From Globisporangium splendens (taxonomy: Eukaryota > Oomycota > Peronosporomycetes > Pythiales > Pythiaceae): a stretch of DNA of 64,000 nt. Within the stretch, counting starts at the first letter, position 1. Every line of letters starts with the position of its first letter. Under the pieces are notes generated by a model. The model searched no databases. It was not told where the DNA came from and worked only from the letters and a program-made list of their open reading frames with translations. A program made the translations under genes and the position numbers. The stretch lies in contig VFIW01000013.1 in the NCBI GenBank assembly GCA_006386115.1, forward strand, positions 248,001 through 312,000. Reading direction: 5' to 3'. Shown piece after piece: positions 1 through 64,000 of this stretch.

Positions 1-270
1 CAGATTACGTGTGTTTAATTCATGAAGGCGATCGCAGCACCATCAGCCAAGAGGAATGGGAAATTCCGGTTGGTATACTCGATGCAGCATCCCAACCTTC
101 TTCAAGAGCTTCACCTTTGAGAAGCGATGCACAGCTATCACCTGTGCAATCTCAGTTACCAGCAAGAGATAACATGTCGGTTGGCCCCATTATCGAGAAA
201 GCCGTGCTGGCGTTGCGATGTAGTTTTATCAAAGTTTTTCGTTTGCTAACCATAATTGCTGATTTTAAAG

Positions 271-1068
271 CGCCGAGTGGGGAGCATGTTTCAGCAAGCA
301 GAGGCGGCAGCTGCGTTGCGATGGCAGCAGGAACCACAGAACAATCAAACTGACATCCAAGATAACCACAACGATCTTGCTCTGAAGCAAGCTGCGTCTG
401 TCGTTTATGGCCTCAAGGTTTGAATTGCATATTGCGCCTTATATGGTTAAGGCTGTTCGTTGAAAAAACTCTGAGTGGACAATTTTGTGTTGCGTAGGCG
501 TCACTCTTTCCTCTAATTGATCAGGCTGAAGAACTGCTGCGAGAGATCCAGAAGCGTCGAGGTGCCAAGCTGTCGCTTATTCTTCCGCAAGAGTGTCTGA
601 GCACTATCGAAAACCATTCAGATGCTCTAGCATCGGCAATTTTGGATGATATTCTACTCGTACGTATCTCATGAAACCCGAATTCATTGGCAAACTGACA
701 GTATGGCACTTGCACGTTATCAGCTCTCAACCAGTTGACCGTGGATAGGTCCAACCAAAACCAAAATCCACCTCGACGAGATTGCTCACGCCTTCTAGTT
801 CGTTGGCGAAAATGAGTCCAATACAACCGTGCATGAGAAACACCAGCCTGACTCATCTCGTCCAACACACACGAACGTCTCGGCATTCGGCACCAAGAAC
901 TGGTATGCAAGTTTACTGAATGAAAGCCATGTTGTCGACCAATATATCACACGGAAATCACATACGACATTATTAGAAACCAAGGAGAGAGGAAAATGCA
1001 TACTCGCATTGATCCACGTACCCGCCTTCACAAATGAGCTTCAGTTCATTTCGCTCACTCGCAGTTAG
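271..1068 (+). CDS. 3' exons of a spliced gene of unknown function
   Basis: Not recognised. Three consecutive exons are supported by clean GT-AG introns, all phase 0: 271-417, 498-659 and 799 onward. They encode helical, Gln/Ala- and charge-rich sequence (FQQAEAAAALRWQQ, then AEELLREIQKRRG), followed by a less structured tail (FVGENESNTTVHEKHQ). Sequence 1-219 probably holds an earlier exon, but the junction at 219/271 does not join in frame, so the 5' structure is unresolved and the gene very likely begins before the window. The last exon stays open to the TAG at 1066-1068, running about 96 bp into the 3' end of the opposite-strand TPR gene; an earlier donor at 904 (GTATGC) is possible and would remove that overlap. 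Existence of the gene is fairly secure from the exon chain; function is unknown. Confidence 0.6.
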
Positions 1069-2809
1069 TTCGTAGCCAGTGGCATTGAGGAGAACCCTTT
1101 CCAGATCTTCCAAAGCAATACATCCCGATCGAGTTGGGTCTCTGAGTAAAAACTGCTCTTCAACGGAGACTGCTCGTGCAAATGCAAGCGCATACAAGCG
1201 ATGGAGCAGCCCGGCGATGGCTCCTTGCCGTCCGTTCACCTCATGAAACAACAGCGGGGAACGCCTCTGAGATCCGCTTCGATAGCTTTCCGTATGATCT
1301 TCCGCAGCGATTGTACGCATGAGTTCAGATGGCTTCACTGCCACACAGCGCAGTGTCTGCAGGTACTCAAATGTAAATTTGTGCGCAGTTTCAGTCTCTT
1401 TGAACGCATGCTCGTTCCGGTCTCTCTGGGTTCCTTCAATCTCTTCAAGCATCGCTTGAATCTCGTCCACTGCTTCCTTCGGGCACATCTGCAGAGCGAA
1501 ATCAAGTTGATGCTTAGCATCGACGAAGTCATACGAGCGAGCAAGTGTGACCTCAAGGTTGTAGCGCGCTTTCCACGACATCGGGTCAAGATCCAGGCAG
1601 TTGCGGTAGGATTTCGCGGCTTCGTCCAAGTGACCAAGCGTGAGGTAAATGGACCCTGCATTCAGATACATAGCCGGAATGTTGCTCCCTTTAGGTCGGA
1701 GACAAATAATCTCCAGCAGCAGATACAGAGCCTCGACAAGGTTGATGCGATCCTGGGACACGGTGAGTCTGTGTACATCTTTCTTTGCTTGGCGCCACGT
1801 TCGTGGAGTAACGCGCTTTTCTTGGAAGCGAGCCGCAAACCGGTGCTCTTCTAGCGTCTTGAGTTTGAATTTCTCAGTACTTGGCTGTCCACCCACGGAT
1901 GCATGTCCAAGAGGCGGCCTCATGAGCGACGAAGTCTGCGAGTGGCTTGTGCGGATGGAAAACACAGAGTAGCTCTCCATAGTATTAGCTTTGAGTCGCG
2001 CGCCGTCAAACTGGGTCTGTCTCGCTTCGAAGCGCTCAAAGTCAAAGAATTTGGCGACAAATTCAGAGTTCGAGAGAATGACTCTGAGAAAAGAAAAACG
2101 CGAAGTTAGATACTCTTTTCAGTTGTAAAAGAACAATAACGTGTGCATGAAAGCAGCAAATTTTGCATACTTGAGAAGCCTCAGGAGATTTTCGCACACT
2201 TTCCATCCTGATGTGAAATCGCTGAATCGTGTCTGCACGATTCGGATCACTTGAGCGGCATTCGACTGCACTGCCAGCAACAAAAAGCATGGAGATAATC
2301 GATGCAGTAACCAGCATAACCTCGCGAGAGAACAGGAAAGGTGAAAAGTGTCGAATCCTTACCGCAATTGCATGTATCCGAAGATCATTGCTGGCCGAAA
2401 TGAGCTCCCATATCAATGAGAGCAACATCATCTAACCAGCCATACACGAATGATGAGTATCAAAGGCATGCACCAATTGCCGCTATTTCACGCGCAGAGC
2501 AGCTCAGCATTAATGGCTTACAATCCGATCGACAGGCAGCTTCTGGTGACGTTGAAGCCCGCGGATCACGCGTTGCACCACAACCCTCAGAAGGCAGGGA
2601 TCTGGGCAGAGCAATTGCAATATTCATTCGCACACACATATCTCATAAATGTTCACGAGATTAACGTAATACGAATGAATAGCTTACGTGAGTGCAGCAG
2701 CGGCGCTTGCAATCGTGGGCGCAGCCGCAACAGGTCGAATAGCTGCTGGGCAGCCACGGGCAAATATTCCTACACAGCCAACACAACAGCCATGGCACCG
2801 TCCGCACAT
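973..2809 (-). CDS. TPR and EF-hand protein, five exons
   Basis: Exons (transcript order) 2688-2809, 2522-2585, 2363-2431, 2171-2265 and 973-2083 join in frame to 486 aa. The introns are GT-AG and the phases agree (2, 0, 0, 2). The N-terminus is Cys- then Ala-rich, followed by helical ARM-like segments (LIWELISASNDLRIHAIA, then VCENLLRLLKVILSNSEF). The middle has tetratricopeptide repeats (YLNAGSIYLTLGHLDEAAKS and the next unit). The C-terminus has an EF-hand loop DPTRSGCIALED, with the invariant Gly6 and Ile8 but Asp instead of Glu at position 12. TPRs suggest a scaffold and the EF-hand suggests calcium sensing; the partner is unknown. The first ATG (2809) follows an in-frame TAA, so it is a reasonable start, but an upstream exon cannot be excluded. 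The 3' end overlaps the plus-strand gene. Confidence 0.75.
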
Positions 2810-4160
2810 CCGCGAGTCAATTTCCCCATAGCACGCCGATTAAAGCAGCAACTGACCATCCATCGCGACGTCGGGCACGCTGTCAAATCCCACAGCGCGT
2901 TCTCGATTCTTCGCACGGATCTGCATTAAACATTATCAACAGCAACATCGTCATCATCGTGTGTGTGTTTACTACATCATGAACACTCGCTGCGAGCAAC
3001 CGCATGGATGCGTAGAAGCCATTTTTCTCGCACCAACAAATGGAAACGTGGCCGCCATCGCCACATGTATGCGCGCACACACAGGTCCGCTGCTTTAGGG
3101 ATTTACTGCAATAGCGATGCCACTATGCAGGCTGCAGGACGCCGCGAGTTTCTTTTGAGCCGCCCATCTGGTCGTTTCACCGCCATGTCTCTTGAAGATC
3201 GCCCCATGTCATCGCATTTCCTGTTTAATTCGATAAAGCGATGTTTATTCGTTTAAAAGGGGATGACGGGATCAACTGCCGAAAAGCAGATGGTTTCTCT
3301 GGCTCCCTGCACTGACTATACACCATTTTTCCCACGATGCGACGACGACGTGGGTGTTCCGCAGAGTAGTACCGTAGCCACTTGCTGAGCCGTTTCTGCA
3401 AGCTTTTTGCATGAGAGAACGCGAAGACTGACATCTCGGTCCGATTCGCTTTTCTCTGTGGCAACAATGTGTTGCGACCACATCCTGGAGCCGTGGCGGT
3501 GCTTCTGCCACTGTACGCAGTAACTCACTTTAGTTTTTGCTTTTCTGATTCTCTGACTTGCCATTTTCTTTTGCACAAACTCATGGCAAATGAAAATGTG
3601 CCCAAATCATCGCTGCCTCGTCTGCCTTGAATCATGATGTCGCCACACCGGGTGATTCCAGCGAATGTTTCCCTCTCCTTCCCTTAATCAGCCAATCAAA
3701 GCCTGGATCTTGCCATTTCAACCAATCAAGCGGCTTCATTCGAGTCCAGCTTGGCTCGTGTTGCTCCAGATCGCAATGATGGTTGCGCAGGTGTGAATCA
3801 CCTGATGGTAGAGGCAGGGGGAGCCAGCCAGCCAAGCGAGCCACCCCGTTTGCCAGCAAAGTCAAGCCAAAATAACAGACGGCATAGATCTCGTGCGTGG
3901 CTCTGACCCATCCGCCCGCACGCGCACTCGCATCTTGGGACGCGCGGCCGCCAGCTCGCACGTCTCACCCATTTCGGGACTCGCCCGCGTCCGTCCATTG
4001 CGGTCAGTTTTCCCCAGCGAATAATAAGAAAGAAAGGCGGATAGTCGACCCCCCCCCCCCCTCTCTCTCTCTCTCTCGTCTGTGTGTGTTTCCCCTGCAT
4101 AGAGTGTGTGCGTGTGATCACCCATTTCCTTATCACCCGCGCGCGCGCAACGCATAAACC
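2810..4160. other. Intergenic region upstream of the IQ-repeat gene
   Basis: No convincing gene. Several open stretches on the minus strand (for example 3316-3576 and 3798-4604) lack partner exons and are low in complexity. The right part holds simple-sequence tracts: a run of about 13 C followed by (CT)n at 4049-4077, then TG repeats. Since the nine-exon gene starts at 4161 and the TPR gene ends its exons at 2809, this is the likely divergent promoter region of both. Confidence 0.5.
4049..4077. repeat. Poly-C / (CT)n microsatellite
   Basis: A C-run passes directly into CT dinucleotide repeats about 85 bp upstream of the first ATG of the nine-exon gene. A pyrimidine tract here could be a promoter or 5' UTR element; that is inference. 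A second short tract, (GT)n, lies in intron 1 near 4200-4216. Confidence 0.8.
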
Positions 4161-7100
4161 ATGGAGCACGGTACGTGGACCCTGTATGAACATGTATTCG
4201 GTGTGTGTGTGTGTGCGGGTATGTGCGCCACATCGTGCGGGGAGCATGCCCTGTCCAAAGTCGTGCGTGTGCATGCGATGGCGCCAAAGAAAAATAAAAG
4301 AGACTGATATGGATGATGTGGTGTTGTAATGGTCGCAATTGGTTGGTTGCCCACTTGCAGATGACCAGAGCCAAGTGAGCGGCCGCGTGAAGGCGCTGCG
4401 CGAGATGTTCAACAAGGGTGGCAGTCCCGGAGCCGCCACTCCGGAAAAGGCGCCCGTGCGCAGCCTGCAATTCAACAAGTTCGTCGCACAAGGTGCGTGT
4501 GCGCGCAGATGACGCCGCAGGATGACTGTATTCACACGTACTGATCGTAATGACTTCCTCCTGATGTACAGACAAGCAAGCGAAAGAACAGTCTGCCATG
4601 CCATTCGCTGGAGCGGGCGACCCGATCGAGAACAAGGTGCTGCGGAAGCTCCGCGAACGCCGCGAGGCGGAGAAAAAAGCCGAAGAAGAAGCGATGCAGA
4701 CCGTTCGAAAGAACTCGTACGCTCTGGATCATGATCATGTGTACCAGCACGCGCAGAGTCAGAAGGAGTACGAGCGCAATGCAGAGAAAGAAGCCAAAGA
4801 GTCTCTGCTGAACTTCACTCGAAATGGCAAGTGGCTTTTGCTTCTCTGCTCTTCTGTATGTTCGTCGTGTCTAACTTAAAAGTGTGCGTTCACGTGTAAA
4901 TCAGGCGACCACGATCATATCTACACGCACGCTGTGAAGCAAAAGGAAGAAGATTTGAAAGCAGGTGCGCATAAATGATGGTGTAGCACTGCAAGGAGGT
5001 GAATGAAAGATCTAATCGATCCTTGTTTCCTAATTCTGTAAACAGAACGTGAGGCCAAGGAATCGTTGGCCAAATGCAGCAGTGCCAAGTCGTACATCGA
5101 AGAGAAACTCGATGAAAAGAAGCGACTGGAAGAAGCTGAGCGCCAAAAGAGTAAGATAACCACAATGCCTGCTATAGATGAAATCAGGCAAACTAAGCTC
5201 ACTCGCTATGTGTATCTTTTCTAGTTCAAGAGACAAAGAATGCGTTCACAAAGAACAACTTCTCTTCTCCAGAGTTTGATCCAGCGTATGTGCGAGCCAA
5301 AGAACTCGAGCAAATCGAAAAAGAAGCGGAAGAAAAGGCAAAAGCTAGTCTGCTTCAGTATTCGCAAGTTGATGTGTCCCACGAATTGGTGATGCGCAAC
5401 GGGATGATGGTTCGCAAAACATCGGTTGACTCGGATACGTCGTCTTCCAGCGTTACGTCGCCAGGTACATCGCTGCAGTCGTTCTGTCGTTCATGGTAAT
5501 CGTCATCTGTGTACTCACAATGTGCTTCTGGGGCATTTTTAGTGAAAACGAGTTACCCATTTACCGACAAGTCCCGAAAAATAGCACCGAGTCCAGCAGC
5601 AGTGAAAGCAGTTGCTCGATTCCAGCAGCAACTAGCCGAGTCGCGCGCTGAAGAAGAAAAGCGTGCAGAGCGCAAAGCGTCCATTGAGTCGGCTCGAAAA
5701 ATGTCTTTTGACATGGAGCGCAAGATGTCGTTCGAGACATTGCCTAGACCAGGTACGATTCGTCTGAAGGAAAGAGTAGAAAGACATGCTATGTTTCTGA
5801 CGGATGCGTATTCACGCCTGCAATGAATAGAGCCAGATCTCAATCAGATTAAAGCGTCGGTCGACAAGTCAAACTTGTCCGTGCAGTCTGCAGCGCAAAA
5901 ATTCAAGGAAATGGAGCGCAAGAATGGTACGGACTAAGCTGAGGACTTGTACTGCATACCAAAACTATCGTTTGTGATGTCTGATCGATTTCTCTATTTT
6001 TGCAGCTGAAAAAAACAAGGTTGCTACTCCTGTAAGACGGAATTTCCGAACTCCTTCTTCGTCCGACCAAAGTACTGCCGGCTTGTCTTTATTTGAGCTT
6101 CATGCCAGAAACATGCGACAACGAGAGCAAAAGGCAAAGGAAGCTGAGCAACAAACGAAAGAGAGAATGGCATACACTGCTCCGTCTGGACAGTCTCGAA
6201 ACGCGATGGCAGTGCGAATTCAAAGAGCAGTTCGAGGCAGATTAGCGCGAGCAAGCTATCGTCGACGAGTTGCCGCTGCGATTAGAGTCGCTTTGTTCGT
6301 TCAGTCAACCGTTCGACGTCGCATTGCGCAAAAAGAGGTTGCTGAGATCCGTCGACAGCACCAACTTACGATTGCAAGCGCCGTTTTGCTACAGAGAAGA
6401 CTCCGTGGGTTGGTCCAGCGTCAGAAATATCGTGCTCAAGTGAAGTCTGTCGTTTTGATGCAGTCGGTTGTCAGGTCCCACCAGGCAAAGCGTTCCTTCA
6501 AATCTCAAATCCAAGCGGTGTACACCATCCAAGTCTTCCTGCGTCGAGCCCATGCAATCAAACAAGCTCGTGAAGAAGCTCGACTTATTCAAGAGCAACG
6601 GGCTCACGAAGTTTCTGCGGCCACGAAAATTCAGTCCACATTTAGGGGCCACAGCGCGAAAAGCAAGTTCAGCTCTCAAGTGAGCACAGTCATTCGTCTG
6701 CAAAGCTACTGGCGACGTTCACTGGCATACAAACAATTGTCGGTTCTAAAAGCAGAAGCTGAAATTCAGCTCTGGATGCGCCAGGATCTGGAAGAATCAA
6801 TGGCTCTTAAAATCCAATCGCAATGGCGTGGGAAGCGTGCGCGTACCGAGGTGCTTAAGCTAAAGGCGGATGCTCTAGTTGAAAAGCAGGCTCGTGAAGC
6901 TCAAGTTGCAGAGTCGATGGCTAAAGTCATTCAAGCACATTGGAGAGGAGCTGCTGCACGGTCAAAGGTATCAATCCTGCGAAATGAAGCTGCTCAGGCT
7001 GAGTTGGAACACTTGAAAGCGTTACAAATTCAGTGTGCATGGCGAGGAGCTGTTGCCCGAGCAGCTATTGCTGCTCTCAAGACCGAAGCAATGGTAAAGG

Positions 7101-10100
7101 ATCAAGAGATGCAAGCAAGACTTGAGAGCGCAATGGCGCTGAAGATCCAGTGCAAGTGGCGTGTTTTGTCTGCTCAATCACGATTGCAAAAACTGAAGGC
7201 TTCAGCAGCAGAAGAACGATCACGCCAGGTAGCCTTGGAGAACACTATGGCGCTCAAAATTCAGAGTCAGTGGAAGGGAAGAGTTGCCCGCGCAAACTAT
7301 GTTGTTATTCGCAAAGAAGCAAAACAGAAGCACCAAGCTGCCCAGGCACAGCTTGTAAATGCGATGGCAGTGAAGCTGCAGAGCCAATGGCGTGGTGTGT
7401 CTGCTCGTTCGGAAGTTGCGACAATGAAGAAAGAGAAGCAGAGAGCAGTTGAGGATGAAGCTGCTCGGATTGCTGAGATCGACCGTGCTGCAAAGCAGGC
7501 TGAGCTTGAAAATGCGATGGCAGTGAAGCTGCAGAGCCAATGGCGTGGTGTGTCTGCTCGTTCGGAGGTTGCTTCGCTGAAGGAAGAGAAGGCAACTGAA
7601 ATGGCTCGCATTGCTGATCTCGAGAAGCAGAAGGATGCCGAGGCTGAAGCTGCTCGCATCGCTGAGCTTGAAAATGCGATGGCAGTGAAGCTGCAGAGCC
7701 AATGGCGTGGTGTGTCTGCTCGTTCGGAGGTTGCTTCGCTGAAGGAAGAGAAGGCAACTGAAATGGCTCGCATTGCTGATCTCGAGAAGCAGAAGGATGC
7801 CGAGGCTGAAGCTGCTCGCATCGCTGAGCTTGAAAATGCGATGGCAGTGAAGCTGCAGAGCCAATGGCGTGGTGTGTCTGCTCGTTCGGAGGTTGCTTCG
7901 CTGAAGGAAGAGAAGGCAACTGAAATGGCTCGCATTGCTGATCTCGAGAAGCAGAAGGATGCCGAGGCTGAAGCTGCTCGCATCGCTGAGCTTGAAAATG
8001 CGATGGCAGTGAAGCTGCAGAGCCAATGGCGTGGTGTGTCTATCCGGACCTACGTTGCATCTGTCAAGAACCATCAACATATGGAAATCGAAGCTGCGCG
8101 TGAGGCAGAATTGAAGAACGCGATGGCTACGAAGATCCAACAGGAATGGCTGGCTACGCGAGCTGAGCTGGAACAGTGCCGTGCTCTCTTGGCCACGATC
8201 AAGAGCGACAAGCTTGCTGCAGCCAAGGGTGCTCAGGCGAAGAAGGTTACCCTTGAAACGGTGCGCGAGACGACCACCGAGGTGTCGGTGGAGAGTGTCC
8301 ACCAGAGCGCCTCGGTTTCTGTGCGTGGCGAGCTTGCGTCTGTGACTGCTGTGTGGTACCCAAGCGTTGTTCGTGCGTTGAAATTCGACGCCAAGAGCAC
8401 AGCCGTATCTGTGCAGAAGGATACCGAAGCTGCGCGTGAGGCTGAATTGAAGAACGCGATGGCTGCGAAGATCCAACAGGAATGGCTGGCTACGCGAGCT
8501 GAGCTGGAACAGTGCCGTGCTCTGTTGGCGACGATCAAGAGCGACAAGCTTGCTGCAGCCAAGGGTGCTCAGGCGAAGAAGGTTACCCTTGAAACGGTGC
8601 GCGAGACGACCACCGAGGTGTCGGTGGAGAGTGTCCACCAGAGCGCCTCGGTTTCTGTGCGTGGCGAGCTTGCGTCTGTGACTGCTGTGTGGTACCCAAG
8701 CGTTGTTCGTGCGTTGAAATTCGACGCCAAGAGCACAGCCGTATCTGTGCAGAAGGATACCGAAGCTGCGCGTGAGGCTGAATTGAAGAACGCGATGGCT
8801 GCGAAGATCCAACAGGAATGGCTGGCTACGCGAGCTGAGCTGGAACAGTGCCGTGCTCTGTTGGCGACGATCAAGAGCGACAAGCTTGCTGCAGCCAAGG
8901 GTGCTCAGGCGAAGAAGGTTACCCTTGAAACGGTGCGCGAGACGACCACCGATGTGTCGGTGGAGAGTGTCCACCAGAGCGCCTCAGTTTCTGTGCGTGG
9001 CGAGCTTGCGTCTGTGACTGCTGTGTGGTACCCAAGCGTTGTTCGTGCATTGAAATTCGACGCCAAGAGCACTGCCGTATCTGTGCAGAAGGATACCGAA
9101 GCTGCGCGTGAGGCAGAATTGAAGAACGCGATGGCTACGAAGATCCAACAGGAATGGCTGGCTACGCGAGCTGAGCTGGAACAGTGCCGTGCTCTCTTGG
9201 CCACGATCAAGAGCGACAAGCTTGCTGCAGCCAAGGGTGCTCAGGCGAAGAAGGTTACCCTTGAAACGGTGCGCGAGACGACCACCGATGTGTCGGTGGA
9301 GAGTGTCCACCAGAGCGCCTCAGTTTCTGTGCGTGGCGAGCTTGCGTCTGTGACTGCTGTGTGGTACCCAAGCGTTGTTCGTGCATTGAAATTCGACGCC
9401 AAGAGCACTGCCGTATCTGTGCAGAAGGATACCGAAGCTGCGCGTGAGGCAGAATTGAAGAACGCGATGGCTACGAAGATCCAACAGGAATGGCTGGCTA
9501 CGCGAGCTGAGCTGGAACAGTGCCGTGCTCTCTTGGCCACGATCAAGAGCGACAAGCTTGCTGCAGCCAAGGGTGCTCAGGCGAAGAAGGTTACCCTTGA
9601 AACGGTGCGCGAGACGACCACCGATGTGTCGGTGGAGAGTGTCCACCAGAGCGCCTCAGTTTCTGTGCGTGGCGAGCTTGCGTCTGTGACTGCTGTGTGG
9701 TACCCAAGCGTTGTTCGTGCATTGAAATTCGACGCCAAGAGCACTGCCGTATCTGTGCAGAAGGATACCGAAGCTGCGCGTGAGGCAGAATTGAAGAACG
9801 CGATGGCTACGAAGATCCAACAGGAATGGCTGGCTACGCGAGCTGAGCTGGAACAGTGCCGTGCTCTCTTGGCCACGATCAAGAGCGACAAGCTTGCTGC
9901 AGCCAAGGGTGCTCAGGCGAAGAAGGTTACCCTTGAAACGGTGCGCGAGACGACCACCGATGTGTCGGTGGAGAGTGTCCACCAGAGCGCCTCAGTTTCT
10001 GTGCGTGGCGAGCTTGCGTCTGTGATGCCTGTGTGGTACCCCATCGTTGATCGTGCAGCAGGCATTGAAATTCGACGCCTATAGCACTGGGGCCGTATAT

Positions 10101-13100
10101 GCTCTACACCTCTCTGCAGCGAAACACACGGTTGACCGACTGAAGCTGCGCGTGATGCAGAATTGAAGGAAACGCGATCTGCTACGTAATATCCAACAGG
10201 AATGCTGGCTCGCGCGAGTCTGAGCTGAACAGTGCCGTGCTCCTCTTGGCACGATCAAATTCGACAAGCTTGCTGCAGCCAAGGTTTCTCAGGTCTAAGA
10301 AGTTTCCTTGAACGGTGCTCGAGACGACCACTCGATGTGTCGGTGGAGAGTGTCCACCAGAGCGCCTCAGTTTTCTGTGCGGCGAGCTTTGCGTCTGTGA
10401 CTGCTGTGGTGGACCCAAGACGTTGTTCGTGCCATTGAAATTCGCTTGCCAAGAGCACTCCGTATCTGGTGAGAATGATACCGAATCTGTCGCGGAGGCA
10501 GAAGTGAAGAACGCGATGGCTACGAAGATCCAACAGGAATGGCTGCTACGCGAGCTGAGCTGAACAGTGCCGTGGCTCTCTTGGCCACGCTCAAGAGCGA
10601 CAAGCTTGCTGCAGCCGAAGGGTGCTCCTGCGAAGAAGTTACCCTTGAAACGTGCGCGAGACTGACCACCTCTTTGTCGGCCTCGTCTCGACTACCGTTT
10701 CCCACCGAGCGCCTCAGTTTCTGTGCGGCGTCTTTTGCGTCTGTGACTGCTGTGTGTACCCAAGCGTTGTTCGTGCTTGAATTCGACGCCAAGAGCACTG
10801 CCGATCTGTGCAGAGGATACCGAAGCTGCGCGTGAGGCAGAATTGAAGAACGCGTGGCTAGCGAAGATCCAACAGAATGGCTGCTACGCGAGCTGAGCTG
10901 GAACAGTGCCGTGCTCTCTTGCCACGACAAGAGCGACAAGCTTGCTGCAGCCAAGGGTGCTGCAGGGCGAAGAAGTTACCCTTGAACGGTGCGCGATACG
11001 ACCACCGATGTGTCGGTGGGAGTGTCCCCCGAGCGGCTCATTTCTGTGCGTGCGAGCTGTGCGTCTGTGACTGCTGTGTGGTACCCAAGCGTTGTTCGTG
11101 CATTGAATTCGACGCCAAAGCACTGCCGTATCTGTGCAGAAGGATACCGAAGCGCGCGTGAGGCAGAAGGAGAACGCGAATGGCTACGAAGATCCAACGG
11201 AATGGCTTGCTACGCGAGCTGAGCTGGAACATTGCCGTGCTCTCTTGCCAACGATCAAGAGCGACCATCTTGCTGCGCCAGGGTGCTCAGCTAATAAGGT
11301 TACCCTTGAAACGGTGTCTCGGAGACGACCACCGATGTGTTCGGTGGAGAGTGTCCACAGAGCGCCTCAGTTTCTGTGCGTGGCAGCTTGCTCTGGTGAC
11401 TGCTTTGTTGTACCCAGCGTTTTCTGCATTGAATTCCGACACCAAAGCATGCCGTATCTGTGGCAGAAGGTACCGAAGTGCGCGTGAGGCAGAATTGAAA
11501 ATGCGATGGCAGTGAAGCTGCAGAGCCAATGGCGTGGTGTGTCTGCTCGTTCGGAGGTTGCTTCGCTGAAGGAAGAGAAGGCAACTGAAATGGCTCGCAT
11601 TGCTGATCTCGAGAAGCAGAAGGATGCCGAGGCTGAAGCTGCTCGCATCGCTGAGCTTGAAAATGCGATGGCAGTGAAGCTGCAGAGCCAATGGCGTGGT
11701 GTGTCTGCTCGTTCGGAGGTTGCTTCGCTGAAGGAAGAGAAGGCAACTGAAATGGCTCGCATTGCTGATCTCGAGAAGCAGAAGGATGCCGAGGCTGAAG
11801 CTGCTCGCATCGCTGAGCTTGAAAATGCGATGGCAGTGAAGCTGCAGAGCCAATGGCGTGGTGTGTCTGCTCGTTCGGAGGTTGCAATGTTGAAGGCTGA
11901 AAAGGAATACCAAGTCGCAATTGTCGATTCTGAAGCTGGTATGACTGTTGATGCTGGTTCCTCACCTCGTACCAGTGAACGTCAATCTTATCCAGTCCGT
12001 CCAACTCTTGAACAACTTCAGAAGTTGAGTATGCGAGGCCGACTTTCTAATGCTTCTTCCGATGAAAGCGATGAGAGTGACGACGATGGCGACGGTGATG
12101 AGTCTGAAGTTGAAGTTATTCCAGGCAACATTTATAGCCCTCAGCCATCAAACGATCATATGGTTGCAAGAGATATCGCACCTGATCAGCGGAAAGCATC
12201 GGATACACACAGTGAAGGTAGCGATGACGATGGCGAAAGTGAAGACGTTGTGTCTACGGGGAATATTCAGAAAACTGTTGATGCCGCACCAAGTTCAACC
12301 GACAAGTTCAGTTTTTCCTACACGACTACCACGTCGTCGGCATCGACTCATGCTTCTGATGAATCATCACCATCATCTGCAGTTGAGCTCGTTCCTAACC
12401 AGTCTCAAGACCATCGAGTAAGTGACAACTCAGACTTCGGCAACCAATCCTCGCCTGGTGACTTTAGCTACAACCGCAACACATTCGACTCTGGAACCCC
12501 TCAAGGCAGCTTTGCGTCCAGTGCACGTGAATCGTATGATGACTTCGTGTTTGAATCGATCAATGATGCAAAGAAAACCGTGGAGGTCTCTGCTGAAGAG
12601 CCACAGTATTTTGATACTGACAGCGAGCGCGGAAGCGGAGTGGACAATAACCTCAGGAACAGCGCTGCGAACAATGACCAAGACGATGGAGATGAACGTC
12701 AAACGTACGTGAATGATGGCCCTGCAAAAACAGCCAGAAAGTGGTCTCGTCCAAAATTGTTCAACAAACTCGGTTCAGAGAAACTGGCTCACGTATTCGA
12801 GAAGCGCTCCAGCAGCATCAAGTCATCCAGCAACAGCAACTCTTCCTCGGCATCTGAGACTGACGGCCAAAAGCCGAAAACGAGTGCGCTCGCTGCTGTG
12901 GCCGCCGCCGCGAGTAGCGCAGGAGCAAAGCTTGCTCGGCGAGCGTCAAATGCGCGTACTTTCTCGATCGGTGAAGGAGCTCCTGTGCCAACCAATAGAT
13001 TGCGCAAGGCAAGCAGCAGTGCAGCCAGCTCTCAATCGGCCCAGTCCGATTACCTTGATGACGACGTTGAAGGTTCCGTTGTGTATTCACCAACCGCTCA

Positions 13101-13269
13101 AGACACGAAGTCCAAGTCGAAGAAGTTCGGCTTTTTCCGTTCTACGTCTGCTGCTGCTCCGGCTGGAATCGCCAAACGCTTCGGCTGGAAGAAAAACGCC
13201 GACAAGAAGAAGGCTGGCCAAGCTGGAGACTTCGACGACGACTACGCTGGGTTGTCGCTCGCGGCATAA
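4161..13269 (+). CDS. Giant coiled-coil, IQ-motif and tandem-repeat protein, nine exons
   Basis: Exons 4161-4170, 4361-4492, 4572-4826, 4905-4964, 5046-5150, 5225-5464, 5543-5752, 5831-5926 and 6006-13269 (TAA at 13267). All eight introns are phase 1; the third is GC-AG. Exons 3-6 repeat a coiled-coil unit (YERNAEKEAKESLLNF, DLKAEREAKESLAK, IEKEAEEKAKASLLQY). Exon 9 begins with about a dozen IQ motifs (AVRIQRAVRGRLARASYRRR, KIQSQWRGKRARTEV), expected calmodulin or myosin-light-chain sites. Next come three perfect 54-aa IQ repeats, ten copies of a 112-aa repeat starting MATKIQQEWLATRAELEQ, further 54-aa repeats and an acidic, Ser-rich, finally basic tail. Frame is lost between 10085 and 11505, where the copies carry many one-base indels; before and after, the coding is perfect, so I treat this as one gene with a probable sequencing or assembly defect. 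Likely cytoskeletal or centrosome/myosin-associated scaffold (ASPM-like in IQ density only). Expected size near 2,790 aa. Confidence 0.8.
4827..4904 (+). other. GC-AG intron
   Basis: The exon ends AATG and the intron begins GCAAGT, the consensus for non-canonical GC donors; it ends at AATCAG. Joining restores the phase-1 frame into DHDHIYTHAV, a repeat of the preceding HDHVYQHA motif. No GT donor nearby keeps the frame. Confidence 0.75.
7502..8040 (+). repeat. Tandem 162-bp (54-aa) IQ repeats, first array
   Basis: Units begin at 7502, 7664, 7826 and 7988 with an exact 162-bp period, encoding MAVKLQSQWRGVSARSEVAS plus a KEEKATEMARIADLEKQ helix. The 7664 and 7826 units are essentially identical to each other, which points to recent expansion or homogenisation. 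The fourth unit diverges after the IQ motif. Confidence 0.95.
8090..10024 (+). repeat. Tandem 336-bp (112-aa) repeats, clean copies
   Basis: Units start at 8090, 8426, 8762, 9098, 9434 and 9770. Each carries a degenerate IQ (ATKIQQEWLATRAELEQ), a helix (CRALLATIKSDKLAAAKG) and a beta-like Ser/Val segment (TTTDVSVESVHQSASVSV) with VWYPSVVRALKFDAKSTA. Copies differ by only a few bases (E/D at one site, A/T at another). The family is unknown to me. Confidence 0.95.
10025..11492 (+). repeat. Four indel-ridden copies of the 112-aa repeat
   Basis: Copies anchored at about 10187, 10524, 10863 and 11188 (spacing 337, 339, 325) keep most of the 336-bp unit but carry dozens of scattered single-base deletions and insertions, many at doubled letters (for example ctggct to ctgct, aaggtt to aagtt). 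The error type is unlike ordinary substitution decay, and sequence is perfect again from about 11500. Probably unpolished long-read consensus inside a collapsed repeat; a true dead segment is less likely. Confidence 0.8.
11493..11890 (+). repeat. 54-aa IQ repeats, second array
   Basis: Units at about 11493, 11653 and 11815 repeat the 162-bp unit of the first array almost exactly. The first lacks one base at its start, where the indel-rich block ends. The third runs into unique sequence (MLKAEKEYQVAIVDSE). Confidence 0.9.
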
Positions 13270-13395
13270 ACGACAACAACCTGGCAGGTACAAGTCGAAA
13301 TGTGTGTATGTATTCTATAATGCTATTTTACGATGTCTAGTGAAAACAATCAACGTGGTTTCTGTTTTGAAAAGCATACGACCCTGCAGCTTTGT

Positions 13396-15579
13396 CTACG
13401 TTGCTTTGGGCATGCCACGCTTGTTCACTAGTGTCACTAGCGCTTTGAGTCTTCCAGCGTACAGGTAGCTATATTCATACTGGAGATCGTGAGATTTCGC
13501 GAGATCGTCGGCGACATTGTGCGATTCCTCCTTGGAAGCTGGATTCCGCGAGTCAGGATGATCGCGAAGGTGGATCTGCAATCGATAAAAGCTGACGAGT
13601 GCTGGCACAAAGGAGTGCGAGGGTACCTGAGGCAGCAGCGCTCGCAGCGTTTCCAGTTGCTGCCGCGCGGCTTCAACGTTACCGAGATGATACAGCACAC
13701 TCGCACGAAGCACGCTCCACTCACAGATCGCTTGGGCTTCTATCGAAAATGCAGCTCGCTGGCGCTTGCGTTGATTCGCCGTGTTGAGCCGGATTACCTT
13801 GCCGTCGAAATTCAGCAACCCCATGACAGCAACACTCGTGCCTTGGACTTCAAAGCGACTGAGGTACGACAACGCGTGCTCATGCAATGAAAGCGGTTTC
13901 TCACTCGCAGCACTTTTCCGTGGCACCTTCGGGTAGCAGCTGTAGCAGTAGACGTACAAGATCTCGCACGGCAGCAAGTGCAGGTACCAGTCGCCGCTAT
14001 CGATGTACACACTCATGCGCTGCGTCAACGCCGTGGCTTCGGCATCTTTCACTTTGCATTGCTCAAAGAAGCGCAGTGATGAGCGCAAAAGTAGCCTCAC
14101 AGAGCTGAACAGCTGATCACGAGGCGTGCTTCGTGTCTCTGAGAACAGCAAGTACCCACACGCAAGGAAGATACTGCAGAGGCCACGTAGTTTGCTGGGT
14201 GCAGTCGCGCACTTGCAGATCGCCATGAACAGCGGCGCGGCATTTTCGACGTCGTGGTTCATGAAATATCGGTATCCGAGATCAAAGCGGAGCAAATGCG
14301 CTCGTTCGTCGCTTGGCGAGAGCGACACTGCAATGGCAATCGTCTCGAGTGGAGTCGTTGTCCCCTGGTCTGATTGGACTTCGCTCATGCTTGCGCTCCA
14401 CAGATGCAGCACCGAGTTGGGGTATTGTTGCATGTATTGGCGCTGGATGCCGGCCACTACTTTCGAGTATTTTCCGGCGAGGTCGTCGCCATTCTTGATG
14501 TGCTTCTGGATCCATCGGATCGCACTCGAGCTGTGTGCAAGCGCTAACGACGCCCAGACCGAGCGAGGATTCGCCACTTGGCAGCAATGCAAGAGGTTGT
14601 CGAGCGCCTTGGCGGGATCAAATGCGACGTTCAGTATGGTCTTGACCCACTCGAAGCCCTGCAACGCCATGACTCCCGAGAGCTGAATCACGCCAAGTCC
14701 GAAGTGAAGCCGCGCTTCTAGAGTCCGCAGCATACCACGCGGCATCTTCGCCCCGACTTCTGCGTTTGCGCACAATTGGTCCAGCTCTGCGTACACCGCA
14801 GCACCTCGACGAAACTCCGACATGCCTTTCATGTTCCTCTCAGCGATGAACAACAGCGCAGACGACATGAGGAAGGCTTCTGCCAACGCGATACGCAACG
14901 ACGTGCGACCAGCAACCGACAGCGACGGCAGGTCGCTCAGCGCCTGTAGCCACTGGACAGCGTGCTTGACACGTTGCCGCGCGCTCTTGATATGCGCTGC
15001 GTCGTTCGAGACCATCACGCGGATCAGCGCGATCTCGAGTCTCGATACAATGAGCAGCGGATCTGCTGACACGTGCGCAAGCGCTGCCAATGCATCGTCG
15101 GCCGCTGTTAGCCGGTGGCTCCAAATCCAATCATGACACTGCGTTATGCGCTCCATCAGCTCTGCTCGCGATGCAACCGTGACCTGTGGACTCGCTGGCA
15201 CAGGTGCCAATGCCAACCACGCCTTGTGCATCGCGGCCTCGACATCAGCGCGCTGGCGGTCGCAGAACGTGACCACCCGCATTGTCGACTGGGACCTCAA
15301 CAGCACCTTTTTACACGACTCTGGTGGCTGCGCTGCCGTCCTTTCTGGCAGCCACAACTCGACAAACTGGCGCATGGACAACCCGGAGACCGAGACGCCG
15401 TCGATGCGTACTATCACGTGACCTGAATGCAGCATCGCGTGGGTCTCGGACCGCGCGCGCACGTGCGGAGCGACGTGCTTGAGCACAAAGTTGCGGCTCC
15501 AGAGCTCGCGCGTGAAACGCACGTGCTGACTGCGACAGTCGGCCTCCTCGAGCGCGCACTCGTACTCGCCGAACGCCAT
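13396..15579 (-). CDS. PDZ-like domain fused to TTC39/IML2-type TPR protein
   Basis: Single exon, 727 aa from the ATG at 15579 (MAFGEYECALEEAD); the frame is open further upstream but that part is low-complexity and has no conserved look. The N-terminal 110 residues resemble a PDZ domain (HSGHVIVRIDGVSVSGLSM, the carboxylate-loop and helix region typical of these folds). The remainder is all-helical and matches the TTC39/IML2 layout: an early helix with LAHVSADPLLIVSRLEIA, a mid-segment GVIQLSGVMALQGFEWVKT, then Cys-rich TPR-like helices (WYLHLLPCEILYVYCYSCYP) and a final VLYHLGNVEAARQQLETLRA repeat. Yeast IML2 helps clear inclusion bodies via lipid droplets; animal TTC39 proteins influence lipid and ciliary traits. 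Cytosolic role near membranes is inference. Convergent with the IQ-repeat gene, with stops only 127 bp apart. Confidence 0.75.
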   Translation of the reverse strand: MAFGEYECALEEADCRSQHVRFTRELWSRNFVLKHVAPHVRARSETHAMLHSGHVIVRIDGVSVSGLSMRQFVELWLPERTAAQPPESCKKVLLRSQSTMRVVTFCDRQRADVEAAMHKAWLALAPVPASPQVTVASRAELMERITQCHDWIWSHRLTAADDALAALAHVSADPLLIVSRLEIALIRVMVSNDAAHIKSARQRVKHAVQWLQALSDLPSLSVAGRTSLRIALAEAFLMSSALLFIAERNMKGMSEFRRGAAVYAELDQLCANAEVGAKMPRGMLRTLEARLHFGLGVIQLSGVMALQGFEWVKTILNVAFDPAKALDNLLHCCQVANPRSVWASLALAHSSSAIRWIQKHIKNGDDLAGKYSKVVAGIQRQYMQQYPNSVLHLWSASMSEVQSDQGTTTPLETIAIAVSLSPSDERAHLLRFDLGYRYFMNHDVENAAPLFMAICKCATAPSKLRGLCSIFLACGYLLFSETRSTPRDQLFSSVRLLLRSSLRFFEQCKVKDAEATALTQRMSVYIDSGDWYLHLLPCEILYVYCYSCYPKVPRKSAASEKPLSLHEHALSYLSRFEVQGTSVAVMGLLNFDGKVIRLNTANQRKRQRAAFSIEAQAICEWSVLRASVLYHLGNVEAARQQLETLRALLPQVPSHSFVPALVSFYRLQIHLRDHPDSRNPASKEESHNVADDLAKSHDLQYEYSYLYAGRLKALVTLVNKRGMPKAT

Positions 15580-16389
15580 GCGCCTTTTCTTGCTTTGGTT
15601 GTTTGTCAGTGTGCGAATTGATAGAGGAAAAAAGGCTGGTAGAGTGGCGGTAGAACGGGTAGAACGGATCGGCGTCATGCGAGACGCACACTTCGTGGCT
15701 GCTGCGTCACTTGGCTGCCATCTGGTGCGTGTCACCTGCCAAGCGTAACCCCGGTTTAGGTATACCCTTCAAAATTGGATTCTGTCATAATTATGACTCT
15801 ATCGATCATGTATTCTTTAATTTTTGTCTTAGAGTCAATTCTGTCAAGATTGATTTTTATCAGAGATGATTTGCAAAGCTGATCTTCTTTGGACCAGACA
15901 AGCACTATGCAGCTATTTTGGTCTTTCTGCGTGTGACTGCGCTGTTCCGTGAAAGTTCTCAGCCAGCGCCAGAATGCTTTTGATTGCATTTACTCAAGCA
16001 CAACGTGCCTCCCGCAATGGCTGGCAAAAAAACGTGAACGGCATCACCATTTAAGGATTCGTCACTCTTGATTGCATCCACAGCCAAGACCGACATGTTA
16101 TACACCGAGTTATCGGTGAAGGCATTAAAATGCAATGGGGATTTGCGGCAAGAAAGAGCTGTGTGCAAAGGGTACTTTAGTTATGAAGAGCGACATGCTT
16201 GCGGTGTCCTGCGTGCTCTGTATCGGTAGCACTGTGCGCCTCCGATTCTATTAGCAGTTGAGGATAATTGCGCTGCTTTTTTGCATATAATTACAGCTAG
16301 CAATTGGTATCCACCGTTTGTTTTTCGTTTACTTTCGTGCACTCGTGGTGCGACTTGCGCTGCGGTTTTCGCTTCTATGATTCGGCATT
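15580..16389. other. Intergenic, no gene seen
   Basis: AT-rich compared with its neighbours, with no exon chain on either strand. It would hold the promoter of the PDZ-TTC39 gene and the 3' UTR of the PAP2 gene. Confidence 0.5.
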
Positions 16390-17347
16390 TCAGTTGAATA
16401 CGACGACGCGGTTGATCACAAACTCTGCAATCGGGAAAATCACGAGGATGCCGATGCAGCCACCAGCGGCAACGTCCGAAGGATAGTGGCGTCCGAGTGC
16501 GACGCGCGAGAACCCGATCCACAGCGCCCAGACCACGATCAACGGGCACAAAACGTTGGGAGACATCAGGAAAAACTCACGCACGATCGATGGATGCGCT
16601 ACAGAGACACAGATAAGACGCATTAGCACAAGCGCAAACGGACAAATAAACGAATGACTACATGCGCGACGTACTGTGCGAGAGGTAGAAGATCAGGCCG
16701 ACGATGCACCCGACGCGCGTCGCATGGCCCGACGGGAACGAGTGCTGGTCTGGACCAACAAAGCGACCGTCCGTCTGGTGATGTGGCGGGCGAGCGCGCT
16801 TGAAAATGAGCTTCAACACGATGATAACCAGCAGATCCACCTGCAATTACAGCAAACACATACACAAATACGTCAATGCGGTGCTCCATATGCGCTTATT
16901 CGCATAATTGATTCTCCACAAACGTACAGCCATGCAGATGTAAAACGAAGCTGTGACGGCCTTCGTTGCCGGCGTCATGTTGTCCAGGAATCCTCCCAAC
17001 CACGCCAGCACCAGCACGGGCAGCACCATCAGCAGCCACCTACACAACACATAACCACCATAAGCACACACGCACATCCACAACTACCCTCCACAGCATA
17101 AATAATAATCACAAGAGACGCACATGATGCCGTCGCCCGTGTGGGAGAGCAGCTCCCAGAGCAGTCGGCCATTGGGGTTCTGCCCAAAGCGCTGGTACGT
17201 CAGCGTCGCGAGCGTGAGGTCGTACGCGTACAGGCGGTCGGCGAGGCTCATGCTGCTGCTGCTGCTGTTGGAGGGGGAGCTGTCGGCGCTTTTAAGGAAT
17301 GGGGCGCGCTCGTCAGTTGCGTCTGAGCCGCTCCTGGTCAGACCCAT
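16390..17347 (-). CDS. PAP2-superfamily lipid phosphatase, four exons
   Basis: Exons 17124-17347, 16928-17039, 16675-16840 and 16390-16598 join in frame (phases 2, 0, 1) to 236 aa. All three phosphatase motifs are present: K-x6-RP (KLIFKRARP), PSGH (QHSFPSGHATR) and SR-x5-H-x3-D (SRVALGRHYPSDV), so the catalytic His and Asp are intact. Hydrophobic segments fit a multi-pass membrane enzyme (LLMVLPVLVLAWLGGF, VDLLVIIVLKLIF, GCIVGLIFYL, GGCIGILVIFPIAEF). The size and motif spacing resemble small PLPP6/presqualene-diphosphate-phosphatase-like members more than the larger LPP1-3 type; the substrate (isoprenoid diphosphate or phosphatidate) is not decided by sequence. The N-terminus is Ser-rich and cytosolic-looking. 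The start ATG at 17347 begins MGLTRSGSDATDER. Confidence 0.88.
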
Positions 17348-17665
17348 TCGGACACATATACAGAGGAGAGCCAAAGCGTAACTAATTCCGAATCTGGACC
17401 ATAACCCGCGCAAATCGCACACAGAGAACAACATCGCGTTTACGGGAAATTACAATGATGGGCGTAACCTGGTTACGATTAACAAGGATAGAGAGGGATT
17501 TTGGTGGAGAGCGCATAATCTTTGTCGAGGCACCAAAGAAACGGATTACAATCGGACTGAAGCGCGGCAACGCGAATAACCAACCGCCTTTATTCTATCG
17601 CGTTATTTTGCATTTATTCGCGCCTCCCATCTCGCTACCTCTGAAGCGAGGAACGAACAAGTGCC

Positions 17666-18497
17666 TTAGTACTTCTTGAATGGCAGGTGGGACGCCTTGA
17701 CCTTTGTGTGGGGCGAAGGCAGGATCCTAAAGTTGAAGTACGCAGCAGCACCGACGAACGCATGCCAGCAGCCGTGGAAGAACCGGAACGGGTCGTTCTC
17801 GTCATCCAGGCCGCAGATGAAGCAGCATACCGCGCAGCCGAGGAAGAAGATGCCGCGGCGTAGCTGCACGTAGTCGTAGCGCGGGATCTGCTTGCGGATC
17901 GCAAAGCTCAGGAACAGCACGAAGAAGCACATCAGGATCGGCGCGACGGAGTTCCATTCGTCCCACGGGTTCTTCTCCTGGAAGACCAGCACGAGTGCGA
18001 GGAAGACGTAGTGCAGGTACCGCTGGTGCAGTGGATTCGGCAGATCCATGAGATGGATGCTCCAGATGATGAAGCTCATGATCGAGCCGATGTTATCCAG
18101 ACGATGCCATTGACCCTGATCAAATGCACCAAGTTGGCACAAACTGTGAGTGAGGAGCGTGAGCCTGCATTGCATTTACGGTTTGACTGCGACGTACCTC
18201 TGTGAGCCACAGCGGGCCATCGATGCTATCGCAGCAGTGATACATGAAGCTGGTTACCATTGTGAACGTGCCAATGAACTCCTGCATGCCCAAACAGCCG
18301 CACAAGCAAGCATTCTTGTCAGCGTCATGACAACAACACCCCAAGATGCGCACACACTGCACGACGCGCACGAACGCCAGCGCACGCACCTCGAACACAT
18401 ACTTTTGCTGGTGCAGGTTGACGATCGCTGGGAGCATGCAGAGGTTCGTCACGCCCGTGACGAGCAGCAGCATCGCCACCTCAAAGGAGCTCTTCAT
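17666..18497 (-). CDS. TMEM8/myomaker-like multi-pass membrane protein, three exons
   Basis: Exons 18390-18497, 18198-18281 and 17666-18115 join in phase 0 to 213 aa, close to the 221 aa of vertebrate myomaker. Family hallmarks are visible: an early FTMVTSFMYHCCDS (Ser, Tyr-His, Cys-Asp set), Asp in the next helix (HRLDNIGSIMSF) and a late HGCWHAFVGAAAYF, the His set expected to bind a metal in the CREST superfamily. Seven hydrophobic helices are plausible. Relatives: PGAP6/TMEM8A is a GPI-acting phospholipase A2, and myomaker drives muscle cell fusion. A hydrolase of membrane lipids or GPI anchors is the most natural inference here; a fusion role would be speculation. Same strand as the PAP2 gene, 318 bp upstream of it. 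Confidence 0.78.
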
Positions 18498-18743
18498 CGC
18501 GCTGATGTGATGGTGACTTGTGATGCCTTGCTTTTCAGCACCGAGCCAAAAAAAGGTACGGAGTGCATCGATTATAGTGTGGCACACGTAAATTTAGATG
18601 AGACTTTCCTAATTGATGCGAAATCAGACCGTGTGGGATGTTGGCTGGTATAGAGATCAAAAGAAGGATCGTTTTGCTAAATCATTGGCCGAAAGGCTAA
18701 AACGTGATAAATTTCTTTAATTTCTCGGGATTTCCTCCACTCA
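18498..18743. other. Short intergenic stretch
   Basis: No gene seen. It likely contains the 5' region of the TMEM8-like gene; it borders the LINE-like relic. Confidence 0.4.
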
Positions 18744-19058
18744 TTGGAGGGCATGTTGCTGCTTGGCTTGAAAAAAAGAAACAATGCTCACCTGCACCAC
18801 AACGCTGCCTCCCTCGTACAGCTCTGCACCCAAGATCTCCATCGGTTCATCTCCTCACGCACATTTGACACCGCTATTCGAATCTGGTGGCGAATCCTTG
18901 CAGTACAACGCTTCTTCAAAAGAAACAGTGATGACAATCTGTGATACTGCGTCCAAGGCTGTCCCGCAACCGAAACCGACCGCCATATCCTCTGGGAATG
19001 CCCTTCGATCGATCCGGCATTTATAGCAGCGTGGTCGTCTATCTTCCAACACCAGTGA
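18744..19058 (+). pseudogene. Relic of a non-LTR (LINE-like) reverse transcriptase C-terminus
   Basis: One frame reads FDTAIRIWWRILAVQRFF, a TGA at 18942, then a C-x3-C-x7-H-x4-C knuckle (CVQGCPATETDRHILWEC) and a stop at 19056. That knuckle with H-I-L-W-E-C is typical of the end of LINE-type polymerases and their RNase H tails. No reverse transcriptase core remains, so this is a small 3' remnant; 5' truncation is the normal fate of such elements. Assignment to a clade is not possible. Confidence 0.5.
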
Positions 19059-19128
19059 TGTGGCATGAGGTACCCTTCAGTCTCGACCTCCCACTGCGTC
19101 GACAATGAAAGAAAAGAAAGACTCGCAA

Positions 19129-19547
19129 GGGTTGTATCCACCCGTTCCGTCCAAAATCAAGGTCGCGGTCGCCGACACGACGGTGTCTGATGGGACCGTC
19201 GTGCCAAGAGAGCCCCACGCCGCGCTCCCATCCTGCGCACTAGGTCGGATGGAAAAAAGTCTGGGGACCGATGCGAAGACGCTCAACCCCGAGCGGTGGA
19301 TGGACCTCGCGACTGACAAACTGTGCAAAGAGTCACCTTTAAAGCCATCGCGCCTCACGTCAGACCGCGCATCTGTCTGAGAAGACACCTGGTGATGGTG
19401 GAGATGAAGATCGTGATAGCGACCATTTTGAGTCGCTTTCATCTGAAAGTGATCCCAGATCAGCGCAAGGTCAAGTGCGAGCTGTCGCTGACGTCCCCTA
19501 TGAAGTACCCAGTGCATGTGCGCGCCAGCAAAGCTACTGGAGCATAA
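19129..19547 (+). pseudogene. Cytochrome P450 C-terminal relic
   Basis: Aligns by eye to the C-terminal third of the intact P450 that follows: LYPPVPSKIKVAVADTTVSD parallels LHPAVPMNVKHANRDVVLHD, LNPERWMDLATDKL parallels FEPKRWIDSETGKL, and after a frameshift near 19340 RPRICLRRHLVMVEMKIV parallels GSRICLGMNMAIMEMRMV. The heme-loop glycines are lost. No I-helix or N-terminus is present. A dead tandem paralogue of the downstream gene. Confidence 0.8.
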
Positions 19548-19550
19548 GGA

Positions 19551-19972
19551 GATGGACTACCATGCTGCGTGCATGCTGTCGATGTGAAAGCAGTGTGAAT
19601 GCTGGCGGGTGCTACTGTTGGACTTTGGATTTATTTACTCTGGCGCGATCAAAGGGAGGGTTGAAGTTGGCTGCGTACAGTGGCGCTCTGCATAAAGTCC
19701 GCCCCACTTGTTTTCGTTTTATCCCATGTGAACAGTGTGTGGTGTGGAGCACGGCGGATGGAGTAATGTTTTAAATCCTCATTTTTCGTTAAAATACGCA
19801 ACGTTTGCAACTTCATGCGAACCAAGGAAAGAACCTCGGTTGAGTCCATCAACTAACGGAACACCAGTATTTTGCATTGCGCTCCGTCCGTATAAGTCGC
19901 CACAATCCTTTTCGCGTCCTCGCACCCTAGCGGTAGCTCGCAGCTCTTTTCCTTGGCTTCAAGGTGCCCGCT
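19551..19972. other. Upstream region of the P450 gene
   Basis: No ORF of note. It presumably holds the P450 promoter; the stretch 19890-19972 is pyrimidine-rich, as is common just before oomycete starts. Confidence 0.4.
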
Positions 19973-21532
19973 ATGGAATCTTCTCCAATTCTCCTACTCC
20001 TCGGTCTTGCAGTCGCGACAAAGGCACTTTGGCAACTCTACCAGTGGTTCACGCTCCCGAGTGGCGTCCGCAAGTCGCTGGCGTTGCCCAAACCAAAAGG
20101 CACGCTACCGCTTCTGGGAAACACACCACAGACAGCGCTCCATTACGAGCACATCCACGATTGGTTCCTTGAACAAAGCGAGCTGCGGGACGGCAAGCCG
20201 TTCCTGCTGGACATGGTCGGCAGACATCATCAGATTGTCGTTGCGACGCCCGAGTTCTTCGAAGACATCAACAAGACCCACTTTGATGCGTTCGACAAAG
20301 GACCGATGTACGCCGAGATCATGCGTGACGTGCTGGGAGACGGGATCTTCGCCGTCGACGGCGACAAGTGGCAGCACCAGCGCAAGACACTGAGTCACAT
20401 GTTCTCTCTGCGAGGTTTGCGCGACAATCTCACCAAGAGCGTGCACACGAACGTGGTCAAGTTCTACAAGTTCCTCGAGGATGCAGCCGCGAAACGTGAA
20501 CACGTGGACCTCGGCGGTCTCTTCTACCGCTTCTCCATGGAGACGTTTGTGGACTTTGGTCTCGGAGTTCAATTGGGCACCATGGATTCGCTCGACCACC
20601 ATCCGTTCTCCGAGGCATTCGACAATGCCGAGCGCATCCTGCTCTATAGGTTTTTCCGACCGCGGCGGTTTTGGCACATTCAGCGGTGGCTCAACGTCGG
20701 TGTCGAGAAGGAGCTCAAGGATGCGATCGCCGTCATCGACAAAACGGTACTTGACATCATTGCGCAGTCGCTCAAGAACCGCAACACGAATAGGGATGTC
20801 GTGAACAAGAAGAAAGACATCGTGTCGTTGTTCATCAACAGCTTCGACCACAACAACCCGAACGAAGTGTTTGATCCCGTGGCGCTTCGGGATATCGTCG
20901 TGAGCATCTTGGTCGCCGGGCGTGACTCGACGGCGTCAACGCTCGGCTGGTTCTTCTACCGTCTCAGCAAGCACCCAGGCATCGAAAACAAGATTCGCCA
21001 GGAGCTGCTCGAGCAAGCTCCTGCGCTGATGCGTGGTGAGGTCGCCGCTCTCTCGATGGAAGACTCGCAAAAGCTGGTTTACCTGGAAGCCACGCTAAGA
21101 GAGACCTTGCGACTGCACCCGGCGGTGCCCATGAACGTGAAGCATGCAAACCGCGACGTCGTGCTGCACGACGGCACGTTTGTACCCGCTGGGTGGAGCG
21201 TCATCTACTCGAGCTACACGATGGCGCGCATGGAGAGCGTCTGGGGTCCCGACGCGAAGGAGTTCGAGCCTAAGCGTTGGATTGATTCTGAAACGGGGAA
21301 GCTGCTCACGTTCTCACCGTTCAAGTTCACGTCGTTCCACGGCGGCTCGCGCATCTGTCTGGGCATGAACATGGCGATCATGGAGATGCGCATGGTCGCG
21401 TCTGGTCTGCTGAGTCGCTTCCGCTTCCGGATGGTTCCGGGACAGAACGTCACATACGACTTCTCGTTGCTGCTCCCGATCAAGGGTCCACTCAACATGA
21501 TCGTGGACCCAGTGCCGCCTGCAACAGCATGA
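19973..21532 (+). CDS. Cytochrome P450 monooxygenase (CYP86-clan-like)
   Basis: Intronless, 519 aa from the ATG at 19973 (MESSPILLLLGLAV). An N-terminal hydrophobic anchor of about 20 residues is followed by a Pro-rich hinge (LPKPKGTLPLLGN). The I-helix oxygen site is A315-G-R-D-S-T, the ExxR pair E377-T-L-R380, the PERF-like segment FEPKRW and the heme loop FHGGSRICLG with axial ligand Cys462. All residues needed for activity are present. A long N-terminal region ending in RETLRLHPAVPMNVKHA resembles fatty-acid omega-hydroxylases of the CYP86/CYP4 type, found in oomycetes as CYP5014/5015-like families; the subfamily is not decided here. ER-bound, needing a reductase partner not seen in the window. 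A dead paralogue lies about 430 bp upstream. Confidence 0.93.
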   Translation: MESSPILLLLGLAVATKALWQLYQWFTLPSGVRKSLALPKPKGTLPLLGNTPQTALHYEHIHDWFLEQSELRDGKPFLLDMVGRHHQIVVATPEFFEDINKTHFDAFDKGPMYAEIMRDVLGDGIFAVDGDKWQHQRKTLSHMFSLRGLRDNLTKSVHTNVVKFYKFLEDAAAKREHVDLGGLFYRFSMETFVDFGLGVQLGTMDSLDHHPFSEAFDNAERILLYRFFRPRRFWHIQRWLNVGVEKELKDAIAVIDKTVLDIIAQSLKNRNTNRDVVNKKKDIVSLFINSFDHNNPNEVFDPVALRDIVVSILVAGRDSTASTLGWFFYRLSKHPGIENKIRQELLEQAPALMRGEVAALSMEDSQKLVYLEATLRETLRLHPAVPMNVKHANRDVVLHDGTFVPAGWSVIYSSYTMARMESVWGPDAKEFEPKRWIDSETGKLLTFSPFKFTSFHGGSRICLGMNMAIMEMRMVASGLLSRFRFRMVPGQNVTYDFSLLLPIKGPLNMIVDPVPPATA

Positions 21533-21953
21533 GAGGATACATTTTAGCAGATGGCTCGACACATCCATGCATGAAATGATTTTTGTGCGGTATCGTCATA
21601 AAATAAGAGAGAACAAACAATCCGAGTTACACTTCTGAATTGAGCAGGTAACGTTTCGACCAACACAACTCAGTGTCTACCAACAAATCCGGACCGAGCC
21701 CGAGGAATCGGACATGAAATACTTGATGGATGCACTGCAACTTGAGCGAAATATGGGTGTGTCTCACAGCCAGATCATCCTCCATAATTAAATATCCGTC
21801 TTAAATAAATAAAATGTGAAAATTTATCGGCACGCTTCACGACTAGGTTTTCCTTTGCCTCCTCCACAAACACCCCATCCCCCTTCACCTTTCCTCTCCC
21901 ACCAGCACCTCGAAAGCACGGATAAACACAAAAGAACAAGCAGAGGGGAATCG
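21533..21953. other. Intergenic, no gene seen
   Basis: Contains the 3' UTR of the P450 (AATAAG-like and AATAAAATG signals near 21598 and 21806) and the leader of the Crypton relic. Confidence 0.4.
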
Positions 21954-22530
21954 ATGGCAGACATCGTCTCGGGAAACGTGGCTAACGCGCAATCGCTACA
22001 TAATGCTGTGGTAAACGTCCTCGCTCGCCAGACCACTGAGCGGCCGGCAAACACACAAAAGCAGTATATGAACAAGCAGAAGGAGTACCGTGAGTGGCGC
22101 ACGTCCAAGGGCTTTTGCGATGGCGAGCTGGTGTATGAAGCGAATCTCGTTGACCTTCTGGACAACTTTGTCATCCTGCGAGGAAACAAGTGGTCTAAGC
22201 AGGCCGACGGAACTCCGCAAGCGCTAGGGTTCGCGGACATCGACACGTATGTGAGGGCCGTTGTTGACCTGTACCACCAGCAGAAGTCTCTTGGCATGAG
22301 CAAAGAATCGCATTTTCGTGGAGTCGCACTCCGTGCTTTCGTGGACCTATTGAAACGCAGTGAAGTGACGCGGAAGCGTGAGGCGTACGCCGATCGCGGT
22401 TTAGGAACAGTGCTCGATGGGTACGACGTGGAAGACATGAAGGCAGTGAGCTCGTTTTGGTTAAGTCAACAATCTGGCGTAGCACTAAAAGATCGAGCTG
22501 ATTTTCTTCTCGGACACACTCTTCTTGCTT
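21954..22530 (+). pseudogene. Crypton-type tyrosine recombinase, N-terminal fragment
   Basis: From ATG 21954 the frame reads about 190 aa that look like the SAM-like N-terminal domain of Crypton recombinases: an NTQKQYMNKQKEYREWRTSK helix, KGFCDGELVYEANLVDLLDN, then VVDLYHQQKSLGM and the FLLGHTLL segment. The catalytic domain (R...HxxR...Y) is absent: similarity stops near 22530, where unrelated sequence takes over although the frame runs on to 22700. Cryptons are DNA transposons that move by a tyrosine recombinase and are common in oomycetes. This copy is truncated and cannot move by itself. Confidence 0.65.
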
Positions 22531-22753
22531 GCAATAGGGCTTCCCATTACATGGGTTCTTGGGTACAAAGAGTGTGGGTCATACCCACACGGGTTCTACC
22601 ACTCTCTACAAACTCACCCGTTAACCCATCAACACTGCATGTAGCCAGTTGCATTTTAGCCAATAAGAACTTTCTATTAAAGTTTAATATCATTGGATGA
22701 TAGTCGGATTAAACACCCGACTATCTACCAATAGAAGATACCGTAGGAACAAT
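22531..22753. other. Unassigned sequence between Crypton relic and LTR remnant
   Basis: No coding signal. It contains the 9-bp hairpin listed separately and an AT-rich stretch (22640-22700). It may be part of a further inserted element, but no terminal repeat pair could be recognised. Confidence 0.35.
22699..22725. repeat. Perfect 9-bp hairpin
   Basis: GATAGTCGG at 22699-22707 pairs exactly with CCGACTATC at 22717-22725 around a 9-nt loop. It could be the subterminal palindrome of a small element, but no CTRR end follows at Helitron distance. Confidence 0.6.
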
Positions 22754-22917
22754 TGCAAGAGGGCGCTGTTCCAAACAACCCCTCAAACACGGCACACACG
22801 CTTGTGCCAGAGGAAGCGATCTCTCGACTTGGAGGGAGGAAGAAGACTTGAGTGCTTGGAGGAAAATTTGCAACTGAATTAAAAAAGTTATGGTTCCTGT
22901 CGCTACCTGCTAATGAA
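22754..22917 (-). repeat. Truncated family-A LTR remnant, reverse orientation
   Basis: Starts TGCAAGAGGGCGCTG (one change from the family end TGTAAGAGGG on this strand) and matches the last 160 bp of family-A LTRs read in reverse, up to CGCTACCTGCTAATGAA. There it is cut by the first base of the A1 5' LTR. Confidence 0.85.
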
Positions 22918-23567
22918 TGTAATGGGCCACAACCAGCCATTACATGAAGGTGGATCTGTTCCCAGATCTAGTGCGCCACACACCACCTTCAGCGTGCATT
23001 GTGGAGACACAAATGACAAAGGGATTACGGTAATACAGTCCCCACATGCACGTGTGACGTCATTCGATGACGTCACGAGTGTTCTCTGTGCTGATCAGTG
23101 CAGAATGTTGTTCTCATGTACTAATCAGTACAGAGTAATGACATCCATGTACTAATCAAGTACTGAGTGATGGTTCCTGCTTGGGAAACTGGACTGGCGA
23201 CGAGACCGACGTGTCTCTGCCACCTGGAGTGAGTGGTGCGAGCCAATCACTTTGCAGGGATTTTAAACAAGACTTGAAGTTCAAGCTTCTAGAAGATCCC
23301 GTAGGTTCAACCTCAGTGTACCCAAGGTTTTATATATCAGATTCATAGGTTTTATTGTGCATGTTTAGGTTTTAGTTATAAAACCTGTAGGATCCCTTGG
23401 GGTTCATTTGTAAGTAGCGACAGGAACCATAACCATTTTTAATTCAGTTGCAAATTTTCCTCCAAGCCCTCAAGTCTTCTTCATCCCTCCAAGTCGGGAG
23501 ATCGCTTCCTCTGGCACAAGCGTGTGTGCCGTGTTTGAGGGACTGTTGTGAACAGCGCCCTCTTACA
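22918..23567 (+). repeat. A1 5' LTR
   Basis: Begins TGTAATGG, ends CTCTTACA. The first 27 bp form an inverted repeat (TGTAATGG...CCATTACA). U3 carries an E-box CACGTG (23049) and twin TGACGTCA boxes (23055, 23068). A TATATA lies near 23331. Confidence 0.95.
23049..23163 (+). promoter_or_regulatory. Palindromic U3 motif cluster: E-box, twin CRE, three ATCA palindromes
   Basis: CACGTG 23049-23054; TGACGTCA 23055-23062 and 23068-23075 (starts 13 bp apart, together a near-perfect palindrome); CTGATCAG 23091-23098; TGTACT-AATC-AGTACA 23117-23132; GTACT-AATCA-AGTAC 23149-23163. TGACGTCA is the classic CREB/ATF bZIP site. The same cluster is in every family-A LTR here. Operation as an enhancer is inference. 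Confidence 0.6.
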
Positions 23568-23686
23568 CCTGGTAGCACTTCGAGCGGTCCTTCCAACGAC
23601 CCAGTGAAGTGAAGAGGTTTGACGACGCGGCTTTAAGCACGTCGAGCATTCCTGTCGAAGACCCTGCGAGCATCCTTGTTCGGAAC

Positions 23687-24736
23687 ATGGATGCTACAGG
23701 AACCCCACTCGGTCCAGCAGTACCGGAAACTGTCGAGTTGACTATTGAGGGTTTCCCTCATTTGTCTTCTCATGAGTGGATGGCGCTTGAGCGCATGCGA
23801 GATGTCATCGGAGAGGCTGCTGTGGTCAGTCTGCTTCGATCGTCATCTCCGGAGGACCAGAAGAGCGCGGTGGTCAGCTTCATGCACCACGAGATCATGT
23901 CCTCCCGGAAGCAGGTCGCAACCCCTGTTTCCTCAATCAGGACGGTGCCACTGAAGCTTGACGTCTCTCCGTATCGCGGCGGAGAGAACGAACCCCTCTC
24001 ACGATGGTTCGTCGAGTTGGATGCAGCCATCGCTGCAAGACAACTGCGAGACCCTTCGCAGCAAGTGTTGTTCGCGATGTCCAACCTTGCGGGTCGTGCG
24101 AAGAGCTGGGCGTATGGCAAGCGTTTAGTCGATCTGAACTGCTTCCCCAGCTACGATCATTTCAAGACCGAACTCAAGAAGGCGTTTGAACCTCCACAGA
24201 GTGAGTTCCGTGCGCGCGCCGAGTTCCTCAAGCTTCGTCAAGGCCGTTTCGACCTTCACTCGTATGCACAACGTGCTCGCTACTTGGTGTCGAGCATCGT
24301 TGACGAGCCGATTGACGTTCCGACGCAAGTCGTGACGTTCATGACGGGTCTGAGCGATGGTCCGATTCGGAACCAACTGTTCCGCGAGTACCCCAAGACG
24401 CTGGACGAAGCTATCGAACGTGCGATGCAAGAAGAGTTCAGCATCAAGCAAGCGAAGTTCCATGGGTTTGCGTCAAGACCAATGCGGCAATCAAATGTCG
24501 TGCATGATGGCCCCAAGCCCATGGACATCTCGTACATTTCCACGCCTGGAAATGAGCGTCCTCGCAACGATGGGAAGTGTTTCCGTTGCGGGAAGCCGGG
24601 TCATATTGCTCGGAACTGCAAGGTGTCTTTGCCGGGTCGGCAAACGACACAAGGTGCTCGTTCGAACAACCACGATCGTTCTTACGGTCGTCGGTTCGAG
24701 CGGTCACCTGGGCCAAAAAACGGGAATGGACAGTAG
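23687..24736 (+). CDS. gag: A1 Gag (capsid and zinc knuckle)
   Basis: 349 aa from ATG 23687 (MDATGTPLGP); an earlier in-frame ATG exists but the shorter start matches the Gag starts of B1 and B2. The capsid region carries the gypsy Gag core (LDVSPYRGGENEPLSRWFVE, then QVLFAMSNLAGRAKSWAYG and FRARAEFLKLRQGRFDLHSY). One CCHC knuckle, CFRCGKPGHIARNC, binds RNA. The frame ends with a Lys/Asn-rich tail at TAG 24734, directly after the slippery heptamer, so Gag is the normal product and Gag-Pol the frameshift product. No inactivating change seen. Confidence 0.93.
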   Translation: MDATGTPLGPAVPETVELTIEGFPHLSSHEWMALERMRDVIGEAAVVSLLRSSSPEDQKSAVVSFMHHEIMSSRKQVATPVSSIRTVPLKLDVSPYRGGENEPLSRWFVELDAAIAARQLRDPSQQVLFAMSNLAGRAKSWAYGKRLVDLNCFPSYDHFKTELKKAFEPPQSEFRARAEFLKLRQGRFDLHSYAQRARYLVSSIVDEPIDVPTQVVTFMTGLSDGPIRNQLFREYPKTLDEAIERAMQEEFSIKQAKFHGFASRPMRQSNVVHDGPKPMDISYISTPGNERPRNDGKCFRCGKPGHIARNCKVSLPGRQTTQGARSNNHDRSYGRRFERSPGPKNGNGQ

Positions 24737-24754
24737 GGGCGGGGCCTCCTACTG
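24715..24754 (+). promoter_or_regulatory. -1 ribosomal frameshift signal, A1
   Basis: In gag phase the heptamer is A AAA AAC (24715-24721), the optimal X XXY YYZ type. After a 9-nt spacer comes a 7-bp perfect stem CAGTAGG/CCTACTG (24731-24737 with 24748-24754) around a G-rich loop. The -1 frame entered (CGG GAA TGG ...) is exactly the one that encodes protease and RT. Confidence 0.88.
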
Positions 24755-27700
24755 GCCCGGAAAAGAGGACTGTGGACGTTGTGGAGACACAGGACTCTGG
24801 CCCCTATGTGCATCAAGCACATACAGTTTCCACTATGAGTGAGAAGAGTGTCAGTCAAACGTCAAGTTTGATCGTTCACAAGGTTTATGTAGACGGTATT
24901 GCAACGCCTCTACGAGCTTTGGTTGACACTGGTGCGTCGAACAACTTTGTTCGAAATGAAGTGATCGTCAGGCATGGTGTCTTCGTGCCTGATGCGAATG
25001 AAGAGAAGACATGATTGTCCGGTTGGCAAATGGGTCAACTGTGAAGATGCCGAAGCGCGTGGTGCGTTTGGCAATCAAGTGTGAAGATTTCCGAGGTGAA
25101 GGCGAGTTCATTTTACTCGACCTCGATGACAAGTTTGATATCATCCTGGAATGCCGTGGTTGAAGCGTTACCAACCTAGCATTGACTGGATGAATATGAA
25201 GATCTCCGTTGATAAGTCACGCGATGTTGACTTGTGCTGCACAACAACGGATGAAGTAGTATGGGTGTACACATCTGTGGAAGAGATCCCAGATGGCCCT
25301 TGTGATATTGCGGTGTGCTATGGCCCCCCATGTTCACAAGTGGTACCCATTTTGAAGACGACGAACGGAGGTGGAGCAGTCAGGCGCCAGAGAAAGACTG
25401 TCTCCTTTCCATCGACGACGAGAAGGTTCGCGATGGCGTTGACAAGAGTGAATGGAAGAGGAACAAACACCCTTCCCAAGACAACAAGATGGAGATCGGC
25501 AAGAGAAGTATTCCGCCAAGAGTTTTGAGTATCCCTGATCAAGGTACAAGTGGTGATGACAAAGGGAGTGTCCAAGCACAAGACATTCCAAGCGAGTTTG
25601 TGAATATCGCGGTCTACAATGAAGAAGGTGACGTGGATGTAATCCGTCACGTGAAGATTGAAAATCCTCCAAGTTCAGTCGAAGAGTTGATTTCCTTGCC
25701 ATCGATGAGCAAGAAGACACTGGAGCGCAGCCTAGCGAGAGGCGATATTGCGCAGGTGTGTGTGATCGTCGAAATGGCCGACGAAGGCTTCGTCAACACA
25801 GCATCAAGTGCGGATGCAGATGTGTTGGACGAAAAGACACGGAAGGAAAGGTTCGAGGAGCAGTCGTGGGACGCCCTCAAGAAGAACCCCGTGTATGCGC
25901 TTGCCAGGGAATATGAAGACATTTTCCCTGACAAGGTGCCGGACGAATTGCCATTCGACAGAGGCATTCGTCATGAGATTGATGTACTTCCTGGCACGAA
26001 GTACTGCATCACAAGACAGTGGCCGTTGCCAAAGGAACAAGTCGAGGCAATCGACGAGTTCTTTGCACAACGTGCTAAGGCTGGTCATGTGCGGGAGAGC
26101 AAGTCTCCGCATTGCAGCCCCACTTTCTGTGTGAAGAAGGCAACTGGAGGTTGGCGCATTGTTCACGCTTTCAACAAGCTGAACGACGCGACAATTCCAG
26201 CCCAGACTCCGGTTCCACGCAAGGACATGATCCTTGATGGAATGGTTGGCAGCACCGTCTTCAGTGCTATCGATCTGAAAGATGGGTTCTATCAGATTCG
26301 AATGCGCGAAGACGATGTCCCACTAACCGCAGTGAGTACCCCGAGTGGTATGCTGTGGGAATGGTTAGTGATGCCACAGGGACTGAAGAATGCTCCTGCG
26401 ACCTTCAATCGAATGGTCACGAACGTTCTTCGTCCTCTGCGAACATTTGCACCAAGTTACTTTGACGATATTTTCGTTCGTAGTAAGGCCACGAATGGGA
26501 AGTCTGATGTCGATGTTCATCTCGATCATCTTCGTCAAGTTTTCCAGGTCGTGCGTGAGAACAAACTCTACGCAAACTTGAAGAAGTGCATGTTCTTCGC
26601 CCCCGAGATCCCTGTTCTCGGTTGTTTTGTGGGCAAGAGCGGTGTTCGAGTCGATCCGGAGAAGGTCAAAGCTATTGACGATTGGCCTGTGCCTCAGAAC
26701 GTCAAACAGCTGCGACAATGGTTGGGTTTAGCCAACTACTTGCACAAGTACACGCGCAATTATGCAGCGTTGGTGCAACCCCTCACACAGCTCTTGAAGA
26801 AAGACGTTGAGTGGAAGTAGTCGAAAGACCATCAGACGGCGTTCGAAGAAGTCAAGAGGAGTCTCCGAGAAGCTCCTGTGTTGGCTCTGCCAAACCACGA
26901 CAAGCCGTTCCACGTCGTCTGCGATGCGAGCGACTATGCCATCGGTTGCGCCTTAATGCAACACGATGATGGGGGTCATGAGCGAGTTGTGTCGTATCAG
27001 TCACGACAACTCCGATCCGCAGAACGGAACTACCCAGTTCACGACAAGGAACCTCTGGCGATGAAGTATTCTTTGATCAAGTTCCGTGTGTATCTGCTTG
27101 GCAAGGAGCGCTTTGCTATCTACACTGATCACGCATCTCTGCGTACGGCAGTGAAGACTCCTCATTTGTCGCAAAGAATGGCGAGATGGTTCTCCTTCTT
27201 TGCAGAGTACAACTTTGTTGTACACTACAAACCAGGCAAGACGAACATCTTAGCCGATGCGCTGTCAAGACGTCCGGATTACGATCCGAAGACCATGAGT
27301 GAAGGCACGGACGGAGCGTGTCGACTCTGTGAAGATGTTCAAGCGATCGCGGTGCGAGCTGCGACTACAGTGCGAGAAGAGATCGTCGAAGGGTACAAGT
27401 CTGACGAAACATGTCAGGACTTGTTGAAGTACTTCAAGGACCCTTCGGACAAAGCACTGCAAGGTCTTCCGTCGCGCACAAGATCGCGAGTTCACCGCTT
27501 CCGAGTACTCAACGGGCTGTTGTACTATGCGGTCGAACAAGGGGATACAGCAAGGATTGTTGTTCCCAACGACGAAGGTCTGCGTCATCGACTCTTGTAT
27601 GAGTACCATGACAGTCCTTCGGGTGGCCATCTCGGACGTGAGAAAACGTTTCTCAGTCTTTCCCGGGATTACTACTGGCCACACATGTACAAGTGGGTGC

Positions 27701-29004
27701 GCAAGTATGTGAGGACTTGCGAGATCTGCCAACGAGTGAAACCCTCTGGTTCCACGCAGGCACCACTTCGTTCATTGGCTGTCCCATCGGATAGTTGGAA
27801 GTCTGTGAGTATGGATTTCATATTCGGACTTCCAAGAGACACACATGGACGCAATGGCATCCTTGTGTTTGTGGACCGATTCAGCAAGATGGTTCATCTT
27901 GTGCCTGTTTCGGACAAGATCTCTGCTGAGAAGACTGCCAAGGTCTTTGTAGACGTCGTATTCCGCCTACACGGACTACCAGTCGAGATCGTGTCTGACC
28001 GTGACACCCGTTTCACGTCCAAGTTCTGGCGTGCACTGTTCGGACTCCTGGACACCAAGCTGTCCATGTCAACAGCGGTATACCCTGAAACGGACGGTCA
28101 AACAGAGCGAGTGAATCGTGTCCTCGAAGACGTGTTGCGCAGCTGCGCAATGTCTTTCAAAGAGTGGAGCGGCTATCTCCCTCTTGCCGAGTTTGCGTTG
28201 AACAACTCCACGCATGTCTCGACAGGTCACTCTCCATTTTATGTGAACTATGGCATTCACCCTCGAGTGCCTGCTTCCATAATGGGCGAGGTCTCTACCT
28301 TAAGTGGGGGAGGGACTCCGGCTCATGGAAACAAGCCGAAGTCGTCTTACGACCTGAATGCTGCTTCCGAGTTGAAAGCAAATTTTGACTCGATGAAACC
28401 CCTCGACGACCTAACAAGTCGTGAAGGGCAGCAAGTCGATGACTTTGTTGTGAGGAGACAAGCCGTTGTGAGGTTTGTTCGAGACGCAATCGCGAAGGCT
28501 CAGGATCTGCAAAAGGAGCAAGCAGACAAGAGCGGAAGGAAGAACAAGCAAGTTTATAAGATCAATGATCTTGTATTACTTAGCACGGCGAACCTGCCTG
28601 AACATGCAGTGTCCAACTTGGGAAGCTCCAAGCTTCTGCCAAGGTACATTGGACCGTTCAGGGTAGTGAAATGCAATGGTGATGCCTACACGCTAGACAT
28701 ACCTACACGCATGCGTCTACATCCGACATTTTATGTGGGTAGACTGAAGCCTTACCTTCCAAGTGGATCTGCGGATCCTACGAGATCTTCCGTAAACGAT
28801 CGAGCTGATCGTGAAGTTTCTCCACTTGATTGCGAAGAGCAAACAGCTCATCGCTCTGGAGATTCTTCTCGGCGTACAGGAGTTGCAGGACGTCGAAGGA
28901 TTGGTCCTTCACTGCCTCCAGCGCTTGAAGACGAGAATGGTACTCGCCACGAAGTACCTCGAGTGCCGAACCTGCCTCTTCCACAGAGCGCAAGGCGATC
29001 GTGA
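24721..29004 (+). pseudogene. pol: A1 Pol (protease, RT, RNase H, integrase), broken
   Basis: Reached by -1 frameshift. Protease: LVDTGASNNF. RT: FCVKKATGGWRIVHAFNKL and catalytic SYFDDIF (26458-26469). RNase H: HVVCDASDYAIGCALM and AIYTDHASL. Integrase: zinc HHCC (YEYHDSPSGGHLG ... CEICQRVK), D at 27814 (SMDFIFG), second D (IVSDRDTRFTSKFW), E in PETDGQTERVNR. Damage relative to A2: one-base deletions near 25011, 25147 and 25410 (the frame returns after the third), TGG to TAG at 26818-26820, a two-base deletion near 28993 that ends the frame before the chromodomain. Some lesions fall in regions that are intact in A2, so together the two copies show the family's full layout. Confidence 0.93.
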
Positions 29005-29842
29005 GCCAACTCACGAGACTTCTCGTTCTTCCGGAGCGAACAAGTTCGTCCTGAACCTGTTGGAACCGTTCCTCGAAACGGGACTCCAAAGCCGAACACT
29101 GGGCAGAACCTTCTGTCAGATCGTCGATCTTCGACTCATGATCGGCGACAAGGTTCTCGAGACTCTCGCAGCGTTCCTCAAGTGTCGAACAACGCTGCTG
29201 CAAAGCCTCGATTTGCCCACGATGAGCACTCTTCCACTTCCAGAGTCGCTCAATCGTTTTCTCGTTCAGCCCCACCCCCGTTGTTAGACTCTCAGGGAGA
29301 GCATCGCTGGGTGGTTGAGTCGATTGTTGATCATGAAGATCGACCGACTCATCGTCGAGGAAAGAAGCAGTTGAACTATCAACGCTTCTACAGAGTTCGG
29401 TGGCGTGGATATCCACCGAGCTCGGACACGTGGGAGCCTCGTCAGACATTGGAGTCTGATGTTCCCGACGTGGTCCGCAGCTATGAGAACTGCTTGTAGC
29501 GTCGCCAGGGGCGACACTACGACGACCAGAGCTAGGGTTCGCTCTGTCGTCAGCGGGAGTTCTTCTTTCGGCACGAGCATTGCCACGACGAAGAAGACGC
29601 TCCATCTTGTTCTCATTCTCAAGACGAACAAATGTTCGCCATGAGTCTCTCTGGGCTGCGATGTGTTGGTTCGGATCATCGCGATCGTTGATCCGACGCC
29701 AACTGAAGAACCGCTCCTTGTAGAACTCGAGCTCCCCCTTCTTCTTCAGAATGGGAGAAATGTCGAAGAGTTCTGGAGCTGTCCGCTGTCGCTTGGACGA
29801 CGGACGTTCTTCACGGTTCACTTGGTCACTTGGTCGCTTCAT
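28778..29842 (-). CDS. A1 antisense ORF, coiled-coil protein
   Basis: Opposite to gag-pol, 354 aa from ATG 29842 (MKRPSDQVNREERPSSKR), 76 bp inside the 3' LTR. Head: basic/disordered, then FDISPILKKKGELEFYKERF and SWRRINDRDDPNQ. Middle: Ser/Thr-rich linker. Tail: long coiled coil from TIERLWKWKSAHRGQIEALQ to LDRLRKIS. About 343 bp lie beyond the pol stop, so conservation there cannot be a by-product of pol. In the stretch SGRTRSLVSWLTIALR two compensating indels shift the frame for about 17 residues relative to A2. No similarity to env, TM segments or known domains. Probably expressed from the 3' LTR side; function unknown. Confidence 0.7.
   Translation of the reverse strand: MKRPSDQVNREERPSSKRQRTAPELFDISPILKKKGELEFYKERFFSWRRINDRDDPNQHIAAQRDSWRTFVRLENENKMERLLRRGNARAERRTPADDRANPSSGRRSVAPGDATSSSHSCGPRREHQTPMSDEAPTCPSSVDIHATELCRSVDSSTASFLDDESVDLHDQQSTQPPSDALPESLTTGVGLNEKTIERLWKWKSAHRGQIEALQQRCSTLEERCESLENLVADHESKIDDLTEGSAQCSALESRFEERFQQVQDELVRSGRTRSLVSWLTIALRSVEEAGSALEVLRGEYHSRLQALEAVKDQSFDVLQLLYAEKNLQSDELFALRNQVEKLHDQLDRLRKIS
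29182..29499 (+). pseudogene. A1 chromodomain end of Pol, out of frame
   Basis: After the two-base deletion near 28993, the last part of Pol continues here in another frame: STSRVAQSFSRSAPPPLLD then HRWVVESIVDHEDRP and FYRVRWRGYPPSSDTWEP, a chromodomain (aromatic cage candidates W, Y, W), ending at TAG 29497. Such domains steer chromoviruses to marked chromatin. The antisense ORF covers the same bases. Confidence 0.85.
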
Positions 29843-29918
29843 TGCCGAATGGAAAGTGAACTGCTCCGAAAGGTCTGCAAAAGTATGCAAGGTACTTGTG
29901 ACTTTAAGGAGGGGATGA

Positions 29919-30567
29919 TGTAATGGGCCATAACCAGCCATTACATGAAGGTGGATCTGTCCCCAGATCTAGTGTGTCACACACCACCTTCAGCGTGCAT
30001 TGTGGAGACACAAATAACAAAGGGATTACAGTAATACAGTCCCCACATGCACGTGTGACGTCATTCGATGACGTCACGAGTGTTCTCTGTGCTGATCAGT
30101 GCAGAATGTTGTTCTCATGTACTAATCAGTACAGAGTAATGACATCCATGTACTAATCAAGTACTGAGTGATGGTTCCTGCTTGGGAAACTGGACTGGCG
30201 ACGAGACCGACGTGTCTCTGCCACCTGGAGTGAGTGGCGCGAGCCAATCACTTTGCAGGGATTTTAAACAAGACTTGAAGTTCAAGCTTCTAGAAGATCC
30301 CGTAGGTTCAACCTCAGTGTACCCAAGGTTTTATATATCAGATTCATAGGTTTTATTGTGTATATTTAGGTTTTAGTTATAAAACCTGTAGGATCCCTTG
30401 GGGTTCATTTGTAAGTAGCGACAGGAACCATAACTTTTTTAATTCAGTTGCAAATTTTCCTCCAAGTCCTCAAGTCTTCTTCATCCCTCCAAGTCGGGAG
30501 ATCGCTTCCTCTGGCACAAGCGTGTGTGCCGTGTTTGAGGGACTGTTTGGAACAGCGCCCTCTTACA
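29919..30567 (+). repeat. A1 3' LTR
   Basis: 649 bp, same ends as the 5' LTR, differing at scattered positions (for example aataac for aatgac, tatattta for catgttta). Twin TGACGTCA boxes are conserved. Confidence 0.95.
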
Positions 30568-32989
30568 ATTTGTATTGGTGTGGCCACCAAAACACATTAG
30601 ACACTTGCAAGAAGGTCTTTTCACGTCCGAGATGCCCACTCGCTGGTGCATCGTGAAACTCATGCAGGATCGAAAGTTTCAGATCCTGGTCATGCGGTAC
30701 ATACACACGCGGGTAATCAAAGTTGGACAGTCGATGCCACAACAACCCGTCGTGGTAACTAAACCGAGCAAGCTTTGACTCGAGTTTGGCAGGCAATGAC
30801 TCTTTGGACGAGCCGTCAAAGTGAGCAATCAACAAGCGACATTCATCGTCCTTTGCATAAAGCGACTGAATATTGTCCTTGAGCTTTGTTTGCACTCGAC
30901 TGATGCTCAGATGCATGAGATCAGGAGTGCGCTCCAAACACAGGGCGTCAGAGCTGCTGTCAGCGCTCGACTCGTAATCTGGACGGCGCGAGAGCGCGTC
31001 CGCCAGAACATTTTCCTTTCCCGGCTTGTATTCGACCCGAAAGTTGAACTCGGAGAAGAATGCAAGCCATCGCGCCATTCGCTGCGATAAATGGGGGGAA
31101 TTAATCGCGGTCCGCAAGGACGCGTGATCCGTGTACACAACGAACGGTGTCGCACCCAAAAGGTGGACCCTGAACTTCAAGAGAGCGTACTTGATCGCAA
31201 GCAGCTCCTTGTCGTGCACAGGATAATTCTTTTCAGCTGCCTTAAGCAGTCTGCTTTGGTATGATACGACGCGCTCATGGCCGTCATCATCCTTCTGCAT
31301 CAGTGCACAGCCGATTGCAAAATCGCTGGCATCGCACACGACACTGAAAGCTTTCGTGTGGTCCGGCAACGCCAGGACAGGAGCGCGAACGAGCGACTCC
31401 TTCACGTCAATGAATGCATTCATGACATCATTCGTCCAGTCCCACTCGACATCCTTTTCAAGAGATGCGTGAGCGGACGGACTCTTGCCGCATAGTTGTG
31501 GCTGTACTTGTGCAAGTAATTTGCCAAGCCACTTGCGCAAGTCCTTGACATTCTTTGGGATCGGCCAGTCGGCGATCGCCTTGATCTTCTCTGGGTCCGC
31601 GCGGACGCCAGCTTTGCCAACATAGCAGCCCAGGATCGGAATCTCTGAGGCGCCAAAGATGCATTTCTTCAGGTTGCAATACAGACTGTTGTCTCGTAAG
31701 CACTGCAACACTGAGCGCAAATGTCTCTTGTGCACGTCAACGGCACTGAGATCTCCTTCGGCACGACTGTGCACGAAGATGTCATCGAAATAGCTCGGTG
31801 CATACGCACGATGAGGACGCAGAAGATGCATTACCAGACGATTGAACGTCGCTGGTGCATTCCTCAAACCTTGCGGCATAACGAGCCACTCCCACAGCAT
31901 CCCGCTGGGTGTGCTTACTGCCGTCAAGGGAACGTCACTCTCTCGCATGAGGATCTGATAGAACCCATCCATCAGATCCAGTGCGGAGAACACTGTTGAG
32001 CCGCCCATGGAGTCGATCAAGACATCCTTCCTTGGGATCGGCGTTTGTGCCGGAATGGTGGCGGCGTTCAGCTTGTTGAAAGCGTGAACAATGCGCCAGC
32101 CACCAGTCGCTTTCCGCACACAAAACGTGGGTGAGCTATGTGGAGACTTGCTTTCTCTCACATGACCGGCGAGGGCTCGTTTCGCGAAGAACTCGTCGAT
32201 AGCCTCAACCTGCTCGCGGGGCAGCGGCCATTGTCTGGTCACGCAATATTTGCTCCCGGGCTCGAGGTCAATCTCGTGCCGTACGCCACGGTCAACGGGC
32301 AGGGCACTTGGCACTTTGTCGGGAAACACATCTTTGAACTCCCACAACAAGTCAAAGTATGGACTGCCTTTCACGGCGTCCCAATCCTGAGCAGCAAACC
32401 GTTTCTGTTTGTCTGACTCCAAAACACTCTCATCCGCAGTGGACGAGGTGCATAGTTCGCTACGCGTGAACGCAGTCGGAACGACGATCTCGCGGATCTG
32501 ATCACGCTCTAGATCCGTAAGAAAGAGTTCATAACTCATTTCTTCGAGGGATACGATCGCCTCAACGGTACTCGGCAGCTCATGGAGCGCCGCAAATTCA
32601 GCGAAGAACACTTCGTCTGATGCGTTTGCTTCCGGACTGCGCTTCGCGCGTCTGAGCGCCACGTCAACGTGAGCGCGATCTATCGACGGGTCCGAGATCC
32701 TGTCGAAGGCGCGCAGCGAAGTTGCAGCTGCATTGAGAGATGGGGCAATCATATGCGAGGCGGCCGTTTCCTCAGCAACAGATGCCAATGTACTGTCTCT
32801 CTCGCGAGCTGACAACTTGCGTCGCCCTCGTCGGTTGATGCGAACACGCGACCTCGCGGTTCTGAGCTCCAGTACTGCACCGTCGGGGTGGTACGAGCTG
32901 GTTGACGCGTGTACACCTGTACTGTCGCTGTCACTTGCGGGGGCTGGCTCGGGTGCTCTGGAGCCGCACACTTGCGCACCAGTGTCCAC
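30568..32989 (-). pseudogene. pol: C1 Pol: RT, RNase H and start of integrase
   Basis: Contains RT (FCVRKATGGWRIVHAFNKL, SYFDDIFVHSRAEGD), RNase H (SVVCDASDFAIGCALM, VYTDHASLRTAI) and the first integrase helices (HEFHDAPASGHLGREKTFLQ, VFWWPHQYKL), ending where A1 begins. Active-site residues YFDD and the RNase H acidic set are kept. Around KWLGKLLAQVQPQLCG two small indels replace the usual LANYLHKY segment with out-of-frame residues. Truncated, so inactive. Confidence 0.9.
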
Positions 32990-33062
32990 GTCTGGACTTT
33001 TTGGCGCTTCCGCACAAACTGGGCTACCTGCCTCAGCGCATCTTCTAGCTGGGCTCCCTGCG

Positions 33063-33597
33063 TGTAACGGGGTTACACTGTAACATGGTTACGCACTTGT
33101 GTTGTGCCACACAACCAAACTGAACCTTGCGGTACGTAGAGTACGCGCAACAAGTTTAAGACCGAACCATGAGGTTCGTCGTACTTGCTCGAACCTTCAC
33201 AGTGGAGCCGGCAGCCAGTCTGAGTGACGGCGCCTCCGATTGGATATAATTGAACATGCATTTCATCCAATCACATAAGACAACTAGCGTTAGTCTTTCA
33301 TAGCCACTCATTGCCCCATGGGGAGTAATTACACTTGAGATTGCTATTGTTCATAGTTACATAAAGATAATCCAGGTTGTCCTACAGAGGGCAACCTCCA
33401 ACAAATAAACAGTTCCATTTTTACCGTTAACTAAAGCCTTTGGTTATCGACGGTTACTCTATAGAGACCTATAGGTAACCGATTGTTGCACTGCAGGAAG
33501 CAGGCCACCTCTCTCGGAACAGAGTCCTTGAGAGAAGCGTTGAATACGCTTCCTCACACACGTACCGTGCTGCGTAACTCGGAAGTGTCCGGTTACA
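33063..33597 (+). repeat. Solo LTR of family C inside C1
   Basis: 535 bp, TGTAACGG...GGTTACA, opposite in orientation to C1 and about the length of the 35443-35977 LTR. Flanks ctgcg (left) and ctgcc (right) look like a 5-bp target duplication with one change. No internal sequence: product of LTR-LTR recombination. It interrupts pol between protease and RT. The flanks hold a repeated tract (agcgcatcttctagctgg) on both sides. Confidence 0.9.
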
Positions 33598-34372
33598 CTG
33601 CCACAGCGCATCTTCTAGCTGGGCTCCCTGCCACAGCGTGAGTGTTTTGAGCGGGGCTCGCTGCCACAGCGTGTTCAAAGCTCGCATCCATTGCGTGGAA
33701 ATTTTCCCGCAACCTTCGCTCTTCATCAGAGGAAGGGGTGGAGCTTCCGATTGTGCGTGCTCGCCAATCGATCCAAGCCTGATGTTTCGCCAGCCAAGGC
33801 ATCCCTAGGATGAGGTCGTACTTCGACCCCATCACTAGCACCACGAACGTTTCTTTGCAGACAAAGTCGCAAAAACTGAAAGAGAGTTCGACTTGAACCC
33901 CTTCAGTGTGTACTGTCGACCCATCGGCCAGACATACGATCATCTTCTCGCGCTTGCCACTGTGGACAAGTCGCTCATACGCGTGCAGACTCTGTTCCAG
34001 AGCTGACTTAGAGACGAAGTTCTGTGACGCGCCGCAGTCAACAAGAACCGTCATTTTCTTCTCATAGCCCTTCACATCGGCGCTATATACCAACATCTCA
34101 CTCGGAGCCTTGTTGCCAAGAGCTCCTGGGACTAAGCTTCCCATCTGCACGACTCTAGTAGTCGGCGACGCCGAAGCTATAGAGTCTGTCTCAGTAGAGC
34201 GTCCCGCTTCTACTGAGACATTCCGTTTCCTTTTCTTGCCGCAGCAGATCTGCCACCTCGATGAGCGTGGTTGCTGCGCGGCGTTTGGTAGTCTCTCGCC
34301 TGATTTCCAGTGCGAGGAGCGGGCTACCTTGGAGCGGGACACTTCGACTGATAGTGTCCCCGCTTGCCACAA
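33598..34372 (-). pseudogene. C1 protease region of Pol
   Basis: Overlaps the end of gag by 47 bp in the -1 frame. Contains the aspartic protease core LVDCGASQNFVSKSALEQ with the flap/second motif KYDLILGMPWLAKHQ. The active-site triad is D-C-G rather than the usual D-[ST]-G; the Asp is kept. The frame runs into the inserted solo LTR. No A AAA AAC heptamer is present at the gag end here, so family C must shift by another signal or this copy has lost it. Confidence 0.8.
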
Positions 34373-35370
34373 TTAAAGCAGGTCACTTCGGCGCTGCTGA
34401 GATCCATTGGTGTCGGACCATGGAAGCGCCGCTCATTCGTGACTGCTCGGTGGCTGTGATGCGCACCGTTGTGGCGGCCAGCGTTCCAATCAGGTCGGCT
34501 GACTCGGAACGATTGCTGCTCAACGAGCGCAATGCGGATCGCATCTTCCATCGTGGCCGGCAAGCGTCGGTACAACTCCTGACGCGCTGGTCCACTATTG
34601 AGGCCGTTGAGAAACGCAGGCACTTTCACAGACTCAGGCAAAGGGCTGGTCGTGATCGCCGCGCACAGGCTTCTCATCTCCTGGATGTATCGTTCCAGTG
34701 AGAGCTTCCCTTGTTTCAAGGAGAAGAAACGACCTTGCAACAGCACTTCGTTGTTCGGAGGCTGATACATGGCGGTGATTCTCGCACGGAAAATATCCCA
34801 CGTGTCGAATGCACACTCATCGGCGAGCAACGTCGAGAATGCCCATTCCGACGCTCGACCGCGCAGGTTCGAGATGGCGTAAGACACCATCTGCTCGTTG
34901 CTGTCGATGAGCTGAGCCTTGGCGCAACGCTCCACGGCGAGCAGCCAGTGGATGAGCTTGTCGCCATCCGCACCATCGAATTTCGGAGCGTCGATCTTGA
35001 CAGCTCTTGGGCGGGGAGTTTGGGACGCGGGTGTCTGAGGCGCAGAAACCGCACTCGACAAAGACGTGGCTGCACCAGCAACCACAGAAACCACTCGCTC
35101 GAGCGCTTCGCGCGACTCAGCAGCTGAGCGCAGCATCTCTGCGGTCAAGCTTGCGGTGGCTTGCATTTGTGCTTGCGCACTTCGCTCTCCTTCGAGGCGC
35201 TGAGCGTTCGAGAAGTTCTCGAACTGCTCGAGTCGAAAGATTTGCTGTTCCGGCGACGCCGAGAGCACGTCTAGAGCGACTTGGTCGCCTAGCGCTTGTG
35301 CCATTCGGGTCAGCACACTCCGGTGCTCAGCCGAGAGGTGCGGGAACTGCGCAGGGTCAATTGACGCCAT
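34324..35370 (-). CDS. gag: C1 Gag
   Basis: 348 aa from ATG 35370 (MASIDPAQFPHLSAEHRS), 72 bp inside the LTR. An N-terminal helical part is followed by a capsid-like core (LIHWLLAVERCAKAQ, AISNLRGRASEWAF, LSLERYIQEMRSLCAAI) and one zinc knuckle CFNCGKRGHYQSKC at the end. Same layout as family A Gag but only distantly similar. Intact in this copy. The element as a whole is dead, so expression would depend on its 5' LTR. Confidence 0.9.
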   Translation of the reverse strand: MASIDPAQFPHLSAEHRSVLTRMAQALGDQVALDVLSASPEQQIFRLEQFENFSNAQRLEGERSAQAQMQATASLTAEMLRSAAESREALERVVSVVAGAATSLSSAVSAPQTPASQTPRPRAVKIDAPKFDGADGDKLIHWLLAVERCAKAQLIDSNEQMVSYAISNLRGRASEWAFSTLLADECAFDTWDIFRARITAMYQPPNNEVLLQGRFFSLKQGKLSLERYIQEMRSLCAAITTSPLPESVKVPAFLNGLNSGPARQELYRRLPATMEDAIRIALVEQQSFRVSRPDWNAGRHNGAHHSHRAVTNERRFHGPTPMDLSSAEVTCFNCGKRGHYQSKCPAPR

Positions 35371-35442
35371 GATGAATCCTTGAGGAAGCGATTCAGGCAG
35401 TCACCTCTGCCGGGTCGTAGATTGACTACAAGTGCTACCAGT

Positions 35443-35977
35443 TGTAACCGGGCACTCCCGAGTTATGCAGCACGGTACGTGTGTGAGGAAGCGTATTCAA
35501 CGCTTCTCTCAAGGACTCTGTTCCGAGAGCGGTTGCCTGCTTCCTGCAATGCAACAATCGGTTACCTATAGGTCTCTATAGAGTAACCGTCGATAACCAA
35601 AGGCTTTAGTTAACGGTAAAAATGGAACTGTTTATTTGTTGGAGGTTGCCCTCTGTAGGACAACCTGGATTATCTTTATGTAACTATGAACAATAGCAAT
35701 CTCAAGTGTAATTACTCCCCATGGGGCAATGAGTGGCTATGAAAGACTAACGCTAGTTGTCTTATGTGATTGGACGAAATGCATGTTCAATTATATTCAA
35801 TCGGAGGCGCCGTCACTCAGACTGGCTGCCGGCTCCACCGTGAAGGTTCGAGCAAGTACGACGAACCTCATGGTTCGGTCTTAAACTTGTTGCGCGTACT
35901 CTACGTACCGCAAGGTTCGGTTTGGTTGTGTGGCACAACACAAGTGCGTAACCATGTTACAGTGTAACCCCGTTACA
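35443..35977 (-). repeat. Family-C LTR shared by C1 and C2
   Basis: 535 bp, inverted relative to the solo LTR. On its left lies the primer site and gag leader of C1, so it is C1's 5' LTR; on its right lies the purine tract (AAGTGGGGGGTGG read on the minus strand) of C2, so it is also C2's 3' LTR. This is the classic product of recombination in a tandem pair. Confidence 0.92.
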
Positions 35978-36161
35978 CCACCCCCCACTTAAAGTGCGAA
36001 ACACTCGAAGGGTCGGTGTGAGAAACGTGTGGATCTCGCGCGTGTGCGCCGAGAAAGGGGAACATTCGTGTATTCCTCGGGAAAGAGCACAGCGGCGACG
36101 CGTGCGTTAATTTCACCGAGTGTTGGCACATATAGTCACTGTGCTCGCGCACGTGAGTATC

Positions 36162-37706
36162 ATGGCCACCAACAAAGCTGTCCGCGAGAAGCTCGCGCGA
36201 CAAAAAGGGGAAGGCGTCGGCACTCTCGTCGAAACTCTGCGCAAGCGCGAGGAAGACAGAGAGGTCGCGTCGAGCGCAAGACGAACGACGGTCACCGCGG
36301 ATGCGGTCGACGTGCCTGCGGAGAGCGACGGCAGGTCTGCTCCCACATCTGATAGCGCTCCTGCTATAAGCAGTGAGTTGCGATTCGGAGACCTCCCTTC
36401 CGTGAAGCCGTTGTTCGCGCGTGCTTTGGAAGAGGAGGAAGCGACTGAGGAATTCCTCGTCGTTGACAATGACGGGAGCTCGCTTGAAGACGAGGGAGCG
36501 CTCACCGTGAAGCTCGGCTCCATCGACGAGTGGGTCGAGTACGAGGAGTTGCAAAGCGAGCGACACGCCGCTTATCTCCACGAGCTCGAGCGAGATCCAT
36601 CCGCTGACGTCTCGATGTATCGGACGAAGGAGGAAAATGACGCCGTTGAGGCTGTCAACAATCGTAAGAGGAAGCACGAAGTCCTCATTACAAACGAAGA
36701 GGCAGGAGTGCGAGCTGTCGTTCACGATGAGCTCAAGTACTCACTGCCCGAAATGCCGCCGCCAGAACTATGGCCGGCTGGCAAGACCGCATCGAATCTG
36801 CTCGCGAGAGCCAGACTTTGTGCGTGGGACTATGACGCTCAATTTAAAAATTGGCGTGAAAAGCGATTGCGGGATGAAAATGGGGAATTGCGTATTCACC
36901 CGATCCCAGTCGTCCTCTTTGTTGGAGAGACGGAAGAAGAGTACGATGCCGACTTCATGTCGTGCATCAATAAAATTAAGGGAGGTAGCACTCGCACAGT
37001 GTCTACCGATCCGACAGCGCAACGCAGTCAACGCATGCAATTTGCAGTTGACCGTGTTCGTCTGTTTCGCTCCAAGCAGGGCGGTGGCACGCCTCTGCGA
37101 GCGGGTGGTCGCGCTGGTATCAGGCGACAAATTACTCGCGCGAATGACAGTCCCTCAGTTGCGCCTCAAAGGCGTCAACAAGATCCGGGACGTCTTCGCG
37201 AAGACGCTCAGCAGGCTCCCACGAGCTCTGCGACACATCGTACCCACGCCACTTCACAAGGTAGTGGGTGTTCCCCTTACGCCGCTGCACACGCAGCAGG
37301 CGCTCAACATGGTAGTGGCGCTGTCCCTGCTTATCAATCAGCGGGACAGGTGGCGCCCTACTTCGCTTCAGCATCGGTGGTTGCACCAGATGCGATGGTT
37401 CAGATGGTTCACGCGAACGCATCGTCTTTGGGGGCGCTACAGCAAGCCGTCCGTACCCTTCGCCAGCAATATCTGGACGAAACCTCGCTGTTGAAGCAGA
37501 GGGTGACAGCGCTTGAGACGGAGCTGAAGGAAGCTCGTCAGATGCTGGAGGAGTACCATGTCCGCGGGAAGCACTTCCACGCGAGGTACGCTCCGCGAGT
37601 GAAGACGCTTTGGGAGAGGCACAACGCGCTCGTGTCTCGATGGGCGGCGTCTGAGCCCCCTGATGAGACCGACGTGCTCCCGGACTGGGATAAAAATCCA
37701 CAGTAG
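36162..37706 (+). CDS. C2 antisense ORF, 514-aa coiled-coil protein
   Basis: Opposite to pol. ATG 36162 in context GTATCATGG, 184 bp inside the 3' LTR; intact to TAG 37704. N-terminus: AVREKLARQKGEGVGTLVET, basic. Residues to about 170: acidic, with two LATR-like segments. Then a conserved-looking core (ARLCAWDYDAQFKNWREKRL, ELRIHPIPVVLFVGETEEE), a long low-complexity QA/ST-rich linker, and a C-terminal coiled coil (LGALQQAVRTLRQQYLDETS to LKEARQMLEEYHVRGKHF) ending WERHNALVSRW. About 970 bp of it lies beyond the pol stop at 37132, in sequence with no sense coding. A tryptophan-arginine segment (FKNWREKRLRD) may correspond to SWRRINDRDD of the family-A antisense protein, but similarity is too weak to claim homology. 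No TM segment, no env likeness. Confidence 0.75.
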   Translation: MATNKAVREKLARQKGEGVGTLVETLRKREEDREVASSARRTTVTADAVDVPAESDGRSAPTSDSAPAISSELRFGDLPSVKPLFARALEEEEATEEFLVVDNDGSSLEDEGALTVKLGSIDEWVEYEELQSERHAAYLHELERDPSADVSMYRTKEENDAVEAVNNRKRKHEVLITNEEAGVRAVVHDELKYSLPEMPPPELWPAGKTASNLLARARLCAWDYDAQFKNWREKRLRDENGELRIHPIPVVLFVGETEEEYDADFMSCINKIKGGSTRTVSTDPTAQRSQRMQFAVDRVRLFRSKQGGGTPLRAGGRAGIRRQITRANDSPSVAPQRRQQDPGRLREDAQQAPTSSATHRTHATSQGSGCSPYAAAHAAGAQHGSGAVPAYQSAGQVAPYFASASVVAPDAMVQMVHANASSLGALQQAVRTLRQQYLDETSLLKQRVTALETELKEARQMLEEYHVRGKHFHARYAPRVKTLWERHNALVSRWAASEPPDETDVLPDWDKNPQ

Positions 37707-38471
37707 CGTCATGGTAGCGCTTAAGCAAACCCACGTAGAACACGGGGTGCGTTGCCATTCTCGTTGGGAGATCGAGCTTGTAATTCAAGTCTCCAATCTT
37801 CTCCACAACAGTGTATGGCCCGATGAATCGTGGCAACAACTTACTCCCGCTGGGGAGCGTTGTGACTGCATCGTTTGGTAGGTTTTTAATGCTCAAAGCA
37901 CTTTATCACCCACACAAAACGTTTGTTTGTTCTTTCTACCCGATTTATCGGCGTAGAGCTTTTGCTTGTCTTGCGCAGCAGCTAGTTGGTCGCGTACGCG
38001 ACGCAACAATGCTGCGCGCTCATCGACAAATTGGCGCGACGGCTTTGTCTTGCTTTTTCGTTGCTCTCGCAGCGCGTGCTGCAGAGAGATCTATTTCTGC
38101 GCCGGTGTGGTGACACCGCGCGTCCTTCCTTTCGTGGCTGACGCTCGCACGAGCAGTCGCCTGATTCCGCCTGAGACTGGCTATTTTTAGCACGAGTACC
38201 GTAACTTGGTACCGCGGAAGAGCCATCTATAGGGACACGAGTACCGTAACTCAGTACCGTGTTTTTCTCTGCAAGTGTGGAACGCGTGCCGTCCGGTAAG
38301 ACCGTGACAGATTCGAAGTGCGACCGCACAGGCGGCGCATCACGCGCGTCCACATGGGCGGCTAACGCTACGTCTGGTGACGGAGATCGCGCACTCGCAT
38401 CGAGCGCAGCGAGTTGCCCTCCTACCACTGAACGTTCGACGCCCTCGAACAGAGTGGCGGGTACGCGCGGG
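37132..38471 (-). pseudogene. C2 Pol: integrase C-terminus and chromodomain
   Basis: Frame from about 37896 down: GSKLLPRFIGPYTVVEKIGD (the SH3-like GPY/F integrase end), YKLDLPTRMATHPVFYVGLL, a Ser/Pro-rich linker, then the chromodomain HYHVERLLRVQRRKGNTHYL and VKWRGYDVSQSSWEP, stop at 37132. Upstream (37982-38471) earlier integrase sequence is in another frame. Overlaps the antisense ORF over 37132-37706. Confidence 0.88.
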
Positions 38472-39089
38472 TGTAATGGGCCATAACCAGCCATTACATG
38501 AAGGTGGATCTGTTCCCAGATCTAGTGTGTCACACACCACCTTCAGCGTGCATTGTGGAGACACAAATGACAAAGGGATCACGGTAATACAGTCCCCACA
38601 TGCACGTGTGACGTCATTCGATGACGTCACGAGTGTTCTCTGTGCTGATCAGTGCAGAATGTTGTTCTCATGTACTAATCAGTACAGAGTAATGACATCC
38701 ATGTACTAATCAAGTACTGAGTGATGGTTCCTACTTGGGAAACTGGGCTGGCGACGAGACCGACGTGTCTCTGCCACCTGAAGTGAGTGGTGCGAGCCAA
38801 TCACTTTGCAGGGATTTTAACAAGACTTGAAGTTCAAGCTTCTAGAAGATCCCGTAGGTTCAACCTCAGTGTACCCAAGGTTTTATATATCAGATTCATA
38901 GGTTTTATTTCTGCATGTTTAGGTTTTATGCATAAAACCTCTAGGAGTCCTAGTGGTGTTTTATATGTAGTGTCAGGAACCATAAGCTCATTTCAATTCA
39001 GTTGCATTTTTGCCAAGTTCCTCTCAAGTCTTCCTCTCAAGCGCGAGCGTGCGTGCTGTGTTTGAGGCTGTCTCGGATAGCCTCTTACA
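38472..39089 (+). repeat. B1 5' LTR, chimera of A-type U3 and B-type R/U5
   Basis: 618 bp. The first 450 bp are nearly identical to family-A LTRs, the last 150 bp (from gcataaaacctctagg) match the B2 LTR instead (ending ggatagcctcttaca). Twin TGACGTCA boxes present. Confidence 0.85.
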
Positions 39090-39196
39090 CCTGGTAGCAC
39101 TTCGTAGTCCTTCCAACGACCAAGTCAAGAGTCTGCATAGGCCGCTTGTGTAGCGTGCGCGGACATTCCAAGACCCCTGTTCGATTGTGAGAAACA

Positions 39197-40240
39197 ATGG
39201 GAGGGATGGAGACGCCGATGGGTACGATGCCTGCAGAGACCGTGGAGCTGATGAATGAGCATTTCCCTCATTTGTCTAGCCACGAGTGGGCAGCCCTCGA
39301 GCGTATGCGAGCAGTCATCGGTGAGGCAGCTGTAATCAGCTTGCTGAGATCAGCGTCACCGGATGAGCAGAGGAATGCGGCTACGAGCTTCATGCATCAC
39401 GATATCATGAACACTCATCGACAGCCTGCAACTCCTGTCACGACGATGAGAGTGGCGCCTCTGAAGCTCGATGTATCTCCGTACCGTGGCGGAGAAAACG
39501 AACCTCTAGCGAGATGGTTCGTTGAGTTGGATGCAGCTATCACTGCAAGACAACTACGGGACCCAATGCAGCAAGTGTTGTTTGCGATGTCAAACCTTGC
39601 GGGTCGAGCCAAGAGTTGGGCGTATGGGAAGCGATTGGCGGAGCCACATTGCTTCTACGACCTGGACGACTTCAAGCGAGAACTGAAGAGAGCTTTTGAG
39701 CCTCCGCAGAGCGAATTTCGAGCTCGTGCTGAGTTCTTAAAGCTTCGTCAGGGTAGATACGACCTACACTCGTACGCTCAACGAGCACGATACCTTGTGT
39801 CAAGTATCGTGAATGAGCCGATTGATGTCTCAACGCAAGTTGTGACATTCATGGCAGGACTCAATGACGGTCCGATTCGGAACCAGCTGTTCCGCGAGTA
39901 TCCGAAGACGCTGGGTGAAACCATCGAGCGAGCGATGCAAGAAGAATTCAGCATCAAGCAAGCCAAGTTCAACGGTTTCGGCCCTCGTCCTGTTCGACAA
40001 CACGCAGTCACATACGACGGTCCAGAGCCGATGGACATCTCGTATGCCGATGCGACCGCTAACAGACAGCCACGCAATGACGGGAAGTGTTTCCGTTGCG
40101 GCAAGCCCGGTCACATCGCGAGAAATTGCAAGGTGTCCTTGCCAAGCCAGCAAGCGACACACGGTTCGCGATCGAATCGATCAGGCAGAGGCCGACGATT
40201 CGAGCGTTCCCAACAGCCAAAAAACGGGAACGACCAGTAG
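39197..40240 (+). CDS. gag: B1 Gag
   Basis: 347 aa, ATG 39197 (MGGMETPMGTMPAETVELMN). Capsid motifs as in family A (LDVSPYRGGENEPLARWFVE, FAMSNLAGRAKSWAYG) and a CCHC knuckle CFRCGKPGHIARNC. About 96-97% identical to the B2 Gag and clearly different from family A. Ends TAG after the slippery site. Intact. Confidence 0.9.
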   Translation: MGGMETPMGTMPAETVELMNEHFPHLSSHEWAALERMRAVIGEAAVISLLRSASPDEQRNAATSFMHHDIMNTHRQPATPVTTMRVAPLKLDVSPYRGGENEPLARWFVELDAAITARQLRDPMQQVLFAMSNLAGRAKSWAYGKRLAEPHCFYDLDDFKRELKRAFEPPQSEFRARAEFLKLRQGRYDLHSYAQRARYLVSSIVNEPIDVSTQVVTFMAGLNDGPIRNQLFREYPKTLGETIERAMQEEFSIKQAKFNGFGPRPVRQHAVTYDGPEPMDISYADATANRQPRNDGKCFRCGKPGHIARNCKVSLPSQQATHGSRSNRSGRGRRFERSQQPKNGNDQ

Positions 40241-40259
40241 GAGCGGGGCTCCCTACTGG
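40219..40259 (+). promoter_or_regulatory. -1 ribosomal frameshift signal, B1
   Basis: A AAA AAC (40219-40225) in gag phase, 8-nt spacer, stem CCAGTAG/CTACTGG (40234-40240 with 40253-40259) extended by GAGC/GCTC (40241-40244 with 40248-40251) past a one-base bulge. The primary sequence differs from A1 but the fold and spacing are conserved. Confidence 0.88.
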
Positions 40260-41904
40260 GCGAACAAAGAGTTCTGTGAATGTCGTGGAAGCGCAGAACT
40301 CTTGCCCCGATGTGCGCAATGCACATGAAGTTTCCGCGAACAGATGTGAGCGTGTCGAGCAAGAGCCAGCCTTGATAGTCCACAAGGTTAAGGTAGATGG
40401 TTATTCAGAACCTCTACGGGCCCCTGTAGACACTGGTGCGTCGAACAATTTTGTCCGCACACAAGTGATGAGAAGACAAGGTTTGGACCTGCCTAACTCA
40501 AACAAGGAAATGACCGTTCGCTTGGCGAATGGATCGAAAGTGACGATGCCTAAGCGCGTGTTGCGTATGGCAATCGAATGTGATGATTTCCGAGGTGAAG
40601 ACGAGTTTATAGCACTCGACCTCGATGACAAGTTTGATCTGATTCTGGGAATGCCCTGGTTGAGAAGGTACCAACCGAGCATTGACTGGAAGAAGAAGAA
40701 GATCAGCGTCGACAAGCAAGTCGACGAAGACCTCAGCTGCCAGGCAGCAAGAGAGGTGATTTGGGCATATACATCTGTTGAAGATGTGTCTAATGAGAGT
40801 CAGGCGTGCGATGGCCCCTCACACTCAAATGACAAGCCCGTGAAGACCACTGGAGGTGGAGTAGTCAGGCGCCAGAAAAAGACTACTCCTGTAGCCAAGA
40901 GCGATGAAGGTTCCGCTCTGGCAGAAGGAAAGAAGACAAGAAGACCGACGAAGAAGAACGAAGATCTGCAAGCGTCCCTGATCAAGACACAAGAGAAGCA
41001 GAAGATGAAGTGAAGAAAGAAAAACAAGCCACTTCAAGCGAATATGTGAACGTCGCAGTCTACAATGAAGAAGGTGACAGCCAGATAGTGCGTCACGTAC
41101 AAGTTGAAAATCCTCCAAGTCTGGCTCAAGAATTGATTTCCTTGCCGTTGATGAGCAAGAAGACGCTCAAGCGTAGCCTGGCGAAAGGCGAAATTTCGCA
41201 AATTTGTGCGATCGTCGATGAAGTTGCCGACGATGTCATCAACACTGCGGAAGTGTTAGATGAGAAGACACGGAAGGAGAGGTTTGATGAGCAGTCGTGG
41301 GACGCTCTAAAGACAAACCCCGTGTATGGACTTGTCAAGGAATATGCGGACATATTCCCAGACAAAGTGCCTGACGAATTGCCGCAAGACAGAGGCATTC
41401 GTCACGAGATAGATGTACTTCCGGGAACGAAGTACTGTATCACAAGGCAATGGCCGCTACCGAAGGAACAAGTCGATGCAATCGATGAGTTCTTCGCGCA
41501 GCGACAGAAGGCTGGCCATGTGCGCGAGAGCAAGTCTCCGCACTGTAGTCCCACCTTCTGTGTTAAGAAGGCCACAGGTGGTTGGCGTATTGTTCATGCA
41601 TTCAACAAATTGAATGATGCGATCGTACCTGCTCAGACCCCAGTTCCACGTAAGGATATGATCCTTGATGGAATGGTTGGCAGCACTGTCTTTAGCGCGA
41701 TCGATCTGAAGGATGGATTCTATCAGATTCGTATGCGTGAGAGCGATGTACCATTTACAGCAGTAAGCACCCCTAGTGGTATGCTGTGGGAGTGGATGGT
41801 AATGCCACAAGGTCTGAAAAGCGCGCCAGCAACTTTCAACAGAATGGTCACAAATGTACTTCGTCCATTGAGAGAGTTTGCACCGAGCTACTTTGGCGAT
41901 ATCT
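40225..41904 (+). pseudogene. pol: B1 Pol, protease and RT, truncated
   Basis: Protease PVDTGASNNFVR (Pro for the usual Leu/Ala before V), then a one-base deletion near 40911 that shifts the frame until a new frame takes over at about 41010. RT fingers and palm follow (FCVKKATGGWRIVHAFNKL, LWEWMVMPQGLK), and the catalytic motif reads Y-F-G-D: codon 41895-41897 is GGC in place of GAC, removing one of the two metal-binding Asp residues. Coding ends seven bases later at the LTR. Confidence 0.9.
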
Positions 41905-42551
41905 TGTAAGAGGGCGCTGTTCCAAACAACCCCTCAAACACGGCACACACGCTTGTGCCAGAGGAAGCGATCTCCCGACTTGGAGGGAGGAAGAAGACTT
42001 GAGTACTTGGAGGAAAATTTGCAACTGAATTAAAAAGGTTATGGTTCCTGTCGCTACTTACAAATGAACCCCAAGGGATCCTACAGGTTTTATAACTAAA
42101 ACCTAAACATGCACAATAAAACCTATGAATCTGATATATAAAACCTTGGGTACACTGAGGTTGAACCTACGGGATCTTCTAGAAGCTTGAACTTCAAGTC
42201 TTATTTAAAATCCCTGCAAAGTGATTGGCTCGCACCACTCACTTCAGGTGGCAGAGACACGTCGGTCTCGTCGCCAGCCAGTTTCCCAAGTAGGAACCAT
42301 CACTCAGTACTTGATTAGTACATGGATGTCATTACTCTGTACTGATTAGTACATGAGAACAACATTCTGCACTGATCAGCACAGAGAACACTCGTGACGT
42401 CATCGAATGACGTCACACGTGCATGTGGGGACTGTATTACCGTAATCCCTTTGTTATTTGTGTGTCCACAATGCACACTGAAGGTGGTGTGTGCACACTA
42501 GATCTGGGAACAGATCCACCTTCATGTAATGGCTGGTTATGGCGCATTACA
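41905..42551 (-). repeat. Family-A type LTR, reverse orientation, joining B1 and B2
   Basis: 647 bp, TGTAAGAGGG...CGCATTACA on the plus strand. On its left, the B1 RT cut at TATCT; on its right, tcatccctccc, the purine tract of B2 in reverse. It therefore serves as the 3' LTR of B2 but also mirrors the 3' LTR of A2. Twin TGACGTCA boxes present near 42396-42417. Confidence 0.88.
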
Positions 42552-42698
42552 TCATCCCTCCCTTGAAGTTCCATCACGGACTTTACTTCTTTCGGAGAGG
42601 TACCCGCTCTCACTTTCTAATTGAACGTGAAGTGATCAAGCGACCAAGCGAAGCGCGAAGAACAGCCCGAGCCGAAGCGGCAGCGGACGACTCCCGGC

Positions 42699-43676
42699 TT
42701 GTACGACATCTCCGCTATTTGCAAGAAGCGTGGAGGACGTCGATTCTACAAGGAGTTGTTCTTCCTCTGGCGCAAGATGTCCGGCAGCGACGATCCAGGC
42801 CAGTCCAGCACAGCGAAGCTCGAGTCGTGGAAGACGCTTGTCCGACTCGAGAACGAGCATCTTGTCGAGCGTTTGCTAGGGAACCTAGGAGGCACGCTCG
42901 AGAACGACCATAAAGAGCTTGGCTCTCGTCGTTCTAGTGCTCGCAAGAGCACTACAAGCTCTGCTCGTAGCTGTGAACCACGTCGGGAACATCAGACTGA
43001 AGAGTCTCTCGAGGTTCCCACGTGTCTGAGTCCGGTGGATAGCCAAGCCACCGTACTCTGTAGAAGCGTTGACGGTTCAACGACTTCTCTCCTCGACGAC
43101 GAGTCGATCGATCCTCATGATCGACTATCGACTCAACGATCCAACGGCGCTCTCCCTGATGATCGATCAGAGGAGGTGGGGTTGAACGCGAAAACGATTG
43201 AGCGACTCTGGAAGTGGAAGAGTGCTCACCACGCTCAGATCGAGGCTCTTGAAGTTCGCAACGCGGTACTCGAAGACCGGTGCGAAAGCCTCGAAGACCG
43301 GTTGAAGGAGCAGGAGTCGAAGATCGACTTGCTGCTCGATGGTCTTGCCCAGCGTTCGGCAATGGAGTCACGTTTCGAACAGAGGTTCGAGAAGATTCAA
43401 GTCGAGCTTGAACGACTCCAGAAGGCTGAGAAAGCTCGTGATGCGTATCACGAACGTCTACTGCGCTCTGTGGAAGAGGCAGGGACTTCTCTTGAGATAC
43501 TTCGGAAGGAGTATCATGGTCGCCTTCTCGCATTGGAGACAATAAAGGACGAGTCCTTTGATGTGCTTCAGCGCCTTTATGCCGAGAAGAAGCTCCATGA
43601 CGATGAGTTACAGACTCTTCGCGAGCTGGTGGAGCGACTTCAGGATCAACTTGATCGTCTGCCAAAGGCTCTATAG
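42699..43676 (+). pseudogene. B2 antisense ORF, start degraded
   Basis: Homologue of the family-A antisense protein: YDISAICKKRGGRRFYKELF, DDPGQSSTAKLESWKTLVRL, then TIERLWKWKSAHHAQIEALE and a coiled coil to LDRLPKAL, stop at 43674, with few gaps against A2. The open stretch is 325 codons. The family start ATG (expected near 42634) is ATC here, and an indel puts the first 20 codons in another frame, so the N-terminus is damaged; the rest remains open over the region shared with pol and the region beyond it. Confidence 0.7.
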
Positions 43677-45973
43677 GGTTCGCTGACCCACTTGGAAGGT
43701 AAGGCTTTAGTCGACCTACGTAAACGTAGGGTGTAGTCGCATGCGTGTAGGTATGTCTAGCGTGTAGGCATCACCATTGCATTTCACTACCTTGAACGGT
43801 CCAATGAACCTTGGCAGAAGCTTGGAGCTTCCCAAGTTGGACACTGCATGTTCAGGCAGGTTCGCCGTGCTAAGTAATACAAGATCATTGATCTTATAAA
43901 CTTGCTTGTTTTTCCTTCCGCTCTTGTCTGCTTGTTCCTTTTGCAGATCCTGAGCCTTCGCGATTGCGTCTCGAACAAACCTCACAACGGCTTGTCTCCT
44001 CACAATAAAGTCATCGACTTGCTGTTCCTCACGACTTGTCATGTCGTCTAGAGGTTTCATCGAGTCAAAATTCGCTTTTAACTCTGTGACAGCATTCAGG
44101 TCTGACTGTGGCTCCTTAGCCATAGTCCCTCCCCCACTTAAGGTAGTAACCTCTCCTACTAGTGACGCTGGCACTCTCGGATGGAGTCCGTAGTTCACAT
44201 AGAACGGGGTATGACCTGTCGAGACATGCGTGGAGTTGTTCAACGCAAACTCGGCAAGAGGGAGAAACTCACTCCACTCTCCGAAAGACGTCGCATAACT
44301 GCGCAACACGTCTTCCAGGACACGATTCACTCGTTCAGTTTGACCATCTGTCTCTGGGTGTGCTGCTGTTGACATGGATAGTTTCGTATCCAAAATGCCA
44401 AGCAGAGTACGCCAGAATCTGGATGTAAATCGAGTGCCACGGTCTGATACGATCTCTGAGGGAAGACCATGTACGCGGAACACCGCGTCTACAAAGACTT
44501 TCGCAGTCGTCTCTGCTGAGATCTTGTCCGAGACCGGGGTGAGATGCACCATCTTACTGAATCGGTCCGCAAACACCAGGATGCCATTCCTACCATGTTT
44601 GTCCCTTGGAAGTCCGAATATGAAATCCATACTCACAGACTTCCAACTGTCCCTGAGGGACAGGTAATGAACGAAGTGGAGCCTGAGTAGAGCCAGATGG
44701 CTTAACTCTTTGGCACACTTCGCAAGTACGCACATACTTGCGAACCCACTTGTACATGTGAGGCCAGTAGTAATCTCGAGACAAGTTGAGAAACGTTTTC
44801 TCACGTCCGAGATGGCCACTCGAAGGACTGTCATGATACTCGTACAAGAGTCGATGACGCAGACCTTCGTCGTTGGGGACAACGATCCTCGCTGGATCCC
44901 CTTCGTCAACCGCATAATACAACAGCTCATTGTGCATGCTGTAACGGTGAACACGCGATCTTGCTCTTGATGGGAGGTTTTGGAGTGCCTTATCTGAGGG
45001 ATTCTTGAAATACTTGATCAGTTCTTGACATGCTTCGTCTCGCTTGTAGCCCTCAGCGATTTCTTCTTGGATTGTGCTTGCCACTCCCGTAGCAATCGTG
45101 TTGACGTCTTCACAGAGTCGGCACGCTCCGTTCGTGTCGTCACTCTTGTTCTTCGGATCATAGTCCGGACGTCTTGACAAAGCGTCAGCAAGTATGTTGG
45201 ACTTGCCGGGCTTGTAGTGTACAACAAAGTTATACTCAGCAAAGAAGGAAAACCATCTTGCCATTCTTTGCGATAGGTGAGGCGTCTTTACAGCTGTCCG
45301 CAGTGATGCGTGATCAGTGTAAATAGCGAACTGCTCCTCACCAAGCAAATAGACTCGGAACTTTGCCAATGCATACTTCATGGCCAAAAGTTCTTTGTCA
45401 TGGACCGGATAGTTCCTTTCTGCGGGCCTGAGTTGTCGTGATTGATACGACACAACTCTTTCTTTGCCCTCATCATCGTGTTGCATCAGTGCACACCCGA
45501 TGGCACAATCGCTCGCATCGCAGACTACATGGAACGGCTTCTCATGATCTGCGAGAGCTAGGACAGGAGCTTCTCTTAAGCTCTTCTTCACTTCAGCAAA
45601 CGCTGCCTGATGTTCCTCAGACCGCTCCCACTCATTGTCCTTTTTCAAGAGACTCGTGAGAGATTGCATTAATGCTGCGTAATTGCGTGTGTATTTGTGC
45701 AGGTAGTTCGTCAAACCCAACCACTGGCGTAGTTGTTTGACATTCTGAGGAATAGGCCAATCGTCAATAGCCTTGACTTTCTCAGGATCAGCTCGAACGC
45801 CATTCTTGCCAACAAAGCAACCGAGTACAGGGATCTCAGGGGCGAAGAAGATGCATTCCTTCAAGTTAGCGTATAATTTGTTTTCACGCATAACCTGAAA
45901 AACTTGACGAAGATGTTCAAGATGAACATCAACATCCTTCTTCTTTCCCAAAGCCTTACTGTGGACGAAGATA
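42952..45973 (-). pseudogene. pol: B2 Pol, RT thumb to chromodomain, frameshifted
   Basis: Three pieces: RT end, RNase H (HVVCDASDCAIGCALMQ, AIYTDHASLRTAV) and integrase zinc finger (44590-45973); integrase core with D (SVSMDFIFGL), D (IVSDRGTRFTSRFW), E (PETDGQTERVNR) and GPF end (43716-44954); chromodomain (HEDRSTRRRGEK, RFYRVRWLGYPPDSDTWEP) ending at 42952. Frameshifts near 44660 and 43740 separate them. Confidence 0.9.
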
Positions 45974-46624
45974 TGTAATGGGCCATAACCAGCCATTACA
46001 TGAAGGTGGATCTGTCCCCAGATCTAGTGTACCACACACCACCTTCAGCGTGCATTGTGGACACACAAATGACAAAGGGATTACAGTAATACAGACCCCA
46101 CATGCACGTGTGACGTCATTCGATGACGTCACGAGTGTTCTCTGTGCTGATGAGTGCAGAATGTTGTTCTCATGTACTAATCAGTACAGAGTGATGACAT
46201 CCATGTACTAATCAAGTACTGAGTGATGGTTCCTACTTGGGAAACTGGACTGGCGACGAGACCGACGTGTCTCTGCCACCTGGAGTGAGTGGCGCGAGCC
46301 AATCACTTTGCAGGGATTTTAAACAAGACTTGAAGTTCAAGCTTCTAGAAGATCCCGTAGGTTCAACCTCAGTGTACCCAAGGTTTTATATATCAGATTC
46401 ATAGGTTTTATTGTGCATGTTTAGGTTTTAGTTATAAAACCTGTAGGATCCCTTGGGGTTCATTTGTAAGTAGCGACAGGAACCATAACCATTTTTAATT
46501 CAGTTGCAAATTTTCCTCCAAGTCCTCAAGTCTTCTTCCTCCCTCCAAGTCGGGAGATCGCTTCCTCTGGCACAAGCGTGTGTGCCGTGTTTGAGGGACT
46601 GTTGTGGAACAGCGCCCTCTTACA
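45974..46624 (+). repeat. A2 5' LTR
   Basis: 651 bp, TGTAATGG...CTCTTACA, followed by CC and primer site TGGTAGCA. Differs from its 3' partner at about 10-15 scattered sites by eye. Confidence 0.95.
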
Positions 46625-46740
46625 CCTGGTAGCACTTCGAGCGGTCCTTCCAACGACCAAGTCAAGAAAGGTTTGACGACGCGGCTTTAAGCACTTCGCG
46701 CATTCCTGTCGAAGACCCTGCGAGCATCCTTGTTTGGAAC

Positions 46741-47800
46741 ATGGATGCTACAGGAACCCCACTCGGTCCAGCAGTACCGGGAACTGTCGAGTTGACTATT
46801 GAGGGTTTCCCTCATTTGTCTTCTCATGAGTGGATGGCGCTTGAGCGCATGCGAGATGTCATCGGAGAGGCTGCTGTGGTCAGTCTGCTTCGATCGTCAT
46901 CTCCGGAGGACCAGAAGAGCGCGGTGGTCAGCTTCATGCACCACGAGATCATGTCCTCCCGGAAGCAGGTCGCAACCCCTGTTTCCTCAATCAGGACGGT
47001 GCCACTGAAGCTTGACGTCTCTCCGTATCGCGGCGGAGAGAACGAACCCCTCTCACGATGGTTCGTCGAGTTGGATGCAGCGATCACTGCAAGACAACTG
47101 CAAGACAACTGCGAGACCCTTCGCAGCAAGTGTTGTTCGCGATGTCCAACCTTGCGGGTCGTGCGAAGAGCTGGGCGTATGGCAAGCGTTTAGTCGATCT
47201 GAACTGCTTCCCCAGCTACGATCATTTCAAGACCGAACTCAAGAAGGCGTTTGAACCTCCACAGAGTGAGTTCCGTGCGCGCGCCGAGTTCCTCAAGCTT
47301 CGTTAAGGCCGTTTCGACCTTCACTCGTATGCACAACGTGCTCGTTACTTGGTATCGAGCATCGTTGACGAGCCGATTGACGTTCCGACGCAAGTCGTGA
47401 CGTTCATGACGGGTCTGAACGATGGTCCGATTCGGAACCAACTGTTCCGCGAGTACCCAAGACGCTGGACGAAGCTATCGAACGTGCGATGCAAGAAGAG
47501 TTCAGCATCAAGCAAGCGAAGTTCCATGGGTTTGCGTCAAGACCAATGCGGCAATCAAATGTCGTGCATGATGGCCCCAAGCCCATGGACATCTCGTACA
47601 TTTCCACGCCTGGAAATGAGCGTCCTCGCAACGATGGGAAGTGTTTCCGTTGCGGGAAGCCGGGCCATATTGCTCGGAACTGCAAGGTGTCTTTGCCGGG
47701 TCGGCAAACGACACAAGGTGCTCGCTCGAACAACCACGATCGTTCTTACGGTCGTCGGTTCGAGCGGTCACCCGGGCCAAAAAACGGGAATGGACAGTAG
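46741..47800 (+). pseudogene. gag: A2 Gag, broken
   Basis: Starts MDATGTPLGPAVPGTVELTI. A direct repetition of gcaagacaact near 47090-47110 shifts the frame; in the restored frame a TAA occurs near 47304 (CAA in A1), and one C is missing near 47459. The zinc knuckle CFRCGKPGHIARNC is intact at the end (47641-47682 region). Confidence 0.9.
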
Positions 47801-47818
47801 GGGCGGGGCCTCCTACTG
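47779..47818 (+). promoter_or_regulatory. -1 ribosomal frameshift signal, A2
   Basis: A AAA AAC at 47779-47785, stem CAGTAGG/CCTACTG at 47795-47801 and 47812-47818, same spacing as A1. Confidence 0.88.
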
Positions 47819-50800
47819 GCCCGGAAAAGAGGACTGTGGACGTTGTGGAGACACAGGACTCTGGCCCCTATGTGCATCAAGCACATACAGTTTCCACTAT
47901 GAGTGAGAAGAGTGTCAGTCAAACGTCAAGTTTGATCGTTCACAAGGTTTATGTAGACGGTATTGCAACGCCTCTACGAGCTTTGGTTGACACTGGTGCG
48001 TCGAACAACTTTGTTCGAAATGAAGTGATCGTGAGGCATGGTGTCTTCGTGCCTGATGCGAATGAAGAGAAGACAATGATCGTCCGGTTGGCAAATGGGT
48101 CAACTGTGAAGATGCCGAAGCGCGTGGTGCGCTTGGCAATCGAGTGTGAAGATTTCCGAGGTGAAGACGAGTTTATTTTACTCGACCTCGATGACAAGTT
48201 TGATATCATCCTTGGAATGCCGTGGTTGAAGCGTTACCAACCTAGCATTGACTGGATGAATATGAAGATCTCCGTTGACAAGTCACGCGATGTTGACTTG
48301 TGCTGCACAACAACGGATGAAGTAGTATGGGTGTACACATCTGTGGAAGAGATCCCAGATGGCCCTTGTGATATTGCGGTGTGCGATGGCCCCCCATGTT
48401 CACAAGTGGTACCCATTTTGAAGACGGCGAACGGAGGTGGAGCAGTCAGGCGCCAGAGAAAGACTGTCTCCTTTCCCATCGACGACGAGAAGGTTCGCGA
48501 TGGCGTTGACAAGAGTGAATGGAAGAGGAACAAACACCCTTCCCAAGACAACAAGATGGAGACCAGCAAGAGAAGTGTTCCGCCAAGAGTTTTGAGTACC
48601 CCTGATCAAGGTACAAGTGGTGATGACAAAGGGAGTGTCCAAGCACAAGACATTCCAAACGAGTTTGTGAATATCGCGGTCTACAATGAAGAAGGTGACG
48701 TGGATGTAATCCGTCACGTGAAGATTGAAAATCCTCCAAGTTCAGTCGAAGAATTGATTTCCTTGCCATCAATGAGCAAGAAGACACTGGAGCGCAGCCT
48801 AGCGAGAGGCGATATTGCGCAGGTGTGTGCGATCGTCGAAATGGTCGACGAAGGCTTCGTCAACACAGCATCGAGTGCGGATGCAGATGTGTTAGACGAA
48901 AAGACACGGAAGGAAAGGTTCGAGGAGCAGTCGTGGACGCCCTCAAGAAGAACCCCGTGTATGCGCTTGCCAGGGAATATGAAGACATTTTCCCTGACAA
49001 GGTGCCGGACGAGTTGCCATTCGACAGAGGCATTCGTCATGAGATTGATGTACTTCCTGGCACGAAGTACTGCATCACAAGACAGTGGCCGTTGCAAAAG
49101 GAACAAGTCGAGGCAATCGACGAGTTCTTTGCACAACGTGCTAAGGCTGGTCATGTGCGGGAGAGCAAGTCTCCGCATTGCAGCCCCACTTTCTGTGTGA
49201 AGAAGGCAACTGGAGGTTGGCGCATTGTTCACGCTTTCAACAAGATGAACGACGCGACAATTCCAGCCCAGGCTCCGGTTCCACGCAAGGACATGATCCT
49301 TGATGGAATGGTTGGCAGCACCGTCTTTAGTGCTATCGATCTGAAAGATGGGTTCTATCAGATTCGAATGCGCGAAGACGATGTCCCACTAACCGCAGTG
49401 AGTACCCCGAGTGCTATGCTGTGGGAATGGTTAGTGATGCCACAGGGACTGAAGAATGCTCCTGCGACCTTCAATCGAATGGTCACGAACGTTCTTCGTC
49501 CTTTGCGAACATTTGCACCAAGTTACTTGGACGATATTTTCGTTCATAGTAAGGCCACGAATGGGAAGTCTGATGTCGATGTTCATCTCGATCATCTTCG
49601 TCAAGTTTTCCAGGTCGTGCGTGAGAACAAACTCTACGCAAACTTGAAGAAGTGCATGTTCTTCGCCCCCGAGATCCCTGTTCTCGGCTGTTTTGTGGGC
49701 AAGAGCGGTGTTCGAGTCGATCCGGAGAAGGTCAAAGCTATTGACGATTGGCCTGTGCCTCAGAACGTCAAACAGCTGCGACAATGGTTGGGTTTAGCCA
49801 ACTACTTGCACAAGTACGCGCGCAATTATGCAGCGTTGGTGCAACCCCTCACACAGCTCTTGAAGAAAGACGTTGAGTGGAAGTGGTCGAAAGACCATCA
49901 GATGGCGTTCGAAGAAGTCAAGAGGAGTCTTCGAGAAGCTCCTGTGTTGGCTCTGCCAAACCACGACAAGCCGTTCCACGTCGTCTGCGATGCGAGCGAC
50001 TATGCCATCGGTTGCGCCTTAATGCAACACGATGATGGGGGTCATGAGCGAGTTGTGTCGTATCAGTCACGACAACTCCGATCCGCAGAACGGAACTACC
50101 CAGTTCACGACAAGGAACCTCTGGCGATGAAGTATTCTTTGATCAAGTTCCGTGTGTATCTGCTTGGCAAGGAGCGCTTTGCTATCTACACTGATCACGC
50201 ATCTCTGCGTACGGCAGTGAAGACTCCTCATTTGTCGCAAAGAATGGCGAGATGGTTCTCCTTCTTTGCAGAGTACAACTTTGTTGTACACTACAAACCA
50301 GGCAAGACGAACATCTTAGCCGATGCGCTGTCAAGACGTCCGGATTACGATCCGAAGACCAAGAGTGAGGACACGGATGGAGCGTGTCGACTCTGTGAAG
50401 ATGTTCAAGCGATCGCGGTGCGAGCTGCGACTACAGTGCGAGAAGAGATCGTCGAAGGGTACAAGTCTGACGAAACATGTCAGGACTTGCTGAAGTACTT
50501 CAAGGACCCTTCAGACAAAGCACTGCAAGGTCTTCCGTCGCGCACAAGATCGCGAGTTCACCGCTTCCGAGTACTCAACGGGCTGTTGTACTATGCGGTC
50601 GAACAAGGGGATACAGCAAGGATTGTTGTTCCCAACGACGAAGGTCTGCGTCATCGACTCTTGTATGAGTACCATGACAGTCCTTCGGGTGGCCATCTCG
50701 GACGTGAGAAAACGTTTCTCAGTCTTTCCCGGGATTACTACTGGCCACACATGTACAAGTGGGTACGCAAGTATGTGAGGACTTGCGAGATCTGCCAACG

Positions 50801-52568
50801 AGTGAAACCCTCTGGTTCCACGCAGGCACCACTTCGTTCATTGGCTGTCCCATCGGATAGTTGGAAGTCTGTGAGTATGGATTTCATATTCGGACTTCCA
50901 AGAGACACACATGGACGCAATGGCATCCTTGTGTTTGTGGACCGATTCAGCAAGATGGTTCATCTTGCGCCTGTTTCGGACAAGATCTCTGCTGAGAAGA
51001 CTGCCAAGGTCTTTGTAGACGTCGTATTCCGTCTGCACGGACTACCAGTCGAGATCGTGTCTGACCGTGACACCCGTTTCACGTCCAAGTTCTGGCGTGC
51101 ACTGTTCGGACTCCTGGACACCAAGCTGTCCATGTCAACAGCGGTATACCCTGAAACGGACGGTCAAACAGAGCGAGTGAATCGTGTCCTCGAAGACGTG
51201 TTGCGCAGCTGCGCAATGTCTTTCAAAGAGTGGAGCGGCTATCTCCCTCTTGCCGAGTTTGCGTTGAATAACTCCACGCATGTCTCGACAGGTCACTCTC
51301 CATTTTATGTGAACTATGGCATTCACCCTCGAGTGCCTGCTTCCATAATGGGCGAGGTCTCTACCTTAAGTGGGGGAGGGACTCCGGCTCATGGAAACAA
51401 GCCGAAGTCGTCTTATGAACTGAATGCTGCTTCCGAGTTGAAAGCAAATTTTGACTCGATGAAACCCCTCGACGACCTAACAAGTCGTGAAGGGCAGCAA
51501 GTCGATGACTTTGTTGTGAGGAGACAAGCCGTTGTGAGGTTTGTTCGAGACGCAATCGCAAAGGCTCAGGATCTGCAAAAGGAACAAGCAGACAAGAGCG
51601 GAAGGAAGAACAAGCAAGTGTATAAGATCAATGATCTTGTATTAGTTAGCACGGCGAACCTGCCTGTACATGCAGTGTCCAACTTGGGAAGCTCCAAGCT
51701 TCTGCCAAGGTTCGTCGGACCGTTCAAGGTAGTGAAATGCAATGGCGATGCCTACACGCTAGACATACCTACACGCATGCGTCTACACCCGACATTTTAT
51801 GTGGGTAGACTGAAGCCTTACCTTCCAAGTGGATCTGCGGACCCTACGAGATCTTCCGCAAACGATCGAGCTGATCGTGGAGTTTCTCCACTTGATTGCG
51901 AAGAGCAAACAGCTCATCGCTCTGGAGATTCTTCTCGGCGTACAGGAGTTGCAGGGCGTCGAAGGATTGGTCCTTCACTGCCTCCAGCGCTTGAAGACGA
52001 GAATGGTACTCGCCACGAAGTACCTCGAGTGCCGAACCTGCCTCTTCCACAGAGCGCAACAGGCGATCGTGAGCCAACTCACGAGACTTCTCGTTCTTCC
52101 GGAGTCGAACAAGTTCGTCCTGAACCTGTTGGAACCGCTCCTCGAAACGGGACTCCAAAGCCGAATATTGGGTGCAACCTTCTGTCGGGACATCGATCTT
52201 CGACTCATGATCGGCGACAAGGTTCTCGAGACTCTCGCAGCGTTCCTCAAGTGTCGAACAACGCTGCTGCAAAGCCTCGATTTGCCCACGATGAGCACTC
52301 TTCCACTTCCAGAGTCGCTCAATCGTTTTCTCGTTCAGCCCCACCCCCGTTGTTAGACTCTCAGGGAGAGCATCGCTGGGTGGTTCAGTCGATTGTTGGT
52401 CATGAAGATCGACCGACTCATCGTCGAGGAAAGAAGCAGTTGAACCATCAACGCTTCTACAGAGTTCGGTGGCGTGGATATCCACCGAGCTCGGACACGT
52501 GGGAGCCTCGTCAGACATTGGAGTCTGATGTTCCCGACGTGGTCCGCAGCTATGAGAACTGCTTGTAG
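47785..52568 (+). pseudogene. pol: A2 Pol, near-complete, one frameshift
   Basis: Frame from the slippery site runs to about 48935, where one G is missing (tcgtggacg against tcgtgggacg in A1); the next frame continues to TAG 52566. Protease ALVDTGASNNFVRNEV and DLILGMPW-like ILGMPWLKRYQ. RT palm with SYLDDIF (49524-49535). RNase H CDASDYAIGCALMQ. Integrase HHCC (HDSPSGGHLGREKTF, CEICQRV), DDE (SMDFIFGL, SDRDTRFTSKFW, TDGQTERVNR). A disordered Ser/Arg/Pro linker (51830-52380), then a C-terminal chromodomain HRWVVQSIVGHEDRP with FYRVRWRGYPPSSDTWEP. Only the frameshift blocks a full Gag-Pol, and it could also be a sequencing slip. Confidence 0.93.
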
Positions 52569-52911
52569 CGTCGCCAGGGGCGACACTACGACGACCAGAG
52601 CTAGGGTTCGCTCTGTCGTCAGCGGGAGTTCTTCTTTCGGCACGAGCATTGCCACGACGAAGAAGACGCTCCATCTTGTTCTCGTTCTCAAGACGAACAA
52701 ATGTTCGCCATGAGTCTATCTGGGCTGCGATGTGTTGGTTCGGATCATCGCGATCGTTGATCCGACGCCAACTGAAGAACCGCTCCTTGTAGAACTCGAG
52801 CTCCCCCTTCTTCTTCAGAATGGGAGAAATGTCGAAGAGTTCTGGAGCTGTCTGCTGTTGCTTGGACGACGGACGTTCTTCTCGGTTCACTTGGTCACTT
52901 GGTCGCTTCAT
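51844..52911 (-). CDS. A2 antisense ORF, intact coiled-coil protein
   Basis: 355 aa, ATG 52911 (MKRPSDQVNREERPSSKQ), 76 bp from the 3' LTR; the frame is also open back through much of that LTR to 53145. Core FDISPILKKKGELEFYKERF and SWRRINDRDDPNQH, W-R-T-F-V-R-L-E-N helix, Ser/Thr-rich linker, then TIERLWKWKSAHRGQIEALQ, CSTLEERCESLENL and a continuous coiled coil to LDRLRKIS. Leucine heptads are visible but there is no clear basic region directly before them, so bZIP is not established. Positions 52569-52911 lie outside pol. In the overlap, antisense codon position 1 faces sense position 1, antisense 2 faces sense 3, antisense 3 faces sense 2. The most intact member; best reference for the family. 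Confidence 0.8.
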   Translation of the reverse strand: MKRPSDQVNREERPSSKQQQTAPELFDISPILKKKGELEFYKERFFSWRRINDRDDPNQHIAAQIDSWRTFVRLENENKMERLLRRGNARAERRTPADDRANPSSGRRSVAPGDATSSSHSCGPRREHQTPMSDEAPTCPSSVDIHATELCRSVDGSTASFLDDESVDLHDQQSTEPPSDALPESLTTGVGLNEKTIERLWKWKSAHRGQIEALQQRCSTLEERCESLENLVADHESKIDVPTEGCTQYSALESRFEERFQQVQDELVRLRKNEKSRELAHDRLLRSVEEAGSALEVLRGEYHSRLQALEAVKDQSFDALQLLYAEKNLQSDELFALRNQVEKLHDQLDRLRKIS

Positions 52912-52987
52912 TGCCAATTGGAAAGTGAACTGCTCCGAAAGGTCTGCAAAAGTACGCAAGGTACTTGTGACTTTAAGGAGGGGATGA

Positions 52988-53636
52988 TGTAATGGGCCAT
53001 AACCAGCCATTACATGAAGGTGGATCTGTCCCAGATCTAGTGTGGCACACACCACCTTCAGCGTGCATTGTGGAGACACAAATAACAAAGGGATTACGGT
53101 AATACAGTCCCCACATGCACGTGTGACGTCATTCGATGACGTCACGAGTGTTCTCTGTGCTGATCAGTGCGGAATGTTGTTCTCATGTACTAATCAGTAC
53201 AGAGTAATGACATCCATGTACTAATCAAGTACTGAGTGATGGTTCCTGCTTGGGAAACTGGACTGGCGACGAGACAGACGTGTCTCTGCCACCTGGAGTG
53301 AGTGGCGCGAGCCAATCACTTTGCAGGGATTTTAAATAAGACTTGAAGTTCAAGCTTCTATAAGATCCCGTAGGTTCAACCTCAGTGTACCCAAGGTTTT
53401 ATATATCAGATTCATAGGTTTTATTGTGCATGTTTAGGTTTTAGTTATAAAACGTGTAGGATCCCTTGGGGTTCATTTGTAAGTAGCGACAGGAACCATA
53501 ACCATTTTTAATTCAGTTGCAAATTTTCCTCCAAGTCCTCAAGTCTTCTTCATCCCTCCAAGTCAAGAGATCGCTTCCTCTGGCACAAGCGTGTGTGCCG
53601 TGTTTGAGGGGTTGTTTGGAACAGCGCCCTCTTACA
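52988..53636 (+). repeat. A2 3' LTR
   Basis: 649 bp, preceded by GGAGGGGATGA. Twin TGACGTCA boxes near 53125 and 53138. One arm boundary of the inverted duplication. Confidence 0.95.
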
Positions 53637-55317
53637 AGATATCGCCAAAGTAGCTCGGTGCAAACTCTCTCAATGGACGAAGTACATTTGTGACCATTCT
53701 GTTGAAAGTTGCTGGCGCGCTTTTCAGAACTTGTGGCATTACCATCCACTCCCACAGCATACCACTAGGGGTGCTTACTGCTGTAAATGGTACATCGCTC
53801 TCACGCATACGAATCTGATAGAATCCATCCTTCAGATCGATCGCGCTAAAGACAGTGCTGCCAACCATTCCATCAAGGATCATATCCTTACGTGGAACTG
53901 GGGTCTGAGCAGGTACGATCGCATCATTCAATTTGTTGAATGCATGAACAATACGCCAACCACCTGTGGCCTTCTTAACACAGAAGGTGGGACTACAGTG
54001 CGGAGACTTGCTCTCGCGCACATGGCCAGCCTTCTGTCGCTGCGCGAAGAACTCATCGATTGCATCGACTTGTTCCTTCGGTAGCGGCCATTGCCTTGTG
54101 ATACAGTACTTCGTTCCCGGAAGTACATCTATCTCGTGACGAATGCCTCTGTCTTGCGGCAATTCGTCAGGCACTTTGTCTGGGAATATGTCCGCATATT
54201 CCTTGACAAGTCCATACACGGGGTTTGTCTTTAGAGCGTCCCACGACTGCTCGTCAAACCTTTCCTTCCGTGTCTTCTCATCTAACACTTCCGCAGTGTT
54301 GATGACATCGTCGGCAGCTTCATCGACGATCGCACAAATTTGCGAAATTTCGCCTTTCGCCAGGCTACGCTTGAGCGTCTTCTTGCTCATCAACGGCAAG
54401 GAAATCAATTCTTGAGCCAGACTTGGAGGATTTTCAACTTGTACGTGACGCACTATCTGGCTGTCACCTTCTTCATTGTAGACTGCGACGTTCACATATT
54501 CGCTTGAAGTGGCTTGTTTTTCTTTCTTCACTTCATCTTCTGCTTCTCTTGTGTCTTGATCAGGGACGCTTGCAGATCTTCGTTCTTCTTCGTCGGTCTT
54601 CTTGTCTTCTCTCCTTCTGCCAGAGCGGAACCCTTCATCGCTCTTGGCTACAGGAGTAGTCTTTTTCTGGCGCCTGACTACTCCACCTCCAGTGGTCTTC
54701 ACGGGCTTGTCATTTGAGTGTGAGGGGCCATCGCACGCCTGACTCTCATTAGACACATCTTCAACAGATGCATATGCCCAAATCACCTCTCTTGCTGCCT
54801 GGCAGCTGAGGTCTTCGTCGACTTGCTTGTCGACGCTGATCTTCTTCTTCTTCCAGTCAATGCTCGGTTGGTGCCTTCTCAACCAGGGCATTCCCAGAAT
54901 CAGATCAAACTTGTCATCGAGGTCGAGTGCTATAAACTCGTCTTCACCTCGGAAATCATCACATTCGATTGCCATACGCAACACGCGCTTAGGCATCGTC
55001 ACTTTCGATCCGTTCGCCAAGCGAACGATCATTTCCTTGTTTGAGTTAGGCAGGTCCAAACCTTGCCTTCTCACCACTTGTGTGCGGACAAAATTGTTCG
55101 ACGCACCAGTGTCTACAAGAGCCCGTAGAGGTTCTGAGTAACCATCTACCTTAACCTTGTGGACTATCAAGGCTGGCTCTTGCTCGACACGCTCACATCT
55201 GTTCGCGGAAACTTCATGTGCATTGCGCACATCGGGGCAAGAGTTCTGCGCTTCTGCGACATTCACAGAACTCTTTGTTCGCCCAGTAGGGAGCCCCGCT
55301 CCTACTGGTCGTTCCCG
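53637..55317 (-). pseudogene. pol: B2 Pol, protease and RT, split by A2
   Basis: About 560 codons open from the frameshift site: REWTV-like start RERPVGAGLPTG, protease ALVDTGASNNFVRTQV and DLILGMPWLRRHQPS, a charged linker, RT HEIDVLPGTKYCITRQWPL, FCVKKATGGWRIVHAFNKL, then Y-F-G-D with GGC at 53644-53646 (minus strand) in place of the Asp codon, the same mutation as B1. Coding is then interrupted by A2 and resumes at 45973. Confidence 0.92.
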
Positions 55318-55323
55318 TTTTTT
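55281..55323 (-). promoter_or_regulatory. -1 ribosomal frameshift signal, B2
   Basis: On the minus strand A AAA AAC (55323-55317), short spacer, then CCAGTAG...CTACTGG with GAGC/GCTC extension (55308 down to 55283), as in B1. Confidence 0.85.
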
Positions 55324-56345
55324 GGCTGTTGGGAACGCTCGAATCGTCGGCCTCTGCCTGGTCGATTCGATTGCGAACCGTGTGTCGCTTGCTGGCTTGG
55401 CAAGGACACCTTGCAATTTCTCGCGATGTGACCGGGCTTGCCGCAACGGAAACACTTCCCGTCATTGCGTGGCTGTCTGTTAGCGGTCGCATCGGCATAC
55501 GAGATGTCCATCGGCTCTGGACCGTCGTATGTGACTGCGTGTTGTCGAACAGGACGAGGGCCGAAACCGTTGAACTTGGCTTGCTTGATGCTGAATTCTT
55601 CTTGCATCGCTCGCTCGATGGTTTCACCCAGCGTCTTCGGATACTCGCGGAACAGCTGGTTCCGAATCGGACCGTCATTGAGTCCTGCCATGAATGTCAC
55701 AACTTGCGTTGAGACATCAATCGGCTCATTCACGATACTTGACACAAGGTATCGTGCTCGTTGAGCGTACGAGTGTAGGTCGTATTTACCCTGACGAAGC
55801 TTTAAGAACTCAGCACGAGCTCGAAATTCGCTCTGCGGAGGCTCAAAAGCTCTCTTCAGTTCTCGCTTGAAGTCGTCCAGGTCGTAGAAGCAATGTGGCT
55901 CCGCCAATCGCTTCCCATACGCCCAACTCTTGGCTCGACCCGCAAGGTTTGACATCGCAAACAACACTTGCTGCATTGGGTCCCGTAGTTGCCTTGCAGT
56001 GATAGCTGCATCCAACTCAACGAACCATCTCGCTAGAGGTTCGTTTTCTCCGCCACGGTACGGAGATACATCGAGCTTCAGAGGCGCCACTCTCATCGCC
56101 GTGGCAGGAGTTGCAGGCTGTCGATGAGTGTTCATGATCTCGTGATGCATGAAGCTCGTAGCCGCGTTCCTCTGCTCATCCGGTGACGCTGATCTCAGCA
56201 AACTGATCACAGCCGCATCACCGATGACCGCTCGCATACGCTCGAGGGCTGCCCACTCGTGGCTCGACAAATGAGGAAAATGCTCATTCGTCAGCTCCAC
56301 GGTCTCTCCAGGCATCGAGCCCACCGGCGTCTCAATCCCTTCCAT
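55302..56345 (-). CDS. gag: B2 Gag
   Basis: 347 aa from ATG 56345 (MEGIETPVGSMPGETVELTN). Capsid and zinc knuckle as in B1, with about 10-12 residue differences. Intact. The -1 heptamer lies at 55317-55323. Confidence 0.9.
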   Translation of the reverse strand: MEGIETPVGSMPGETVELTNEHFPHLSSHEWAALERMRAVIGDAAVISLLRSASPDEQRNAATSFMHHEIMNTHRQPATPATAMRVAPLKLDVSPYRGGENEPLARWFVELDAAITARQLRDPMQQVLFAMSNLAGRAKSWAYGKRLAEPHCFYDLDDFKRELKRAFEPPQSEFRARAEFLKLRQGKYDLHSYAQRARYLVSSIVNEPIDVSTQVVTFMAGLNDGPIRNQLFREYPKTLGETIERAMQEEFSIKQAKFNGFGPRPVRQHAVTYDGPEPMDISYADATANRQPRNDGKCFRCGKPGHIARNCKVSLPSQQATHGSQSNRPGRGRRFERSQQPKNGNDQ

Positions 56346-56452
56346 TGTTTCTCACAATCGGACAGGGGTCTTGGAATGTCCGCGCACGCTACACAAGCGG
56401 CCTATGCAGACTCCTGACTTGGTCGTTGGGAGGACTACGAAGTGCTACCAGG

Positions 56453-57060
56453 TGTAAGAGGCTATCCGAGACAGCCTCAAACACAGCACGCACGCTCGCG
56501 CTTGAGAGGAAGACTTGAGAGGAACCTGGCAAAAATGCAACTGAATTGAAATGAGCTTATGGTTCCTGACGCTACATATAAAACACCACTAGGACTCCTA
56601 GAGGTTTTATGCATAAAACCTAAACATGCAGAAATAAAAACTATGAATCTAATATATAAAACCTTGGGTACACTGAGGTTGAACCTACGGGATCTTCGAG
56701 AAACTTGAACTTGAAGTACCGCGGGGATTCTCTGCGAAGTGATTGGCTCTGCCACTCACTTCAGACGGTAGACACACGTCGCTCTCATCACCAGTGTTGT
56801 TTCCCCAAGTAGGAACCATCATTCACATGTCTAGAGTACTGTTGTGCGTAATCACGCCGAATCTCAATGATTGCGAGCGACCAACACTCAACTCAGACAC
56901 AGATTGCTCTGACGTCAGACGATGACGTCACCTGTGCATGTGGGGATCACTTTTATGTGCTTCACCCAATACCTTCGCACCTACAATGCACTTCCACAAG
57001 GCGGTGTGTGACACACACAAAGATCCACCTTGCATGCAATGGCAGCCTTAGCCCATTACA
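56453..57060 (-). repeat. B2 5' LTR, pure family-B type
   Basis: 608 bp, TGTAAGAGGC...CCCATTACA on the plus strand. U3 is strongly diverged from family A, and the three ATCA palindromes are gone, but twin TGACGTCA boxes remain at 56910 and 56923, still 13 bp apart. Confidence 0.9.
56910..56930 (-). promoter_or_regulatory. Twin CRE-like boxes in the B2 LTR
   Basis: TGACGTCA 56910-56917 and 56923-56930, with the 5-bp spacer changed relative to family A (gacga against ttcga on the plus strand) but the box-to-box distance kept. Suggests selection on paired bZIP-type binding. Confidence 0.65.
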
Positions 57061-57275
57061 CATGGCCGAAGACGAAACTGCTCTGAGGAAGTGAGTTCAG
57101 GGGTGACTGAAGCTGCTTATGTGGTAGTTGTAAGTTTAAGGGCTGGTTCTGCGGTGGCTGATGCTGGACCTACGGTCATTCTGGGTTCACTCTCTACACC
57201 CGACGCTGTACTTCCTCATTTATCTTTCTCACGCAACAGACTAAGTGCGTCGTTTGTCTCCGGTAACTGTAGGCA
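57061..57275. other. Junction of retroelement nest with host sequence
   Basis: No gene seen. The sequence directly after the LTR (catgg) has no matching duplicate on the other side of the nest in this window. Confidence 0.4.
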
Positions 57276-57918
57276 TTACGAAGGCGTCACAGCAATCGTC
57301 GAGCCTGCGCGACAGATATTCGTGAAATATCTGACATTGCCACGACACAGCTGATCCTTGCGCCTCCGTGACCGAAGGATATTATATCTGCCGTCCTTGG
57401 CGTGATGCCGGAACTTTTTGCGCATTGAGGCGGTGGGGATGTCCTCGAACCGGAAAGCTACGAATTCTAAATATGGGGTCGGTGCCGCTGGTTCTGCTTC
57501 TGCTTGTGATGACTGCGGCGCTGCTAGTGTTGGTGATGGATCTGCTCGTGGCGATGGCGGTTGCGGCGTCGCTGCTTTTTCGTGGCGCCTGGGGTAATGT
57601 TGATGCTGCTTGTTGCGAGGCTTGTGATGGCGCTGTTGCTCTACGTGGCGGCGGTGTAGCTGCTTGTGGTGGTGTGGGCACAGTACCGCTATTGCTGTCA
57701 TCATTGCCAACACAGTTGCGGCCTACATCGGAGTGTGTGTCGTTGCCTTCATGTTGACTCTTGAGGCACATGTGTGACAGCATGGCTACGACTACTTTCG
57801 CCATAGACGCATTGAATCGGGCTGAAAGCTCCGCCGAAGAAAGTGCCAATTTGCAGCGTTTTGGTTTACTGGACGCGTCGATCAGCTGCTCACGAAATAT
57901 CTCCCCCTCCTTCCTCAT
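57276..57918 (-). pseudogene. Degenerate ORF of unknown function
   Basis: From ATG 57918 one frame reads MRKEGEIFREQLIDASSKPK and SSAELSARFNASMAKVVVAM, then a Pro/Ala/Thr/Ser-rich stretch; a second frame, open to 57276, ends with PYLEFVAFRFEDIPTASMRK and HHAKDGRYNILRSRRRKDQL. Both halves look protein-like, so a single frameshift between about 57480 and 57700 may split one gene of about 210 aa. Not recognised. It could be an accessory transposon gene or a small host gene damaged next to the nest. Confidence 0.4.
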
Positions 57919-58218
57919 AAAACCTTACTGTAAAATCCATGAAAAAACCTAGTAGCGAGACCTCCAATTTCGTATTTCTGCTGGGTCGGCCAGGTGTGAA
58001 CTATACTTGTTTTTTGTATTTGGACCTGGTCCAAATCCCCACACGATACTACCACAGTGTATTTGTGCATCACTCCAAAAATAGATGGATACACCGTGAT
58101 GTCCTCTTCGTGCAACACCGAGTTGGCCACTTGCCCGTCGATGTCGTCCGAAGACCGCGGATGTAGTCGGATTGACAAGACAACATGCATTCTCAGCAAA
58201 AGCAACCAAGGCAGCAGC
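57919..58218. other. Promoter and leader region of the kinase gene
   Basis: In-frame ATGs exist at 58099 and later, but none gives a conserved-looking N-terminus. Taken as 5' UTR because the ATG at 58219 begins a myristoylation sequence. Confidence 0.4.
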
Positions 58219-59304
58219 ATGGGGCTCTTTGGCTGCCTCACGCACCGCAAGCGCGGCTCCAGCGCCCTGTTCCGCGCCAGCGGCAGACACAACGGCAAGC
58301 GCAGCAGCAAGGCGCTCGAGGACAAGTACGAGCTGCTGCAGCAGATTGGCGAGGGCAAGACGGGCCAGGTGTTCATCGCGCGCCATCGCCACGCAGCCAG
58401 CAGCAGCAACAACATTAAGAATGCGGAGGTCGCGGTCAAGATCGTGCGCATGGAGTATTTAAATACGCCCGCGCGGCAGGAGGCGCTGTGGCAGGAGCTG
58501 GAGATCCTGGGGTTTGTGAAGCACCCGTCGGTGCTCAAGGTGTTTGACATGTTCCAGGACGAAGAGAAGGTCGCGATTGTGACGGAGAAAGCAAGCGGCG
58601 GCGAGCTCATGGACGCCATTTGCAATCCGCAGAGAAGGCAAAACCTGAGAGAATGCGACGTCGTGTTCGTTGTGCGTGAGCTGCTCGGGGTGCTGGCGTA
58701 TCTGCATGCTAGAGGCATCACGCACCGCGATCTCAAGATGGAGAACATCTTGTGCAAGTCGTCGACGCAGAACGTTTCCGACGGCATCTTGCTCATCGAC
58801 TTTGGGCTCGCGCACAAATCTCGCAAGGCAGGTGCGCAAGAGATGAGCGGCATGAACGGCACGTGCCACTACATGGCGCCGGAAATGTTTGGACGCGATA
58901 GCAAATACGGATGCGAGATCGATCTGTGGGCACTGGGTGTCGTGACGTACATCTTGCTCTTTGGTTGCTTCCCGTTCGATGCCAAGTTCACGTCGCAGAT
59001 CGAGGACAAGATCGTCGCGTGCGATTTCAGCTTTCCCGAGGACCTCGCGCCGCTTGTATCTCGCGAAGCCAAGAAGTTCATCGAGTACTTGCTGGTGGTG
59101 AATCCGCACGAGCGGCCACCGGCGGCGATGGCACTGCAGCACCCGTGGCTGCAGACAGCCGATGCACCAGCGATGACACAAGAATTCAGCGCGTACCACA
59201 TGGACAAGTTGCGTCGGTTCACTGATGGCAAGAAAATGTTTAGCAAGCCAGGAGATGGGAAAGAGGACGCGTACGTGCCGCCACCAGCGCCTCAAGTGAA
59301 TTAG
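58219..59304 (+). CDS. CAMK-type Ser/Thr protein kinase, probably N-myristoylated
   Basis: 361 aa, intronless. All catalytic motifs present: Gly loop GEGKTGQV (G44, G46, G49), VAVK Lys74, HRDLKMEN with Asp171, DFG Asp194, MAPE. The activation segment has MNGTCHYMAPEMFG; the GxxxYxAPE form and WALGVVTYILLFGCFPFDA are typical of the CAMK group. No EF-hands or calmodulin-binding helix can be seen, so it is not a CDPK; closest in style to small CAMK-like kinases. N-terminus MGLFGCLTHRKRG has Gly2, Cys6 and basic residues, a pattern for N-myristoylation with palmitoylation, so plasma-membrane anchoring is likely. The C-terminus is a short Pro-rich tail. Substrate unknown. Confidence 0.88.
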   Translation: MGLFGCLTHRKRGSSALFRASGRHNGKRSSKALEDKYELLQQIGEGKTGQVFIARHRHAASSSNNIKNAEVAVKIVRMEYLNTPARQEALWQELEILGFVKHPSVLKVFDMFQDEEKVAIVTEKASGGELMDAICNPQRRQNLRECDVVFVVRELLGVLAYLHARGITHRDLKMENILCKSSTQNVSDGILLIDFGLAHKSRKAGAQEMSGMNGTCHYMAPEMFGRDSKYGCEIDLWALGVVTYILLFGCFPFDAKFTSQIEDKIVACDFSFPEDLAPLVSREAKKFIEYLLVVNPHERPPAAMALQHPWLQTADAPAMTQEFSAYHMDKLRRFTDGKKMFSKPGDGKEDAYVPPPAPQVN

Positions 59305-59643
59305 AAAAGACGCAATTTACGACAACGAAAACCCATGGCGAATTGAATTGTGGCGTGGCACAGCGGATAATAGACACGCTTTTGAAGCCGCTGAGGATGT
59401 GTTTCAGAGACCAGGTATGAGTTGATCTACTACAATATGCGAGCTAGACGCAATCAGTTGAAGTGACGTTGGTTTATTTTTTGGTTAACTTGTCGCCAGG
59501 GAACACCATAAACTGTCACAGCACTGCTGCTGTTTTCTCAACGCTCCATCATAACAACACTAGGTATGCTGGTCAAACATACGAATGGAGGACAACCCCA
59601 CACAGGCGCTAACGCTACTTCTGGTTCGCACAGCTTAACCGCC
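59305..59643. other. Intergenic between convergent stops
   Basis: No gene seen; holds the 3' ends of the kinase and of the CTP-kinase-like gene. Confidence 0.4.
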
Positions 59644-60855
59644 TCAGAAGAGGTGGATGACTGCGTACAGCACGAGCCCCGTGGCGATCATGAGCACGGG
59701 CGCGTCCATCGTGTGCGGTGCCGTGGCCTCGGCGTACGCGACCACGAAGGGCAGCACGGTCATCGTAACCCAGAGCTGCATGGGCGTGTCAAAGTCAAAG
59801 TACTGGAGCGCAGGGAACACCATCCCCGAGAGGAACACACACGCGCTGCCTTCGAACGAGCGCGTATACTTGCGGCGCGAAAAGCACGTGCTCGTCGAGT
59901 ACTTGTGCTTGCCGAATGCGATGCCCACGGGTTCCGCGAGTCCGTCACCGATGCTTGTGACAAAGATGAGGATGAACACGAGGTCGGACTGCGTCGTGCG
60001 CTCAAAGAGCCACCGGAAGAACAGCAGCACGAAGAGTCCCGGGAACACGTTGCCCGCGACGATCCACTTGAGCGTGTGCGGTCGGTCCTCGGGTCGATCC
60101 AGCGAGTTGAACTGCAGCATGAAGAACGTCGACTTCTCGCGGATCGGCTTGATGAGCACGAGGAACCCGAGCAGCGTCACGAAATCGCCCCATGCGAGCT
60201 CCAATGGCCCGTTGCAGTTGCAGCTATCGTCCGGTTTCACGAGCAGCGGGATCAAGTACGCTGCGAGCAGCTGGAATTTGCGCGTGTAGTTGACTTTGAA
60301 CGTCGAGTTGCGCTCCGTGATGACGTATCCGGACTCGTCGACGATGCAGAAGAAGCGGCAGATGATGCCGCCGATCGTGGACACGCCCATCATCACGACG
60401 ATCTTGGGCACAAGGAAGAACCAGAACGTCGTGTTCGTCCATAGCTGCGGCTTGACGACGCTCGTGATCACAATGAGCGCGACTGCAAACAGCACCATGC
60501 CGATGAGGAAGATAAAGTCAAACGTGCGCGTCCAGCGGGTATCATACCGTCCGGCAACTTGTCCGGCATAGATGAGATCGTTCGAATCGCCGTCGTATTC
60601 GTATCCGCTGTGGGGTTCGTCCGAGCCGATGGTGCCGTACGTGGGCACCTGCTTGGGCAGCCGGAACTTGGGACCGGACTTGGGGCGCCACAGGATGCGC
60701 AGCAGGAACAGGATCACGACGAGCGAGCCGACGGGGATGCCGATGAGCAGCGAGTAGTCGCTCGACTGCAGGTCGTCCGACCAGAGCACAGGAGGTTCAG
60801 GCGCCTCCGTGGCGTTGGCGAGCGCCAGGCCGGCGTCATCAGCACCGCGCTCCAT
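59644..60855 (-). CDS. Multi-pass CTP-dependent lipid kinase-like protein
   Basis: 403 aa, single exon, ATG 60855. A lumenal-looking head with an N-glycosylation motif (NATEAPEPP), about eight hydrophobic helices (SLLIGIPVGSLVVILFLLRI, FIFLIGMVLFAVALIVITSV, LLGFLVLIKPI, WIVAGNVFPGLFVLLFF), and near the C-terminus GDGLAEPVGIAFGKHKYS followed by RSFEGSACVFLSGM. The G-D-G-x-A-x-x-x-G-x-x-x-G-K-x-K plus R-S-x-E-G-S pair is the nucleotide/CTP-binding signature of the SEC59 dolichol kinase, DGK1 diacylglycerol kinase and VTE5/VTE6 phytol kinase superfamily. Substrate not decided; an extra N-terminal domain makes it longer than most VTE5-type enzymes. ER or plastid-derived membrane placement is inference. 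Confidence 0.8.
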   Translation of the reverse strand: MERGADDAGLALANATEAPEPPVLWSDDLQSSDYSLLIGIPVGSLVVILFLLRILWRPKSGPKFRLPKQVPTYGTIGSDEPHSGYEYDGDSNDLIYAGQVAGRYDTRWTRTFDFIFLIGMVLFAVALIVITSVVKPQLWTNTTFWFFLVPKIVVMMGVSTIGGIICRFFCIVDESGYVITERNSTFKVNYTRKFQLLAAYLIPLLVKPDDSCNCNGPLELAWGDFVTLLGFLVLIKPIREKSTFFMLQFNSLDRPEDRPHTLKWIVAGNVFPGLFVLLFFRWLFERTTQSDLVFILIFVTSIGDGLAEPVGIAFGKHKYSTSTCFSRRKYTRSFEGSACVFLSGMVFPALQYFDFDTPMQLWVTMTVLPFVVAYAEATAPHTMDAPVLMIATGLVLYAVIHLF

Positions 60856-61492
60856 TGCTGCAATTCGCTGATAGAGAGAGAGATGGGAATGGGTGGCTGC
60901 TGCTGCTTCCTTCCACGCAGCTTCGTGTCGCGATGCGGCGCAGCTTCAAAGTGGATATGAGCTCTTCACGTTGCGTTGTGCACGCTCCCTGACCTCTGAT
61001 TCATGTGGCACGATCTTTTGGGTTTCTATACCCTGTTTATAGTCGATATATCTCTATGTACAATATGCAATAGGAAGAAATGGAGAGAGAAGGTGCGTAT
61101 TTGGGTTGGCTATTTGTTAGAAGAGGATTGTCACTGCTTTGGACAGCGCGGGTTCTGAACCATTTGGTGCGGGATCCAACCGTGTTCTGCTAAACTAGAT
61201 CTTTGAATCGTGTGGACCACACGAGTAAATCAGGCTTGAGAGTTTTAGTGCTCTGCCAACACGGACATCTGTAAAAAAAACGTCAGCAATAGTATTGAAA
61301 CATATATGTGATGCCACTAAACCCAGGTAAACAGAATTTTCCACACGCAGTTGCCTTTCTCACTTTTGCTCTCTCCCTCCTCTTAGCAAAAAAACAAAAA
61401 AAAACAAAACAGAAATGGTGCCCACTGATGGCTACATCTCTCTCTCTCTCTCTCTTTAAATGACGCATTCCTCCATGCATTATTCCCTTATG
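60856..61492. other. Intergenic, with microsatellite
   Basis: No ORF of note. A (TC)n tract at about 61437-61456 and A-rich runs (61383-61412) are present. Includes the promoter of the CTP-kinase-like gene and the 3' UTR of the next. Confidence 0.5.
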
Positions 61493-62395
61493 CTACTGAT
61501 TGACGGCGTAGAATTTCTGCAGCGCCTGCTTCTGCTCGTCCGTGACGGACTTGGCGCCGTCGTCATTGATCACAAACACATGCAACTTGAGCTCCGTGAG
61601 CAACGAGCGGTCGAGGTTGATCGCGGCGGCGGCAGTCTTGGCCAGGAAGACCACCTTGTTTAGCTTCAAGTCCGAATACGGGTAGTACGACGCGTCCTCA
61701 GCGATCAGCGTGGCCAGTTTGCCCATCTTGAAATCCTTGAGCAAAGGCGCGTTCGCTTCCTCAAATCGGTCCATCGGGGTCTTCAAGATCGCAATGCTCT
61801 TGTACTGCATCGAGTTGGCCTTGACCGATTTGATGCCGATTCGGCTTGTGCCCTTGACGAGCTCCTGCTTAACGTTCAGCTTCGTCTTGAGTGCCTTCCG
61901 CAGTGCCGGGGTCTCCACCATGAACAGCACTTTTGCCTTTTGTCGACCGTCCACCTTGCGGATTTGCTGGTATTGCACCGCAGCCCTTGCAACACAGTCG
62001 TCCAATGAGCTGCAGTACTGTAGTGGGTGCTTGACAAAGTTTTCTTCGTCGTACTCTTCGTGCTCCGACTCAACGGTGTCGTCTGCTTCGCTTTCGGCAC
62101 TGCTTGCAAAGTCGTCCTTTGGTGCAGCAACAACATCGAAACCATCATTATCGTCGTCCTCATTGTCGCTAGTCGTGGTCGAGACATGCGCCGTCTTCTG
62201 CCGCTTGTTCTGGACGATGGAGCGCACGAGTGCGTCAGCGCTCGGCTTCTTCCATCGCGGGTCGCGCTGGCTCGGCGGCTGGAAGAGCCGTCCAGAGTCG
62301 TCCTCGTGCGTCATGCCCGACTGCATGCGGCGCTTGCGCGTCTTCTTGCGCGTCACCAGCGTCTTCATCTTTTTCTGCTTAAAGCTGCTCGTCAT
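61493..62395 (-). CDS. Acidic/basic probable nuclear protein, unknown function
   Basis: 300 aa, single exon, ATG 62395. N-terminus strongly basic with probable nuclear or nucleolar signals (KQKKMKTLVTRKKTRKRRM), then an acidic Asp/Glu-rich region (DNEDDDNDGF, EADDTVESEHEEYDEENF). The C-terminal half is a compact alpha/beta-looking domain: AKVLFMVETPALRKALKTKL, YKSIAILKTPMDRFEEANAP, LKLNKVVFLAKTAAAAINLD and a final helix TDEQKQALQKFY. I do not recognise the domain. The charge layout is common in ribosome-biogenesis and chromatin factors, but that is only a resemblance. Divergent from the F-box-like gene, sharing a 297-bp promoter interval. Confidence 0.7.
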   Translation of the reverse strand: MTSSFKQKKMKTLVTRKKTRKRRMQSGMTHEDDSGRLFQPPSQRDPRWKKPSADALVRSIVQNKRQKTAHVSTTTSDNEDDDNDGFDVVAAPKDDFASSAESEADDTVESEHEEYDEENFVKHPLQYCSSLDDCVARAAVQYQQIRKVDGRQKAKVLFMVETPALRKALKTKLNVKQELVKGTSRIGIKSVKANSMQYKSIAILKTPMDRFEEANAPLLKDFKMGKLATLIAEDASYYPYSDLKLNKVVFLAKTAAAAINLDRSLLTELKLHVFVINDDGAKSVTDEQKQALQKFYAVNQ

Positions 62396-62692
62396 GGCCG
62401 CCGTCTCCTGTGTCTATCGTCAATGAATGATGCGCTGAGCAGCCTTCGCTTGTCACCATTGCAATGCGTCCCCTCCAACGATGAGCGGATCCACTCGATT
62501 ACGAATTTCGATCAATCAACTGCGTCCACCACTGATGTCGTCAAGTGACGTCCACCACACCTACCCCTTACTTTAAAATAGACCATCACTCCGTCTTTCG
62601 CACTGTTCTTGAACCCATCACGCCTCCACAAGATCATTTATCACTCCAATGGATCCGTTCACTTTTCCATATACTCTCTGCTCGCATACTTC
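62396..62692. promoter_or_regulatory. Shared divergent promoter interval
   Basis: 297 bp between divergent starts at 62395 (-) and 62693 (+). No clear TATA box; such short bidirectional intervals are common in oomycetes. Confidence 0.4.
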
Positions 62693-64000
62693 ATGCAGCG
62701 CATCGACGAGCTCCCGCTGCACGCGCTGCTGCACGTGCTCAGCTTCGCGCTCGACGACTACACTGGCGTCGACGGCATCGCGTGGAAGCCCAACTGGGGA
62801 GCGCACAAATGCCCCCAGCGGCTCGCAACCGTGAGTCGCGCGTGGCACGTCGCAATGCAGTCCGTTGTCGTGTTCCAGCAAGAAAGTACGCTCTCGTTCA
62901 CGTTCCTAAGAAGCGCGTCCAAGAAAGAAGACCCAGCGCGTCAAGGCGATCTTGAGCCAGTGGTAAAGTGGAAGCTCGAGGAAGAACGAACGCCAGAAGT
63001 GGTGAGGCCGTCACGACTGCTGGCACACTCGATTGCGAGGTTCTTCTCGTCCATCGTGAGCAAACTACAGACCCCAAATGCACACCCGTGGGACGAGTGT
63101 GACGCTGAGACTGCTGTCGCACCCACTGACCCAGCTGATGCTCAAGGACCCAGTGTTGCTGCCGAAACAGGCGAAGACTCGGAGCTTGACCCATCGTTAC
63201 TCGATAAGATCCATCGTTTTTGCGCGCGCCTGCGGAAGAAGAACGCCACGAAACTGCGTGAACTTCGATTGTGTGGCGGCTCTGACGGCTTACTTGCTCC
63301 CGGTGACAGTGGCCGACAAGCGTTGACTGCGTCTGCCAGTGAAGAGCTCCAGTTGATCTGGATGGACACTTTTGCTATGTGCCCAGCTCTCCAGCGGCTT
63401 GATTTATCAAAGATGTCGCTCCTCTCACCGCACTTACCGTGTATCCTGATCGCCGCGTCAGCCTATTGCCGCGATATCAACGTGCTCATCATGCCACAGC
63501 AAGAGTGCGTCGGGTACCAGCGCCGAAACGTGAAACCCGTGTTCGACGCGTTCTATTATGCACTGCGCAACTTGCATACGAGTCTCCATGATCCATCATC
63601 TCTCCAGATAAAACATCGTCAGCGCGGCTTGCGACGACTTGTCATGCCGAAGTTGTTTGCTTATGAGTTTTACGACGAGCACATGAAGACGATTGCTCGG
63701 TATTGTCCGAAGCTGGAATTTGTCGAAGGGCTACGCCTCGCACCGATCTTCCAAGCGCGCGGACTCTCGTACCATCAAGTCATGGCGTCGTGGATAACCG
63801 CGTGGCAAGCGTTCTGTGAATCCTGCACAAACCTGCGCGAATGGAACTGGTTTGAGATCCCATTTGTCGATGATTTTTTTGTGATTTTCGCCGCGCAGCC
63901 AAAGCCGCAGTTGGATACGTTGACTTTGCCAGGCAACACCACACTCTGGAAGCGGGACTATGTGTTTCAAGAACACCAGGAACCAGCGAATTGCGTGTGC
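62693..64000 (+). CDS. F-box-like protein with leucine-rich segments, 3' end outside window
   Basis: Open from ATG 62693 to the last base, 436 codons with no stop. The start MQRIDELPLHALLHVLSF followed by RLATVSRAWHVAM fits an F-box (Leu-Pro, then the W near its end), though with an insert between helices. Further on, leucine-rich-repeat-like segments appear: TKLRELRLCGGSDG, PALQRLDLSKMSLLSP, RGLRRLVMPKLFAYEF, LDTLTLPGNTTL. An F-box plus LRR protein would act as a substrate receptor of an SCF ubiquitin ligase by binding SKP1; the target is unknown. Intronless so far. The upstream ATG at 62650 is in another frame. Confidence 0.7.
   Translation, partial: MQRIDELPLHALLHVLSFALDDYTGVDGIAWKPNWGAHKCPQRLATVSRAWHVAMQSVVVFQQESTLSFTFLRSASKKEDPARQGDLEPVVKWKLEEERTPEVVRPSRLLAHSIARFFSSIVSKLQTPNAHPWDECDAETAVAPTDPADAQGPSVAAETGEDSELDPSLLDKIHRFCARLRKKNATKLRELRLCGGSDGLLAPGDSGRQALTASASEELQLIWMDTFAMCPALQRLDLSKMSLLSPHLPCILIAASAYCRDINVLIMPQQECVGYQRRNVKPVFDAFYYALRNLHTSLHDPSSLQIKHRQRGLRRLVMPKLFAYEFYDEHMKTIARYCPKLEFVEGLRLAPIFQARGLSYHQVMASWITAWQAFCESCTNLREWNWFEIPFVDDFFVIFAAQPKPQLDTLTLPGNTTLWKRDYVFQEHQEPANCVC

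Follow-up and report, generated by a model that had tools for sequence, protein, structure and literature searches.

A stretch of 64,000 nucleotides from the oomycete Globisporangium splendens (assembly GCA_006386115.1, contig VFIW01000013.1, positions 248,001 to 312,000), called the window below, contains a cluster of retrotransposons, which is adjoined by a cytochrome P450 frame (19937-21532, plus strand; Pfam E 5e-68). Six tandem 336-bp repeats with 96-98% identity occupy positions 8078-10057 within a 1368-codon frame (5978-10084), and 162-bp repeats at 7344-8129 are common to 11495-11956.

The element of main interest, A2, is nested in element B2, and the 5-bp target duplication AGATA is found on its two sides (45969-45973 and 53637-53641). 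The domains of its pol follow in the order RT, RNase H, H2C2, integrase core, SH3_Tf2-1, linker and chromodomain. The SH3_Tf2-1 match ends at about 51821, the chromodomain (Chromo, PF00385; Pfam E 2.9e-10) occupies 52377-52556, and the linker between the two comprises 185 residues. On the opposite strand, an open frame of 439 codons extends over 51844-53163. With the ATG at 52911 and the stop codon at 51844-51846, it holds an intact frame of 355 codons, exactly where the original prediction had placed an antisense gene. The features discussed below are the following.

45974-53636, plus strand: Ty3-type LTR element A2 (family A), delimited by LTR matches and boundary reads
48729-52568, plus strand: pol open frame of A2
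52988-53636, plus strand: 3' LTR of A2
51844-52911, minus strand: family A antisense gene, 355 aa
52569-52911, minus strand: antisense-only part, aa 1-114, with a basic N-terminus and a predicted three-helix head (from dN/dS and the model)
52377-52568, minus strand: antisense aa 115-178, opposite the chromodomain and the pol stop (from codon tests and the model)
51847-52376, minus strand: antisense aa 179-355, a long helix and predicted coiled coil, opposite the SH3-to-chromodomain linker
52922-52928, minus strand: match to the oomycete initiator (INR) YCAYTYY, 17 nt upstream of the antisense ATG
28778-29842, minus strand: antisense gene of A1, protein 93% identical to that of A2, no stop
42627-43667, plus strand: antisense gene of B2 (element on the minus strand)
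36162-37706, plus strand: family C antisense gene, 514 aa (element on the minus strand), with a chromodomain opposite

The antisense gene starts between pol and the 3' LTR, which are 419 bp apart in A2, and two thirds of it overlap pol. Its first 114 codons lie beyond pol, the remainder is opposite the chromodomain and the linker, and its stop codon is 22 bp away from the end of the pol SH3 match. Within the overlap, position 1 of an antisense codon pairs with position 1 of a pol codon, position 2 with pol position 3 and position 3 with pol position 2. Since the 3' LTR begins at 52988, the antisense ATG is located 76 bp inside the internal region of A2. The original prediction is refined in that a promoter-like motif sits between the LTR and the ATG.

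The gene had been reported for A1, A2 and B2. It is intact in A1 and A2, but the B2 copy must be regarded as decayed, because it lacks the ATG and has TGA as its third codon; its frame is open from codon 4 on and its protein is 58.6% identical over 353 aa. The LTRs of B2 (41901-42558 and 56506-57060) are mismatched: the 3' LTR is 97% identical to the A2 LTR, the body belongs to family B, and the 5' end shows a match of only 325 bp, at 79%. This mismatch suggests recombination between families.

A genome search with the family A antisense gene yielded at least 114 scored copies, and 91 of these 114 contain no stop in the matched stretch; only the best candidates were scored, so that the count is a lower bound biased to intact copies. 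A query from a second subfamily (P0049, about 60% identical) gave 117 scored places, partly the same as those of the first query. The nearest annotated proteins are G. splendens FI667 entries named 'hypothetical protein, partial', with 96% identity and below; many annotated 'hypothetical proteins' of this species are thus transposon genes. Relatives from other sources (contigs under 4 kb, presumably metagenomic) can be aligned over nearly the full length, down to 42% identity. A search for the DNA of these relatives in IMG/VR and GTDB genomes produced pattern matches, none of which was confirmed. Stops are accordingly confined to a minority of the copies scored in the G. splendens genome, and the relatives elsewhere keep the frame. 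The antisense gene P0041, located on the same contig as L067, is a mosaic of a family B head and a family A coiled coil, so that head and coiled coil have been exchanged between subfamilies.

Two residues of the antisense protein, P137 and A147, report the chromodomain of the far strand, because in this phase the antisense codons opposite its Trp-Arg and Trp-Glu must read Ala and Pro. Of 31 aligned proteins, 30 have both residues, and only P0059 deviates, with Ser at the first of them. From this sequence signature we infer that the relatives also have a chromodomain opposite the antisense gene.

Antisense genes in retroelements have often been argued from open frames. The present case rests on selection analyzed strand by strand and on constraint which switches strands at domain borders. 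For the codon tests, 62 of 72 loci were codon-aligned; the ten loci lacking the MKR start or 330 codons from it were excluded, which favours intact copies. Frame stops were counted in 58 of 60 loci, those with an antisense frame of at least 340 codons, a choice favouring open antisense frames. Within the antisense-only stretch, stops interrupt all five alternative frames in every one of the 58 loci, and the antisense frame in 5 of them.

Substitutions follow the antisense reading frame independently of its openness. If pol alone mattered, antisense position 2 should be the most variable. This is the case in the integrase/SH3 control, where L001 and L031 differ 7, 33 and 6 times at antisense positions 1, 2 and 3, respectively; the pol wobble position takes 33 of these 46 differences and leads in 6 of 6 pairs. 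For the same two loci the counts are 48, 37 and 73 in the coiled coil, 12, 14 and 7 opposite the chromodomain, and 34, 32 and 53 in the antisense-only part. Among the 12 pairs compared, the closest ones show too few changes opposite the chromodomain to tell. Parsimony on internal branches gives 106/105/216 changes at the three positions for the coiled coil, 26/48/19 opposite the chromodomain and 84/72/127 for the antisense-only part. On terminal branches position 3 has a smaller excess in the coiled coil (62/76/104, p 0.04), and the reversal opposite the chromodomain is absent, with position 3 slightly ahead there (16/33/41, p 0.42). A weak or absent signal on these branches is expected if many such changes arose after insertion.

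The original prediction proposed that the part beyond the pol stop is conserved, and a ratio near 1 at 52569-52911 would have counted against it. The antisense-only dN/dS (NG86) is 0.23-0.44, well below 1, in 10 of 10 pairs, which are not independent since they were drawn from five sequences; position 3 leads there as well. In the overlap, both strands were evaluated with an overlap-aware count written for this analysis and modelled on OLGenie (six pairs of four sequences). For the coiled coil it yields 0.23-0.35 for the antisense protein (each of the six upper bounds is at most 0.53) and 0.72-1.17 for pol. Opposite the chromodomain, the antisense values are 0.63-1.46 and those of pol 0.19-0.52, with wide intervals. 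Taken together, the overlap-aware and position counts indicate that in the linker the antisense protein is kept and the pol linker is a passenger. The stretch facing the chromodomain is constrained by pol and is not kept as antisense protein.

These data bear on two readings in which the protein plays no part. The frame could have arisen passively, from the codon usage of pol or because the copies are young and have decayed little: codon bias can produce open antisense frames, and many family A copies are about 95% alike. Nevertheless, pol does not extend over a third of the gene, and only one of the six frames is open there in most copies; selection keeps the antisense frame in a region in which it does not keep the pol linker, and the antisense protein is kept at 42-60% identity. 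The antisense-only dN/dS and the overlap-aware values contradict a passive origin, which is scarcely credible. Alternatively, the antisense RNA alone could matter through double-stranded RNA or transcriptional interference, the frame being incidental. Non-coding antisense RNAs are reported for other retroelements in a published account (PMC7264820), but an RNA-level function does not predict that selection tracks antisense codon positions, and the codon-position reversals at the chromodomain borders contradict it; this explanation is very improbable. The locus is almost certainly a real antisense protein-coding gene. The element thus carries a third gene, on the opposite strand, of which selection maintains the head, beyond pol, and the tail, opposite an unconserved linker. 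With purifying selection, stop-free copies and relatives that keep the frame, the proposal of a conserved antisense gene of oomycete Ty3 elements holds.

An AlphaFold2 model of the family A antisense protein was built with 31 sequences. Its global pTM is low (0.28), and its confidence is below 50 at residues 1-22 and 94-180; the latter stretch covers the part facing the chromodomain (about 119-179). The head consists of three helices in the model (38-51, 61-76 and 80-93), and residues 31 to 90 have a block confidence of 84-91. It is followed by a single helix of 171 residues (184-354; block confidence 59 at 181-190, then 83-98). Of the 31 aligned members 20 were scored for periodicity, and in 17 of them the strongest hydrophobic signal has a period of 3.5 residues; two of the three exceptions have cut-off tails of 75 and 81 residues. 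The head is therefore predicted to be a small helical domain and the tail a long coiled coil.

The head has no relative that could be found by sequence searches of Pfam, NCBIfam and PDB, in which the protein obtained only generic coiled-coil scores below the cut-offs. When the head alone was searched by sequence, only its own family was returned (36 proteins). Foldseek comparison of the whole-protein model with PDB gave 27 matches at E<=10 and none at E<=0.001; in a second structural look at 80 chains, matches were listed only within residues 178-355, so that the head was not covered. The 31 members match 21 Pfam families at E<=0.01, and TRP28 (PF04195) is not among them. Within their first 40 residues, 13 of 20 members (of 31 aligned) have a pattern KR-x(11-13)-K[KR], which resembles two-part nuclear signals. 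The A2 protein lacks it, having KQQQ at the second cluster.

The basic N-terminus and the coiled coil suggest how the protein could act. Entry into the nucleus would be mediated by the former and oligomerisation by the latter, and a nuclear oligomer is a rather likely form of the protein. The two-part basic signal of part of the members could also be taken in favour of a partner of integration or assembly, which would bind its own integrase-chromodomain or Gag and serve particle assembly, nuclear entry or target choice; families A, B and C point in the same direction, since all of them have the gene at that end of pol where the chromodomain lies. Such a role is unlikely, as no interface, domain or fold match supports it and a physical overlap with pol requires no functional link.

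Transcription of the gene could start close to its ATG. The sequence YCAYTYY is described as the oomycete initiator by Roy et al. 2013 (PMC3599244). Its match precedes the antisense ATG by 17 nt in 57 of 62 copies and by 16 nt in three, and is absent in two; because these copies are closely related, the conservation rests on about three independent lineages. The spacer between the INR region and the LTR varies among families A, B and L061. In the whole window, the minus strand has a single match to the extended pattern YCAYTYYNCAWTT, at the A2 antisense gene, and the plus strand has two, which lie within the pol genes of A1 and A2; the A1 antisense gene has none. If the INR defined the start, the leader would measure about 15 nt, which is below the range of 32-144 nt given for the high-confidence set of P. 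infestans in the initiator study (PMC3599244). The motif was not found in the 100 nt before the antisense ATG of family C. From the motif and its position in family A, an own promoter near the antisense ATG appears fairly probable.

An extended start inside the LTR was also considered; it is not preferred, since the frame upstream of MKR varies between families and contains a stop in L061 and L062. On the sense strand of both A2 LTRs, an initiator-like TCACTTTGCA is located at 46303 and 53316 (plus strand) and is a candidate sense start site.

A second antisense gene of this layout belongs to family C, whose gag, protease and pol are found in the window at 30563-35400 on the minus strand. The frame at 36162-37706 is the same gene as the antisense gene of L073, a family C copy elsewhere. 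In L073, pol ends with SH3 and a chromodomain, and the antisense gene of 514 aa starts beyond pol, overlaps the chromodomain and the linker in the same phase as in family A, and leaves 4 bp between its stop and the end of the SH3 match. A genome search with the family C gene scored 84 matches, including a subfamily at 61-64%. Its antisense-only part comprises 323 codons. Here dN/dS between subfamilies is 0.32 and 0.33 (L075 vs L079 and L080; bootstrap 0.20-0.47), and the other four pairs give 0.37, 0.41, 0.71 and 1.17, of which the two highest values speak against a simple reading; L074, the frame of which is broken, was left out of the set. The family C antisense gene is also under purifying selection in its antisense-only part. 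For its coiled coil the intervals decide nothing, because the copies compared are nearly identical there. The model of the family C protein has low confidence (mean 42.5), with a helix at 409-466.

Between the antisense proteins of families A and C, no similarity was detected by BLASTP (best E 0.087), and profile comparison returned a 20-column alignment at a probability of 0.3%, that is, noise. Identity between the pol proteins of the two families amounts to 61% in a stretch of 634 residues with RT, to 53% in one of 294 residues with integrase and to 34% at the SH3-to-chromodomain end. The antisense proteins, lacking detectable similarity while pol is still recognizable, resemble arms-race proteins, and they could be anti-silencing factors which prevent the host from silencing the element through small RNAs or chromatin. 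Double-stranded RNA would itself arise from antisense transcription over pol, and such a factor could offset it. However, the average family A dN/dS is well below 1 in both kept parts, and anti-silencing is a quite improbable function. A tentative and broader possibility is that this Ty3 clade keeps a dedicated antisense slot, extending from near the 3' LTR to the integrase SH3 end in one fixed phase, into which unrelated coiled-coil proteins (at least two, those of A/B and of C) have been fitted. The family A pol linker would then be set by the antisense gene, with the pol strand being a passenger there.

Regulation of the element is placed first among the functions, followed by partnership in integration or assembly and then by anti-silencing, an order that is itself inferred. 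In the regulatory scheme, the gene would be transcribed antisense to pol from its own initiator beside the ATG, independently of the 5' LTR, and the nuclear, oligomeric product would act in trans on the expression or silencing state of its own family, as is thought for HBZ and the plant antisense accessory proteins. That the protein regulates the element instead of assisting in integration or assembly is a tentative assignment, with a chance somewhat short of even. The proposal as a whole, consisting of an own initiator, a nuclear oligomer and trans regulation of the own family, might equally well prove right or wrong. The most economical reading is probably that of a nuclear, oligomeric accessory protein of the element, produced from its own promoter.

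The locus provides a natural example of two genes that share DNA, in which the kept parts of one gene face slack parts of its partner. With it, the range of antisense accessory genes comes to include oomycetes, where two proteins without apparent relationship occupy the same slot, and the role of antisense genes in LTR elements becomes testable in a genome with more than 200 scored copies.

The kind of gene is already known, since antisense extra genes have been found in plant and fungal retrotransposons and in retroviruses. The proteins HBZ and APH pair through a leucine zipper. According to a published description, HTLV-1 HBZ and the related deltaretrovirus APH proteins are nuclear proteins encoded by an antisense gene at the 3' end (PMC10186651). 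They are transcribed from the 3' LTR, whereas the promoter-like motif of the A2 gene is outside the LTR. HBZ possesses a bZIP domain, and the antisense protein of the window has no bZIP match at E<=1; among five scanned proteins, only the relative P0077 matched bZIP (PF00170, E 0.13), below the cut-off of that family.

Among plant LTR elements, antisense additional ORFs are described for the Retand lineage (TRP28), Grande (gene23), RIRE2 and PvRetro13 (PMC11963269, PMC7264820). These accounts report that the Grande antisense protein is nuclear, that a promoter is located upstream of its gene, and that the PvRetro13 antisense protein contains an SMC domain (PMC11963269, PMC7264820). The plant antisense genes are described as lying between pol and the 3' LTR, where the A2 gene has its start, and as being kept in most copies, as is the family A gene. 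In Retand, as far as it is described, they occupy a region of 2.9-6.6 kb beyond pol, in contrast to the 419 bp and the two-thirds overlap of A2. The family A gene shows no TRP28 (PF04195) in Pfam at E<=1, although it may be a very remote relative. Retand is presented as a non-chromovirus (without a chromodomain), unlike A2 with the chromodomain in its pol, and the host here is an oomycete. The brtn gene of Boty from Botrytis cinerea is similar by description, being an antisense extra gene of a Ty3-type element in a filamentous plant pathogen (PMC8365987, PMC7264820).

The Ty3 elements named Chronos are reported from Peronosporales and Pythiales with a chromodomain at the pol end (PMC5348765), a feature shared by A2. 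They are described as having a second, plant-type RNase H, whereas A2 pol matches RT-linked RNase H models only (E<=1). The word antisense does not occur in the main text of the Chronos paper (PMC5348765). No description of the present oomycete antisense gene was found among the open-access papers searched, in accordance with the claim that it was undescribed. New, as far as searched, are the oomycete proteins themselves, the large portion of DNA that their gene shares with pol, and a constraint that switches between the strands. The system is set apart from those described above by its oomycete host, the pol overlap, the strand-switching constraint, the orphan head and the two apparently unrelated proteins found in one slot.
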